Of a DNA stretch of 64,000 nt, positions 1-64,000 are shown piece after piece. The position numbers and the translations under genes are program-made. Location of the stretch: positions 51,199-115,198 of the forward strand of contig JACGCK010000145.1 of assembly GCA_014925825.1 (NCBI GenBank), given 5' to 3'. How positions within the stretch are numbered: position 1 is the first letter of the stretch; every line of letters begins with the position of its first letter. The notes under the pieces are model-generated. The model was not told where the DNA came from. It saw only the letters and a program-made list of their open reading frames with translations, and made no database searches. The stretch comes from Pholiota molesta (lineage: Eukaryota; Basidiomycota; Agaricomycetes; Agaricales; Strophariaceae).

Positions 1-2725
1 TTAAAGACGTACACTCAATGACTGATTGGAATCAACATTATCAATTGCTCGTTCTTGGTGCAATACCATTCGAAGATCATTTCGCTGCTTCCTAAGGGCT
101 TGAGTAGTGTCGTCATCATTATTTTCGAGCAGGCGCCGAGAGTTAAGCGTGGTAACGAAAGCATAAAGGCCTGTAGTCTTTGGTACTGAATCGAAAAGTG
201 ATGTGAATTCATCAAAATTCCGCATGGTGGCAAAGAACAGGAGCTCCAAAGACGTATCCAGCCAGCATGAGTTTGCATCCCATGGATAGCTGGGGGGCCC
301 AAAAGTAATCAGGCTATTCATCACCTTGGAAGCACGGTGCTGCCCTTTTCTAGATTTCTCGGGAGGAAGAAGCTCATCTTTAGTATCCGGTGGCCGCCCA
401 TCGTTCTTCGATCGTTTCTTATCTTCGGGATGAGAAGAACGACTCTTCTTTGTCCTACCAATATTTGCGGCAGTGGCTTTCCAAGTCTCTGCTGCACCAT
501 ACCGAATAGGAATTCCTTCTAAAATACGGAATTAGTCATAATTAAATTAGACAATCATCTAACTCACTTGAGTCGGCATGGAAGAGACGCTCGTAATACA
601 CTGCTACTGCATGGAGGCTTCGCAGTCCTTCCATAAGGGAATGATCCCGACCACACGCCGCATAGAATTTCCAGTTCATCGATTCCTCGGCATTATTGGT
701 GTCCGGAATTGAATCCCAAATGTCAATGTCCATTGTTCGTTCAGATTTGAACAACATTGAAGCATGCGACGGTCAAATCCACCACTCCATCCATGATTTG
801 AGCTTGGGAAAATCACGAACCAGATATGAGGCTTAAATAATAAATTCGTCTGAGTTTGGCATGTCCAAAAGCCCCATTGCTCTAGCTTTGAATGCTTCAG
901 TGTCTTCTGGATTTATGACACCACCAATACGGCTAATACGGGTGATACCAGCACGGTAATGCTCTTGACATCCTTTTAGTAACGACTCGGCTTCTTCCTG
1001 GAGCTCTTCTATGGTGCACTTGTCATCTGGTTGCATTATCCAGAATTCAATATAGGCCAGAATAAATCCAGCGCGCTCTGCTTCACTAAAATCCATCATC
1101 TGGAATATTTGAAAATTAGCATACAGAATCAATAGAGAAATAAAACATACTCCTGCAAACATTGACTTATCTAACTCGATTTTACGCGCTTCTGCTTCAC
1201 GAGCAATGCTTGAAAAGACAGCAATAAAATGGTACTTGAAATGATCTTTGCTGGCACCATTTGTAAACGAGAGAACACCCGGAACCCAGCGCAACAGTGC
1301 AGGAGAATATGCAGAGGTTATCATGAGTAGAGAATTTCGTTCTTTCCACCATCCATGTGCCGCATCATTAACAGTCCCATTTATTGAATCGTCGAGCTTG
1401 GTATCCTTGACAAGAACGGACCGCATAAAATTTGTTTGAACAGAAAATACGGTAACCGTTCCAAGTGTCGAGTAAATAACGAAACCGGGATATTCATCCA
1501 TAAACTTCACAAATTCTTCGATAAATCTATCGCCTCCAGATTCGGCATTGCGTTTGATCTTTTGCCGTTCTTTGCTGACCCGGTCAATGTTTAAAAAGGC
1601 ATCAGAGATATCAGCCGCAGATTGGCCAGGTCCAGTAAGCCCAGGAACACCAACGATCAAGCCTAGAGGGCCAGTATTAGGGTGCGCTTTCACTAGTTCA
1701 GTAAAGCGCTCCCTTTCATGGCTAAGGAGATGGAGAACTCGACCAGGGCGATGATGAGCATGGGTTCCAGAATGGTAGAGATGAACGCCGTTAGCCCACT
1801 TGTATGTATAGATCCGGACACCGCACTTTTGTTCATGTAACTTGGCAGTGCAAACACAGGGTTGTTGGAGCTGCTTGTAAACGGCATGTGGTTCAACCTT
1901 CGGGCGGATAACAATGCTACAATTGGGATTGTCGCAAACAATCACACCGAGACAGCGCCGGGTTGTTCGTTTTCCCTGTGCCCAAGAAGAAGCACCCAAG
2001 TCTCCTCCAGGTTCAGTGCCACCAGCTCGGTTTGCCCAATGGATTTTGAGTTTGTCAGTTGCCTTATATTCTTCCCATGTCAAATCTCGATGAAATTCTC
2101 CATCCAGCCAGCCGTCCCATTCAATTTGCGTGGTGGGGTTCGCATCTAAGACCTTCATGGAAGGGTTTGCCATATGTATTGCAGATACAGAGAGTGTTGG
2201 TGGTGTGGATGGCATTGGAACCGACTTGACAGTAGCCAAGGAAGTGCTAGGTCGCATTTGTGGGGCCACTGGAACAAAATGACCATCGGCAGTGTGTGTA
2301 TACAGTGTCTCACTGTCCGGAAGAGGCAATCCTGGTGCGCCAGCAGGAGGGGTAGGGTCTTGTTCAAGAGATTAGAATTGAAATGAGAAGCTTGGATATA
2401 AAGTACTTACACATTGGGGCAGATTCAATTCTTGTTATATTCGGCTGTTTTGCAGTTGCTACATATCCCTCAATACGTCCTGAAGGGCAGTGAATATTTG
2501 AACCATAATCAAAATGAAGGATTTACCATGTTCATCATAAATGGGAATATAAGCCTTCATCAAAGAATCTGGCGTTTTGAGTGGAGGATTCATGAGAGCG
2601 GTCGGCGATGGGTTTTCACCCAAAGCTTCAGGCACGAAGTATTGGTAGATGTGTTTTATTAAACCCTTGAAAATTTCATTCAACATGTTTTACATGAAAG
2701 CACAAAGGCCACTCACAAAGACCAT
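1..2725 (-). pseudogene. MULE-like transposase with GCM1-type zinc finger and USP-like cysteine protease tail, decayed, 3' end outside the window
   Basis: Likely the transposition protein of a Mutator-like element. Splicing by eye gives a phase-consistent start: a 9-base exon (2717-2725), exons 2527-2665 and 2411-2479, then a long exon from 2358 with an in-frame 51-base intron at 1100-1150. The long exon shows a Cys/His cluster (CDNPNC, CVC, then HSGTHAHHRPG) like the WRKY-GCM1 fold known from fungal MULEs. A transposase core follows with an NDAAHGWW acidic motif and a later W-V-P-G block. Beyond an intron (about 521-569) the frame carries NSCWLDTSLELLF, a ubiquitin-protease-like Cys box. A frameshift near 835 and a TGA at 773-775, where a coding triplet is expected before PSHASMLF, mark it as decayed. 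At positions 6-11 a GTACGT donor suggests coding continues past the window edge. Family recognition is from motif memory. Confidence 0.72.
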
Positions 2726-2840
2726 GACAATAATTGAAGTCAAAGAGTGAGGAAGGCCATGCACTCAAAATTGATAATGTCGGTAAAATGATATGCCTTG
2801 CGGATCATATATATCTAGATACAATGCTACCTACTGAAAG

Positions 2841-3064
2841 CAGCTTGCGCTTGAGTCACACTTGCCTGCGCATAGCCTGCACTTGCCTGCGCTTGCCTGC
2901 GCTTGCCTGCACTGAGCTTGTGCGAGGCTTGCGCTTGCCTGCGCGAGCTTGCGCGGGACTTGCGCTATACTTGTGCTATGCTTGCGCTCGCCTGCGCTAC
3001 ACTTGCGCGATGTTGCGCGTGACTTGCGCGTGACTTACGCTTGACTTGCGCATCTTGCGCGCGG
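2841..3064. repeat. TTGCGC/GCCTGCGC subterminal-like repeat array
   Basis: About 220 bases made of near-tandem 8-12 base words built on CTTGCGC and CTTGCCTGCGC. The array lies just upstream of the transposase start at 2725, where DNA transposons often carry subterminal transposase-binding repeats. The open frame across it is a by-product of the repeat and I do not call it a gene. Confidence 0.7.
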
Positions 3065-4361
3065 ACTGGCCTGATCGGCTCATTGAATAATGAAGTTCAT
3101 AGTCTACAGATGAAACTCAATGCCATTGCCAGAGCTCGTTGACAAGTATTCATGAGGCTTGACATCAGCGCGAGAGCTCAGAGAGTCCTCGCGGTTTTCT
3201 ACCATGTTCACAGACGTGATACTGCCTTCCAGTTTGCGTCTCTATGCCGCCAAACACTGCAAGTGCAGTGTCCATTGTACAAAGAGACGGTGATGGGGTG
3301 GTAGAGCTAATGGGTAGCACAATGAAGGTGGAGGATATGGTTGAACATTAAATAATAAATGTTGAGTACTTAGAGTGCTCAGTACGTGCGGAGTTTAAAA
3401 TAGGCCAGTACTACTTACAATAAAAGGTGGCCTGTAAGTCGAGGGGTCTATGGCTAAGGTACAATATGTATAAGGCTTCGCGCGGCCGGGACGAGCCCAG
3501 CAGGAGCCCACTACTTAATAGCGACTTGACGTCTGATCAGATTTTGATCTCCGATTGAAAATGATGTGGAAGACGTCCAAGTGTGAAAGACACCATTTTG
3601 AAGGAATATAGAAACAGGGAAGACGTTCGTTTTTGGCTCTGAAAATTTCTAGATGTTATATTACAAGACCTATGTATCTGACAAAATTGTAAGTTAAGCA
3701 ATTGCTTTTGTTTTTCTTTAGTTATGGTACTAGAAAGTGAACGATAATCTGAAAAGCATGCTGTGCATCACGTGATGACACGTGCCTAATACATTGGTGT
3801 TGACCCCACAGACTCAGAGGAACTTGGAAGCGTCATGAGACTTTTGCAGACAGGAACCCTACTACTAATCGTAGTGGGAATATAGAATAGAAGATATAAT
3901 TCTACTCTACATTGATATGTACTTTATCAATCTCTCTGAAAAGTGTGTGTAGCGTTCCGGAGCCCATGGTGGCTGTGCGCTTATTCAGCTGGTTCCAGAA
4001 CCAGCTGAATAAGCACACACTACATATTACCTTCCTCGTTCCTTGCTCAGTATGGCCTGAATATATATTATAGCACTGGAAACCTACTAAGTTTCGAATT
4101 ATATACTGTTCTGTCTATTCAGAGTCTCTTAGAATAACAGCCGAACGAGGATAAAGAGCCAAAGGTGTCGCGTATAGTATCCCACACAGCCCAAGCGAAT
4201 GGCTGTACACCTAGGGTCTCAATGTGGCTGGCCCTGAGCTGGCCGCATTACCATAAGATGGCGCCTGCTGGTGTATTGGTTAGCCAACTTTAGGGTACAT
4301 TCAAGTGTTATAAATCAATAAGTTTTATTAATCAACCAGCTAGATACGATATACAAGTAGC
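3065..4361. other. Gene-free AT-rich spacer between two GCGCAA arrays
   Basis: No open frame with coding character, intron signals or recognisable motif is seen. It contains one strong hairpin (listed separately). Flanked on both sides by TTGCGC-type arrays, it may be the inside of a non-autonomous element or leftover transposon DNA. Confidence 0.5.
3979..4014. repeat. Perfect 17-base-arm hairpin sharing its core with the MITE at 24.8 kb
   Basis: The left arm (3979-3995) and right arm (3998-4014) are exact reverse complements with a two-base loop. The core AGCTGGTTC-CA-GAACCAGCT is identical to the centre of the first palindrome at 24915-24974. An outer pair, TGTGTGTAG and its near-complement CACACACTACA, extends the inverted symmetry. 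Likely a MITE fragment or transposon end. Confidence 0.75.
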
Positions 4362-4475
4362 GCCAACTTGCGCTAACTCGCGCCCAAAATCAGCGAATTT
4401 GCGCTAACTTGCGCGCACCTTGCGCTATGGTGTAAAGCGCAAGGTAGCGCAAGAGCGCAAGGACAAGCGCAAATT
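4362..4475. repeat. Second GCGCAA/TTGCGC array
   Basis: At least eight copies of GCGCAA or TTGCGC occur in both orientations in about 110 bases, the left half mainly TTGCGC and the right half GCGCAA. It uses the same word as the array at 2841-3064 and may be the other end of the same transposon family. Confidence 0.6.
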
Positions 4476-7252
4476 TCTAGTGGCCCGCCACTGTCGCGTC
4501 CTTCCACCGCCGCGCCGCATTTGCCAGCGCGCGGATTCCAAACGTGCCTGGGTCACTGCAACGACCTAGACATTGGACAGGATAGCCCTACGGGTCGGCC
4601 GTGTACCAGGTAGGGCTGACGGTTGGGTGTCGGCGAGGTTGGGTATTGGCGTCCATGCGAGGGGGCAATCGTCGCGGACAGCGCAAGCGGTACTTTAGAA
4701 CCGACTCTCCTAGAGCTGTAAGTAACTCCATGGTATCGCAGCACGTTCCTCTGGAAAGCTAACCCGGTGCGAACAGAACCGTGAGGTAAACACAGAGTGA
4801 TTTGCGGGAAGAGTCGAAGAGAGCTTGGACGCATTGCGCACGGACTCCGAATCCGGCCCGAGATAGCCGCTCTTCATCTTCCAATCAAGTCTTCCGCGCT
4901 CGTCGTTGGCTCGTCGCTTCCACGAACAACAACAAAACCAAGGTGACTGCTGTCGTTGCATTTCACCTTCCTTATCCATTCACTTTATCTGCGTAGGTCC
5001 GCCCCCCGCTCGCGCGCACCTAAACGTTGCCTGAACTAGGTCAGATCGATGCCTGCTGGCATTCCTCAATCAGTGTTTCGCCCACAAATCGTCGATCTGT
5101 GACACTACCAAGACATGACCTATGCATTCTACAGTCCGTTTATGCTGATATACAGGGTGTGATGTGATGCTAATCGTCCTCCCACATCGATCGTGCAGCT
5201 GCCGATCTGGAAGGACGCCTCCGCGATGTAACGTCCTCATAAACTTCGTATGCCTCTGACCCGCTGGAGACCTGGTAGATCAACTGATGGCGCTGGGATT
5301 AAAGGTACAATGAATCTGGTGGTCGTATCAAGGAACTGCGTCCCCAATGCTCTCTGTCAAAGAGTGGCGAACACACGCCAGGATGGGATCTATATGTGAG
5401 GAGCCCGATATATCTCGTTTTGTCTTCCACACCCTTCCTCCTCCGCTTCGCCGGTTATTTCTACATCATCGTCTGGTATCGATCGTCCGATGACACTCTG
5501 AAAAGGAGGGAGACCATAATACTACAACTTGTCGCTGGAGAACATTCATTCTTCGGGGACCTCTTCTGAACTACACACTTGCTTGCATAGCTCTAACGAA
5601 GGATAAAATAGTATTGATATGCTTGATTCGGCTCCCTTCTTTTCAGATTGTGACAACTTTATGGATCCCAGGTTTGATCCCTACTGGAGTGGAGTGTATA
5701 TGTCGTACGTGTGCAGAACAGAATTTGTACGCTTGGGATCGCTTGATGGATAGTTGTCGACATTGTACTAGCTATTGTTGATACAGACATACTTTATACC
5801 GATATGGCCTGTCGCAATTTGCAAATAAAATGAGCCATGTCCTTTGATACAATTTCCTCGAGGGCGGGCTCACAAATCAATTGGCACTCCCAGCAGACTA
5901 CGGCAGAGTTGAACCTGGCAAATTTATCTAGCAATTGTATACAACAGACTATTGCAATTCATTACCGGTACTCGATTAACGTATATCAAATATAAGAAAC
6001 ATAGTGCAGATTTACAGACCCTTCGCTTATGGTCACCGTTGTCACCCGCGGCAATTGCCAATCTACCTTCGGTCAATATTATCTCGCAATGATATTCAGT
6101 AGCCACAGTCGGAGTATGTACATAGCTACTCAGTTAACAACGAGCTCCCCAGTAGAGATCAGCAGCATATACAAATTTACAATGTTTATCGAGCGGAGGT
6201 ACAATATTAATAAGTACAAGTCACTGTCCACTAAGGGAGCGCATCGGCCTTCATGATGGGCGAGCTGTATGTAGCACCCGAACGAAGGTCGCGAGCAGAG
6301 GATTGGCGCGGAGGGGGGAGGTGGATCAATCGGGTCATGCGCCTCTGGAATCCCCGATGAAACCGAGGCGTCGAGATTACAACGAGGTTGGTGAATTCGT
6401 CCGCTGGGTGTTCTGGTCTCTGGATATACTCCGTGGTGATCAGCGACGCGACGTCGTATGGTAGGGGAAACTCGACACTCGGCAACGAGAGTGAAACGAG
6501 CGGTGTCGGGCATTTTTGGGGGCCAAGGAGATGGGCGGCTCGCTTGATGCAGAGAGAAGCGGTGGACACCACCGCATGTTCGTCCAGGCGGAGTCGTCAA
6601 TGTCATCAAAGATGAATGGATGGCCCGATGGGATTTGTGTAAGGGTGTGATTTGGGTAGACATCTGTACTTTTGGCGAGAACGGTTGATGAGCAAAGCCT
6701 TGGACGCAAAACATGCATTTTTATACGTAGGGTGAAACAATGTTTTTTCCCTTCTTCAATCGATAGGATAAAGCGGCATTCCAGTGGCACCTCCCAAGTT
6801 GGCGAACAATGCGATGCGGATGATAATATGATGTATCTCAGGATTATCATGAACCGATCATCAACTCGTGTCTGGACTCGTGTCCTGCTCTCGCGGGTCT
6901 GTTCAACCTTCTGACACAGAATTCTCGCTAAAGGTGAAAAGTGTTCAATGAGATTTTGTATTTTACAATGTCACGCAGTCTCGTAGTCGACGTCGTTCAA
7001 AAATCCTCCGAAATTCAACATATTATTCTGATAACAAGGATTTGAGCCAATCTTCGCAACGCGGATAAGGCTGGGATGTTGCTCCTATGTAGACTACGTA
7101 AATATAATAGTACAATTATCAATAAATCACCGACGAATTATCAGTGGCTAGATGCGGTATATCCTCAAGCGAAGATTGTTGTCATCATGATACTTAAAAA
7201 AAGAATGTTAACGACTGAAGTCCAAGGCTCGAGTAGTAAAGTCGAGAGGAGG
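4476..7252. other. No recognisable gene; remnant of the F-box segmental duplication near 4.83-4.98 kb
   Basis: Open frames here (for example 6130-6714 minus) are rich in Pro, Ser, Arg and His and overlap frames of similar length on both strands, so none is called. Bases about 4830-4980 resemble 12990-13120, sharing GAATCCGGCCCG and CGCTTCCAC followed by an AAC-rich stretch. Bases 7090-7252 match 13300-13440. In this copy the two matching blocks are about 2 kb apart, against about 0.2 kb in the other copy, so there was an insertion here or a deletion there. Confidence 0.5.
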
Positions 7253-9048
7253 TCATAGATATTTAGATCGAGGTGGACGTACATCTGCACCAACAAATCC
7301 ATCTGCATAGATCATGTAGAATTCGTTGGTCTGCTTGAGGTCCAAGATCGACGTTACGCATGGAAGGTGCGTCTCCACGTCATCGAGGAAGATAGGGACG
7401 TCCTCTGTGCGGATCATACTGGATAGCAACAGTTTCCCGGGCGGCTTCCTCTTCGAAGATGACGCGGAGGAAGGCATGTCCAGCATGCCCTTGGCAAACA
7501 ATACGGCTGCGAGAGAGAAATCTACGATTCTTACGGAGCGATATAACCCTTCTATTTCACCTTCGGGGAAAATAGCACGTTGACCATGTGTATATCTGGG
7601 CACATAAGGGGTAGAACATGAGCACAGAGATCTAGTCAATCCTTCAAACGGATGTAAGAAATTTGACCTTTTCCAGCTCTGAAATATGTTTTGATCGGGA
7701 GTATAAGTAAACCTCGTGTTCAGTGGGCCCCATTCAGCCCATGGAATATCCAGCGCCAAGTTGTCAGTCGTCACTTGCCGTGCGTACTTCAGAAATAGGC
7801 GCTGGTGTAGAAACAGGTTCAAAATACTATTTTCCCGGTCGTATTGATCAGCAACCTCGTGGTTGTATACCACCGTAAACAAGTGCAAGCGGTCATCGTC
7901 GTGTATCGAGAACGGTTCGCCAGGGAGCGGATTCGCTTCGACGGGGCCCGCTTCACTCTGTATTCCGCGGATATAGATGCCTGGGGCAGTAGGTGGCAAG
8001 TGGAGTGTCACGAGATGGATTGCTTGGGCAGCGGCTTCATAACAGTGGGATCGTACGAGCCTGTACAGGCGAATCGATCCGAAGTCAGATCGACATGTAA
8101 TGAGGAAGTATGTAGAATCTAGAAGTCTGAAGTCATCTATTGAAGCGAGAAGAGAAGGATCAGAGGATATAGCAGTATCCTGTGTGATTGAAATGAAAAT
8201 GATTGAAACGGACATAAAGTGCGCACTCACCAATATGAGATCTGATGTGGTCCAGTCCCATATTCTTACTTGCGTCTCCCTTTTGGTATTGTGAAAAAAA
8301 ATTGCCAGGATATTGCATGCGATTTGTATAATGACGGGGTTGAGAGTGACGAGGTTTGTGTATGGGTACGGGTGGTTGGTCCATTGCAAAGGACTTTGAC
8401 GTGCTTGCGGATGGATGGAATTAGTGGATATGGAGCGAATGTGGAGGGAGTGCGGGCTACGGAGGATCGAAGCTCAATATGAGAGCTATAAAATGATAAA
8501 CAGCTAGTCAAGTACTCACTCATCGCCCTCCTCTACGATCACCATCAAATCCTGCGTAGGATCCATGGTAAAGTTTGCAGCTGAAATTCCGATTGAGGAT
8601 CTTTGAAGTGCGTGTGCCTTAACGTTGCTGGCAGCAGGAAGCCATCGCATTTCAAGGCAGTCCTTGCTTATATCCGCATACGCACCCCCAACAAGCTCAA
8701 ACACATCACAGTTATGTTGCGTAAGGTAAGTAAGTGGTTCTTTTGTCTTGAGTGAAAGCCACTTCTTACGTCGCCGCCTGAGGGCCGCGATGAGGTCTGG
8801 ATAGTTGAGAAATGTTCCAGCATCCTTGAGCCCATCCCGGTGCAACTCAATAGTATACGCTAACAAGGAGGAGCCTTGAAAAATGTCGTAGATGGATGTA
8901 CATGTCTGTGATTTTTTTGATTCAGCTTCTTCTCTAGATCAAAGGAACGTAGGCTCACCATGGCACAGCGGATGAGGGAAACAGCATCGAGGTTGGAAAG
9001 AACCTCAATTTGCAGCTCTCTCGGTAAATCACAGAAGTCATTCGCCAT
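7253..9048 (-). pseudogene. F-box protein, copy 1 (one-base deletion in exon 3)
   Basis: Exon 1 encodes MANDFCDLPRELQIEVLS followed by LDAVSLIRCAM, a clear N-terminal F-box. F-box proteins usually bind Skp1 in an SCF ubiquitin ligase and choose its substrates. Introns lie near 8913-8966, 8470-8516 and 8180-8230; a further one may remove about 130 bases between NTR and YTHGQR. The remaining sequence resembles the large mushroom F-box family with a divergent C-terminal repeat region (IQIACNILAIFF, then VRIWDWTTSDLIL). Relative to the paralogue at 13441-15259, one base is missing around 8458-8471, just after the third acceptor, which throws exon 3 out of frame. This may be real decay or a consensus error. 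I cannot name the target. Confidence 0.75.
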
Positions 9049-9829
9049 TTTGGATGAGAGTCGTTGGATCGGAGGATATACAGACAGTTGACGTCGATCC
9101 TAGAGAGACACTCGCAGTATATATATCACTACAGCATAAAAGACTTTAGACAGACAACATGTAACAATGAAATTTGGAAACAAAGGCTCCGTTCCCTCCC
9201 AAATCCTGCCTATCGTTCCGTACAAATCCTCCTCGTAGACCTGCTTCTCACGGGAGAAACAAGGAGTGACGGATCTTCTCCAATGACAGATCATGTCCGA
9301 TGAGGTTGTGCATATATATACACAAGACAATATTCGTTGTTGTATGTGTACACACAAGACGAAGTGTGTACACACAAGACGAAGCTCATCATTATGTATG
9401 TACCCACAAAACGAAGTACACCAGAAACTGCCACACCACAATATACTTACATGCCACTCACTCCCGCAACTGCATTACACATCATATCGCGCATGCCTAC
9501 CATCCGAAACACCTACCTAATCCCCGCCCAATATAGCACGTCAAGAACAAAAGCTTGAACTCGATTGTCCTCGGCCCTTGGAGTCGTTATCTGTGGATGG
9601 GACCATTGATGAATCTGATTGTGAACGAGGAACGCTGCCGAGAAACAAGGAGGGAGAAACCAAATGAGGGGAATAAGTACAAGCGCAAGAAGACAAATGC
9701 TAGCAATTAAAAAGGGGCGATAGTTTGGGGCGAGTAAGTGGGTAGGAAATAACATAACAAGATGTACTAGAAGGCAGGGGAAACACCCACTGATCGCGGA
9801 CGTAAAGCGTCATTCCCTCGGTCTCGTCG
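9049..9829. other. Downstream part of the F-box duplication and spacer, no gene
   Basis: Bases 9150-9400 align with 15385-15567 beside the second F-box copy, including ACACAAGACGAA and CATCATT. Open frames on the plus strand here arise from the short repeat at 9343-9425 and show no protein family. Confidence 0.6.
9343..9425 (+). repeat. Short degenerate tandem repeat (ACACAAGACGAA)
   Basis: Two near-identical copies of TGTACACACAAGACGAAG and a third, diverged copy (TACCCACAAAACGAAG) follow each other. The second F-box copy keeps only one unit at 15536-15548. Confidence 0.7.
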
Positions 9830-10530
9830 CACATGAACGCGTGTACTGTTAGACCGCCACTTGGAGGAACGAAGAAGAGTGATATCAGATCGAGCGGCCA
9901 GCTCAGCGCGCTTGTCTCCTGCCACCGCACACGAACGCAACAGCATCGCCGGACTATGATGATAGTCAGCGCTAGTCAGCACGGAATAGCAACATCAACA
10001 GCGGATGTACTCACCCCAAACCGCTCAGCAGCTCACCACACCGGCTCCACCGTCGTCTTTCATTACAACGCCGCAACCACAGGCAGATTAACACCCGTCT
10101 CACTGCCGCCTTGCTGGAACACAATGACCGCCTCCATCCCCGGATCCGCATCGCTCTCTGTTCCGCCCGCGTTCTTCCGAGTCACCGGCTGGCTCATCAT
10201 CGTCACCACCGTCCCATCAATCACCGCATTCCCTGCCACTTCGCACCATCCTCGCTCTCGTCGTGCATGAACGTGAACGCGCGAATTACACCTGCACAAC
10301 ACATATCAGCTCAGAAGAACCACGAACAGAAGACGGACGTACGGATACACGCGGTTGTAAGTTCAGACCCCCAATTGGACGGGAACGGACACCGTGATAC
10401 CGGGTCGAGCGAACAGCCCAGCGCGCTCGTATCCTGTAAACGCACACGACGCAAGAGCGTCGCCGGACTACGACAACAATCAGCAGGGAATCGTAACATC
10501 AACAAAGAACGTACTCACACCCACACGCCC
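9830..10530 (-). repeat. Two related exon-plus-intron-like units, remnant of an amplified gene segment
   Basis: Read on the minus strand, 10010-9830 and 10530-10330 are diverged copies of one unit. Each begins with a GTGAGTAC donor-like site, has an intron-length stretch ending in TAG and then TCCGGCGA(T/C)GCT, and continues with an exon-like stretch (GAGACAAGCGCGCTG against GATACGAGCGCGCTG). Weakly similar frames read VHAFMCDETEG and IRAFTFMHDESEDG. This suggests internal duplication of a once spliced minus-strand gene. I do not recognise the protein and no long frame joins the units. Confidence 0.45.
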
Positions 10531-10662
10531 AGAACCGCCCAGCGGTTCGTCACGGCACCACATCGCGTCTACCGCCGCCTTGCTCGTGAACGCCCCCACC
10601 CCCGGGACCCGCATCGCGCAGAGTGCCGTCCGCGTGCTTCACCAGCCAGCTGCCTCATCATC

Positions 10663-11190
10663 ACCGCCATGCCAGCAATCACCGACTCCCTGCCTGCCAC
10701 GGCGCATCGTCCAGCTCACGCGTCTTCGAACAACGCGCCTTGGGCCTTGGACCGCCGTATGTATGTCCAGGCGCTCCGCTAGCTTCATGGCCAGGATACG
10801 GCGCCCGAGACGCTCTAAGGATCGGGCGTGGCGATTCTAGACGAGGCGGACCAGGGACGGGCGACGGGGACGCGTCGATGGGGAGCTTCGGGTGGCGGGG
10901 AAGGCGGATTTGTGCGGAAGGATGAGCGTGCCTACGACGACGGCTTGAGCGCGATAGATGCTGAGGGCGCGGGCCCCGGAGTGGGTACAGGCGCTGTGTG
11001 GCTAGATGGGGCAGACAACGGGGCCGATCCACGTCTCTCTGTGTTCATTGCACATTCCCTCGCCGGTTGGCGCATCGCCGCCGCCATCCCAGCAGTCCGC
11101 ATCGCGCTCCCTTCCGTCCGCGGCCGTCACTAGCTGGCGCGTCGTCACTGCCTCCCTCCCCAGCAACCGTCAAATACTCCGCCGCTGCGC
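10663..11190. repeat. GC-rich direct repeat, copy A
   Basis: Copy of 11880-12390, offset by about 1,216 bases. Shared anchors are GCCATGCCA, TGGCGATTCTAGACGAGG, GGGACGCGTCGATGGGGAG, GGGCAGACAACGGGGCC and GGTTGGCGCATC. Minus-strand frames keep LPIDASPS and GPPRLESPR in both copies. Many overlapping open frames follow from the high GC content and none is called as a gene. Confidence 0.65.
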
Positions 11191-11548
11191 AGCATCTGCG
11201 AGGGGCTATGCGTGCCTGTGGCGACGGCTTGAGCGCGGTAGGTGCTGTAGGGCGCGGAGTGGACAACGATGGCGGTCGGATACATGTTGAAGCAGACAAC
11301 GGGCGCATACAGAGGCGGCCGGGGGGCAAGGCGATGGGGGCACTCCTTTTCAAAGAAGCAAGAGCGTAAGACGGTGGCCGAGTTAGGCTGTGAATGTAGT
11401 GAGCGGGAAGACTGAATAGAAGCGTCAGCGAAGAACGTACTGTTTAGGCGAGCGGCGGGCATCTGAGCGTGCCTATGGCGACGGCTTGAGCGCAATAGAC
11501 GCTAAGGGCCCGGAGTGGGTCCTGGCGTTGGGTGGCTTGATGGGATGG

Positions 11549-11850
11549 GGCAGACAAGGGAGCCGAGTTAGATCCTTCTTGAATGCGCATCCCTTGCTGG
11601 TTGGCGCATCGCCGCCCGCCATCCCAGGAATCGGCATCGCGCTCTCTTCCGTCCGCGGCCGTCACTGGATGGCGCATCGTCACCGCCTCCCTCCCCAGCC
11701 ACCGCTGGATACCCCGCCACCGCGCAGCATCCAGCACGCATGTCCTCATCCTCAAACGCGCCTTGGTCACCGCCATACTCAGCCGTTCGTTTAGGCCCTT
11801 CAAAATTCTCCTTGACCAAGATACTGAGCAAGAGGTGGCCGAGGTAAGAG
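11549..11850. repeat. GC-rich direct repeat, partial copy B
   Basis: Related to the second half of copies A and C. It shares GGGCAGACAA, GTTGGCGCATCGCCGCC, TTCCGTCCGCGG and GATACTGAGCAAGAG with the block at 12221-12500, but lacks the first half found in the other copies. Confidence 0.6.
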
Positions 11851-11879
11851 CAGGCAGAACAGGCGGATCACTGGCTGGG

Positions 11880-12520
11880 CATCATCATCGCCATGCCATC
11901 AATCACCGACTCCCCAGCCACGGCGCACCGTCCAGCTCGCGCGTCTTCACACACCGCGCCTTGGGCCGCCGCATGTCCAAGCTTTCCAACAGCTTCATCC
12001 CCAGGATACGCGAGATGCCCCACGGATTGGCGTGGCGATTCTAGACGAGGCGGACCAGGGTCGGTCGACGGGGACGCGTCGATGGGGAGGTTCGGTGGTG
12101 GGTAAGGCGGGTTTGTGTGAGGGGATGAGCGTCCATATACCGACGGCTTAAGCGCGATAGAAGCTGAGCGCTGACTTCCCGCAGTGGGTGCTGGCGTTGG
12201 GAGCGATGCTTGATGAGATGGGGCAGACAACGGGGCCGATCCACGTATCTTCGTGTTCAACACACATCCCTCGCCGGTTGGCGCATCACCGCCGCCATCC
12301 CAGCAATCCGCATCGCGCTTCCGTTCCGTCCGCGGTCGTCTCTGGCTGGCGCGTCGTCACTGCCTCCCTTCCCTGCAGCCGCCAAATACCCCACCGCCGC
12401 GCAGCATCCAGCTCGCGCATCCCTTGGTCACCCCTATACTCGGCCGTGTGTCTAGGCCCTCCGCAAGTCTCCTTGATCAAGATACTGAGCAAGAGATGGC
12501 CGGCGTAAGACCGGGCAGAC
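11880..12520. repeat. GC-rich direct repeat, copy C
   Basis: Second full copy of the unit at 10663-11190, extended at its 3' side by a stretch shared with copy B (TTGATCAAGATACTGAGC). With copies A and B it forms a roughly 1.9 kb repeat cluster. From 12521 to 13440 no gene is seen; 12990-13120 and 13300-13440 belong to the F-box duplication. Confidence 0.6.
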
Positions 12521-13440
12521 CAGGCGGGGTTGGAGGGGGTGTCGCAGGGCGTTCGGCGTTGGCGAAGTCGGGAGTCGCGCCAGTGGCTAAGCGTGCCTGC
12601 GACGACGCATAGAGCGCGGTGGATGATGTACGGCCTGGAGTGGGCACCGACGCCATTCGGAGACGCGATGGTGCAGAAAACGGGCGGCATATTGGTGGGC
12701 GCTGGTGGGATCGCGATGTCGGAGAAGACGTCGAGCTGAGAAAAGATTAGCGGTAGACTATGACGCGTCAAGGAAGGTTAGGCGGCTTACCTTTGCTTGC
12801 ATAGACTAGCACCCCACCACACCGCGCTTGAGTACGTCTTCAATGCTTTGGGAGATGGCTAGGTAGCCACATGGAGCAGAGCGCGCCTCAGGTCGAAGTT
12901 GTTCCACATTATCATCGCACGGTTTTCCGGAGCGCGTGGATGGTTTGAGCAAGGACGGATGGTCATCCTGTCTGTGTGGGAAGATTCGAACATTGCGCGG
13001 ACTCTGAAGCTGCTGTTGAATCCGGCCCGCGACATCCGTTCTTTCTTGTTCGATTCTTCCCTTCTCATCGCTTCCACCAACACCAACAGCAAAACCGAGG
13101 CGATCTTCTGTCACCCCTTCGTTCTCGATGACTATTTTACTCCCCGAATTCCGTATTCTTGCTCACCCGCCGCATCCGTCTGGGCTCCCATTCACGAGCT
13201 GCTGGATTGTGATTGAACTAGATCACAGCGCCATCTACGCTTGCCCATGCTACTCAATCCTCATTCCAGTCCTATATCCTCGCTCTGTAATACTACCAAG
13301 GCTAAAAGTACAATTATCAATGAATCACCGACGAATTAGATGGGGTATATCGTCAAGCGAAAATTGTTATCGTCATGAGTCTAAAAAAAAGAATGTCAAT
13401 GACTGAAGTCCAAGGATCGAGTAGTAAAGTCGAGAGAAGG

Positions 13441-15259
13441 TCATAAATATTTAGATCGAGGCCTATTTTTATAGGCAAAGCCGATTCGTGGACGTACATT
13501 GGCACCGACAAATCCATCTGCATAGATCATGTAGAATTCATTGGTCTGCTTGAGGTCCAAGATCGATGCTACGCATGGAAGGTGCGTCTCCACGTCATCG
13601 AGGAAGATAGGGACATCTCCTGTGCGGATCGTACTGGATAGCAACAGTGTCCCGGGTGGCTTGCCCTTCGAAGATGGCGCAGGGGAAGGCATGTCCAGCA
13701 TACCCTTGGCAAACAGCACGGCTGCGAGAGAGAAATCTGCGATAGTGACGGAGCGGCGATATAGCCCATCTATTTCACCTTCAGAATAAATAGCGCGTTG
13801 ACCATGTATATACCTGGGCACATAAGGGGGTAAGACGTGAGCACAGAGATCTTGTCCATCGTTCAAACGGATGTGAAATTTGACCTTTTCGAGCTCCGAG
13901 ATATGGGAGTATAAGTAAACCTCGTGTTCAGTGGGCCCCATTCAGCCCAGTAAATATCCCGTGCCAAATCGCCGTTCTGCACTTGCCGTGCGTACTTCAA
14001 AAGTAAACGCTGGTGTAGAAACAGGTTCAAAGTACTGTCTTCCCGGCCGTGTTGATCAGCAACCTCGTGGTTGTATACCACCGTAAAGAAATGCAAGCGG
14101 TCATCGTTGTGTATCGAAAACGGTTCGTTAAGGAGCGGATTCGCTTCGATAGGGCCTGCTTCACTCTGGAATCCGCGGATATATACGCCTGGGGCGGTAG
14201 GTGGAAAGTGGAGTGTCACGAGGTGAATGGCTTGGGCAGTGGTTTCGTGACGTTTGGGTCGTGCGAGCCTGTACAGGCGAATCGATCCGAAGTCAGATCG
14301 ACATGTAATGAGGAAGCATGTAGAATCGAGAAGCCTGAAGTTATTTATCGAGGCGAGAAGAGAGGGATCAGAGGATATAGCGGTGTCCTGCGTAATTCAA
14401 ATAAAATTGATTGAAACGGGACATAAAGTGCGCGCTCACCAATATGAGATCCGATGTCGTCCAGTCCCATACCCTTACTTGCGTCTCCCTCATGGTATTG
14501 TGAAAAAAGATCGCCAGGATATTGCATGCGATTTGTATCATTACAGGGTTGTCAGTGACGACGTTTATGTATGGGTCCGGGTGGTTGCTCCATTGCAAAG
14601 GACTTTGATGTGCTTGCGGATGGATGGAATTAGTGGATATGGAGCGAATGTGGAGGGAGTGCGGGCTACGGAAGATCCGAAGCTTGAGATGAGAGCTATA
14701 AAATAATAAACAGATACTCAACTACTCACGCATCGCCCTCCTCTAGGATCACCATCAAATCCTGTGTCGGATCCATTGTAAAGTTTGCAGCTGAAATTCC
14801 GATTGAGGATCTTTGAAGCGCATGTGCCTTAGCGTTGCTGGCAGTAGGGAGCCGTCGCATTTCAAAGCGGTCCTCGCTTATATCCGCATATGCACCACCA
14901 ACAAGCTCAAATGCGTGACAGTTATGTTGCGTAAGGTGAGTAAGTGGTTCTTTTATCTCGAGTGAAAGCCAGTCCTGACGTCGCCGCCTGAGGGCCTCGA
15001 TGAGGTCTGGGTAGTCGAGAGATGTACCAGCGTCCTTGAGGCCATCCCGGTGCAACTCAATAGTATACGCTAACAAGGAGGAGCCTTGGAAAGTTTCGTA
15101 GATGGATGTACATGTCTGTGTGATTCTGTTATTTAGCTTCTTCCCGAGATCAAAGCGACATAGACTCACCATGGCACAGCGGATGAGAGAAACAGCATCG
15201 AGGTTGGAAAGGATTTCAACTTGCAGCTCTATCAGTAAATCACAGAAAGTATTCGCCAT
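13441..15259 (-). CDS. F-box protein, copy 2
   Basis: Paralogue of the gene at 7253-9048. Exon 1 encodes MANTFCDLLIELQVEILS and the rest of an F-box; introns follow at about 15113-15171, 14676-14724 (TTTTATAG acceptor) and 14390-14440. Exon 3 stays in frame here, unlike copy 1. Between GPLNTR and YIHGQRAI the two copies differ by indels that would break the frame; a GT-AG intron from GTTTAC to GTGCCCAG restores the frame in both, so I prefer a spliced model. An in-frame 27-base insertion (13461-13487) containing a small palindrome lengthens the C terminus compared with copy 1. Likely an SCF substrate receptor of unknown target. Confidence 0.72.
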
Positions 15260-15571
15260 TATGGACGCAGACTGTGGACGTCAATCACAGAGGGACAATT
15301 CGCAGTATATGTATCACTGCAGTATAAAACTTCATCATTTCCCAGGATCTTACACGCAGGCTTAATCAAAATAGACAACATGTAACGATGAAATTTGAAA
15401 CAAAGGCTCTGTTTCCTCCCACATCCTGCCTATCATTCCGTACAAATCCTCCACTCTCGCGGAAGAAACAAGCAGTGAAAAATCTTCGTATCGATCTCCA
15501 AGGTGAGGCCATGCCCGATGAGGTTGTGTGTATCCACACAAGACGAAATTCATCATTGTGTGTGTACATAT

Positions 15572-15740
15572 AATTCCGAATTTAAGCGGCTACGCGGGAA
15601 GCGAACCGCCAGGATTTAAGACATTGGGTTGCGAACCGATAAGTGAACCGTACCAAAAGAGCGTTTCAGCAAGGTAGCATATGCAACCGACCTATTTTTG
15701 TATGTACCATCTGCGACGCGATAAAATGTACCGTTGGAAA
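15572..15740 (+). repeat. Left terminal region of the proposed element
   Basis: Ordered words: GAATTTAAGCGG, AAGCGAACCGCC, GGATTTAAG, TTGCGAACCG, AAGTGAACCG and, near 15722, TAAAATGTACCGTT, which looks like a half of the internal palindrome. The right end (33175-33281), read on the minus strand, gives AATTTAAG, GGGTTTAAG, AAGTGAACC, ATGAACCGG, GCGAACCGG and a full palindrome. The order is similar although there is no long exact inverted repeat. From 15741 to 16102 I see nothing further. Confidence 0.5.
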
Positions 15741-16102
15741 AACATGTGAAAACTGATTGCATCAACGCATAAAAAAGGGGCATTGATTAGATTCTATTCT
15801 TATTCATGATATGAAGTCCACAAAAACTACGGGCGCTAAAGGAAGGGATCTCATTTCAATAGTAGAACTCCTTATATAACTTTTTTACACATTGAAAATT
15901 ATAAACCATTGAGTAGAATATTTGGGACGCTACAAGATATTGGTATAATACATGCAAATGAAGCTCAAGATACAGATGGAAGTAATATAGTACAACGGGG
16001 AGGGGAGCACATAATGCTCGAACAAGATAACTAGGACATGAATTAGCATTTCTGCTTGCCAAAAAATCGGCGGCATACCCGAAGTTGTGGCTGGTGGATG
16101 GT

Positions 16103-17372
16103 TTATGAATGCACTCCTTTACGGAGAGTGGTACCTGGGATTACAAGTAAGTAATAGCATTTGAATGATGATTCACAACTCACCTGACGCTGAGACGGAG
16201 GAAGAGGTCGCGGAGGCGAACGAGGCCCTTATCGGCGTGTTCACCGCATTCCAAAGCCCTCCCAGCACATCCCCGTCCTCTCCGCCTCCCAGAATCACGC
16301 CGAGGTCGAACCGTCGGCCCAGCATCTCTCCCTGCCCTTTCAGATCTGCCCCCTCCGGATACTGGTCTGACCAATCGAGCCATGTGAGTGTTGCCGTTCT
16401 GCGTTTGTTCGTCGGCAGCAGCTCGTGTCGGTGTGGTTGTTGTTGCTGCTGTTGCTAAAGAGGTGGGTGATGTGGCAGAGAGCAAAGGCTTCTTGAGCTT
16501 ATTTCTTCTCGCCACCACTGCCACTGCCACCACTGCCTTTCACGCGCGCTCGTCGTTTCGACTCCGCTGCCGCCTCGTAAGTCCTTCTCTGTCGACATCA
16601 CATCCGACTTTCGGCTGACTTGCTACGGTGCGCACCTCTAGCCTTCGATCGCGTTCGCAGCCCCCCACACGCATCCGATAGCCGTCGTCCTTCGCAGCAA
16701 CGGCGCTATCCGTCGTGTCCAGCCACCCTTCGCGGCGATCCGTGTGCAGCTCGTGCGCGAGCGTGTCTGGTACGTCCCCAGAGGTCCATGCGGCCGCCGC
16801 CCCCACTGACGGGATCTCTGCGCGCTTTCCCGCAGTGTACGCCGCGCTACAGGACGAACGAGTCGTGTAGGGAGGGGCTTAGGGTTTCGCAGGAGAGTCG
16901 GCGGGTGCGCGTCAGGGTTCGACCAGGCGTCGAGAAGGTAAGGAATCGGTGGGCGCAAGCGTGCGCGGGAGTTGGCTTCGACTTGTTGGGAATCGTTGCA
17001 CACGGCCGAGGGGTTTGGCTGCCGCGAGCGCCGTTTGAGTTGGGCGCCGGTGGGGTGGGGGCGAGGAGCGCTGGAGGGGCCTTACGCGGCGTCATCTAAC
17101 GGGCACAGGCCGAGGGCTTTGGATGTCGCGAATTGGAGGAGGTCTTGCTGGAGCGGCCGAGGTGAGCATGATCCAGAAAAACGGATGGTAGCTTACGGTG
17201 AAATCGTCCGCCAGCCACCAACGACACCTCCCGCGACGCCGAACACCGTGCCTCGTCGTAAATTTGGACTTGTCGTCGTCGCCCAGAGCGCATCGCAGCG
17301 ATGAGCTGCCGAGCTGGCATAGCCAAGGTAAGCAAGGATGCAAGACAACGCCAGGCGACTCACGTTGCCCAT
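16103..17372 (-). CDS. Hypothetical element gene z (GC-rich, model tentative)
   Basis: The start at 17372 is supported by a palindrome array whose nearest copy (17438) lies 66 bases upstream, as in genes a, b and c. The first exons read MGN, then LGSSSLRCALGDDDKS onward to WWLADDFT, then QDLLQFATSKALGLCPLDDA, joined by ordinary GTGAGT and GTAAGC donors. Middle exons are uncertain; one candidate after a CTGTAG acceptor reads AAYTAGKRAEIPSVGAAAAW. The last exons read LDWSDQYPEGADLKGQGEML and end in TTLRKGVHS before TAA. GC content is much higher than in neighbours. No domain is recognised. Confidence 0.35.
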
Positions 17373-17427
17373 CGAGCCTGATCGTCGACGCTGAGTCGTC
17401 GTTGATGCAATGGATCCTTGCCGGCGC

Positions 17428-17660
17428 AATGCGAACAGTACAAAATGCACTGTTCGGCTAGCCCGGATGACTGCGCCTTCAGAAATTGCACATTTCGCTA
17501 CGAGCATAACGATCTGCTCTGCGAACAGCACATTTTGTGCTGTTCGGCTAGCCCACGCGTTTCGCTATTATTGGAACAGTACATTTTGTGGGTGGTCGGC
17601 TAGCCCACGCGTTTCGCTATTCTTGGAACAGTATATTTTGTGGTGGTCGGCTAGCCCACG
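17428..17660. promoter_or_regulatory. Palindrome array upstream of gene z
   Basis: Four copies of a palindromic word: GTACAAAATGCAC (17438), GCACATTTTGTGC (17528), GTACATTTTGTGG (17579) and GTATATTTTGTGG (17631). Flanks are conserved (GAACA before, TTCGGCTAGCCC or GGTCGGCTAGCCC after), and the last three form a tandem repeat of about 51 bases. The array is also just past the 3' end of gene a. Confidence 0.7.
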
Positions 17661-17694
17661 CATTCCCACAGAGAGACAACACTATATTGAGTAA

Positions 17695-18294
17695 TTACGC
17701 GGCCAGATCACTACCTACCCTAATCATATTTTGAGACATCAGAAACACCAATAAAACGAGTGGCCTTACCCTATGCACCCGGTCATAGTCAATATCCAAC
17801 ACGTCGCGCCAATGTTGAGAGGGAATGCTAGTGACGGTGCTGATTGCCTCAGCCATTACGTCGCTTCGCACCTATTCAGAGCATTAGAAGGAAGACACAG
17901 TGTGAATATGAAGGAGCTTACCTTTTTCTTGAGAGCGCCTTCTTCAAAGGTGGGCCAGCGATCTCGGGATATCTTGTCAATACGTTCGAAGTACTCTTTT
18001 AGGTTGCCTTCGGCCTCTGCTTGGTGATAGAAAACGGCGGCGTGCTTTGCGAACTTCCAGATTGCATATGAGTACCTGTCAACCCCGGCAGCTTCGACGT
18101 CGGAGGAAGCAGGGGATGCAAGCATCGCCTGCCTGATCTCGAGGAGCATCGCCACCCAAGGATCGATCCCTTGAGTGAGTTTGGTGCCGGACGCGACTTC
18201 GGAAGGCTCAGTCATCTGATCCCCAGGTCAATGCAGTTTCCTACCACCTACATTCAGCAGTACTTACCTTGGCCGCTTCAATGCCCAAGGACAT
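17695..18294 (-). CDS. Hypothetical element gene a
   Basis: Exons 18268-18294 (MSLGIEAAK), 17922-18215 and 17770-17871 are joined by canonical introns of about 50 bases and stay in frame. The protein then either reads through to TAA at 17695 or ends a few codons after one more intron. It is small (about 145-165 residues), helical in character and acidic to neutral, with DRYSYAIWKFAKHAAVFYHQ in the middle. No signal peptide, membrane segment or known domain is seen. Its promoter carries the shared palindrome array, nearest copy 49 bases before the ATG. Function unknown. Confidence 0.6.
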
Positions 18295-18342
18295 AGATAG
18301 ATGATGGGGGGATGAAAGCAACGAGGTGTTCAGTTATTCTTC

Positions 18343-18560
18343 GAACAGTACATTTTGAGGTGTTCGGCTAGCCCACGCGTTGCCGACTAGTACAAAATGT
18401 GCCATTGACCATCCCGCGCATGCCGGCCACATAACAGTACAAAATGTGCCCATGACCAGCCGGCGCTTGTTCGGGCATGCGAACAGCACAAGTTGTGGGA
18501 TAGCAAACGGTACAATTTGTACTCCCCGACAAAGTCCGCCATACGTAGTACAAATGTACC
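18343..18560. promoter_or_regulatory. Palindrome array upstream of gene a
   Basis: Copies: GTACATTTTG (18348), GTACAAAATGTGC (18390 and 18437), GCACAAGTTGTGG (18486), GTACAATTTGTAC (18510, a perfect palindrome) and GTACAAATGTAC (18548). GAACA and TGTTCGGCTAGCCC flank the first copy, as in the other arrays. The array fills the space between the 3' end of gene b and the start of gene a. Confidence 0.75.
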
Positions 18561-18730
18561 AGAGTCCACGGCATACTCATTTAGAATGTAGAAAGCAGTC
18601 ACCAACAACATCAATTCTCAGAGAAGCACTATTAAAAGGAAGAAAGGAAGAGAACTATGAAATGATGTCGAACGAAGAAGGGACCTACGCTTGCCCTCGT
18701 TGAACACCCAAAGTTCTACCCATAGTCCTC

Positions 18731-20985
18731 CTAGTCCTCTTCGTCCTCCTCGCCATCCGCATCTTCCTCGCCATCCGCATCCCTGGTGTTGCGAGTCGGC
18801 CTGGCCTCTGCAGTGTTTCGATCCTCTGGATGCAGCTCGCTCTGAGGGTCCAGAGGTTCCCACGTATCTGGCAAAAAAACATTGTGGATAGGTGCGAGCG
18901 TGTTCTTGAGGGCCGCTAGTTGCTCCTTGAGGGAATCCGCCATGGCACCGTGTTCGGGGTACTTTGATAACTGAGCTTGCAAGCGTTCCACCGCCCAGAT
19001 TGCGGTCGAAGCCAGTCGCTGCTCACGTCGCGCATACAGTCGCGGCGTAGTCAGGCCCGAGACTTCTTGGATTCCAGCCCTAACCAACGTCAAGGCATCT
19101 TCATGGATCACCATGTTCGACTTTTTCGGAAGGCTGTCCGGAGTGCGTACGCCCGGTGTGCGAATCTGTACACCCTCAACACCCCCAGTGGCCTTGAACA
19201 GCCAAAAATCCAAACGGGCAAGATCAGCATTGCATCCGCAACGGAGATTGGCAGCATTGGGATTTGGGTACTGGACTGGACAGTATTTCTCGGCTTTGGT
19301 CTTGTCCATGCAATTCAAGCAATATTGCTTGTTTCCCTGAAAGCTGAGTTCGTAATTTTTTCAATCACAATTGGTGTGAATCACGTACTCTCTTAAACAC
19401 TTGTCGAATACCCTCATAACCAACGGTCAAAATCCAAGGATGCGCTTTTGGGTCCTGTTTAGCTTCACGCATCATGGTGGCAGTCACATTCAAGAACGCC
19501 TCATTTGGCTTTTCTGCGAGGTTCGCCATAAGTAATGGGTCTTTGTTGGACCCTTTGCGGTACAATTTCTGCGGCTTCTCTTTCACCAGCTCCAGGTCGA
19601 TCAACCAGTTGTAGACTCGCGCAAAGTCGTCCACAGTCGTACGACGCGTAAGGTTGATTTCAGGTTGAGGGTAACCCGCGAAGGATATATGCTTTGTGGC
19701 TCTCGGGCACACCTCCTCGACCGCGTCTTCCAGTACTTTAGCTGCATTCAACAACGGCACCATATCTTCATATTCCGCCATGTCTAGGTCTATCGCCCTC
19801 AAATAATTAGGGTCTTTACGGTGACCGGCGATGAACTTCTTGTACGATGCCGTGAACTGGGTGTAAGCGGACCCTGGCAATTTGAGGCGGATGAGCTCCC
19901 TGCGCCCCTTGAGATCTCCATAGAGAGGATTCTGCGTCACGGGGTGGTAAGGCTGAGCCGCAGGAATAGGGGCGTAGTGGACCGTCTGAGCCGCCTGGGG
20001 GTGGAAATGCTGAGACGCCAGAGGCGGCGGGTAGTGGAAAGACTGAGACGCCAGAGGCGGCGGGTAGTGGACACCCTGAGCCTGTCCACCATTGTGCATC
20101 TCAACGTCGGGTATGATGTTATTGACATGAAACATGTCTTGGTCGGCTATAAGCCATTTAGCTAAGAAAATCTGAAATCACGACGAAACTTACTATGGCC
20201 GACTACTCCATCTCCCTGCTGAGGACACCCGCTGCTTCCAGGCTGCGCTTCTCCCACTATCTGCTGACGATACAGCTCGACCGGCGCATTATTCATATAC
20301 AGAGGATTTTGCGCTCCTAAACCGTGATATCAACCGAAATACCCACAGATGCAAGGTCATAGACACTCACTGCTTCCAACATAAGGCTCTACTCGGAGAT
20401 TGAAGCCTTGACCATAGGCATTGTCTCCTACGTAGTCGCCTAAGCCCCTCAGTAAGTAAGCCCCTATACCTTGAGTCAGGCCAAGGAAACTTACCTCTAT
20501 CCAAGCACTGTGCGTAACCTTCAGTGAAAGCACGCATCGGATCATCGATCTGCTGGCCCGATGTATTATAGGGGAGCGAGTTTATCGAGTCTTTATTGAT
20601 GTAATTAGCCCTCACTCTAAAACTGCGGCCAGGAATCTTACTGTTGTCAGGCGCAGGCCACTCCATCTCTCTCCGAAGTCGTTCATTGTGCTCCGCAACG
20701 AGGCTATGGAGGACATCTCTGTCATCTGAGAAGATGTAGATGAATACTCTCACTATACAATCAAAAACCCAGGGAACACTTACTGTTGCACAAGAAGTGG
20801 TTTTTGCGAGGCCCCCTCTTCATCTCTTCATACTTCGCCAACACATCCACAATCTTTTGCAGTTGACTGGCGGGATCTTGGTCGTGGACACGGGGATGTG
20901 TGAAGTCAACCCATCCCTCGAGTTTGTCCCGAGCAATTGTAGTTTTAGCCATTGCAAAGGGAGAGGATGAGTACAAAGCGTCCAA
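18731..20985 (-). CDS. Hypothetical element gene b, 675 residues with a Cys-rich segment
   Basis: Six exons fit exactly in phase (20784-20985, 20495-20725, 20371-20463, 20194-20316, 19389-20161, 18731-19336; 2,028 coding bases). A start at 20952 (MAKTTIARDK) is an alternative. The middle has a Pro/His/Tyr-rich stretch with repeated HYPPPLASQ, then a helical block beginning RRELIRLKLPGSAYTQF. Exon 6 opens with YCLNCMDKTKAEKYCP and RCGCNADL, a possible zinc-binding site, and the C terminus is acidic (DGEEDADGEEDEED). The shared palindrome array starts 51 bases upstream of the ATG. I do not recognise the family; a nucleic-acid or chromatin role is only a guess from the Cys cluster and acidic tail. 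Confidence 0.72.
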
Positions 20986-21035
20986 TGCGAAAATTTTACC
21001 AACCGGAGGCCCATCTACCGACTATTGCTCAAACA

Positions 21036-21213
21036 GTACAATTTGTACCGCTCCAACAGTACAATTTGTACCCATCGGGTAAATCTTTGGCGCTTTGCCT
21101 GATTTGTATATTTTGTACTATTCGGCTATTCCATGACCAACTCTACGATCGCTTTGTTTTGTACCGATCGTCGATTAGGTTTATATTGATTAGGCGATCT
21201 GTACGTTTTGTAC
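21036..21213. promoter_or_regulatory. Palindrome array upstream of gene b
   Basis: Perfect GTACAATTTGTAC at 21036-21048 and 21059-21071, then TGTATATTTTGTACTATTCGGC at 21105, TTTGTTTTGTACCGATCG near 21153 and GTACGTTTTGTAC at 21201-21213. The TTCGGCTA flank matches the arrays before genes z and a. Confidence 0.75.
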
Positions 21214-21295
21214 CAACTATCTAGGTATTGCTAGATACCCTTCCTGATGCATACAGGATCTACAGACATGGATTTTGCCTCGACACTGGTCCAGT

Positions 21296-21867
21296 CTACT
21301 CTGCGACCAAATTAATCCTCATACTATACCCATACTGCGAATAAGAGACTCACTGTTGTCAGTTTCGGATGACGGCGGGCTCTGTTCATCTCTTGCAGGC
21401 CATCCATGCGGCCACTCCTGGCGCTGCGCCTCCGTTAACGGCCATGCAGGTCCAATATCTTCCCATCTTGGGAGGCTGGAAAAGCCTCGAGCCCAGGCAG
21501 GTTGCACGTCCCAGTTGTAGGGGGCTTGAACGCCTAAGGGGCATTGTCAGCCTCGAATCCCAGGTATACGCAGACAAGAGACATACCGTTCGTTGCAGCA
21601 CTGGCCTCGTCAGCAAATGTCTTGGCCTGAGACCCCGTAGCCCGTGTGTCCTCAGGACGTGTCGGCGAGGTGTGATCACCTTGGACGCCTCAGCAGTGTC
21701 AGACTCAAATCCCAGGGATACGCAGTCAGAACAAGAGACTTACCGTTCGTTGACGCACATGCCTCAGCCTGAGAACCAGCAGGAGATGCCTCGTCAGGTT
21801 CTGTCGCTGCCTGAGAAGTCTCAGCAAGCCCCTCCGCACGACGTTCAGTCAGCTCTTGTGGAGTCAT
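21296..21867 (-). CDS. Hypothetical element gene c, about 136 residues
   Basis: Four exons (21744-21867, 21587-21688, about 21354-21533 and a last one of a few bases ending in TAG near 21296) join in phase through short GT-AG introns. Exons 1 and 2 end alike (ACASTNG, ASAATNG) and their following introns are similar, so part of the gene arose by exon duplication. The protein is low-complexity, rich in Glu, Ala, Ser, Thr and Pro at the N terminus and Trp/Pro-rich later (PLTEAQRQEWPHGWP). No domain is known to me. The palindrome array lies 70 bases upstream. Confidence 0.5.
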
Positions 21868-21937
21868 GGGAGTAACACAGTCGGAAGGAAGAGAATGAAA
21901 GGGAATTTCACTTGCCCTCGAGCTTATTGCTCAAATG

Positions 21938-22143
21938 GTACATTTTGTAGTCGTTGGCTTGATTGAACACCTGATTGCCGAGATGGTACATGTTGTACTC
22001 TTTGGGTCTGCTTTCACCAGCCCGCTGCCGATCTGTACATTTTGTATCGTTCGGGTATTTTTCACCAGCCTGTTGATGATCTACGCATTTTGTACTGTTC
22101 GGCATTTCTTCACCAGCCGCCCGCCGATCTGTACGTTTTGTAT
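21938..22143. promoter_or_regulatory. Palindrome array upstream of gene c
   Basis: GTACATTTTGTAG (21938), GTACATGTTGTAC (21986, perfect palindrome arms), GTACATTTTGTAT (22035), CTACGCATTTTGTACTG (22081) and GTACGTTTTGTAT (22131). Each of the last three is followed by GTTC, and CACCAGCC recurs between copies at about 50-base spacing. The array separates gene c from the 3' end of the Spt5-like gene. Confidence 0.75.
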
Positions 22144-22326
22144 CGTTCTAGTAAAATATTGTTCAATGATGAGCGTGCTATTCATGTAGGACAACCAATG
22201 ACGTACCGTCTCTCTCTGAGAAATACACAATTTACTTGTAAGATGTTTGTCGAAAACATACCTGTTAGTTAAATAGCTTCACTGATTATAGGGCTCGTAC
22301 ATGCAAAGGTTTCGTAGTATATCGAA

Positions 22327-24632
22327 CTATCTACTGCCCGGATACACTTGTACAAGATCTGAGACAGGGCATTCATGGTCTGGGTTCTTTTTGGTCGGTC
22401 TTTTCATTCCTGGCTTCCGTATCACACACCGACCCTCCACGATCTCGACGACCTTGAAGTGCAAACCCTGCATTTCCCCTGCCCTGAGCGTGACCAGATC
22501 GCCCTTGGAATCCGGTAGCAGCGCATCCACAGACTCAAAGGAAAGCGATCTATAAGCCGCCTTGTCCCTCACTCTGACTTGATCATTCTCTACACCCATG
22601 AACTCCACACATGGACTTTCCACTGTAGGGTCAGTCGACCTGAGCTTGAGCCTCGAATTTCCGAAACCTGGATCATCTAGCCAATGAACAGGACGGCTAG
22701 GCCGATCCTGCGGAACTGGGGTCTGAGATGAAGGATCCCATGCAGGACTCAGATGTGACGATGTGTGGGATGAAGGATCCCAAGCAGGTGTCAGTCCAGC
22801 CAAATCGGAGGGGGCAGATGTCGCCAACGTCGATGGTGTCACAACCTGGGCTCGGTTGCTCAACAAATAGCCACTGGGCACATCCTCATGGGTCCTGCTA
22901 GATAGTGAGCCGCTTAGGAACCATACACACGACAGAATAAGCTTACAAATGGAGGAGATCAGCTAACTCAATTCTAGTCGAATGTTGCAGCCGTGAATCT
23001 AGTTGTAGAAAGGCCCATCCGTCCGGAGTTGTTGACGTGATTCGCCCTTTGTATCCTTTGAGCTGATGCAGCCCAATAACCATGACCCGTTTGCCAATGT
23101 AAACATCGTTGGGGTTTTTTCCACCGAGCTTCCCCCACTTAGGATAATCCTCCCGAGGTCGAAGACCTGTGATCACCGTGGGGGTATGGAATTCCACGTC
23201 CATCTTTGGCACATCGACCTGTATGTACGAAGTCAGCAAGCGCGGTTCATGATAAATAAGGTAGATTGACCTCGATGTTGTCTTGAATGTTCAAGACGCG
23301 TATCCTGTCCGCTGAAATTCCGATTACCCAACCGACTAGGCCTTTCCTTTCTCCGTCAACAACTACAACCTGATCCCCGATGTCGAAAGCCGCCCGCACA
23401 CTGTCCTGCAACATATCTTCAATAATATCTTGAGAAGGCAGGTAAACGGCGACTTCATTCTCCTTCATCTCCACCACATTGCCAAGCATCCCAAGATAAG
23501 TTCCTACCATCACCTTGACCCTATCTCCGATGTTCATGCGCATTTGAATAATCATACGGTCTGTCTGCACCGCCGTCTCCGTTGAAAGCAGGGAAGTCGA
23601 GCGAAATACAGCCAATTCGGCGGAGGATGGCAGTGTCTCCAGCAAGGGAAGAATATCGATGTCGTCCAAATCAACCAGTAGCAGGCCCTCGGCGGAAAAC
23701 GTTTGCTTGTTCCAAATGAATCGGCCATGCTCGTCGTCCTCCACAAGGGATAGGCCAACCTGGACCTCCAACACTGCGCGTTCAACGAGCGCTTGTCGCG
23801 GCCGAGATTGGCCGCCACGAACATCCTCCAAAACGAGTCTTGGAATCAAGGCGAGATATTTCTTGCGACTTCCTTCAACCTTCTCTATCAGACCAGTGTC
23901 GCCCTGGTACCAATGCCATTTCTTCTTCTTTCCCCCAACCCTCGCCCACTGTTGACACGCATGCCGAGAAGAGGCGAAGTTTAGTATCTTCGGAATGTCT
24001 TCTCGAGGAACGAGTGATATTCGCAAAGGGTCCAGTTCTGCTAGCGACCGCGCCAATTTGGTGGCTTGCGCAAACCCGGTCACTTCTGCATAGATACGGC
24101 CTGGGATGGGAGTCGCAACGATGGACGAGGCTAAAACCTCGGGGGTGGACGGATGGCAGGCTCGCTGTAGAACTTTGAATGGAATAGTTTCCTCCTCTCC
24201 AATCTGTAAACCATGAATATTTAGAAAAAGCAAATATAAGGGCGTAAAACTCACTCTACATCCGATCTCCCATAACATGTCTGTGTTCTGTAGCTGATAC
24301 CCGATATCCTCGTCAGACTGGTATTCTCGAGCGCTGGAGTGCCACTGGAGCCGCCTGGCCATTTGCTGCCATTTGCTGACAATGTTGTCGTTCTCGTTCT
24401 CGTCCTCGTCCTCGTCTGCCTGGGTTATGCTCCGATACAGGGTCGAGTGGCCCTCATCCGTGTTGTCATAATCGTCCTCTAATGTTGGAATTTCAGTTAT
24501 TTCAAGGCAACATTAGGGCGATTTTCACTTGCCAGCGAGGAATTCATCATCCTCGTCTTGCCCCTCCTCTTCTTCAGAATCTTCGTCAGCGATAGCCTCC
24601 AAGTCCATGAATATATTCTGGTTCATGGGCAT
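22327..24632 (-). CDS. Spt5-like transcription elongation protein with NGN, KOW segments and TPAW-type C-terminal repeat
   Basis: Five exons sum to exactly 700 codons (24533-24632, 24255-24478, 23271-24203, 22947-23218, 22327-22897). The first intron has a GC donor (GCTG|GCAAGTG), required by phase. The acidic N terminus (DSEEEEGQDEDDE) is followed by an NGN-like block (PGRIYAEVTGFAQATKLARS, then LVPREDIPKIL), a KOW1-like block (WHWYQGDTGLIEKVEGS, then LIPRL), two more KOW-like hairpins (GTYLGMLGNVVEMKEN, GERKGLVGWVIGIS), a fourth near LKGYKGRITS, then LTPAWDPSS and LSPAWDPSS, like the Spt5 C-terminal repeat (TPAW in fission yeast). Spt5 binds RNA polymerase II with Spt4. At 699 residues it is shorter than host Spt5 (usually about 1,000), so I infer a diverged paralogue. 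An upstream exon MSESARPRKRQRT is possible but does not join in phase. Confidence 0.78.
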
Positions 24633-24836
24633 GTTGAGTCTGTGTTCATTTCTCATTTCTTTTACTTCATTTAACGAACCTTGGTAGTTCGTTGTCTTTT
24701 ACGCGGGCGCGCAGATTCTGACATTTGTATTTTTTGGTCTACCACAGTAATAACTAACTAACTAAAGATGATGAACGTAGCGGAGAAGAAAGAAGACCTT
24801 GGGCGGCAACCATGGCGTATTAATACTGCCAAACAC

Positions 24837-25158
24837 TTTAGGGTGGGTTCTCATTTGCGGTTGAACACGGGGGAAGCGGCAGCAAGCTCCCGAATGATGC
24901 GGTGCTGGCCCGCCAGCGTGGGACAAGGTTGGTAAGCTGGTTCCAGAACCAGCTTACCAACCTTGTCCCACGCTGACGGCCTGCCGAGCCGTGAGACCGA
25001 AACCTGTGGGACAAGGTTGGTAAGCTGGTTCTGGAACCAGCTTACCAACCTTGTCCCACGCTGGCGGGCCAGCACCGGCAGGTCGCGCCCAAGGTTCTCC
25101 AAATCGGGAACTTCAACCAACTTCAACCAACACGTGTAAAATGAGAACCGACCCTAAA
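24837..25158. mobile_element. 322-base MITE-like element with terminal inverted repeats and nested perfect hairpins
   Basis: The ends are inverted repeats of about 20 bases: TTTAGGGTGGGTTCTCATTT on the left, and on the right its reverse complement with one mismatch. Inside are two palindromes: arms of 29 bases (24915-24943 and 24946-24974, loop CA) and of 26 bases (25006-25031 and 25034-25059, loop TG). A larger symmetry pairs 24903-24922 with 25055-25074. The open frame across it merely reflects the palindromes. It sits between the divergent starts of the Spt5-like and JmjC genes and so lies in their shared upstream region. Confidence 0.8.
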
Positions 25159-25404
25159 TTGATAGCTACTATTTAGACTCCCGCTTCTTGACTTTGCCCT
25201 TCTTTTCTGACTTCCATCTTCAGTTGTAGTATAGCGTCTGGTAGTTAGATTGACTGCTATTTAATAGGATACAATACAACGCGATTAATAGACGATAGAT
25301 AGATACTAAGACTAAAGTAGTGTAGCCCAAATTGTTAAAAAACAAAAAGTAGAGAACTTGGTCACTTCGACAATAGAAAGTTATCGATAACATGTCAGAT
25401 AACA

Positions 25405-28400
25405 ATGCCGAAGACCGTATGTCCTGATGTTTGTTGTACCAGGGACCATCCTATTGATTGCCCGTCTATTCCAGTTATCCATTTCCGAGGCAAATGCGCC
25501 CTCATAAGAGACTACCCTCTGCACCTCATAAATTTTCGCAGCAGTCTGGTTGACATGTTCCCAGAAGACAACCCATATCGCGTACGTGCTTGCAATATTT
25601 CTCATTGTCTTATCTGCTGACCAGACCTCTAGACCGTTGCAATCAACGTTCCAAACTACGAACGAATGCTCTCCACGTCGGAAACGCCTGGGGTTAGGTT
25701 ACTTCGCCATTTTCTTGGTGACCCGACCATTGACAACGATACCGCGTCGATGGCTACCAACGGGACAGCCCAACTCAAAGTGAAGTATCACGACCGGGTG
25801 TCAGCTCTACTGGCGGCTTATCGTCTATTGGACTTGGAGATACTTCGTTTGGGCACAGTACCAACGATACCAACGCCATTATATCCGAAGTCGCTCACCC
25901 CTCAGATGGTTGAGCATGGGAAGGTCAAGCCAACGTGGAAGAAACTCGAAAAATGGCAAGACATCATCATCAACTTCCGCCAATCCCTGAGGACGGGATT
26001 GCAGCCAGTCCAAGGCCTAGTCACAGACATGCCATCGCCATTACGCGGGTCGCTTGCTCACCTCCAAGGACTGTCTGATTCGCATGCGGGCCAAAAGCTC
26101 GGTACCTTGATCCAAAATTTTCGCGGGGCGGCTCTGCATTTGACGTTGATCAAAGAAACCGCGGATTTCCGTAACACCAAACTGCCAGGAATTCCCGAAT
26201 CGATTGCTGCGTTGGTTGCCGGGGATCAGCCTGTGGTAAATGTTGCTGGACTGCCTCTAACGAAATACGACCTCCACACACGCGAGAAGATGCGGGACTA
26301 CCTTAATGACCATAGCAGTGGCGAGCTGAGCTTGCCGCTGCACTTGTCTCTGTTGTTGACCCCGCTTTGCTTGTTAATGCCCGTAGCCCATGTGAAGGGC
26401 AAATTTCGTCGGCCATCGCTTTCTGAGGTATGTCTTCATTATGTACCTGTCGATGGTCTATCACTCAAGCTCTTTGGGCAGCTCTCCCGCGCCCTTGGCA
26501 ATGAAAAGCCAGAAATTCTGACGAGGGTTGAGAACGAGATCTGGAAGGCCCTATGGATGATTAACGAGGACTCCAGCATGCCAGTCATCATCAAGGCATT
26601 CCAGCAACTCGCCGATTCTGACGTATTTCATGAAGTAGTCGGTATACATGCTACAGACCCCGCGTTCTCCTTCTTCAGACGTGCGTTGTTCTGCTATTTT
26701 TTTTTATATCGATACAAAAGCTAAGTCAATCTCCAGCTCTTGGGAATAACGCCGCCACGTCGCAAGTGAGGAGCGAAGACAGCACTGTGAATGCGTTCCC
26801 TCTGTCGCAACTTGTCACGCCCAGGTTCCAAGAATTGGACGCCGATGCTGATATGGATATGGATACGACGCAGGGGGTGCGCGAGACTGTTGGAACGGTG
26901 GGACAGGATAGCGCGGCGATGGATGTAGACGGCGCTGAACAAGGCGTAAACCATGGTCAGAAGGAGGTAACCGGTCAGGAGAAGGAATCTGAGGAGCCCA
27001 AGACGAGTGGAACGATTCAGGATACCGCGGAGATGGATGTAGACGGCGATCAACAAGGGCCAAAAGATGGAGAGATGGATGTAAATGGACACGAGAAGGA
27101 ATCAGACGATGCAGGACGTAGAGCGAAGGACGTAGAGAACGCAGAAAAGGTACCTGATGGCGAAGAGGAACTGGCTGTCAACCAGCAGCCGTTGAAGCAG
27201 AAACAGGCTGAGAAGTCTGACAAGGACGATGAGGATGGAGAAGGCGAGGATGAAGCGGAAGAGGAGCCAGAGGTTCAGGTGGAAGAGGAACTGGCTGTCA
27301 ACCAGCATCCGTTGAAGCAGAAACAGGCTGAGAAGTCTGACGAGGACGATGAGGATGGAGAAGGCGAGGATGAAGATGAAGAGGAGGGAGAGGTTCAGGT
27401 GGACGAGAGAGGTGAGGATGAAGACGAAGATGATGAAGAAAATGAGGAAGAAAATGAAGACAACGAGGGCACTGGTGCAGGAATTGGGCGAGCACCTCGA
27501 CTGTCTCGAAAGCGTCCAGCGAAAAGTTACGCGGAAGGAAAAAGAGGCACAAAGCGACGTAAAAAACACTCGTCCGCCGCGGTGGTGAATGAAGAGGAAC
27601 AGGTGCAGGATCAAGAGGAGGAGTCAGAAGAAGAGATGGAAGTCTCCCGATGGGTGAAACTAGAGGAGGACATCTTCGTATGTTTATTCGCTAATTCTCT
27701 GAGAAGACTTGAATAACACTAGTCAGGTGGAGGCTGCATTTTGCAACCTGGATATATCGAAAACCGGCAAGGAAAAGTTGCGTCTGGGACGCAAGGTAAA
27801 AGCGTGGGGTCCGAAAGAGGAGTCACTGGAGTTTGAGCCCGTGTGCCATGTACGCATGCCCATTTGTTGACATTCAGATACAAAAAAATCTAATCAGGGG
27901 TGTAGAACGAGGAAACGTTACGAATTTTGCAATTGTTGGTTGCGCGAGTTGAAGAATGTTACGCATATGAAAAGCCTTTGCATGCGAAATACGACGGCCA
28001 AGGTACCCGTAAAGAGTCTGTTTTCAAGATCTTAAGCGAAGAAGAGTTCATCGCGTTGGAGGACTCAGCGGTGCAAGAGATACTGCGCCGACAGAACATC
28101 GTAGTGACAGGCATGCGACGCAGACAACGAAGCTTTGAAGAAGCTCTGCTAGATCTCGCTCCATTAGATTCGGTCACCAGTATTCATGGTGAGTATTGCA
28201 TTCTTCAAGTCCAACAGTTGACTGATTTTTGTATAAAGACCAGAGCTACAATCCTGATTATCACGGATGTGTTCGTACGGGCAGGGTGGCTGATATTCTC
28301 GATGCCTCCCGTTCACCTGACTCTAAGATTTTGAACGCTCTGGAATTTCCTGACCCTTTCGCAGGGATTGAGAGATCGACTTTTTCTTCCGACGCGCATG

Positions 28401-29752
28401 CTCTGGCGAGCGTATACAGGCAGGAAGGATGGGTCAAAACTGCCATACCAACTGAGCATGTCCGGTGGGGATTGGCGGCCACTACGGGGGCTTTCCATCG
28501 CTGGCATATCGACAGCGACGGCTTTGGTACTTTTATTGATCCTGTGGCCGGTTCGAAATGGTGGATTGTTGCTCGCCCAAGGGGCAATCTAGAGCACGAT
28601 TGGTTCCAAGAGACTAAGTGGCTGAAGAACGATGCATTTGACCTGGACAAAGACGGTAAAGGGCTGTTCGATGTCGAGGCCATCCTTCTGCAGCCTGGTT
28701 CCAGACTGTAAGTCCTACCATTCGTATTTCACGTCCCATAAATTAACATCTGAGATCTACAATAGCATCATGCGACCGAACACCCTTCACGCGGTGTATA
28801 CACCTGAACACGCTGTTTGTCGAGGAGGGCATTTTTATGCAACCTCCACAATGCAAGATACCTTTGTAGGGCTGGTACACGCCTTCATATGCGACAAGTT
28901 CATCACCAACACCAGCCATGCACCCTCGCGATTTATCTTGGCAGAAATGATAAATTTCTACCACACCGCCCTAGTGAAAAACAATTTGCGTGCTAATGGT
29001 GGGTCGTCTTGAGCTTGTTCCTCTCGACTTCTAGTTTTAAAATCTCACTAGATCCAGCGCGTCATCACGTACCCGCTTTGAAGACGGAGGAATCTCTTAT
29101 GGATTTCCTGGTTGTATGCGGTCTCGGAGTGTTGATCAACGTCCTATCTCTCGAGACCTATACAGCGCCCGGGTTGAATGGCAGGTTCGCAATGGACAAA
29201 ACACAAGCGCAGCAATGGAAGAAATACGACATCAATGCGCTTTCTGAAGATGATAGAAAACTGTATTGTTTGGCCAGAGCACAGTCATTCGAACTCATTG
29301 CATGGCTCAACTGGAACTTTTCCACTGGGTTAGAGAATATACCCATGGAGTCGTTGTTCACAATCATGTTGACCAACATGTGCAAAATGTTATGCGACTA
29401 CAAGTGGCGGGCCGACAAGGAAGAAATCAAGTGTATGGCTGATTTTACCCTCGAAAGGCTCCAGGGGCAGATCACCGGCGTGTTGGCATTAGCTGCAAAC
29501 AGGAATCCAGAGCAGGTGAAATCTGCTACGAGCGAAATTAATGCGTCGAAGTGGAACCTTCCGATGAATAATAGTGTGGCGCAGACGATATTGCCACGCG
29601 TGGTGGGTGGGCTCAAATTCAGGAAAATCAATCGGGAAAAGTCATACGAACGATTGCCTCAGGCAGAATTGTTCAAGAGGGGGCAGACAGCACTCGATAA
29701 GGTGTTTGGAAACATGCTCGACATTAAACGCGAAATCACGGGTGCGTCCTAG
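25405..29752 (+). CDS. Large JmjC-domain (2-oxoglutarate/Fe(II) oxygenase-type) protein, 1,324 residues
   Basis: Eight exons sum exactly to 1,325 codons (25405-25581, 25633-26680, 26737-27677, 27727-27849, 27906-28188, 28239-28707, 28766-28998, 29052-29752). The N terminus is Cys-rich (MPKTVCPDVCCTRDHP). The middle is very acidic and contains a tandem 120-base duplication (two copies of EEELAVNQ, PLKQKQAEKSD, DDEDGEGEDE), followed by a basic KRGTKRRKKHSS stretch that could be a nuclear localisation signal. The JmjC core shows the iron ligands HID at 28504-28512 (FHRWHIDSDGFGTF), GSKWWIVARP and the distal His at 28788-28790 (MRPNTLHAVYTPEHAVCRGG), so it looks catalytically intact. Such proteins are numerous in mushrooms and their substrates are unknown to me. 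A final short intron near 29739 is possible. Confidence 0.8.
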
Positions 29753-30114
29753 AGTTATCTGTTCTATATCTCAGAATCTGAGATCGGATTTTTGTAGACA
29801 CCTGAATGACGAAACAAACAATGCCGGTCAAGGTTGGCATTATTTGCTGTTTGGGTCTCATGGGTAACGGCCTCCTTCGCGTGGTGGTTTCTATGTCGAA
29901 TTAATTTTCATGCTGTATTGCAATGAGTATCTACTTGCCTATTGGTGTAACGCAACATTTCCCAAAAAAAAAGATCTAGTTTACAATGACTGTTTTGACA
30001 ACAACTAAGATTTTGTTTAATACTGCTTGAAGTCTTTGTGAGCTAGGGCAACGTCTCTATGCTTGTTTCCAGTCAAGAATAAAATCCTCAACCCTAATGC
30101 GCCTTAAAAAATGA

Positions 30115-30180
30115 GGGAGGAGACCATAAATCGGCCTAAATCAGCAGGTAAGTCTCCCTTAAATCGGCTTAAATTTTCAC
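30115..30180 (-). repeat. Internal copy of the terminal motif
   Basis: On the minus strand this reads AATTTAAGCCGATTTAAGGG and then two more TTTA-type words, like the left end (AATTTAAGCGG ... GGATTTAAG) of the proposed element. It lies just beyond the 3' end of the recombinase gene and could be the true left end of a short Crypton, or an older end. From 29753 to 30114 nothing else is seen. Confidence 0.4.
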
Positions 30181-30365
30181 TAAATCTTGGAGTTCTATGT
30201 TACATTGCCGCACATAACATGGCACATATTGCAACAGGATTTAAGATAAGTAAAGTCCGTCATTTTGGCCAGCTGTTCTTGTCTGACGACGAATTCTCGG
30301 AGGGCAGCTTGCAAAAATGGAACAGTGTGAGGCGTAATGGGGTCTTATTTTGACAGAACTATGGA

Positions 30366-32923
30366 CTACCGTCTACTACGCTTGGAAGGGCCTCTTTGGC
30401 GTACTTTAGCTCGTCCATTCGACTGTTTGTATTTACGTACGGCCTCGTAGAGCCCCTTCCAGCAGTGTACGAGGTCACCGTACTGTTGGCAAAAACTGGC
30501 CTCATTGCCTCCATGCTCCTCTTCGATTTCGTCTACCACCGACCGGATATTATAATATTTGATTTTTTCACTCTGCGATATAGATTTCAGGTCATATTTT
30601 TCGTCCCATTGGGAAAGCGGAACCACTAGCCCATTATATGGGCACCCACAGTTCCAATATTTGAGCGCCATCTTTAACGATTTACATGCAGGGATGCGTT
30701 GCGAGGAAACATCGGGGATCGCCTGGGAACCCGTCGTGGTTGGGGTCGTGCGCGCCTGCGAAGATGATACCTCGGGGATCGCCTGAGAGCCTGTCGTGAT
30801 TGTGGTCGTGCGCACCACAGAGATGGGTGTGGGGTGCTGGAAGTGACGAGGAGGTTGGTAGGTTGGGGTTATTGGCTCCTGGAACTCTTGAGGTTGGTAG
30901 CTAACGGCTGGAGGGTAACATTGGGGCATGGGAATTGGGGCTGCAGTTTATTGTGGACAGTAAGTGCGTGCTACATTTTTTGAAAAGAAATGTAAAGACT
31001 GACTTGTGTCATAAAGGGAAGCCGACTGTTTTTGAATGGGCGCTGGAAAAGAGATTGCGTTAAGCATGATAAATAATGGCGAAATTTCTGTGATACTTGC
31101 TAGTTTCTACCATTGTATATGGCGAGGAGGGCATGGAGGACGTATAATCTAGGCGTTCCGAGGCTGTTTTTCAGTGGTAAGTGCTCGCTCATATCGATTC
31201 AAGTAGAAAGCTTACTATGCATAGTACCTAGGCGTTCCGGTGCTGGTGTGGGGTGGTAAGTGCTCGCTCATATCAAATAAACCAAAGAAACTCACTCTGC
31301 ATAATAATCTGGGTCAAATTCTGAACGCATTCCCTGAGCTCTTTGATTTCGGTAGAGGAGGAAGGTGTGGCTGGCGCATATCGCCCCATGAGAGTCTCGC
31401 GCCGGTTGAGTGGTCGATCAGGCATCATAATATCGCCGTAGTCGTCCTCGTAAGCTGTCAATTCGTCGAGGAGATATCGCATGATGGTGCCAACACTGTC
31501 ATTCGATGACCAGCCACCCCACCATTTAACAGCCTTCAAGGACCAAGGATTCTCGACCCACATAAACCGATATTGGCATCCACCTCGTCGGAAGCAATGT
31601 GTGGTAAATTTACCAGGTCGTCCGTCCAATACATCAGATTCTTCCACAACCTGTTCAAGCAAACGGTCGAAACCAGTCTTACTCATCTGTTCGCCAATCT
31701 TGAGCTTGCCTGTGGAGGCCATTGCAGGGAAAAGTGGGTCGGATGGCAGAATCTGCCTGGGCGTATGCTTTTGGAGATATTCGAGCCAGGTTTTGAGGTG
31801 AGTGTAGCAATCCAGGTAGACAGGATTCCCTGGTTCCTGGCAAATTTTATACATTTGTGCTGGCCATGTAATTCATTTGCGAGCGCTATAATATCAAACG
31901 GAGAACTCACCTTTATTCGCGTCATTGTTGGTTTTACGGAACACCAAGGTGACCTCTAGGTACGGAATACCTGTTGCGGAACTTTGCGGCCGGATTGCTT
32001 GGGCTTTGAGGGTGAGTAGCTCGTCACATCTGAGGCATGGTGGATTGGTGAGCCCGTATTTTTGTGGCTTGGCTGACATTCTTGACTCACCGTGTCCAGA
32101 GGGTAAAAGCGGTCAGTGAAAAGGCCTTGAAGTACAGCCTTTGCATGTCTGTGAATTTTTTGAGGCCTTGAGGACTGTCGAGATACTCGAAGAGAATCCG
32201 AAGGTCATCAGGGAGCATGGCCTTAGCCTGAACGGTGATGGCACTGCGGTCTTTATTATTGAGTGACTCATAATAGGTTTTATACTGGTACTGGAATACT
32301 GGATTTCCCTCCCACTGATTAGTGTGCTCGTTGTGCCTCCAGTAATCTCCCTGGCATAGGAAAACCCTGTACAAGAGTAAGAAGAATATTATAACAACCG
32401 ATGTGAATAAATTGACGCACCTTTCGAAATAATCCTTGAAGGCGGACCTGATGTTCTGGGCTGTCGCGAACTTGCAAGGCTTCTCTTGGGTTTCGCACTT
32501 GAACGTCGTAAGCATGAGAAGAGCAACAGGTGTGTATTCATTGAGCTCATCAAAGGCACGCAGCATGTCTTCAGGACGATCTACTGTCTCGGTAACTGCT
32601 CCATCTCCTTCCCCGACGGCGTTCTCCAGCCAGTTTTTCAGCCATTGTTTACCACTCGAAACCGTCGACCTGTATTGTTTAGTCGTGCGCTTCGCCTTGA
32701 ACCATTCGTCTACTGTTTCTCGTCCTTGAGCGAGAAGACCCGAAACGGTGGCCGGCTGCGATACGGTAGGGACGGCTTCCTGTCTGGGCGGATCACTGCA
32801 CTTGGACGCGACCGAGGCAGCTGCCTGCCTTGGGGGCCTGCCTCGCCCTCTTTTCTTGGGAGCTGGTGTGGGGGTGGGTGGGGGTGTACTAGATGATGGT
32901 GAAGAGCTACGAGAGGAACCCAT
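30366..32923 (-). CDS. Crypton-type tyrosine recombinase with C-terminal GCR1_C-like domain, 721 residues
   Basis: Eight exons give exactly 722 codons (32421-32923, 32091-32366, 31911-32029, 31296-31859, 31216-31242, 31101-31163, 31004-31042, 30366-30940). One intron after exon 6 needs a GC donor (ACTA|GCAAGTATC). The N terminus has an AT-hook-like KKRGRGRPPRQ. The catalytic set is visible: Arg in FTLWTRCDELLTLK, His and Arg in THCFRRGG, Trp in WWGGWSSND, and the likely nucleophile Tyr in MRYLLDEL. The C-terminal exon (LKYWNCGCPYNGLV, PLSQWDEKYDLKSIS) resembles the GCR1_C DNA-binding domain of fungal Cryptons. Exons 5 and 6 (TPERLGTMH, TSERLDYTS) and their upstream introns are a tandem duplication. 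It should cut and rejoin the element through a circular intermediate. It appears intact. Confidence 0.85.
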
Positions 32924-33088
32924 AATTGAGGGATAAGATAAATGATTAGAGAGGGATTGAAGGGGATTCCGGTGCAGATGAAGCGTACGCGCAGTGCAAG
33001 TTTAAAGGTTTAACGAGCACACGCAGGCCATACGCTTGAAGGGCACCCGAATTCCCCCTAGGCAAATAAAATAAAATAGAACGGAAGA

Positions 33089-33160
33089 CTACAAAAAGTA
33101 CATTGAGCGTCTAAGTATTCAGACTCTGAGGGAGATACCAGGCAACAGTACTTTTTGTAC
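33089..33160. promoter_or_regulatory. Palindromic operator-like sites upstream of the tyrosine recombinase
   Basis: CTACAAAAAGTAC at 33089-33101 and a perfect palindrome, AACAGTAC-TTTTT-GTACTGTT, at about 33145-33163, followed by CGC. They lie 166-240 bases before the recombinase ATG and have the half-site and spacing found in the arrays before genes z, a, b and c. Confidence 0.65.
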
Positions 33161-33174
33161 TGTTCGCGTCAGGG

Positions 33175-33281
33175 GCATGCCGGTTCGCGGTGGTCTGGCA
33201 CAAATTGTCCGGTTCATTTTGGTTCACTTGGGGCTTAAACCCGGTTTAGCGGGGGATCTTAAATTTTGGGGGGCTATGACC
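33175..33281 (-). repeat. Right terminal region of the proposed element
   Basis: Minus-strand order from the outside in: CCCCCCAAAATTTAAG, ACCGGGTTTAAGCCCC, AAGTGAACC, ATGAACCGGAC, GCGAACCGGC. It is inverted relative to similar words at 15572-15740. TACATAT follows at 33282-33288. Bases 33289-33835 hold no gene other than the 5' region of the first dehydrogenase. Confidence 0.5.
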
Positions 33282-33835
33282 TACATATCCCAGTGACCTC
33301 ATTCCTTATCCATTGTCGTCCCAACTGGGCGTGTTCACTCCCATGATCTAAAAGAATCCGGTCATTGCGTTATGTTCCACCGGCGAATCGATCCTTACGC
33401 TTTGCTAGTTTGCGATGCGACCAAGATGCGACACATTTCCACGTTCTTCCTAGACCAAGTGTCCATTGAAGGTACTAGTAAAGGCTGACTCTAGCCTATG
33501 TCCCTATGGGCTTATCATATTCCAAGGTCAGCAACTTCCTGGCTGGCCCAGTTCATCCTCATGCATTCTTCTACTGGATCCCCCCATGACCAATCGCAAC
33601 CAATTGGCAGCACCAAGACCCTGTTTAAAAAGAAGGTGCGGCGGACAATGTGGGGGTATCACAAGATTGTCCACAAGTGAGCCCACCATCATTCCTGAGA
33701 GATTATTGATAATCTAGAGCATCCCAGGAATTCAGGGACGGCCTCAAGGTCAGGTATAAAGGACGAGCATTCCCTTTGATACGGGTCAAACGACATCACC
33801 CAACGTGCCCCCAGTTTATTCGTTTCGCTATCAGG

Positions 33836-34941
33836 ATGTCGTACAACTCCACTTCCACGCCCACGAACCCGCTGACGGCACCGCTCCCTCCGAATCCCAA
33901 CTTAACCCCGACCGAAAGGGCCACGGAACGCTTCTCGGTCTCGGGCAACGCCATTGGTACGTCGGCATTGCCATTCAACATGACCGACGAAACGCCTCTG
34001 GTTGAATAAAAGAATCTAACCAACACCTTCTATCTTTTTCTTTCGCCTCCACAGTGACCGGCGGCGCCGGCGGCCTCGGCCTCGAAGCCGCCCGCGCCCT
34101 CCTCGAGCACGGCGCGAAGGGGCTCTGCATCTTCGACCTCCCCGCGAGCTTCGAGCTTGCCCGCGCGTCCTTAAAATCCCTCGCCGACGAGTTCCCCGCG
34201 GTCACGATCCGCGAGGAGGCCCTGGACGTCGCCGACGAGGACGCGGTGCGCGCCGCGGTGGGGCGCGCGGCGGCGGCGCTGGGCAGTGTCGACGCGCTGC
34301 TGTGCTTCGCGGGCATCGCGCGCAGCGCGCCGGCGGTGGAGATGAGCCTCGAGCTGTGGCAGAAGGTCCTGGACACCAACGTGACGGGGAGCTGGCTGTG
34401 CGCGAAATACGCTGCGAAGTGGGTGTCTCCCTTCTAAAGCCCGCATTCATCAAAGATGGAGGTAGCCGTTGAACTGACGCCCTCCCCACGGTCGTCTCGT
34501 CGTCCAGGGTGATGATCAAGCAGAACACGGGCGGCAGCATCGTGCTCGTCTCCTCCGTCGCCGGGTCCAAGTCCCTCTTCCCGCTCTACGCGTCCGCGTA
34601 CAGCGTCTCCAAGGCCGCCGTGCTCGGGCTCACCGCGAACCTCGCCGCGGAGTGGGCGCAGCACGGCATCCGCGTGAACTGCGTGTGCCCGGGGTTCATG
34701 GAGACGGCGATGACCGCGCACGAGCGCGTGCTCCCGGGCGTGGAGGCGTATGTCGCGCGCACGCCGCTCGGGAGGGCCGGGGAGCCGCGGGAGCTGGCGG
34801 GCCCGGTGGTGCTGTTTTGCAGTCCGGCGGGGAGGTATATCACGGGGGTGAATATTTTGGTGAATGGTGAGTGGGGATGATTTTTTTGGTGGGTTTATGC
34901 TGAATTTTGCAATCGATGTAGGCGGAAATCATGTAATATGA
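33836..34941 (+). CDS. Short-chain dehydrogenase/reductase, copy 1
   Basis: A classical SDR, an NAD(P)H-dependent oxidoreductase of the sorbose reductase/mannitol dehydrogenase-like group. Four exons: MSYNSTSTPTNPL to VSGNAI, then the Rossmann exon with TGGAGGLGLEAARALLEHGA, an exon from MIKQNTGGSIVLVSS with the YxxxK motif (YSVSKAAV) and AAEWAQHGIRVNCVCPG, and a short last exon (NGGNHVI) after an intron with GTGAGT donor. The catalytic Ser lies in VLVSSVAG and the active Asn probably in DTNVTGSW. Codon use is strongly GC-biased compared with copy 2. The start was chosen at 33836 because copy 2 begins at the equivalent place. Substrate not predictable. Confidence 0.85.
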
Positions 34942-35594
34942 GAGTTTGCTACTTCTCTGTAATTGTTCGGGATAATTGAAATGCTAGAAGAACGTCGGGT
35001 TAATGATTAATCTCGTCAGCCTCGAGAATATATTTTGTTATGTGGTATGTTGAGGTCGTTTTCATGGGTGCTTGGGCCCCTAGGTAAGAATCGTGTGATA
35101 TGAGAATCTACTCCTTTTCAGTAAATTCTTTAGGATTGAGGATACTTAAAGCGCTCGGATCGGTAGTCTAGCCGTTGAGACTTGTAAGCACCCAGAATTT
35201 AACTCGTGATTATCACAAAGAATGGCGTCGAATACCTTGATTTGTTCCCTTGAGAAGTAAAGTCTTCCCTTTCCATATGCCACACAAATATTATCAAACT
35301 CCAGATGCATGTATCAGGTATAGCCAGCTTTATTTTGGGCGTCTATATTTATATTTTGAGCGTCTATTTATGGCTATGCGAAACGGCAGCCTCATTCAGT
35401 CATGGATCACCCCAGGATCACCCTAACACTTCGAATACTTACCCACTCAATCTATAAACTACCTTCGCATAGTCGGTTCAATCGAAAAGTCATGAGCGGA
35501 CTTCTACCACGTAGCCGACGTCATCGGCCAACCTGTGCCCTACTTTATTTAAAAGGGGATTCCCAGCCAGACCTACATACTCACACAAATCACA
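34942..35594. other. Spacer between the SDR paralogues
   Basis: AT-rich with no coding frame. The stretch just before 35595 has a TTATTTAAAAGG sequence about 50 bases upstream of the ATG that could serve as a TATA-like element for the second dehydrogenase. Confidence 0.4.
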
Positions 35595-36656
35595 ATGATC
35601 AAAGTCTCTCGCGAAACCAATCCACTCACCACACCTCTCCCAACTGATAGCGCACAATCTCCTCTCGAGCAAGCCATTGCGCGCTTTACGGTCTCCGGAA
35701 ATGCAATAGGTGCGCCACCAGCAGCCTTTCACAGTAGTTATACTAAGTCGTATTTTTTTTCTTATACTTCACAGTGACCGGAGGCGCAGGCGAACTTGGA
35801 AGAGAGGCAGTCCGCGCTCTCCTCCAGCACGGCGCGAAAGGGCTCTGCATATTCGACACTGAATCGGGATTCGCAGTATCGCGCGCCGCTCTCGATGCCC
35901 TGTATGCCGAGTTTCCACCCGGCGCCCATACTTTCCTTGAGGAGATCGTGGACGTCACTGACGAGCACGCAGTCCAGCGTTCTGTCGAAAATACGGTGGA
36001 GAAGTTAGGTAGCATCGATATACTGGTGTGCTTTGCGGGAGTGGCTGTTATAGGGAAAACGGAAGAGACGACACTGGAGACGTGGAATACGGTGTTGAGT
36101 ATCAATACCACAGGCAGCTGGCTCTGCGCAAAAGCTGTTGGAAAGTAAGCACCAAACCCCAGTCTATCTACATATCGACATACAGAATATTCACCCTGTA
36201 TGAAATGTATCAGACAAATGATCCGTCAAAACACTGGAGGGAGCATTGTCCTCACCGCGTCCTTCTGCGCCGACCGTATCATCTTCCCCGTCCCGGGGGC
36301 CGCATACGGAGTCTCCAAAGCGGGCATCATCGCGCTCACAAAGAACCTCGCGGCCGAATGGGCTGAGCATGGCATCCGCGTCAACAGCATCAGCCCGGGG
36401 CTCATTGACACGCGCATGTCGCAACACCCCGCTGCGGCTCCCGCGCGCGATGCGTGGAAGGAGCGCACGCCGCTGGGTCGTCCCGGCGTGCCAGCGGAGA
36501 TTGCGGGCCCGGTGGTGATGCTTTGCAGTCCCGCTGGGAGGTTCATGACTGGAAGTGATGTTTTGATCGATGGTCAGTGTATTCTGCGTTATCGGTGCGC
36601 CATTTTGACCCTTTTTTGTGTTTGTTGTACATCTAGGAGGAGGGCATGTCTTTTAA
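35595..36656 (+). CDS. Short-chain dehydrogenase/reductase, copy 2
   Basis: Tandem paralogue of the gene at 33836-34941 with the same exon plan. It shows NPLTTPLPTDSAQSP at the N terminus, TGGAGELGREAVRALLQHGA for the nucleotide-binding loop, INTTGSWLCAK, YGVSKAGI for the YxxxK motif and EWAEHGIRVNSISPG downstream. The catalytic Ser region reads VLTASFCA instead of VLVSSVAG, so one of the two serines is changed, but a serine remains. The last intron uses GTCAGT and the final exon reads GGGHVF before TAA. Soluble oxidoreductase, substrate unknown. Confidence 0.83.
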
Positions 36657-37026
36657 GGGACCAAGAGGAAATTTGTTGGATCTGCCAGATGGCCTAGATA
36701 TCTTTATCAGAAGATTTGAATCGCAGGTAGTATGTTATTTACTTATCAGCCATAAATCCATGAATTGAACATTGTGTATTGTTCAAATGGTTCAAGTTGA
36801 AGTGGGGTATTTTCTTACTGCAGCAAGTACAAGTTCAAAGTTCAGAACCAATTCAGAACGTTCAGTAACGTTCAGTGACGTAACCGGGTCGCGTGGTCGC
36901 GACCGTCGCGTGGCCGGCAAGTGACCGATTACTCCCGGTGACGCGTTGACGCCGCACGCGCTCGGCAACTGCTCAGACATCCCTATTCTCAACCACCAAG
37001 CACCCCACAACCTTAATTTCCCTGAA

Positions 37027-37575
37027 ATGTTACAACAATTTTCTAGAAGAACAGCGACTTTGAGCAGGAGCCTGATCTATTCACGGCGGTCCATCTCGTC
37101 GACCTCGCGCGTGTTCTCAGATCCATGGCCTCTCCCCCATACCCCAGAACACATAGCATCCACGGCCACACCAAAAGACGAGGAGCGGATGCCTCCCATA
37201 CCGAGACCTGATGAGCCGATCGAGACCCTGCGCGCGCGGCTCGTGTACCAGTCGCGCAAGCGTGGCACCCTGGAGAGTGACCTTCTGCTGAGCACATTTG
37301 CGCGGGACAATCTGAGTACGATGACCCACGAGGAGATGAAGGAATACGACAAGGTGCGGTGGTCCTGCCCCTGCTTTATATGATTGGTCATGGCTGATGA
37401 GCTGCGTTCGGAATCCTCCTTGCAGTTGCTTGATGAACCAGACTGGGATATCTACTACTGGGTGACGAACGAGAGGGCGCCACCAGAGCGCTGGGCAAAT
37501 TCGCCTCTGCTCGAGAAACTCAGAGCTCATGCGAAGAACGAAGGAAAAGTCGTACGCAAAATGCCTGCTTTGTAA
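37027..37575 (+). CDS. SDH5: Succinate dehydrogenase assembly factor 2 (SDHAF2/Sdh5 family), mitochondrial
   Basis: The family helps attach FAD to the flavoprotein subunit of complex II in the mitochondrial matrix. The N terminus is a likely presequence ([19 protein letters not shown], basic and Ser-rich, lacking acidic residues). The conserved core runs from [20 protein letters not shown] through [19 protein letters not shown] and, after an intron (37354-37426), [20 protein letters not shown]. About 158 residues, normal for the family. The 370 bases upstream (36657-37026) contain repeated GTTCAG and GTGACG words but no gene. Confidence 0.9.
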
Positions 37576-37934
37576 ACCACCATCTTTGGTCATTCCATGC
37601 TGCAAAAGTACGCAGATCAATGTATACAGAGTATAGCCGGTGAGGGAAACTCAATAATGCAACAACTTTTTTTTTATCTTCTTGCGCGTCCGAGTTAGAT
37701 ACAAATATCATCATCTGCACCCATCGAAATCCGTGGCAATCGCCATGATCTTGAAACAGCAGCCGAGCGCATGATGGGCGGCGTTTTTCGCCGCTTATGT
37801 ATTATGCGTAGCCAGTGCGTTGCTATGATGGTGTGTTTCTAGGCAAGTATATAGGCAGTTAATCTTACAACCTGATCATATCTCTCCTTTTGTTCGCCAT
37901 ATCCGCCTGTCCTTACTATCACCTTCGTTTTTCC

Positions 37935-38896
37935 ATGTTCAACTTACGCCACATTGTTACCCTTGCAGCCATAGCGGCGACCGCCTTCGCCCAGTTCCCA
38001 GACCTTAGCTCTTCTTGTAACAGCACTATCGCTTCACTCCTCCAAGATAACACCATCTCGTCTTGCCTCGGCGTCGCAGACTTTGAGGCGATCGCCCAAT
38101 TGATTCAGAATAACTCCACCGCATCTCTCGTCAACCCCCTGAACAAATGGCTCGTGGACGTTTGCTCCGCACCAGCGTGCAGCACCGATACGCTCACTTC
38201 GGCAGCCAAACAACTTTCGACGGGATGTGGATTCCAGATCCCCCAAGTTGTGCTGGCGTACTATCCTACCGCGCGTAAGGCGCTTTGCCTCCAGGAGTGT
38301 GTATCATTTATTTATCTGCTTCTCCTTGCCGTGCTCATGGGTAAAACGGGGTGTTGATACATCACTTTTTTCTTTTCATATGAGTAGAGACAGTACCAAC
38401 TGCGTTACAAAAACCGTCACTAGCATTCAAAAGGACGTCGGTGGCACGCTTAACGCGCAGACAATCATGAACCTGATCTTCACCTCGAATACACCCAGCA
38501 ATCTTTCCTCAGACACTGCCGCGTATTGTACGGACTGTACGAAGGCGATCTACAACACTATCGCCAACGATATTCCTCAATTTGGGCAGGCCGGATATGA
38601 GGGTCTGTTCCAGCAGCAGTGTGGTGCTTCTTTTACTAGTGCGTATTTTTTTCTGTTCTTGTTCCCCGTCCATGTTACCTTGGTTCAGAAGTAAGAAAAC
38701 TGATGCATCTGTAGATGGAACGATTCCCGCTACCGTTTCTGAGAGCTTCAGCGATGTCCCTGCTGCTGGTGCTGCGAATGCCGCCTCCATCCCCACGAGC
38801 GATGCACTTGGTGCTTTCTCGGCTCTCCGCAAAGGAGCTTTCTCTGGACTTGGCGCATCAGCTCTTGTTGTGGTTACGACCATGTTCTTGGCGTAA
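37935..38896 (+). CDS. Secreted, probably GPI-anchored cysteine-rich protein (DUF7729-like)
   Basis: MFNLRHIVTLAAIAATAFAQ is a clear signal peptide. The mature part has paired cysteines (SSSCNSTIASLLQDNTISSC, then CSAPACSTDTL, STGCGF and YCTDCTKAI) and several N-glycosylation sites, matching the mushroom DUF7729 pattern as I remember it. Two introns (about 38300-38389 and 38641-38713) join the three coding blocks. The C terminus is Ala/Ser/Gly-rich and ends in a hydrophobic tail (ASALVVVTTMFLA), as in GPI-anchored wall proteins. Function unknown. Confidence 0.72.
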
Positions 38897-41201
38897 AATA
38901 ACACGAAACCCAGGCAGAGAATTCCCCGACACAAGACGCGCTGAAGAATTACAAGAATTGGGCCCCGGAAATTCGTAGCTTGGTCGATCTTGTATACAAC
39001 CTAGGTCATGTTCAGCCTATCAGATTCTCCTTTCATGATATCCTGGACCTCATGTCATGTCGTACATGTATCTAACAAAGTAGAAGTAAAAATGTTCTGT
39101 CTTGTTCAGGGAATCAAAATTGGCTAGGGTCTTCATGAACATGGAGTTGTATACGTATTGTGGGTTTCTTGCTGCTCTTACCGAGCATACGAACTCAAAC
39201 TGATAGCTGGGCGCTTATTTCGTATTTCTTGAGCGCTTAATGTTAAGATTAGTCCAAGACATAACAATATAAGAGTCAATGAAAAATGTGTCTACATCAG
39301 TGCACTGTCGAAAAATAGTAGCTTCAATCATCGCCAGGTCCAGGCTGGTCCAGGTCACTGAGGTCAGTAATTTGTATTCTACCAAAGTACTTAATGGACC
39401 TAGTCGCTAGCAACCTACCTCTAATAATTCCGACATCAACGTGGCTCGGAACCGCCTCCCATAATGCTAATAATCTTCTGGCAATAAGTACATAGTACTG
39501 TAGACATGTACTTTAGGCACAGTATAGACTTGTTAAAAATATCCGTGTCAAACTCCATCATCTGGTTACCAGTGCGTCATTTCTCATCTGTGAGTTCTTT
39601 GTACTTTGTAATAGTAATTGCTAATGATCCGGTTTATATTTGCGACATGAAGTTTAGACAATAAGCTGGGGAGACTTATATATACTTCCATTTCTCCAGA
39701 ACTCCGAGTCATATAATGCAGTTAACTTTGATTCGAGATAATTTAGTGGGTGAAGGGCCAAGGCTGTTAATGAGTACGAAATTTTCTATGCAGTAACTAT
39801 GTGGTTTGATCATGCTGCGCGTACGTCGGGTAGCCTTTTGTTCTCTGTTTCAATAATGGAGCTGATTCACTGCTATTCCATGTGGGTAATTCATAAGAGT
39901 TCATGAGCCTAGTATTTTGCCGCTCCAATAGCGGAACATACGGAAGATCAGTGGTAGCGTATTTTACGAGCTTTCCATTTGACAGCGAACTGGAATTCCA
40001 ATTCATGCCACTGAAAGGAAGTCAAGGGGAACGCAGTGTTCGCTTCAATCGGAAAGGCTAGAATGAGGAGAGGGCTTCACATAAAAATGGACTGTCCGCA
40101 TATCTGCGGCCTTCTCGACTGGCTTCAAGTTCAATGTCCAAAACGTCCATTGACATGCCACCGGTGACTGGTGACCGGTGGCTGAGCGCCTCTGAGCGCT
40201 GATGTTTAATATTGGTACAATGTATGTAGCACGAGGGAATCGGAGTCGGGAGCAATGCCCGGAAAGAAAATCGCGGGATCTTTCCCCGTTCCGTCGTCCG
40301 CACCTCCGAGGGCGTGCCTAGATCTTGGCATTCGGAGGCGCTCATGGCTGGCTGCCATGGGATTGAAAAGTTGGTATGCATCGTTCAAGCGCTTGAAATA
40401 ATAGACGGCTACATATTACAAAATGAGCTCGCTGAAGTTCCGACCGTATACATATGACCATGCAGCTACTATATTCTTAGCTACATGTTATTGTTGTAGG
40501 AGTCACCACTTATTGGCTGCGTATGCAGTCTGTATGCGGTCATGAAATCCCGTTGATGCTCCCTGAGCCAAGGAATATATTGGATCCAGAATGGATGACA
40601 TAGTAACATATGGTGTATTCAAAAAATAGAGTCATATGAGAACGTAGCACTGGCGGTACGCACATAACATGAAAATAGCAGTGGAACTGGGATAAAAGTA
40701 TACGTTATTAAATGTACGGTATAAATAGAGTGCACAAGTCAATGTGCAGGAGAAGGGTGAGAGATAAGCACGAAAGCAATGCGAGAACAGGAAAGCAACA
40801 AAGAACGTGAATGATATGGTGCAGAGTGAGTGGATGGTTATCCAAGGTAGTATTAAATGAGAGTTGAGTAAAAATGAATAAAAAAGAAGCAAATGTCCGA
40901 GTATGTCCAAGAAGGCCGTGTCTAAGGTGCCGGGTTAGAGATACATTGCTTTGGGTTTCTTGAACGTGTCGGGTGCATGCTTGTGATACAGTGCGATGAG
41001 AGCGAAAAAGACAGTTGGGAGAAATGAAAGGAAGTGGCTATATGCAGAGAGAGATGTCGTGGTGATGGGCGCTATCCAAGAACGAATATAAATGAAGGTA
41101 ATAAGTAACTAAAAAAAATGAAGCAAATTACTATGAATGACAAGTCAGTGTGTGGTATTATGGTAGAGCAGTCAAGGAAAACATACGAAGGCGAAGGGTG
41201 T
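38897..41201. other. Intergenic, no recognisable gene
   Basis: About 2.3 kb, AT-rich. Short frames on both strands (for example 40058-40381 minus) lack motifs and splice structure. The 3' region of the terpene synthase lies at its right end. A short run of near repeats occurs around 40150-40200 (GGTGACTGGTGACCGGTGGC). Confidence 0.5.
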
Positions 41202-42419
41202 CTACGACCTCTTGGGAAGCAAGTCCACGACACGGGAGGCTTTAACTTGGCGACCAGTCTTGCCGAAGTAGCGCTCAGTTTCAAATGACCAATGAAGGGA
41301 GCCGACAATCCAGTTTGCCAGACCGTCAACGTAGATAGCGACCTGTCGGTCGATCTCAGGACCCCACGAGGGCAAACGGGATCGTTCCTCGTCGAAGCGA
41401 TCAATGGATTGCTTGCACATATCGCCGACAAAATCCACGGCGCTCTGCAGATCTATGCCTTCCTGGTTCATAACGACGGGAATCATATTGTGCGTATCGC
41501 CCTTGGATTGCTCGACGTTATAGGAGAAGATGTCCTGCACCAATGCGTCAGTATGAAGCGAAGACGCAAATGGGGTGGAATCTGAATCGTGCTTACGTTC
41601 GACCATGTCACCAAGTCGTTGGCAGCTTCGCCTAGGTTGCGAATAGTGGGGTGGTCCATGACTTCCTCTGGGATATCAAGATTACAAGCGTCTAGAAAAA
41701 AAAGTTTATGAGATTGCTCAACGCGACGGCGAAGCAGAGAACGACTTACATTCGATCAGCGCCCAGCATGGCTTGCACCCCGAGGTGTCTCGCCGGAGCG
41801 CAATATAGGACTCGAGGTCGGGTATTACTTCATCTTCACGATCCAAAGCTTGCTGGGTTACACTTTGGAAGAAGAAATCAAACGTCTCAATGAAGCGCTG
41901 CTGAGCCCCGGGCGACGCTGTGGGAATGAGCCGCTTATAGAAACTTAAGGGCGGATATATCAGTTAAGCTGCGCCATGAGGTGAAGAAGACAGAACATAC
42001 TCCCGGGTCATCTTCCCAACTCTTGCTGATGAACGCCAAGTGTGGGGGTGGTAGAGAGAGTTGAGGACTTCGTCTGCCGTCGTGAGCGTTCCCCTATTGT
42101 CCATGTCGTCCGAGAGGTTGTCGAGGTGGAAGAGGTATGTCAGGAAGTCATTGACGACTCGCAGCTGGGGGTAGGCCGCGTCGGGGTAGCACATCGACGT
42201 CAACAATCCACATTTGAGACCGTGGTAAGCTTCGCGCTTTTTGCCCAGCAGGTTTCCACCTTTGAAGAGCCACCTCTTGGTCTCGGTGGTCACTTGCTTT
42301 CGATGCCTGTTGTATCGCAGCTTGTAGGTGCAGTGCGAGACAAGATTGGGAAGGACGATCTTCTTTGCTCCGGGCGAGGTAGCCGAACGAGCGAGCATAG
42401 TGGAGTTGGTCGAAGACAT
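41202..42419 (-). CDS. Sesquiterpene synthase (class I terpene cyclase)
   Basis: Cyclises farnesyl diphosphate in a magnesium-dependent reaction. Four exons: the first from MSSTNSTMLARSATSPG to KMTRE, then FYKRLIPTASPGAQ, CNLDIPEEVMDHPT and the last from DIFSYNVEQSKGD to VVDLLPKRS. The metal motifs are present: LFHLDNLSDDMD (variant of DDxxD) and NDIFSYNVEQ, the NSE triad split by an intron after its Asn. About 345-350 residues, normal for fungal enzymes. An ATG 54 bases further upstream (42473) is a weaker start. No cytochrome P450 or other tailoring gene is seen within the window, so if it belongs to a cluster the rest is not here. Product cannot be told. Confidence 0.88.
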
Positions 42420-45364
42420 GGCGTGTAAGGAGATGAAGGGCAAAGGAGTAGGAGACACTGGGCGAGACCTCAATGGTGGAAGAGGAGGCTTTTATACAGG
42501 AGAGAGTAAGACCGACGCTGGGCGAATCGGGGGAAGGGATTGTAGGGGAAGGGGACTGTGGGATGCACGTTTTATAGGAGGGGATATGTGATCGGCCTGG
42601 CTAATTTGGTAAATTGAGAACCTCTTTCGGCTGTACCGATTATTCGACAAACAAGGTTTCCGGCTTGCAGAATCGTTCAATCTGAGCAACCTCATCTTCC
42701 CTCCAGGTTGCCGAGAAGTAGGCTTCCTCCCCTTGCGGGGGCTGGTTATCGAAGAAGGACGCGAAATCATCGTGGATTTGTCTCCCAGCTGTCTGTGAGC
42801 TGTCTAGCGCCAGATCGACTATGTCATTGAATCTTTCCGAAAGAAGAAGGCAATGCTGATCCAGGGCAGCGCGTCTAAGTCAGATCCCCGTGCCAGCGCG
42901 GAGTGTGTGGCCAGGCCGCAGGCGCTCCGTCGGTATTTTTGGGATTGTGTGTTGTTCGAGTGTTGGCAACACCTCTCGCATGACACGGATGCGCGACTTT
43001 CCGTGTGCTTATTTACTATGGTTGACCGTGGCGATGTGAAAGCAGTTCCAGTTATTTATGCAGTGTTTCTCTGGCATGGCCATAGCACTCCAGGAGCATC
43101 GAGATACAACAGCAAGTCATGTCATGGATATATGTTTCCCGGAAAAGCTCCATGTTTCATGATAGACGCAGTTGGATACCATGAGTACGTTATGTTGGCC
43201 CATGGGCAACACACCTACGTGACTCGGACAAGCACCGTGCCCAGCCAGGTGAAAAATTAGCACAGATTGATGGTGCTGTATATCGTCCGTCCTTCAGGGT
43301 GATATGGGATCCAGCCTTTGATACCAGGTAACCAGGAGAGTGAGTCGAGTCTGTAAATGTTTCTGAACCTCTGAGAGGTTGATTGAGGCAGAACGAACGC
43401 CACGCGAACGCCGCAACTGTACGCGGTTTCTCATTCGTGTGCGCGTATTTGGTGATGCGATGCACCTATATTTAGGGAACATCGCACGCAGTCACCGCGC
43501 TCGAAGTACGCACATTCAAATCGGCCTTAGCGGATAACTTGAATTGGTAAACCTATGTCAAGCTTGTAGATGTTGACCACAGGGTTTCTCATCTCTGGTG
43601 GTAAATATACAAAACTAAAATTTCAATGAGTATCATATCGATTTGATTTTTTTTGATTCTTTTCAGGTTTAAATATATATTTAGACCTGGTTAGAATTCT
43701 TTCCTTCATTACCTGCCAGCAACGGAACCCGGTCATATCTTTTGCGAGTAAAGATTTTTGAAGTCGTGCTGTGGCTGTTCATATTGCATTACTGTAAACA
43801 GCGTGAATCGCCGACGCTAATCGTACTTGGAAACTCCGCAATCTCTGAATCCACAATCGGACGCGACTTGGCCCAAAAATAAAATCCAGATTATTTCCAT
43901 AGCATGCAAGATTCTTGAATAAGCCGCGCATTCTGGCGCTCAAAAGAAATCTTTCAGCATCTCCGAGATAGCGATGTAAAGTTCATATTATTTTGCTGCC
44001 TTACTCGATCAATAACGGCATGGAAGTGTACAATTATAGATGTCATCGGCCATCTTGGAGCGCGGGTACCAGTTGAAGGTCTTCCGAGACCTAGCTAGGT
44101 GGACCACTCACGTCAGCCTAGCAGTCTTTTCGATGCCCAGATCAAAAAGCTCGCCGAAAGCTCACCGAAACATTTTATTGTGAAGAGTCCTTGCGCAAAA
44201 TCGCGAGCGATTCGGATCGAGGCTAGACGGATCTTACGAATAGCCTCGAAGGCGTTTGTTCGGATAAAGATCATGATTAGAATGCGATTATCAAGTGCAG
44301 AATGATTTCTATTAACTGTTAGATTGGAGTTTCACATAGAAATGCCAAAGGTTCATCTAAAGTTCGAAGGACGTTCGGCAGGTGCACGATTCAATTGAGA
44401 TTGATGACCCAGACTGCCAAGTATAGAGTCTGGTCATTGAGTTCCTGTTAGTGAAATGAAGTTATTTTCTGAACGCGCAGCTGGGCGCAAAAAACCTAAT
44501 GTCTTTGCTCAGACAAAATCATTATCGTTAAGCTTCGACATCTCAATTTCTGGATCCATTTCCTTGTGTATATCACACTACGTTTCCAGAGATAGATTTC
44601 TTTGGACAATAGCAAAATGCCGGGTATATCGCATGCATTCGTTTTCGGATGTCAAGTGCATGAGGCGGCCTAGAAATCCTACAGAACGGAGGAAATCACG
44701 GCCTTAGGACCCTTTTGGGGCGCTTAGAGGCAGGCAGCAAAGTAGGGTGGAAGAGGCTCTCTAGTCTGGTACTGGAGCTAAGCACCGAGACAAGTAGAAG
44801 AAAGCGTGCAGCGGCACGACGGACTCTTTCCAACGGATGCCCATGATACCGTACCGCAGTCTACGGTGGGCGCGATTAGGCTGGTCAGGAATGCTTCTAG
44901 CATGAGAATGTAATTCAACATAGATTTTTAGGAGTGAGATATCCGAAGATTCGAGACATCTTCACCGACGTTCCAGATGGATTTCGATATAGCCGCGCGC
45001 GAGTGCTACAGTCAGGATCCAGCCTGCCAGTTACTGGATTCCATTCAAAATTGGAAACCAGACTGCACGGCCCAAGAGGGAATTTGGAAGGGCCCAATGT
45101 TCAAAAGCTAAGCAAGGAGATTCCAAAGCAGCTGTCGGAGGATAAACGCTGATAAACTAGGCTTGAGAATGATTGTCGGTCATAGGCGTCCATATACTGA
45201 CAGCAGCGCAGCTGAAAGGCCGCAGCTTGCGACTTCCAAGCAAATCAGGGGGCGCTTGTTTGGCTACGTCTGGATGACCAAACAACAGCTCAAGCCTCTG
45301 AAATGGCATTGGCGCTAAACCATACAGACAGCGCTCATCGTCCCTGCCATTCTCAAGGCCCACA
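42420..45364. other. Intergenic, no confident gene
   Basis: The longest frame (42853-43260 plus) has unusual composition and no motif. A small frame at 44934-45152 is also unsupported. No introns, repeats or RNA genes were recognised. The stretch ends in the 5' region of the MFS transporter. Confidence 0.45.
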
Positions 45365-48300
45365 ATGGCGGCGCCCAACTCGAGGAGACCGTCAACGCAT
45401 ATAAGGTCTTTCGGCATCCCCGTACCGCTCTCGGAGGACAGCAATGAAGCCGCCGGACCCTCCACTGCTCGTCGGATACTTGGCAGGATGTCGTTCAGCA
45501 GTCTGAGACCAGGACGTCCCAGTTTCCTGCATCGTAGAAGCGAAGAAGAGGCCCCCTCAACACCGAATACAGAACGGCCTCCTATACAACCATGAGCGCA
45601 TCCGGCGAAGTTTATATGACTCCACTGCCTAAGCTCTCTATGATTGTGCTATCTATCGTGCGTACTAAATTCATATTTTCTGCATTTATTTGAGCATTTG
45701 CTCAACAAGATTCGGGACATAGACAATGCTCGGAGAATTTTTGTCAGCAAATGTTTCGACACCATTTCTTCTGTTCATGGTCAAGGGTGGGTTATTCACC
45801 ACCAACATACAGCCTCCAGCTTGAAAGCTCTTTTTTAGGATTCGGAGAGTTCAAAGACGATGCGGAAGTGGCTTTTGGACGGGTATTCTAGGTACGTTTG
45901 TCGATTATTCTACTAAACGACCACTGATATCAGTTAGTCTCAACATTTTCCTAACTCAATTCCTCACATCTCTACTATGGGTACGTCATAGTTCGAAATT
46001 TTGAGATGAATTCATTTGAACGTGTACATTACAGGCGACCGTGGCTGAAAAACATGGGAGACGAGTAGTACTGATGATCTCATTGCTGGGCTCCGCCATC
46101 ACATGCCTCATCTTCGGAACGGCGACGACACTCCAGCAGGCGATATGCATCCGCCTTCTCCAGGGCATTTTCGCTGGAGCTGTGGGCGTTGCGCGTGGAT
46201 GTGTCGCATTTGTCACAGACCCTAGTAATGAAGGCAGAGCTTATGCGATCTTAGGGTGCGGTACATTCCTCAGCTTCTGGATTGCTTCGCTGATTGATTG
46301 ATTATCCTAATAGGTTTTGCTGGGGCCTTGGAGGAGTGGCAGGGGCTATTATTGGAGGATCTTGTGAGTTATCTTCATCTTTCAGTGCAAGTGCCCTGTT
46401 TCTGAGGTTATCCATCTTTACGTCAGTTGAAAGACCCGCTTCCAAGTGGCCGGAAGTCTTCGGTGACGTACAACTTTCAACACCTATCCATATCTCCTCC
46501 CCTGTGGCCTAGCTGCCTCTGTGACCCTCTTTGGTGAGTGATTAAAGATAAACACCCTTATCTCAACTGATAAAAAATCACAGGTTCATTTCTAAGTTTG
46601 TTCCTTGGGCAGGATGGTGGCCCCCGCGAAGGCGCGATTCGCCTCCTTCCAGAGAAGAACACAGCGCACCCTCCTATCCCAGAGGAGGATAGCAGACCGC
46701 AAACGCCCGTTTTCGAAGATGAAGACGAACCCCGAGGCTTCGTCAACATCCACAAGAAAATTTCGCGGCGTTTCTCGGACTACTTTGCGAAGCGCGTACC
46801 TGATGCACATCAGCGGCCCATTTCGCCATTAGGCCAACCCCCTGTCCCACTATCTTCGACGCCCAATACGCGCTTCGATCGTACAAGGGCGTTTTCGCGG
46901 ACCAGCAAAACGAATGGGTCGGCGTATGGGTACGGCGGTGCTTATCGCAGTCGATTGGCGAGCAATGCGACTCTGACTGCTCGACGAGGCAGTATGAGCA
47001 GCTCGTTGAGGCATCGGAGAGGCAGTGCCGCTGATGGTCCTCGAGATTTCACGGCAGAGAATGCACCAGACCTGAATTTCGCGCAACGACTGCTGCTCGC
47101 GAATGAGAATGCAGTGACGAATATCGCTGATCTCTGGGTCGCTGCTGCGATGAATGTTGACAATGATGATCCATTTGAATCCGACGCTGAAGAAGATGAG
47201 GCTCAAGGCGAAGAGACTAATCAAGATGAGCCATTGGCGACGACTGCAGATGGCGACGAGGGTGCAACAGAGATGAACGGGACGAGTTTTCCAATTCTCC
47301 GCGGTTCGAGAAGCGGCGGCATCCCAACGCCCATCGCGCGCCTCTCGCGAACGAGCCACAGACTCAGTACTACAAATTCGCTCCATCCTGCATCATCCCT
47401 ACGACATGCATCTCCTCTTCCCAATCGCACCAATCCTATCCCCTTCTCGCCTATGATACCGTCTTCACCCCGACGCCTCTCCATGAACGTACCCTCCATA
47501 TTCGCCCACCCCGGCGTCAAGACACCTCCTGCGGTGCTAGATGCGCAGCAGCTCCTCTTGAGCACAGATATTGACCACATCGTCGTCCCCTCTCCAGATG
47601 CATTAGGCACCATCACCGAATCGCGGCCGCATTCCCAATCTCAGGCGGATGTGGAATCGCTAGCGTTGACTGAGAAGCCACCCTCTTTGATGTCCCAGCT
47701 GCCGACTGTCGTCATCATCCAGTATGGTGTTATGGCGCTGCATACCACTACACATGATCAAATATTTATGTCTTATCTTGTTTCGTGAGTGTCGTTTGAA
47801 TGCATTGATACGCACGGACTTCTGATGTTCATTGGACATCCACAGAGATTATAATGCGGGAGGGTTGAATCTTAATGCTGGACATTTCGCACAACTAAGT
47901 GGGTATCCAAATTTTTTTGAAGTTTCCGAGAGAGCTGATTTCATATCCTTATCTTTTAGTCGCTCTCATGTGTCTTTTCCAAATCGCATATCAATTCTAT
48001 CTCTATCCGTGAGTCTCAATGTCTGTTATAAATCCATTCCGTACTTATGTCGGCTTCCACAGAAATATTGGGTTCGTCGAAATATATGTCCTCCGTTATA
48101 TCGAAAACTGACAAGGGTTATCAGGCCACCCCGAGGCCGTTTCTCTCATCTCGCCATGTTCCGTATCGGGACCATCATGTTTATCCCGGCGTATCTATCA
48201 GTCATCTTGTTTCGACCTTTTGCCAACGAGCACCCAGATGATTCTAATCCTTTTCTCATGTTTGGTATGTCGCATTCATTCTTTTGGCTCTGAATCTTAT

Positions 48301-48776
48301 AAATGTTGTTGTTTTGGTAGTACTATCTATCAGCACGTAAGCCTATTTTTCTCATCCTTTTTGTAAGGAACGTGGAACTGAGATAGCTTGTTATAGGGCT
48401 GTCCGTTATTGCGGAACAACATTTGGCTACACGGCCATATCAATTCTACTCAATTACAGTGAGTTGGCAGCGTAGAAGACGAGCGAAAGGATCCTAACAA
48501 TAGAGCCATAGTGACGCCACCCAACGCCGTTGGCTATGCCAATGGAATCGCACAAAGTATCGTCAGTCTTGCTCGTTGTGTCGGGCCCGTGATTGGCGGA
48601 TATGTGAGTTGTTCGTCGTAGTTCATTTCGTCTGTATATTGATTTATTCCATTCTCGCCGTCCATCAGCTTTGGGCGCTCAGTGTCGAAGACGGACCATC
48701 CGGCTACTATTTCGGCTTCGTTGTATGTTCAGCTGTCTGTGCACTCACTGTCTTGCAAAGTTTCTTGATTCGTTAG
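45365..48776 (+). pseudogene. MFS transporter with large central loop, two apparent frameshifts
   Basis: About twelve exons encode a major facilitator of the mushroom family with an N-terminal cytoplasmic tail (HIRSFGIPVPLSEDS) and a long acidic, Ser-rich loop between the two bundles. Recognisable segments are LSMIVLSI, LNIFLTQFLTSLLWA, AEKHGRRVVLMISLLGSAIT (the motif-A-like loop), RLLQGIFAGAVGVARG, FCWGLGGVAGAIIGG, GSFLSLFLGQDGGPREGAIR, DYNAGGLNLNAGHFAQL, and at the end ARCVGPVIGGY and GYYFGFVVCSAVCALTVLQS. The frame breaks near 45590, between PPIQP and SASGEVY, and near 46473-46477 before LPCGLAASVTLF, each a one-base change. Everything else is well kept, so the breaks may be assembly errors. 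Substrate unknown. From 48777 to 49240 nothing else is seen. Confidence 0.75.
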
Positions 48777-49240
48777 ATCTTTTTGTTGTTTGATTTCGTC
48801 TCATCCCATGTACGCTTGTATAATTATGATCATATCGGACTAACGCATCCAGTGTACCTAGTACATTCGGAGCACTATTACCTTATTTTTTTTGTTCATA
48901 GAGGACAGTTTAGCTAGATAACATAGTTACTTACCATCTCACAGTTTCATGCTATCTTTATCTTCCAAGTATCTTGAATTTTGACATTATAGCAAGATCT
49001 GATAGCAAGGCAAGAAGTTGAATTGCAGATGGGTGTAAGAATAACTACCGATGACTATGAGACAATATATAGGACGACATCTAGGTAGGCTAGAACTAAG
49101 AGTGGAAAAGAGAACTATAGCACACAGAGGAATATATCATAACCTATATACACAACCAATAACTTACCAAGACGGACATACTCAACCACGAACCGAATCG
49201 AGGAGTGCTTCATCGGCTATAGGCATAAAAATTGGCAGAT

Positions 49241-50635
49241 TTAGTAAATGGGTAAATTCAGGGATAGAAAAGACTGACGATCATGGACATTGTAATATGA
49301 ACTACCCGTTTTGTCGCGAAAGTGCACACCACGTATATTCCATCGCCGCCACCAAAAACCAAGGAACACGGCGTGGTTGGCGAGACCTGAATAAGCACCG
49401 ATATTCCATATTCGCAGCTCGACCAGCCTAGGAGTGGTCATGCTCTCAATGGACTTTAGAAGATGATCGAGAGGACTGACGACGGCGTTGCCGTACATGC
49501 GCATGGGCACGCTAACCGCCATGTCGATAGCGGGGACGATGCAGATTTTCTGCAGCCAAGGGTGAAAAGGCGGGAAGACCATCGGGCTGTTTACCTGGGC
49601 GATGACCAGTACCTCGAGGGCTGGACACAGGCTGAGCACCTCTGGGAGCACATCTTCCGCCCCGTTGGCGGCCGTGCGGAACAGGCGGAGTTTGGAACCG
49701 TGGACATCGAAAAAATTCATGCTGAACCGCGGGAAGACCTCGCACTCGAAGCGTTCGAGCGCAGGCAGCTGCGCGGATCTGAAGGATGTGTATTGGACGA
49801 ATGGATCCCAGTTGACGGCAAACTCTGGCCGGTAGTCGGTTGGCTGCGGGATAACTCCGAGGGAGAGTGTTTTTAGCTTTGGCAGGTGGATAACCGGCGG
49901 GATTCCGTCGCTCTCTTGGAGCGGGAACGAGTAAATGGCGATTAGCCGGAGGGTGATGAGATGTGGGAGGGCGTTGCAGAGCTGTACGAGGTCCTGGAAA
50001 CGAGGCGCCTCGCCGGCGCCGCTCCATTCAACGCGTCTCAAGGATTGCGCGCAATATATTATGAGCGCTTTGAGGACCTCTTGTGGGGTGCATTTTTCTG
50101 GGTGGTCGACGGGCCCATTTCTGTTGTTATAGATGAGGAGGTTGGGCGTGCACTGGAGCAACCGTACGACATGAGAAACACTGTATGGTCCGAGAATTTT
50201 GAAGTCAATCCGCACAGTCCAATCCCCTAGACGCTTTCCGGTTGGGTTCGCGATCTCCGACGACTCGAACAGCTTGACGAGAAACTTGAGCTCCTGCGCA
50301 GTATATATCGTCAAGTATTCGGCGCAGATCTCCGTAACATGGTCGCGCCAGAATCTACATACAAGCCGTAGGCTCTTGCGGTCTATGAACAGGCCAGTTT
50401 CAATTTCAGGATGCTCTTCGTTTTCGTATGGAAGGGTGAAATAGTCGTCTAACTCTATTGCATGGGATCCTGCAAGCCTCACAGTGTAGGCTATAATTTT
50501 ACGCCATATCTCTTGCGGCAGAGTAGGCAGGTTTGGTCCTGTGGGTGGTTGGTCTCGAACAGGTTTTGGTGGCGTCAGCTTGGAAGGTGTGTCCTTAGGT
50601 CGTCTAGGATGCCAGCTCATTCTAGGGCGTCTCAT
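49241..50635 (-). CDS. F-box-like protein, 464 residues, single exon
   Basis: After a basic, Pro-rich N terminus it has LPTLPQEIWRKIIAYTV (F-box-like helix) and, further on, LRLVCRFWRDHVTEIC, the usual second part of the motif in Agaricomycetes. The rest has leucine-rich, LRR-like spacing (LPHLITLRLIAIYSFPL, LPKLKTLSLGVI, LPALERFECEVFP, CPALEVLVIAQV). Likely an SCF receptor of unknown target and unrelated in detail to the F-box pair on the left. The first Met (50635) follows no better candidate; MSWHPRRPKD is a second choice. Confidence 0.75.
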   Translation of the reverse strand: MRRPRMSWHPRRPKDTPSKLTPPKPVRDQPPTGPNLPTLPQEIWRKIIAYTVRLAGSHAIELDDYFTLPYENEEHPEIETGLFIDRKSLRLVCRFWRDHVTEICAEYLTIYTAQELKFLVKLFESSEIANPTGKRLGDWTVRIDFKILGPYSVSHVVRLLQCTPNLLIYNNRNGPVDHPEKCTPQEVLKALIIYCAQSLRRVEWSGAGEAPRFQDLVQLCNALPHLITLRLIAIYSFPLQESDGIPPVIHLPKLKTLSLGVIPQPTDYRPEFAVNWDPFVQYTSFRSAQLPALERFECEVFPRFSMNFFDVHGSKLRLFRTAANGAEDVLPEVLSLCPALEVLVIAQVNSPMVFPPFHPWLQKICIVPAIDMAVSVPMRMYGNAVVSPLDHLLKSIESMTTPRLVELRIWNIGAYSGLANHAVFLGFWWRRWNIRGVHFRDKTGSSYYNVHDRQSFLSLNLPIY

Positions 50636-50850
50636 TTCGATATTCTTCGTAAGAATCGTGCGGTATCGTCTAAGTGCGGTATTAGTGTGGCGTTTTTCTT
50701 TCTTTCTTGGTCAGTTATTAGGAAAAGGAAGTGTCTCGTCGCGTCTATTGTGATGTGAGAAGCGGAGCTTGTTGAATGGGTTGCCGCTCACCGTGTATTC
50801 TCCTTCGGCCACCCTAAAAACCACATCACCACGTCGACACGTCGACAATA

Positions 50851-50874
50851 GAGAAGAGAGAGAGAGAGAGAAAA
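50851..50874 (+). repeat. (GA)n microsatellite
   Basis: GAGAAGAGAGAGAGAGAGAG-type run in the 5' region of the F-box-like gene. The rest of 50636-51324 holds no gene beyond promoter and 3' regions. Confidence 0.8.
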
Positions 50875-51324
50875 TTAAGTGGGAGCCCTGGAATGCTTAC
50901 CTATGTAGCCGTCAGGTACGCTGTCGGTCTTTTTAATGACGTTCTTATACTTAGTGGATTTTCTATTTTTGGGCTGACAGAGTGGCACAAGATCAAAGTC
51001 ATGGATACCTCATATTGATGAGCCATTCAAAGCAATTCATGTAAGTTGACTCTAATGTCGCGTCGTTGGCCTGGGTGTTGGGCGTTATGCCACCACCGTT
51101 GAATGCAGGGTTGGGTAACATTCGAGTGTCAGCGGTACTGTATTAGCACTACTAGCAGGTACAGATGATGGATCACTCCAAAATCTTGCAGTGAACCATC
51201 CTTCTTTTAGTATCAACTTTTCTTGCAATGTCAAACATCCAAATGTGAACATACAATTGACAACAGGAAAAAGAGGAGAAAGAAACCTTAGCATCTGGAG
51301 ACAACACCATTTGATACATAAACT

Positions 51325-54297
51325 CTATGACATATCCACGTCCCTCTGCTGTTGGACTTTCGACTGATCAATCAAGTACGCCAGCGTTGACGTATTCTCA
51401 TCGCACCTATGGCGAGAAAAATGAGTACACGAACAACCGAACCAACTAAACAAGAACTCACAACTTCGAGATCGACTGTTCGAAATCCGTCAACCCCTTC
51501 TGCAGCACCCTGAACACGCTCGCAAACTCGCCCGAGCGGTCGCGCAGGAGCCGGCCATGCGCCATCAACAGCGTGTTCACCCACACCAGATCGAACTCCA
51601 AATGCGGGCTGCGGTCGAGGTGCTCGCCCACGAAGCGCAGCAATAATGGCACGTACACCACCGGCAGCTGGCGCGCGATGAGCCGGATGTCGCCCCGCGG
51701 CACGCTCTCGTACACGCGCTGGATGAGCGGCTTCTCGTTCAGGCGGAATGCCATCACCAGCGCCTTGAGATACTCATGCTCGCCGAGGACCTCGAGGACG
51801 GACTGGGGCGTGAGGTCGATGCTCAGATCGAAGGGGTCGAAGGTTACGGTCTCATCCAAGGAGTATATGAGGAGCCCTTCTGTTGAGGCTGCGGCCCATG
51901 CGCGCCCAGTAGGTGAGAATCGGACGCATTTGTACGTGCTTCTTGGCGGAACCGGCGTATAGACATGTCGCCTGCGCCCCGACTGGCTCCCGGGAGGCTG
52001 AGGTCTAACCGATCCTCAAGGTCACTTCCGTCTCTGTCGTTGATGAGGTCCACATTGATTCCCGCGTCGTTGATCCTCCTACTATCCAGGAACTCTTCTG
52101 TACCATCAAGCGAAAGGTTCTCCGAAATCTGGAACTTCTTGACCATAACACCCTCGCCCTCTCTGACATCGTAGAGCACCACGTATTTGCTGTTTCCTCC
52201 AGCGAGAAGACAGGACCCGTCCGCAGTATACGCGAGGCTGTTATACGACTTCCCAGATGCGTTATTGGCTGCCGAAACACGATCATCAAGTTTGCGGCCC
52301 CCAGAGACGTCTTTCCGGCCATCGATGACGTTCGTTTGCTTGCTTTCTTGGATATCGAAGAAGGTTATATGGCCATCCAGCGTCGAGACCGCGACCTCCT
52401 TTCCCATCCGGCGGAAGGCAAGAGCCAAAACATCGGAATTCAGCGAGAAAGGCTCAACTGCACCAGAACGCCCAAAGACATTCCAGATTCGCATCGTCTT
52501 GTCCCATGAGCCGCTGGCCAGTTGATTGGCGCCTGATGGTGCAAATGCGAGAGAGCTAACAGGCCCTGTGTGGCCGGCCATGATATCCAAAAGTTTGCCT
52601 GTCTGTACTGACCACAGGAAAATTTCGAACGAATCTGTCGAGCCAGCAGCGACGACTTCTCCTGAAGGATCGACTGCCAGAGATGAAAACTGCACAGGTG
52701 TCGGGGACGTGAACGTGCGGAAATTACGGTATCGAATGAGGTCGTATGCGCGGACGGTGCCGTCCAGCGAGGCAGTGAAGAGGACGCTGCCTTGCTTCGC
52801 GAAGGCGACCGCGGAAATGGGCGCAGAATGATCTGTGAATGTGACGAAGCAGAAGCCAGAGTGCGTCGACCACACTTTCACTTTGCCATCATCGCCTCCC
52901 GTCGCGATAGTTTGACCGTCGGGCGCGTATGCGAGCGTGTTCATATCGAAATAGTGGCCTTGTTGCTTGAGGACGTATGACTCGGACTGCCATTCCCAGA
53001 CCAGCAGCTGACCCAGCTTGCGTGCGCCAAAAGCAAGCCATTCGCCGGATGGACTGATCGCGACCGAGGATATCTTTTCTTGTGATATACTGAGTGTATG
53101 GATGTTCGAGAAGCCGGGCATCTCCCATAGGCCGAAGACACCTGTGGAGAATCCGACAACAAGAAGGTTGGACTTTGCATGGAAAGTAGAGCAGACAACC
53201 TTCGTTCCCGGTTGATTGAAGTAATTCCGCTTATGTACGCCCCATCTTGTGTTTGCGATCCGATTGAGGACGTCGGTAGATGTCGAAGCGATAGGTCCTT
53301 CGTCGTCCTCTGAATTTTCGTCGTCTGAGGTTTGTTTGGCCTTCCAGGTGAAAACGGCACCGTCTTTGCTCAGAGTGTAAATCTTGTTGGTTCATATTAA
53401 TACTTGGTCGACCAAGCGAAAAAGTCAGCAACTCACTGTGTTGCCATCCGCAGAGAAGTAGGCACCCAACACTGCATCTCGATGTCCAGCGAACGTTTTT
53501 GGTCTGAATCCTTCAACAGGGTTCAACGTAAATAGACGAGCTGTCATATCTCGTGAAGTCGTGATAAAGCAGCTAGCAAGGCGTGAGGAGCGAGTTGAAA
53601 CGAATATAACGTTACTCACGATGAATCTGGTGCCCATTGTATGCTCAACACATCGTCATGGTGTCCCGTATACGTTCGGTGAAGAGTGAAAGGCGCGAAC
53701 TCGCGCAATAGATGATTGGGAGTTCTCCACACTTGAATATGTGATGCGTGTGTAACGGCGATGTATCTGAGGGAAAATGACTTTCAAAAACCGCATATCC
53801 AAGCGCCGTTTCTATACGCACTGTCCGTTCGGCGAGAATTGAATGTCTTTCACGGATTTGTGGAAGTTGAAATGGTGTAGTACCACACCTTTTCGAGCAT
53901 TTACCAGCAGAGCTCGACCATCTACAAATTTAGTCAACACCCAGCGTCTCTTCGCGAAACATTTAGACTGACCTTCATCCACCGATATCAGCACATTTCC
54001 GTCCGGACTGAGCGCAATTACAGCAATGTTCTTTCGGTTTTCGAATGGGAATGTGAAGGACTTGTTGCTGACCATCCAATTAGTCAAATGGCAACTCGAA
54101 GCAAAAATGTTATAACGCACTTTACAAGATCGAATACAGACACTCGATTTCCGACCGGGCTATAGAGCGAGTTTCCATCTCGAGTAAATAGGATATTTCC
54201 CTGCCGATAGACTGTGCCGCAGATGTTGGAAAACTAGTGAAATCAGTGAGAAAGTTTTGTAAACGAGGAAGAATCTCACCTTGTAGTTCGCCTTCAT
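51325..54297 (-). CDS. PWP2: Periodic tryptophan protein 2 (Pwp2/Utp1), U3 snoRNP/90S pre-ribosome component
   Basis: A WD40 scaffold of the small-subunit processome needed for 18S rRNA processing in the nucleolus. The start MKANYKFSNICGTVYRQGN is joined over an intron and followed by many short exons with WD repeats (FTFPFENRKNIAVIALSPDG, FKPKTFAGH-like FRPKTFAGHRDAVLGAYF, HYFDMNTLAYAPDGQTIATG, GHTGPVSSLAFAPSG). The C terminus is the Utp12-type helical region (SVLEVLGEHEYLKALVMAFR, NEKPLIQRVYESVP), and a last small exon reads CDENTSTLAYLIDQSK. At about 51926-51932 one base appears to be missing (frame changes between RRFRQEART and CVRFSPTGRAW). For a gene essential in yeast, a consensus error is the likelier reason. 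It lies head-to-tail with MAK5. Confidence 0.92.
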
Positions 54298-54551
54298 CTT
54301 TTTCTTGCACAGCCACTTGGGCTGAATATCAAAATAGAGCACGCTCCATCACATGCACAAACAATCTAATCTAATCTGATAATCATACCAGAGCTAAGAG
54401 AAGCTCTGGACGATACGGACGAATAGCAGCCAAATCTTGCGGTTATAATTACAGTAATTTCATGACAATAGTTCTTCTTGGACGACGGTCAACATGATGC
54501 AGGATAGAAATAAAGAGCGGATAATGGATATTAGATGAGGCAAAAGCAACA

Positions 54552-57480
54552 CTATACTGCAGCACTAATACCAGTCCACTCTTCATCGAACTCATCCTTC
54601 ATCACAGAATTCACCTGAGGTGTTTTCTTCTTCTTCTTTTTTATTAGCGTCATCTCGCTGCCTGCCTCGGCTTTCTTCAATCCCACCATCGTATCGTTCA
54701 CTGGAAAAATGTCTCCGTCAAAAACCACGCCACATCACTGGTAAGAGGGAATAACTTACAGCCACCCGCAAGTAAGTCGTCCACAATGGAGGTGCTTCCG
54801 GAAGTGATGTAATTTTTGATGACACCCTTCGCAATGAGGGGCTGCGAAAGGAGGTATTTGAGCTCAGCCTTCATCCCCTGCATCTTGCCATCTTTCGCTT
54901 TTCGCTTCTGCGTAGAGAGCTTATTTTCGTTGTCCGATTCACTAATAGAGAGAAAAAAAGATTGAGGTTCGTCTCAACTTCCATATGCGCAAGCGCCGCA
55001 CCTCAAATAATCCGAGTCCAGCTCGACGCCCAGCACCTCTGCAGTCTCGCGCATCCAATTCCGATCGTGGTTTGTCTTCTTGATCTTATGCTGCGTATTC
55101 TCAATCTTGCGCGCAAGCTGTACGCGAGCCTTGAGCTTATCGAGCATACCAAGGTCAACGGTAACCTCCGGGATATCAGCCTCGTCTAATCCCGCAGATT
55201 AAAGGAAGTTAGCCGGCGGCAATTGATAAAAAGTTCAAAGAGCGAAGACTTGCCTCGATTAAGATTGCCGAGAAGCGCACGCACGACGCGGCGCTCGTCC
55301 GGGGCAACCATGAGCATACTGAAACCCTTCCGCATGGCACGCGCTGTGCGTCCATTTCTATGAATGTACGTGTCTGCCGAGCGAGGGATCTGAAAGTGGA
55401 TTACATGGTCTACTGCTGGAATATCGAGACCACGGGCAGCGATATCCGTCGCGAGTAGCACAGAATTTGGCGTCTTCGTAAACCTAGAAGAATTTGGTTC
55501 AGAGGAGGTAAATGCAGAGAAGCAATGCGGACCTGTCAAGGTTCTTCAGACGCTGGCGCTGCTCCAGCTGCGAATGCAGTGGAAAGGCATTTATATTGAG
55601 CAGCTCGACTAGTGGCATAAGTCGTCGGATGCCATCGATCGATGATAGGAAAACAAGGGATTTGCCGGGGTATCGAAGAAGAAAGTAATACAGATAAACG
55701 TCCTATAGTGATACCGAATAAGTAAAAATAAGCTCAAAAATCTAGAAAACGAACCTTATCTCCAGATAAACACTCAATCTTGCCCTCCTGAAGGGTGGAA
55801 ACGACGCCGCCCACAGGACTGAGGTCAATGACTTCCGGATTCGGGTCGCGGAAATCCAGACGCAGCAAGAGGTCGTCTAAGGCAGAATTTAGTTAGAAAC
55901 TAAGTCCAGAACGTTCGAAAGGACGTGAAAATGTACCAAGAGTAGTGGCTGGTTTTTGATCGCGTTTGTAGTGCTTTTTATTTCCTTTCGACCGGAATTT
56001 TTTCTTTACATTTCGTTGGAGGTCCTTGCTCAAAGTGGCGGAGAAGACAAAGGTCTGCAGCCCATCTTTGACTATTATTGGTTTTGTGTCTTCGTCGTCA
56101 ACTTCCATATCTATGAGCTTGGAGTCTGCCGAATTTTCATCTGGAATCTCTTCATCTCTAATGATTATATAATTAGTTTGAAAGAGAACGAGGACATAAA
56201 GATGTAGGGACATACTTCGACTCTTCCAGGGTCAGGCGTAGGATATTCTCTAGCTCTGCGAAATGACCAGCTTCAATCATCCTATCTGCCTCGTCAAGCA
56301 CAAGGAATCTCAGATTCCGGATCTCTGAAGCAAGTTGATCATCCTATTACACCTTCAGATGATGCAAAGAGATAGTTTGAAAGTAAAAAACCCACATCTT
56401 CAAGGATATCCCAAAGTCGACCTGGAGTGGCAACTAAAACATCTACCCCTCGGTCGATGACACGCCTCTGCTTTTGGGCAGACATTCCTCCCACAATAGC
56501 AGCTATACTAACATGCGGAGGTAGCTTCTTCGCGGGTGCAACGGATGCTGAGCCTGAAGTACTGGGCTGCGAAGGATCTTCCGCTTCTGACTTGGCTGTG
56601 GCAGAGTTTTGGAGAATTCGACGGATGTCAGAATCGCGTTGAGTGTGAGGAGACTTGCAATGCCAGCTCGCGTGTGGGGCAAAGGATGAGAGCACGTAGG
56701 GGGCGTTTTCGGGAGGCGGATGGGCGTGGCTGCGAAAGCAAGTAGTGGAGGATTGGCAGTCCATAGGCGAGTGTTTTACCGGAACCCTGAGCGATGATAT
56801 TTTGATGAATGGATCTCATAAAATTGGTTGCATAGCACGTACAGTTTGCGCCACACCAACAACATCTCGGTTATCCAAAGCAAATGGTAGAGATGCAGCC
56901 TGGATTGCAGTGGGGCTCATAAAGCCCTTTTCGTGCAAAGCCATCATGAGTTTTGGATGTAGGGGAAATTTGTTCCAGTTGGGCAGCAAATTTTCAGCTA
57001 TTCATTCATCAGTTTGATTTGTTGAAGTATACGTACAGAAAAAGAACGGACGCACTGTCAAACGTTGAGACCTCTTCAACAACGATGGGTTCTTCTGCAT
57101 CCTCGTCTTCGCGATTTATCTCTTCCATCGTCTCTTCCAGAGTTCCGTTGGTTTCCGCAGGTACATCAGATATAACCTAATGGTTATAATTTTCAAAATC
57201 AATGAGGCGCAGTACAGATTGTATTTTTAAAGCTCACGTTGAACTTGACAACTCTCCCTCCCTCAGTCGTCTCATAGACAACTTCCACGCCCTCTACTTC
57301 CTCAAGCTCTAGAACACCATCGTCACCACCCATGCCTGTCAAAGTTGGTCGAGACACTGTCTTCCACGGTAATTCATCAGCATTACGATGCTGAATTTTG
57401 GCCTTTTTCCTCGATGAAGATAGAGTCGCTGAGATTTTGCGTTTTGCAGAAGAGTTTTTGGACAGACCAAAAGATGACAT
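54552..57480 (-). CDS. MAK5: DEAD-box ATP-dependent RNA helicase Mak5 (DDX24 family)
   Basis: An RNA helicase for 60S ribosomal subunit assembly in the nucleolus. The basic N terminus starts [18 protein letters not shown]. The Q motif region is [13 protein letters not shown]; motif I is [14 protein letters not shown], split by an intron at 56786-56842; then [27 protein letters not shown] and [14 protein letters not shown]. The second domain has [42 protein letters not shown] and [11 protein letters not shown]. An insertion before the GG motif ([17 protein letters not shown]) is typical of Mak5. At about 56636-56650 the frame is off by two bases between LALQVSSH and RDSDIRR, probably two one-base losses in CC runs and hence an assembly fault. 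The C terminus is basic ([10 protein letters not shown]). Confidence 0.92.
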
Positions 57481-57813
57481 CGTAGATTCAGAGAGGTAGA
57501 GTCTCGGACGTCTAAACAAGCACCCAAAAAGAGAATCAAAACTTCCAGCGGGACGCTAGACTCTACTTTGAATGATATCTTTTGTGGTCGAAACTTAGCT
57601 TGAAATTGAAGTTGTCACACAGGATTTACTATCACGTGCGACGCTCTTACGTGACAAGTATCACTACGGAATCCGGACCGCCAGGACTACAACTTCCATC
57701 CAACTTCCATCATCCGACGTTCGACCTGCTCGAAATTGAACTAACGAGCCGGGCAGAATTCGGACGCCTTGGACCTTTATACCCGTATCTATCTCTCACC
57801 GCACGCTTGTTTT

Positions 57814-58165
57814 ATGACAATGGGCGGAACAAAACGTTCGATCTCGCAACGAATGGCAAGAGATTCTACCTGGACTACACTTCGTGCAATACCTGAACTG
57901 TTGTTGCTGTCTTGCTTCCGAAAATCTAGGGTCTTGGTTTCACCGGTGTTCTCATTATAGCTGGAATAACGTTCTATGGTGCGAAGCAACTGATCAATGA
58001 ACGGCGAAAGAAGGAATTAGAGCATTATAGGGCTTGTAAGTTATTTTCTCTTGTCAATCTTTGCTCCTAAAAATCCTATGCTTTCCACGTGGGCTGACTT
58101 GTTTTTCTGGCATAGCTCGTATGCAAGGAAGCCAACATAACGGTTCACAATCACAGCAAAGTTAA
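57814..58165 (+). CDS. Small single-pass membrane protein, model uncertain
   Basis: MTMGGTKRSISQRMARDSTW begins a short basic exon, followed after a TCTAG acceptor by GLGFTGVLIIAGITFYGAKQ, a membrane helix, then LINERRKKELEHYRA and a last exon ARMQGSQHNGSQSQQS. The donor GTGCAATACC does not give the right phase, so either the junction is elsewhere or a base is missing, as in other genes here. It could be a small mitochondrial inner-membrane protein but no family is recognised. It is divergent from MAK5 with a short shared upstream region of about 330 bases. Confidence 0.45.
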
Positions 58166-58434
58166 TAGCATCTCATTTTTGTCATTTTCCTTCTCCTATT
58201 TTTCCATCTATATTGGGCAGTCGTGTCTAATATCTCTGGATGATCCACACATCTTGTAAAACATTCATAACGGTGTCCGATCAATCTGTCTCGAGTCCGA
58301 AATGCTCAATGTCGTCATCTGCGTCTGAATCTAAATAAAGGGGTTTCGTCCTACAAAATCGAAACGGATGCCTCGTTCGCTCTTTATCTACCACATCTTA
58401 TCTTTTAACAAACCCATACCTCGCGGATTCGAAT

Positions 58435-58988
58435 ATGTCAACATCTAGACCTATCATGCAGGCTGGACCTGGACGAGTACGTTTTCTTCTACAGCGCCCA
58501 ATTGTCCCGCTAACATGAAATACAGTCCGTCCTTATTGGCGGACCAGTTGTCCTTGCAGGCCTCCTCGGCTTATTTCTGAGTTTGCGGCACAACAAGCAG
58601 AAGGAGGTGGAGGCGGGGAAGAATCCTCACTGTATGCCTTTTCGTCTCATCTTCGGAAGTGATTCTGACAACCTCCTTTCCGTGCACAGTCGAGCAAATC
58701 CTGGCTCATGTGGGCAAGAAGCCTGCCGGCGATGAAGACTTGAAGCCCCTTCGATCCTATTCTAGCGACCTTCCCCCCAATCTACCTGGGGACGACCACT
58801 ACAGCGGTCACTCTACTCGCACGAACTGGAAAAACACTCAAGGCTACGCCGAGCATGGAGATGACGTCCGCTATATGCAGCCGACTCCCCAGCGCGAAGC
58901 GAGCGACGGTAGTGGCAGAGCCTATACCAAGTCCCCTGATTATGCCAAGAATTACGGCAAAACGCAGAGGCCCGAGCCCCTCAGCTGA
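58435..58988 (+). CDS. Small protein with one N-terminal membrane helix and hydrophilic tail
   Basis: Three exons in phase: MSTSRPIMQAGPGR, then SVLIGGPVVLAGLLGLFLSL with RHNKQKEVEAGKNP, then FEQILAHVGKKPAGDEDLKP to KTQRPEPLS. About 150 residues. A single hydrophobic helix near residues 16-35 is followed by basic residues and a polar tail rich in Tyr, Ser, Thr and Gly. Family not recognised. The exon plan resembles that of the preceding small gene, so the two could be distant paralogues, but that is only an impression. Confidence 0.6.
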
Positions 58989-59355
58989 TGATGCAGAGCA
59001 ACGCAACTTGGATTGTATTGCAAAGACAGACTATTCTATGGATATTTACACGCTAAAATCACACTAAAAATACAGTGGCGAGTTCGACTTGAACATGATA
59101 TACAACATTATTGTTCTTTAAAAGTTCGTTCCACGCATCGTAATAAAGCGAGGCTTGAAGAAATCGGGAGACGAGTAAGGTCAAACCTCCTCAGCCGGTG
59201 TCTAAGCACCACATGCATCAGCCATACAAAATACTGCGTGTATAATTGCCAGAGATTTTGACGTACCTCCTCGGGTGTAGGTGGCAGTTGCTTTTCACGG
59301 AACGGCATTCCGAGACGAGGCATCTTCGTCGCTGCGAATGCAAGCCCAACCCTCG

Positions 59356-60678
59356 TCAGTAATCGACCTCGAGATTTGAATTTTGATCGCCCGACATACA
59401 GAAGGTCATCAGCCTGATTTCGGCGCTTATTGACGTTTTCCTTGCTATGTTATCCGGAATAGCATACGGTGATGTCTTCCTTTGGCTCACGATCAGATTG
59501 ACGAGCAGGGTGACGACATACACTCGTCCCATTGTCAGGCTGAGAATATAAAATACTGCAAGCATCCGAAGGCATTATTAACACAGCAGGATGACATGAC
59601 AGCAATGATTACAGGTAATATTACTCACCATCAGGTCTTAACCAGAACAAAATCAAGAGCACAAAACTCATTAATCCACCAATGCCCCCCGATGAAATGG
59701 AATTGATTAAGGTGTCCAACCAAGACCGTTTCCTGGCTATATTCTTTGGAGTGACTTGATATAGGCGCCAGGTAAGTGCCAAAGGGACGAGCACATCTAC
59801 CGCCGCAGCAAGGGATGCCGCGATTCTAGCATTCCAACTCGTGAGCACGATTGACTTGGTCTTATGGTCGTTTTGAGGCAACTTACGAGGTTGCTCTGTT
59901 GCCGTATCTTCTGGCCGTCATGTCATAACCAACCGTCTCAGCCATGCCTGGAAAGGCTTCAACATAAAAGCCCGAATATACGTTGAAGACAGCCTACGCC
60001 GATGGATAATTAGCACAGCTGACATTCTCTGCGGAAAAAGACTTGCATGAGCTATAACCAAGGCGAGTAGCAGTAGAGTTATCGCGGTGTGCTGGGCTCT
60101 GAAATGATAATTCGTGAGTCAAACGGCAATTTAACATCGCCATAACTTACAATCTTCGACATCGGTTGATTAAAAATATTTCTTCAATCACAGATACAAC
60201 GGTAATCATAAGGGTAGATAATAGGACGGTCCATCGGTATTCATTAACAGAATAACCTAAGGGACGCTTGTTGTATCAGAATAAGACCCAATGTATGAAT
60301 TATTCCGCTTACTTATGGGTCCTTTTATTAGGAGCTGAAGTCAATTCGAAGGGTCAGTCATTAAAGATTTCAAGAAAAAAACACCATACCAGCCATGTTG
60401 AGGCAAAAACAGTGACCATACATATTGTATCCGCCAGCAGCATACCGAAAAGGAGAATTCTCAACGAGAGTTTAGTTGTGAAATGAAAGAGGTAGTAGAT
60501 GACGAGAATGATCTCGAGCATGTAAAGAAGGGCATTCAGCCAAGATATGGAAAGATGAATACTAGAAGATATCATGTCTGAATCAATTCACTACATATAG
60601 TGAATAACGACAACGTACACACCTTGAAAACTCTGCAGAACCCGGCACTGACACCCTACTCTCGAAATTGAGCGGCAT
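59356..60678 (-). CDS. DUF6534-like seven-helix membrane protein
   Basis: Short exons encode hydrophobic helices: IHLSISWLNALLYMLEIILV, LRILLFGMLLADTICMVTVF, YRWTVLLSTLMITVVSVIEE, HTAITLLLLALVIAHA, IAASLAAAVDVLVPLALTWR, SGGIGGLMSFVLLILFWL and LTMGRVYVVTLLVNLIVSQR. The Asp in AAAVDVLV and the RxY-type ending LLVNLIVSQRK fit the mushroom DUF6534 family, proteins of unknown function in the plasma or internal membranes. The start MPLNFESRVSVPGSAEFSR is followed by an intron. A possible extra 3' exon (MPRLGMPFREKQLPPTPEE, near 59290) does not join in phase. About 340 residues. Confidence 0.72.
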
Positions 60679-61996
60679 AAGTGGGGGCGGAGAGAAGTAG
60701 AAAAATAGCAACGAGATACGAAGAAACGAAGGGCGGGGAGCGGAATCCCAAGAGACCAAAGAGATTATAACTCTCCCCATGCCGTATGTCCGACGGACAA
60801 GCCGGCTCGAAGCGGTTGGCATACAGATATGTGCTTCGCAGTCTTTTCCCACCAACGATGCTGAGGTCAAAATTCTGACCTCTTCGGAAACTCTTCCTTC
60901 TTCCAAGTTCTCAAGATGGCAAGTATCGGCGGCCTGCGTAATTGAGCTAAATTAACCATGATCTGAGCGCAACGCGGTTGACAGGCGTCGGTAGCATTCA
61001 GTGTTGACCTACGGAAGCCTACGGATTCTGAAGAGCCACAATCTTTCACCGCCCGTAGGATACCATCATGCAGGGCGGCACGCTGTATTCAATGGGAAGC
61101 ACCTTACATTGTAGACTTTAGGCAATATCAAGAAGCCTAAATGAAATGAAATGGAAACATATCAGCCTAACAATGCTTGCAGAAAGAAGGTGAGTACGCA
61201 TCATGAGGCTCACCACCGTCGTTTTGAGTCCAAACCTTTCAAGTTATGTATGGGAAAGACACGTTCTATCATTCTATCGCGTTCTTGAATGTGGGAATAA
61301 CTTGACTGGGGTTGTCACTTGATATCATGTTGCTAAGCTAGTGCCTACCACCTGAGATACTTACTTGGTCCCTCAAGATCTCTCAAGATAGCCGGACTGT
61401 ATCCTTGTCGACGCTGCAAGAAAATCGACGAAAGAAGTGAGAAATCACTCCATAATTGTTGCCGATTAATTAACCAAGGGCTGAGCGCTGAGATCCTAAG
61501 AGTGCCAAGGTTGAGTATAACGATAACATAACCATTACAACTATTTATTGATTCTGCGCAGCTATTGGCATTGAAGATTAGATTCCAAAATTACAGAGAA
61601 TACTTCCGATACACGTCACATAAGTATATTTCTGTTGATTTTCTGACGTCGAGATGACCGACGTTCGGCGAGCGTTTGCGAGATAGGCCAAGATTCGAAT
61701 TTCGAGATACTTGCAAACTCTATAGTTTAATCAACATGGAAAATTCGAAAGACTGGCCGCCGCAAATGAATTTTCCATGATGTCCGGTTGGCAACGCTAC
61801 GGTATTGGTACTTGCACTGCTCGCTGTTGAGATAACCAATTGAGATAAGAAACAAAGCTTTAAGGAGGCACAATATTCACTCGAGTCCAGCAGAGTCTAG
61901 CAGATCGATACCTCAAGATCAAACAGAGGCGACGTGTTTCTCTCCAGCATTTCAACCTGGTTGATTGCGGGTACGTAGAATTTTGGTCTGCGGGCC
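60679..61996. other. Intergenic, no gene seen
   Basis: Contains the 5' region of the DUF6534-like gene and AT-rich sequence with no coding frame longer than about 110 codons. No repeat family recognised. Confidence 0.5.
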
Positions 61997-62614
61997 TTAT
62001 TCGTCAAGATTCAAGGGTATCAAGCTTATCATTGGATATAACAAATAAACGAAGAGCAGATGGGCACATACCAGTTTCCATGCTGGAGAACCGGTGGCGT
62101 TTATGATGTAATTTGTATTGCAGTCATTCAACCACAAGCACTCAAGCCCACAAGCGTAGTTGATTAGGCAGCGCAATTTTAGAAGCACTGGGATTGGACT
62201 GAAGATGCCGTGGATCTGTAGCCTCGATGCAGAGACGGCGACTTCGTGTGGACGGTAAACGAACTGAGCAAGTCTGGACCCGTTGGGTTGTTCGTGTTGA
62301 TGCAAAGAAAGATGCCAGACATTTCGTTTCTTACCCAACGTCGAAAGTGTAACCGGAAACTCAGAAGAGCTTATGTATCCACGTACAAATTGAGCTGGCC
62401 AAAGGTGAAAAGGCAATAACAAGTTGCCCGAGCCTGTCGACCCAAACAACAGTAGATTGGTGCGAGTAAGAGCTAAAGATGATTGTCTTGACGGACCTCC
62501 ATGGTCTGAATGGTGATTACTAGACACGGAGTTGTACTCGAGCGTCGGAACTATCTCCCGATACGGTGGGGTATCGAACAAAAAGAAACTCCCTCCTATA
62601 TCGAGTAAGCTCAA
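61997..62614 (-). CDS. Unsupported-family open frame, 205 codons
   Basis: A single uninterrupted frame starting MSLLDIGGSFFLFDTPPYRE and ending in a hydrophobic stretch (LVCAHLLFVYLLYPMISLIP). Composition is not obviously non-coding, but there is no recognised domain and no intron, unlike most neighbours. It may be chance or an orphan gene. Confidence 0.25.
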   Translation of the reverse strand: MSLLDIGGSFFLFDTPPYREIVPTLEYNSVSSNHHSDHGGPSRQSSLALTRTNLLLFGSTGSGNLLLPFHLWPAQFVRGYISSSEFPVTLSTLGKKRNVWHLSLHQHEQPNGSRLAQFVYRPHEVAVSASRLQIHGIFSPIPVLLKLRCLINYACGLECLWLNDCNTNYIINATGSPAWKLVCAHLLFVYLLYPMISLIPLNLDE

Positions 62615-62824
62615 GCAAAAACAAAATTATCCTTGCAGCTCACCATCATCACCAGTATATTGATTCGCGTGATATATCTCCCCATAGGTTTACTACAGAT
62701 CAGGACAATCGGCCCCCGTCAGCTCGCCCGACTCGCCCATTCTGCTCAGCGGCGCAGTCATTGTCGTTTTCATATGCCTGGATAGATGCAATTAGCGCGA
62801 ATGTCATGTCCCGCTCAATCGGCT

Positions 62825-63330
62825 GTGAGGTAAGTTGTGAAGGTAATCATGGCAACTTTTGCGATGCCATATGCGGAGCTGTACAGAGGGAAGATCAACC
62901 TTTGAGAGGATACGAGAACTATACTCCCCCGCGTTTCTTGTTTGACCACTTCCCTGGATGGACCATAGACCGACACAAGAAGTAGTTCAGTAACTTGTTT
63001 CGTCTGATAAAAAAGAACACCCAATTTGCAACGTATATCGAGCACATCCAACACACCTTTTGCCACCGTCAAGGCTCATCTTCACTGCAGGCTCACAGCG
63101 TCAGCACTGCCCAGAGTCTCAGCCATGCGCTCCACCGCGGCATGCACTGCACTCTCTTTGCGGTCTTGACCTTGGGGGTTCGTCGCAGAGGATTTGTAGC
63201 GCTAATGCATGCGCTAGCGAAATACCGGAACGATGTCAAGTTTGCAGAGCCCTTTCAGGCTGTGCTTGAGGAGGGCGCCAGGCTTGCTGACGAACGTCAT
63301 TTACTCCTCGACGTTTCCAACGTCACGATA
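62825..63330 (-). pseudogene. Decayed third copy of the SDR dehydrogenase
   Basis: Minus-strand frames keep pieces in the right order: LKGLCKLD (compare GAKGLCIFD), AAVERMAETLGSADAV (compare ENTVEKLGSIDI), then VVKQETRGSIVLVSSQ and FPLYSSAYGIAKVAMITFTT, which hold the catalytic Ser and YxxxK motifs. Stops and frame changes separate them and the Rossmann loop is not found. It is clearly related to the pair at 33.8-36.7 kb. Confidence 0.7.
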
Positions 63331-64000
63331 GTATCTTCTAAGCGTCCACGATGCAAAAGTCGCACAATAGATACCCCTTTCTTGCAATCAATTTCAAGAG
63401 AATCTTCAGAAGCCAGAATTTGAGCAGGTAGTCGCCACTGGCCAATTGCTAGAGATCCATTTTGGGTATATGATGCTCCATCGAAGGACCAGACCTTGAA
63501 GATAGTGTGAGCTCCAGAAAACCGAGAAAAAAATTTGCAGCGTCTGTCGCGGATATCACGTTAGCAAACAAAACGGCCAGATTCGTGAAACAAGGTCTCC
63601 AAAAGATTGATTGGGCAAGCGTTGGTCGTAATAACCACCAATCATTGATGCTAGATATGTAGATATCTGCATCGACCAAGCACCAACAAAATTGCAGATT
63701 CGATATCGGACAAAGTTCAACAATTTTCAAGCTTGTGCTTGAGGTCTGGAGGTCATAAGGCCTTGAGGTTTTGGAATTGGCGGGTGAGCCATGATGGGAG
63801 TAGCGGTCAAAGCAGAGTCGAACGTTGGCCGCCGTCGTCGCGTGACGAGCCTCCGCGTCGCTACACGCCGCACGGCTTTCTTCTTACTTTCACTGCCTTG
63901 GATCAGACCTGGATCATATTCACGACTTATGATAACTACAATCCGCTAATAAAGTAAGCAATCTTCAACAACGTGCTGTTACATCGTTGACGTCCTCCTC
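63331..64000. other. No recognisable gene to the right edge
   Basis: Short frames only. A plus-strand frame at 63733-63957 and a minus one at 63449-63730 show no motif. Confidence 0.4.

Follow-up and report, generated by a model that had tools for sequence, protein, structure and literature searches.

The window, by which the whole 64,000-nucleotide stretch analysed is meant, corresponds to C52:51199-115198 in an assembly of 65.6 Mb and 625 contigs. It contains a repeated 17.7 kb unit with a tyrosine recombinase gene close to its right end and further genes to the left. The features placed in it are the following (window positions; a strand is given where the feature has one).

15566..33288: whole element, 17,723 bp, delimited by the ends shared with a second full copy (C61:76402-94041, 98.6%) and by unfilled sites
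15566..15571, plus strand: left core ACATAT (6 bp); all four left junctions of the subfamily (C52, C61 and C157 twice) begin ACATAT
15581..15649, plus strand: left subterminal array, with TTTAAG at 15581 and 15615 and [CT]GAACC at 15602, 15632 and 15644; partly kept in a diverged (83%) subfamily
17438..17591: cluster 1 of the motif (GTACAWWTTGTAC-like), past the 3' end of a gene
17700..18230, minus strand: small gene with approximate ends, by eye
18390..18522: cluster 2 of the motif, upstream of the gene at 17.7-18.2 kb
18730..20951, minus strand: gene without assigned function; its exon 19365-20177 has 10 matches in the assembly, all in copies of the element
21036..21213: cluster 3 of the motif, upstream of the gene at 18.7-20.95 kb
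21345..21870, minus strand: possible small gene, a weak model made by eye
21938..22143: cluster 4 of the motif, upstream of the possible gene at 21.3-21.9 kb
22330..24735, minus strand: Spt5-like KOW-domain gene; exon 23247-24512 is above the cut-off for PF23284 and PF00467, gene ends by eye
24900..25077: perfect inverted repeat (arms of 72 nt) in the interval that separates the divergently oriented KOW and JmjC-like genes
25394..29752, plus strand: JmjC-like 2-oxoglutarate dioxygenase gene with an acidic middle region; HxD in exon 28226-28711, second His in 28767-28996 by eye
30366..32923, minus strand: tyrosine recombinase ("captain") gene; exons 32923-32421, 32366-32091, 32029-31911, 31859-31296 and, as the last, about 30947-30366, with small exons between not resolved
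33089..33160: cluster 5 of the motif, upstream of the gene for the recombinase
33182..33263, minus strand: right subterminal array in inverted orientation, with TTTAAG ending at 33263 and 33239 and [CT]GAACC ending at 33226, 33216 and 33187
33283..33288, plus strand: right core ACATAT (6 bp); all four right junctions (C52, C61, C10 and C217) end ACATAT

Seven genes had been proposed inside the unit in an earlier note on this DNA, and six could be modelled. The same note had assigned one promoter motif to five of its seven genes. Five clusters were indeed found, four of them upstream of modelled genes (one of these models being weak), but the other lies past the 3' end of a gene. The motif is palindromic and concentrated in the element: with at most one mismatch, all 12 window occurrences of GTACATTTTGTAC lie inside it, followed by 16 of 17 at up to two mismatches (0.26 expected there) and 29 of 48 at up to three. 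Across the 65.6 Mb assembly, exact matches to GTACAWWTTGTAC account for 45 rows, i.e. 25 places, of which 15 are in element copies, two at C289 and eight elsewhere; the control, the same pattern backwards, yields 22 rows. Several copies of the motif also occur in the relative of the element on C289.

Copies, ends and target sites

The second full copy of the unit, on C61, has ends identical to those of the window copy and different flanks. In the fetched stretches, and for matches longer than 150 bases, it aligns to window positions 15566-33289 only. The span of 15565-33288 given in the earlier note thus stands for the unit and its right end, but the full-copy comparison puts the left end at 15566. 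Partial copies are present as well, so that other copies with the same ends, for which a genome search had been proposed, do exist. The C10 copy extends from window position 16537 (the start of the C10 contig) to 33290 and carries two insertions, the C217 copy covers 29939-33288, and the C556 copy covers 29939-32947, where the contig ends. Whole copies number two among those fetched, and both join flanks from different loci.

A search of the assembly with the left-end DNA (971 bases) gives 13 matches. Four of them, all of the element's own subfamily (C52, C61 and C157 twice), start at the first base of the left end; those on C181, C192, C620, C7 and C248 belong to the diverged subfamily (82-88%), and the remaining ones are short pieces. 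For the right-end DNA there are six matches, four full (C217, C61, C52 and C10) and two that are pieces of the relative on C289. C433 has 98% matches to the KOW exon and the JmjC-like exon.

ACATAT is found in all eight junctions read for the element's subfamily, with differing flanks. The terminal repeat had earlier been described as TACATAT; its last six letters are present at both ends of both full copies, but the leading T varies, the preceding base at the four left junctions being T, A, T and C. As for the sequence just inside the cores, the outermost 120 nt of the two ends hold 4 of the 15 window occurrences of TTTAAG (both strands) and 6 of the 58 of [CT]GAACC, in inverted orientation between the ends, both words having been picked after the earlier note had named them. 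In a test with no picked words, the two ends have 14 6-mers in common, whereas 5000 random pairs of window pieces average 3.3 (p 0.0012), which bears out the inverted sets of words noticed at both edges. Local alignment of the outer 150 nt, however, detects no significant terminal inverted repeat (42 of 500 shuffles score equally high), and the ends are therefore better described as subterminal word arrays.

These properties bear on the idea that the element is a passive passenger, moved in trans by a DDE transposase that makes a 6-bp target-site duplication, with the recombinase as mere cargo. A duplication of 6 bp also suits some DDE enzymes; DDE duplications, however, usually vary in sequence, whereas ACATAT is constant in 8 of 8 junctions, and a significant terminal inverted repeat is missing. 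In addition, most fungal Cryptons are reported to have 6-bp terminal direct repeats (PMC3212892). A DDE passenger is accordingly very unlikely, and a unit moved by its own recombinase is the preferred reading.

Differences in flanking sequence distinguish at least five insertion loci of the element, designated X, Y, Z, V and W. The one unfilled allele of locus X (C212) has a single ACATAT, with 1.4 kb on each side matching at 97.1% and 93.7%. At locus Z, seven of the eight repeat copies read are unfilled with a single ACATAT, and the eighth reads ACACAAGTAT in its place. One of two alleles at locus V (C246) is unfilled with a single ACATAT, the other reading ACTTAT, and the one unfilled site for locus W (C188) has a single ACATAT plus two extra bases. 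The paralogue of locus Y in the window reads ACACAC. Since the 64 kb window contains 32 occurrences of ACATAT, counting both strands, the presence of this core at independent sites is not due to chance. An empty site with its edges elsewhere had been named as evidence against the proposed unit; the unfilled sites at X, Z, V and W keep one ACATAT at the expected edges.

A 232-bp tandem unit carries the diverged subfamily (about 83% identical over the left end) at its ACATAT position, and the two other copies of this unit are unfilled. The left core of the subfamily itself is ACATTT. In the sequence read, only about the left 1 kb is common to this subfamily and the element, and no second end of the subfamily was found there.

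A point unforeseen in the earlier note concerns the flanks of the window copy, which come from two loci: the left one pairs with the right flank of C217, and the right one with the left flank of C61. The C61 copy is likewise crossed, with left flank X and right flank Z. Because of this second case, the simplest reading is that the window probably joins the flanks of two loci by misassembly through the 17.7 kb repeat; exchange between element copies is another possible source of crossed flanks. The 10.5 kb of other sequence that follows the captain end in C217 and C556 was considered as alternative cargo and rejected, as by eye it resembles a Ty3/Gypsy-type retrotransposon with reverse transcriptase- and integrase-like frames and identical 181-bp LTRs, inserted at window position 29939. 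The flank on its left is not the same in C217 as in C556 and, judged by eye, forms no target duplication with the right side, which also fits misassembly.

Crossed flanks, together with contigs that begin or end inside copies (C556, C10), might be taken to mean that the unit is a segmental duplication or an assembly repeat, copied by genome rearrangement and not by transposition. Such an origin is extremely improbable, however, given that the eight junctions read end at the same base and that unfilled alleles with a single 6-bp core exist at different loci. The second full copy, the common ends and the unfilled sites with a single core instead bear out the proposal of one mobile unit that carries cargo between the expected ends.

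The recombinase and its place among known elements

The four-exon reading of the recombinase encodes 487 aa without a stop, to which the C-terminal exon is added. Its start codon at 32923 is 365 bp from the right end, and the gene reads inward on the minus strand. Among 109 homologues found, 20 rows including the window were aligned. In the rows that cover them, HCFRR (HxxR), WGGW (W) and the RYLLDE tyrosine show little or no variation. The first Arg (LWTR) is present in all eight rows of a second alignment, and the third exon of the window gene reads FRKTN, as do the homologues that cover this part. Thus, an intact inward-reading tyrosine recombinase with its catalytic residues kept is confirmed at one edge.

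In the assembly, the recombinase exon has 12 matches, five at 97-100% (C52, C61, C10, C217 and C556) and seven at 34-45%; the exon on C61 has two stops. Named relatives include Mycena, Sphagnurus, Athelia, Auriscalpium, Pleurotus and Mortierella-type fungi, as well as one sequence with a plant label (Salix); on the basis of these names, a mushroom is a plausible host. One relative, P0015, scores above the PF00589 cut-off, and the spliced captain itself has no match in the Pfam search. NCBIfam gave a single match, far under its cut-off. No recombinase was returned when solved structures were searched with the recombinase sequence, and AlphaFold2 models of the recombinase exon and of a JmjC-like relative are poor (mean pLDDT 51 and 54, respectively). 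A single scan of viral contigs with the recombinase alignment gave 15 stretches that match a pattern, none of which encodes a relative.

The recombinase had previously been called GCR1_C-type, which did not hold: GCR1_C (PF12550) was detected neither in the C-terminal exon of the captain nor in any captain copy, although the same model matches C235 and C411 of this genome. In other respects the element resembles fungal Cryptons (CryptonF; Kojima and Jurka 2011, PMC3212892), with which it has in common a tyrosine recombinase, 6-bp terminal direct repeats, the lack of a terminal inverted repeat and the fungal host. The direct repeats of Cryptons are thought to be the recombination substrate, and some oomycete Cryptons carry one extra gene, a C48 peptidase (PMC3212892). 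In contrast to CryptonF as described in that paper, the element is 17.7 kb long, has several extra genes and two-word subterminal arrays at both ends, and lacks a detectable GCR1_C. With regard to the features by which a Crypton is recognised, a short terminal direct repeat (4 or 6 bp) equal to the target core is seen here as ACATAT in filled and unfilled sites, and both an element-encoded recombinase and the absence of terminal inverted repeats are observed, but not the C-terminal GCR1_C domain.

Starships as described in PMC12134995 are similar in layout, i.e. an edge recombinase that reads inward, direct repeats, cargo and a length of at least 15 kb, and the single target in the unfilled site agrees with this as well. 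The element could accordingly be a true Starship whose DUF3435 captain has diverged past Pfam detection and whose cargo is exchangeable. However, the spliced captain gives no match to DUF3435 (PF11917) at E values of 10 or below, both full copies carry the same genes, and 17.7 kb is at the small end of the Starship size range (PMC12134995). A genome search for DUF3435 was negative too, though control genomes gave no match either. A Starship proper is thus unlikely, and of the earlier label "Starship-like" the layout is retained and the rest is not. The earlier note also took Starships to be described from Pezizomycotina, a premise that is now disputed, since eight are reported in the basidiomycete Tremella fuciformis, where they were found with Starfish captain models (PMC13066641). 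By that description they are likewise large recombinase elements in a basidiomycete, differing in size (41.9-605.8 kb vs 17.7 kb).

Overall, the locus very probably holds a 17.7 kb cargo-bearing tyrosine-recombinase transposon of a fungus, probably an agaricomycete, that is Crypton-like and has fixed ends and an ACATAT target. As for its class, a large cargo-bearing Crypton-like element is the best reading: the repeat size, core and enzyme class fit Cryptons, while the size and gene content do not. No description of this element was found among the published papers searched. Exact ends and unfilled alleles make it a multi-gene tyrosine-recombinase transposon in a probable mushroom, with a recombinase in which neither GCR1_C nor DUF3435 is detectable. 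Large cargo elements would then be a repeated outcome of fungal recombinases and not the speciality of one group.

Cargo, copy decay and proposed movement

The start codon, the outer exons and the second His of the JmjC-like gene were placed by eye. A profile of 63 sequences (61 of 87 homologues plus two window pieces) matches 12 solved structures with E values of 1 or less; KDM7, PHF2 or PHF8 demethylases make up nine of these, and the E values are weak, the best being 0.01. The three profile alignments printed all span the iron-binding HxD motif. No Pfam model, including TET/JBP, matches the window exon or its relatives, and Foldseek with the low-confidence model of a JmjC-like relative returns nothing at E <= 0.001. 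Fungal DNA transposons that encode TET/JBP dioxygenases are known, with mushrooms among the hosts (Kojima 2025, PMC12730594), and are similar in that a mobile element carries a dioxygenase that may counter silencing. In contrast, the dioxygenase of the present element looks nearer to JmjC (KDM7/PHF8), a comparison to be read with the fact that PE-type TET/JBP proteins are so diverged that a sequence search may miss them; they were reportedly found only by structure-aided comparison (PMC12730594), for which the structure model obtained here is poor. Cryptons are not among the transposon lineages with TET/JBP listed in that paper, the main text of which contains the word "Crypton" 0 times.

At least 24 JmjC-like and at least 27 KOW matches are present in the assembly. 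Outside copies of the element, they lie on at least 14 and at least 9 contigs, respectively; four contigs (C3, C610, C168 and C350) have both, and none of the four has a recombinase match among the matches listed. These numbers could mean that the two are host-type genes carried by chance and useless to the element. At all four loci, however, the pair is divergent, as in the element, with the genes 4.5-7.9 kb apart, at 27-35% (KOW) and 38-46% (JmjC-like) identity to the element, and the JmjC-like frame of C610 is open across the motif. Carriage by chance therefore seems rather improbable. C3 and C610 may be of one kind, since their KOW scores are equal. With this pair recurring at four other loci and the palindromic motif concentrated in the element, the cargo does not look random.

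Private substitutions were counted across three aligned copies. C61 has the most (119, including 100 C-to-T or G-to-A, 91 of these at CpG), followed by C10 (43, including 33, of which 30 are at CpG) and the window copy (22, including 12). Such a pattern fits decay of the older copies by C-to-T change at CpG, through either deamination at methylated CpG or a repeat mutation process directed at CpG, and thereby suggests, from substitution types, that the host methylates CpG in element copies.

Filled and unfilled states of the target are both present in the assembly, and the element itself would have moved between them by a route of the kind proposed for Cryptons, i.e. excision and reinsertion through core recombination (PMC3212892). 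By recombining the two ACATAT cores, the recombinase would excise the element as a circle that retains one core, and this circle would then recombine with an ACATAT elsewhere in the genome. A circular joint of the two ends is absent from the assembly at up to two mismatches. The TTTAAG and [CT]GAACC arrays inside each end are putative binding sites of the recombinase, and the GTACAWWTTGTAC palindromes may place several genes of the element under a common regulator. Transcription of the element's genes in the face of host silencing might be maintained by the JmjC-like and Spt5-like proteins.

A broader picture is possible, if on the doubtful side, in which mushrooms have large cargo-carrying recombinase elements of their own, separate in origin from Starships, that integrate at ACATAT and bear an anti-silencing kit under element-wide palindromic control, in which the JmjC-like dioxygenase would open chromatin and the Spt5-like factor would help transcription pass through it, set against a CpG-methylating host. 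The fixed ACATAT target makes integration directly testable. With the recurring JmjC-like/Spt5-like pair and the CpG decay, transposon-encoded counter-silencing by a histone-type dioxygenase also becomes a testable idea.

Related sequences occur in other sources as well. P0003 (recombinase, 57%) and P0171 (dioxygenase, 34%) are each listed with three contigs, the longest of 5386 bases, and may lie on one shared contig, which is a lead only. P0197, a 99% KOW match, is on a 22,880-base contig of another source.

Surroundings of the element in the window

In the window contig, the sequences that flank the element on its two sides (junctions 15565/15566 and 33288/33289) come from different insertion loci, so the genes on either side of it may not be true neighbours on the real chromosome. 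To the left, the window carries a 2.3 kb duplication (7105-9352 and 13303-15568, 83.6% identity) that contains related genes, one of them F-box-like; one copy ends where the element is located. Within the element, an inverted repeat separates the divergent KOW and JmjC-like cargo genes:

24900-25077, two perfectly matching arms of 72 nt, with palindromes inside the repeat

Decay of copies and nested insertions

Compared with the window, most substitutions private to the full copy on contig C61 (stretches L022-L024) and to the partial copy on C10 (L019-L021) are C-to-T changes at CpG, as if the copies had undergone CpG methylation or CpG mutation, either of which would fit this sequence pattern. 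The C10 copy also contains a nested 3.8 kb insertion (C10:531-4326, L019) with 1.6 kb inverted arms of 96.5% identity, and related sequence is present on C7. In two other partial copies, the recombinase end holds a Ty3/Gypsy-type retrotransposon, called by eye (C217:7717-18257, L013-L014; C556:252099-262553, L016-L017). Its left flanks differ between C217 and C556, and its 181-bp LTRs in C217 are identical to each other.

Relatives and GCR1_C matches elsewhere in the assembly

A diverged subfamily (C181, C192, C620, and C248; L031, L032, L033, and L035) is ~83% identical to the element over about the first kilobase and different thereafter; neither its other end nor its recombinase was found. 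The GCR1_C cut-off is passed at two other places in the assembly (C235:257159-257368 and C411:239970-240179), which may be Cryptons of the ordinary kind or domesticated genes. At C289:164260-164620 (L043) lies a sequence distantly related to the right end of the element, and it carries GTACAWWTTGTAC palindromes of its own.
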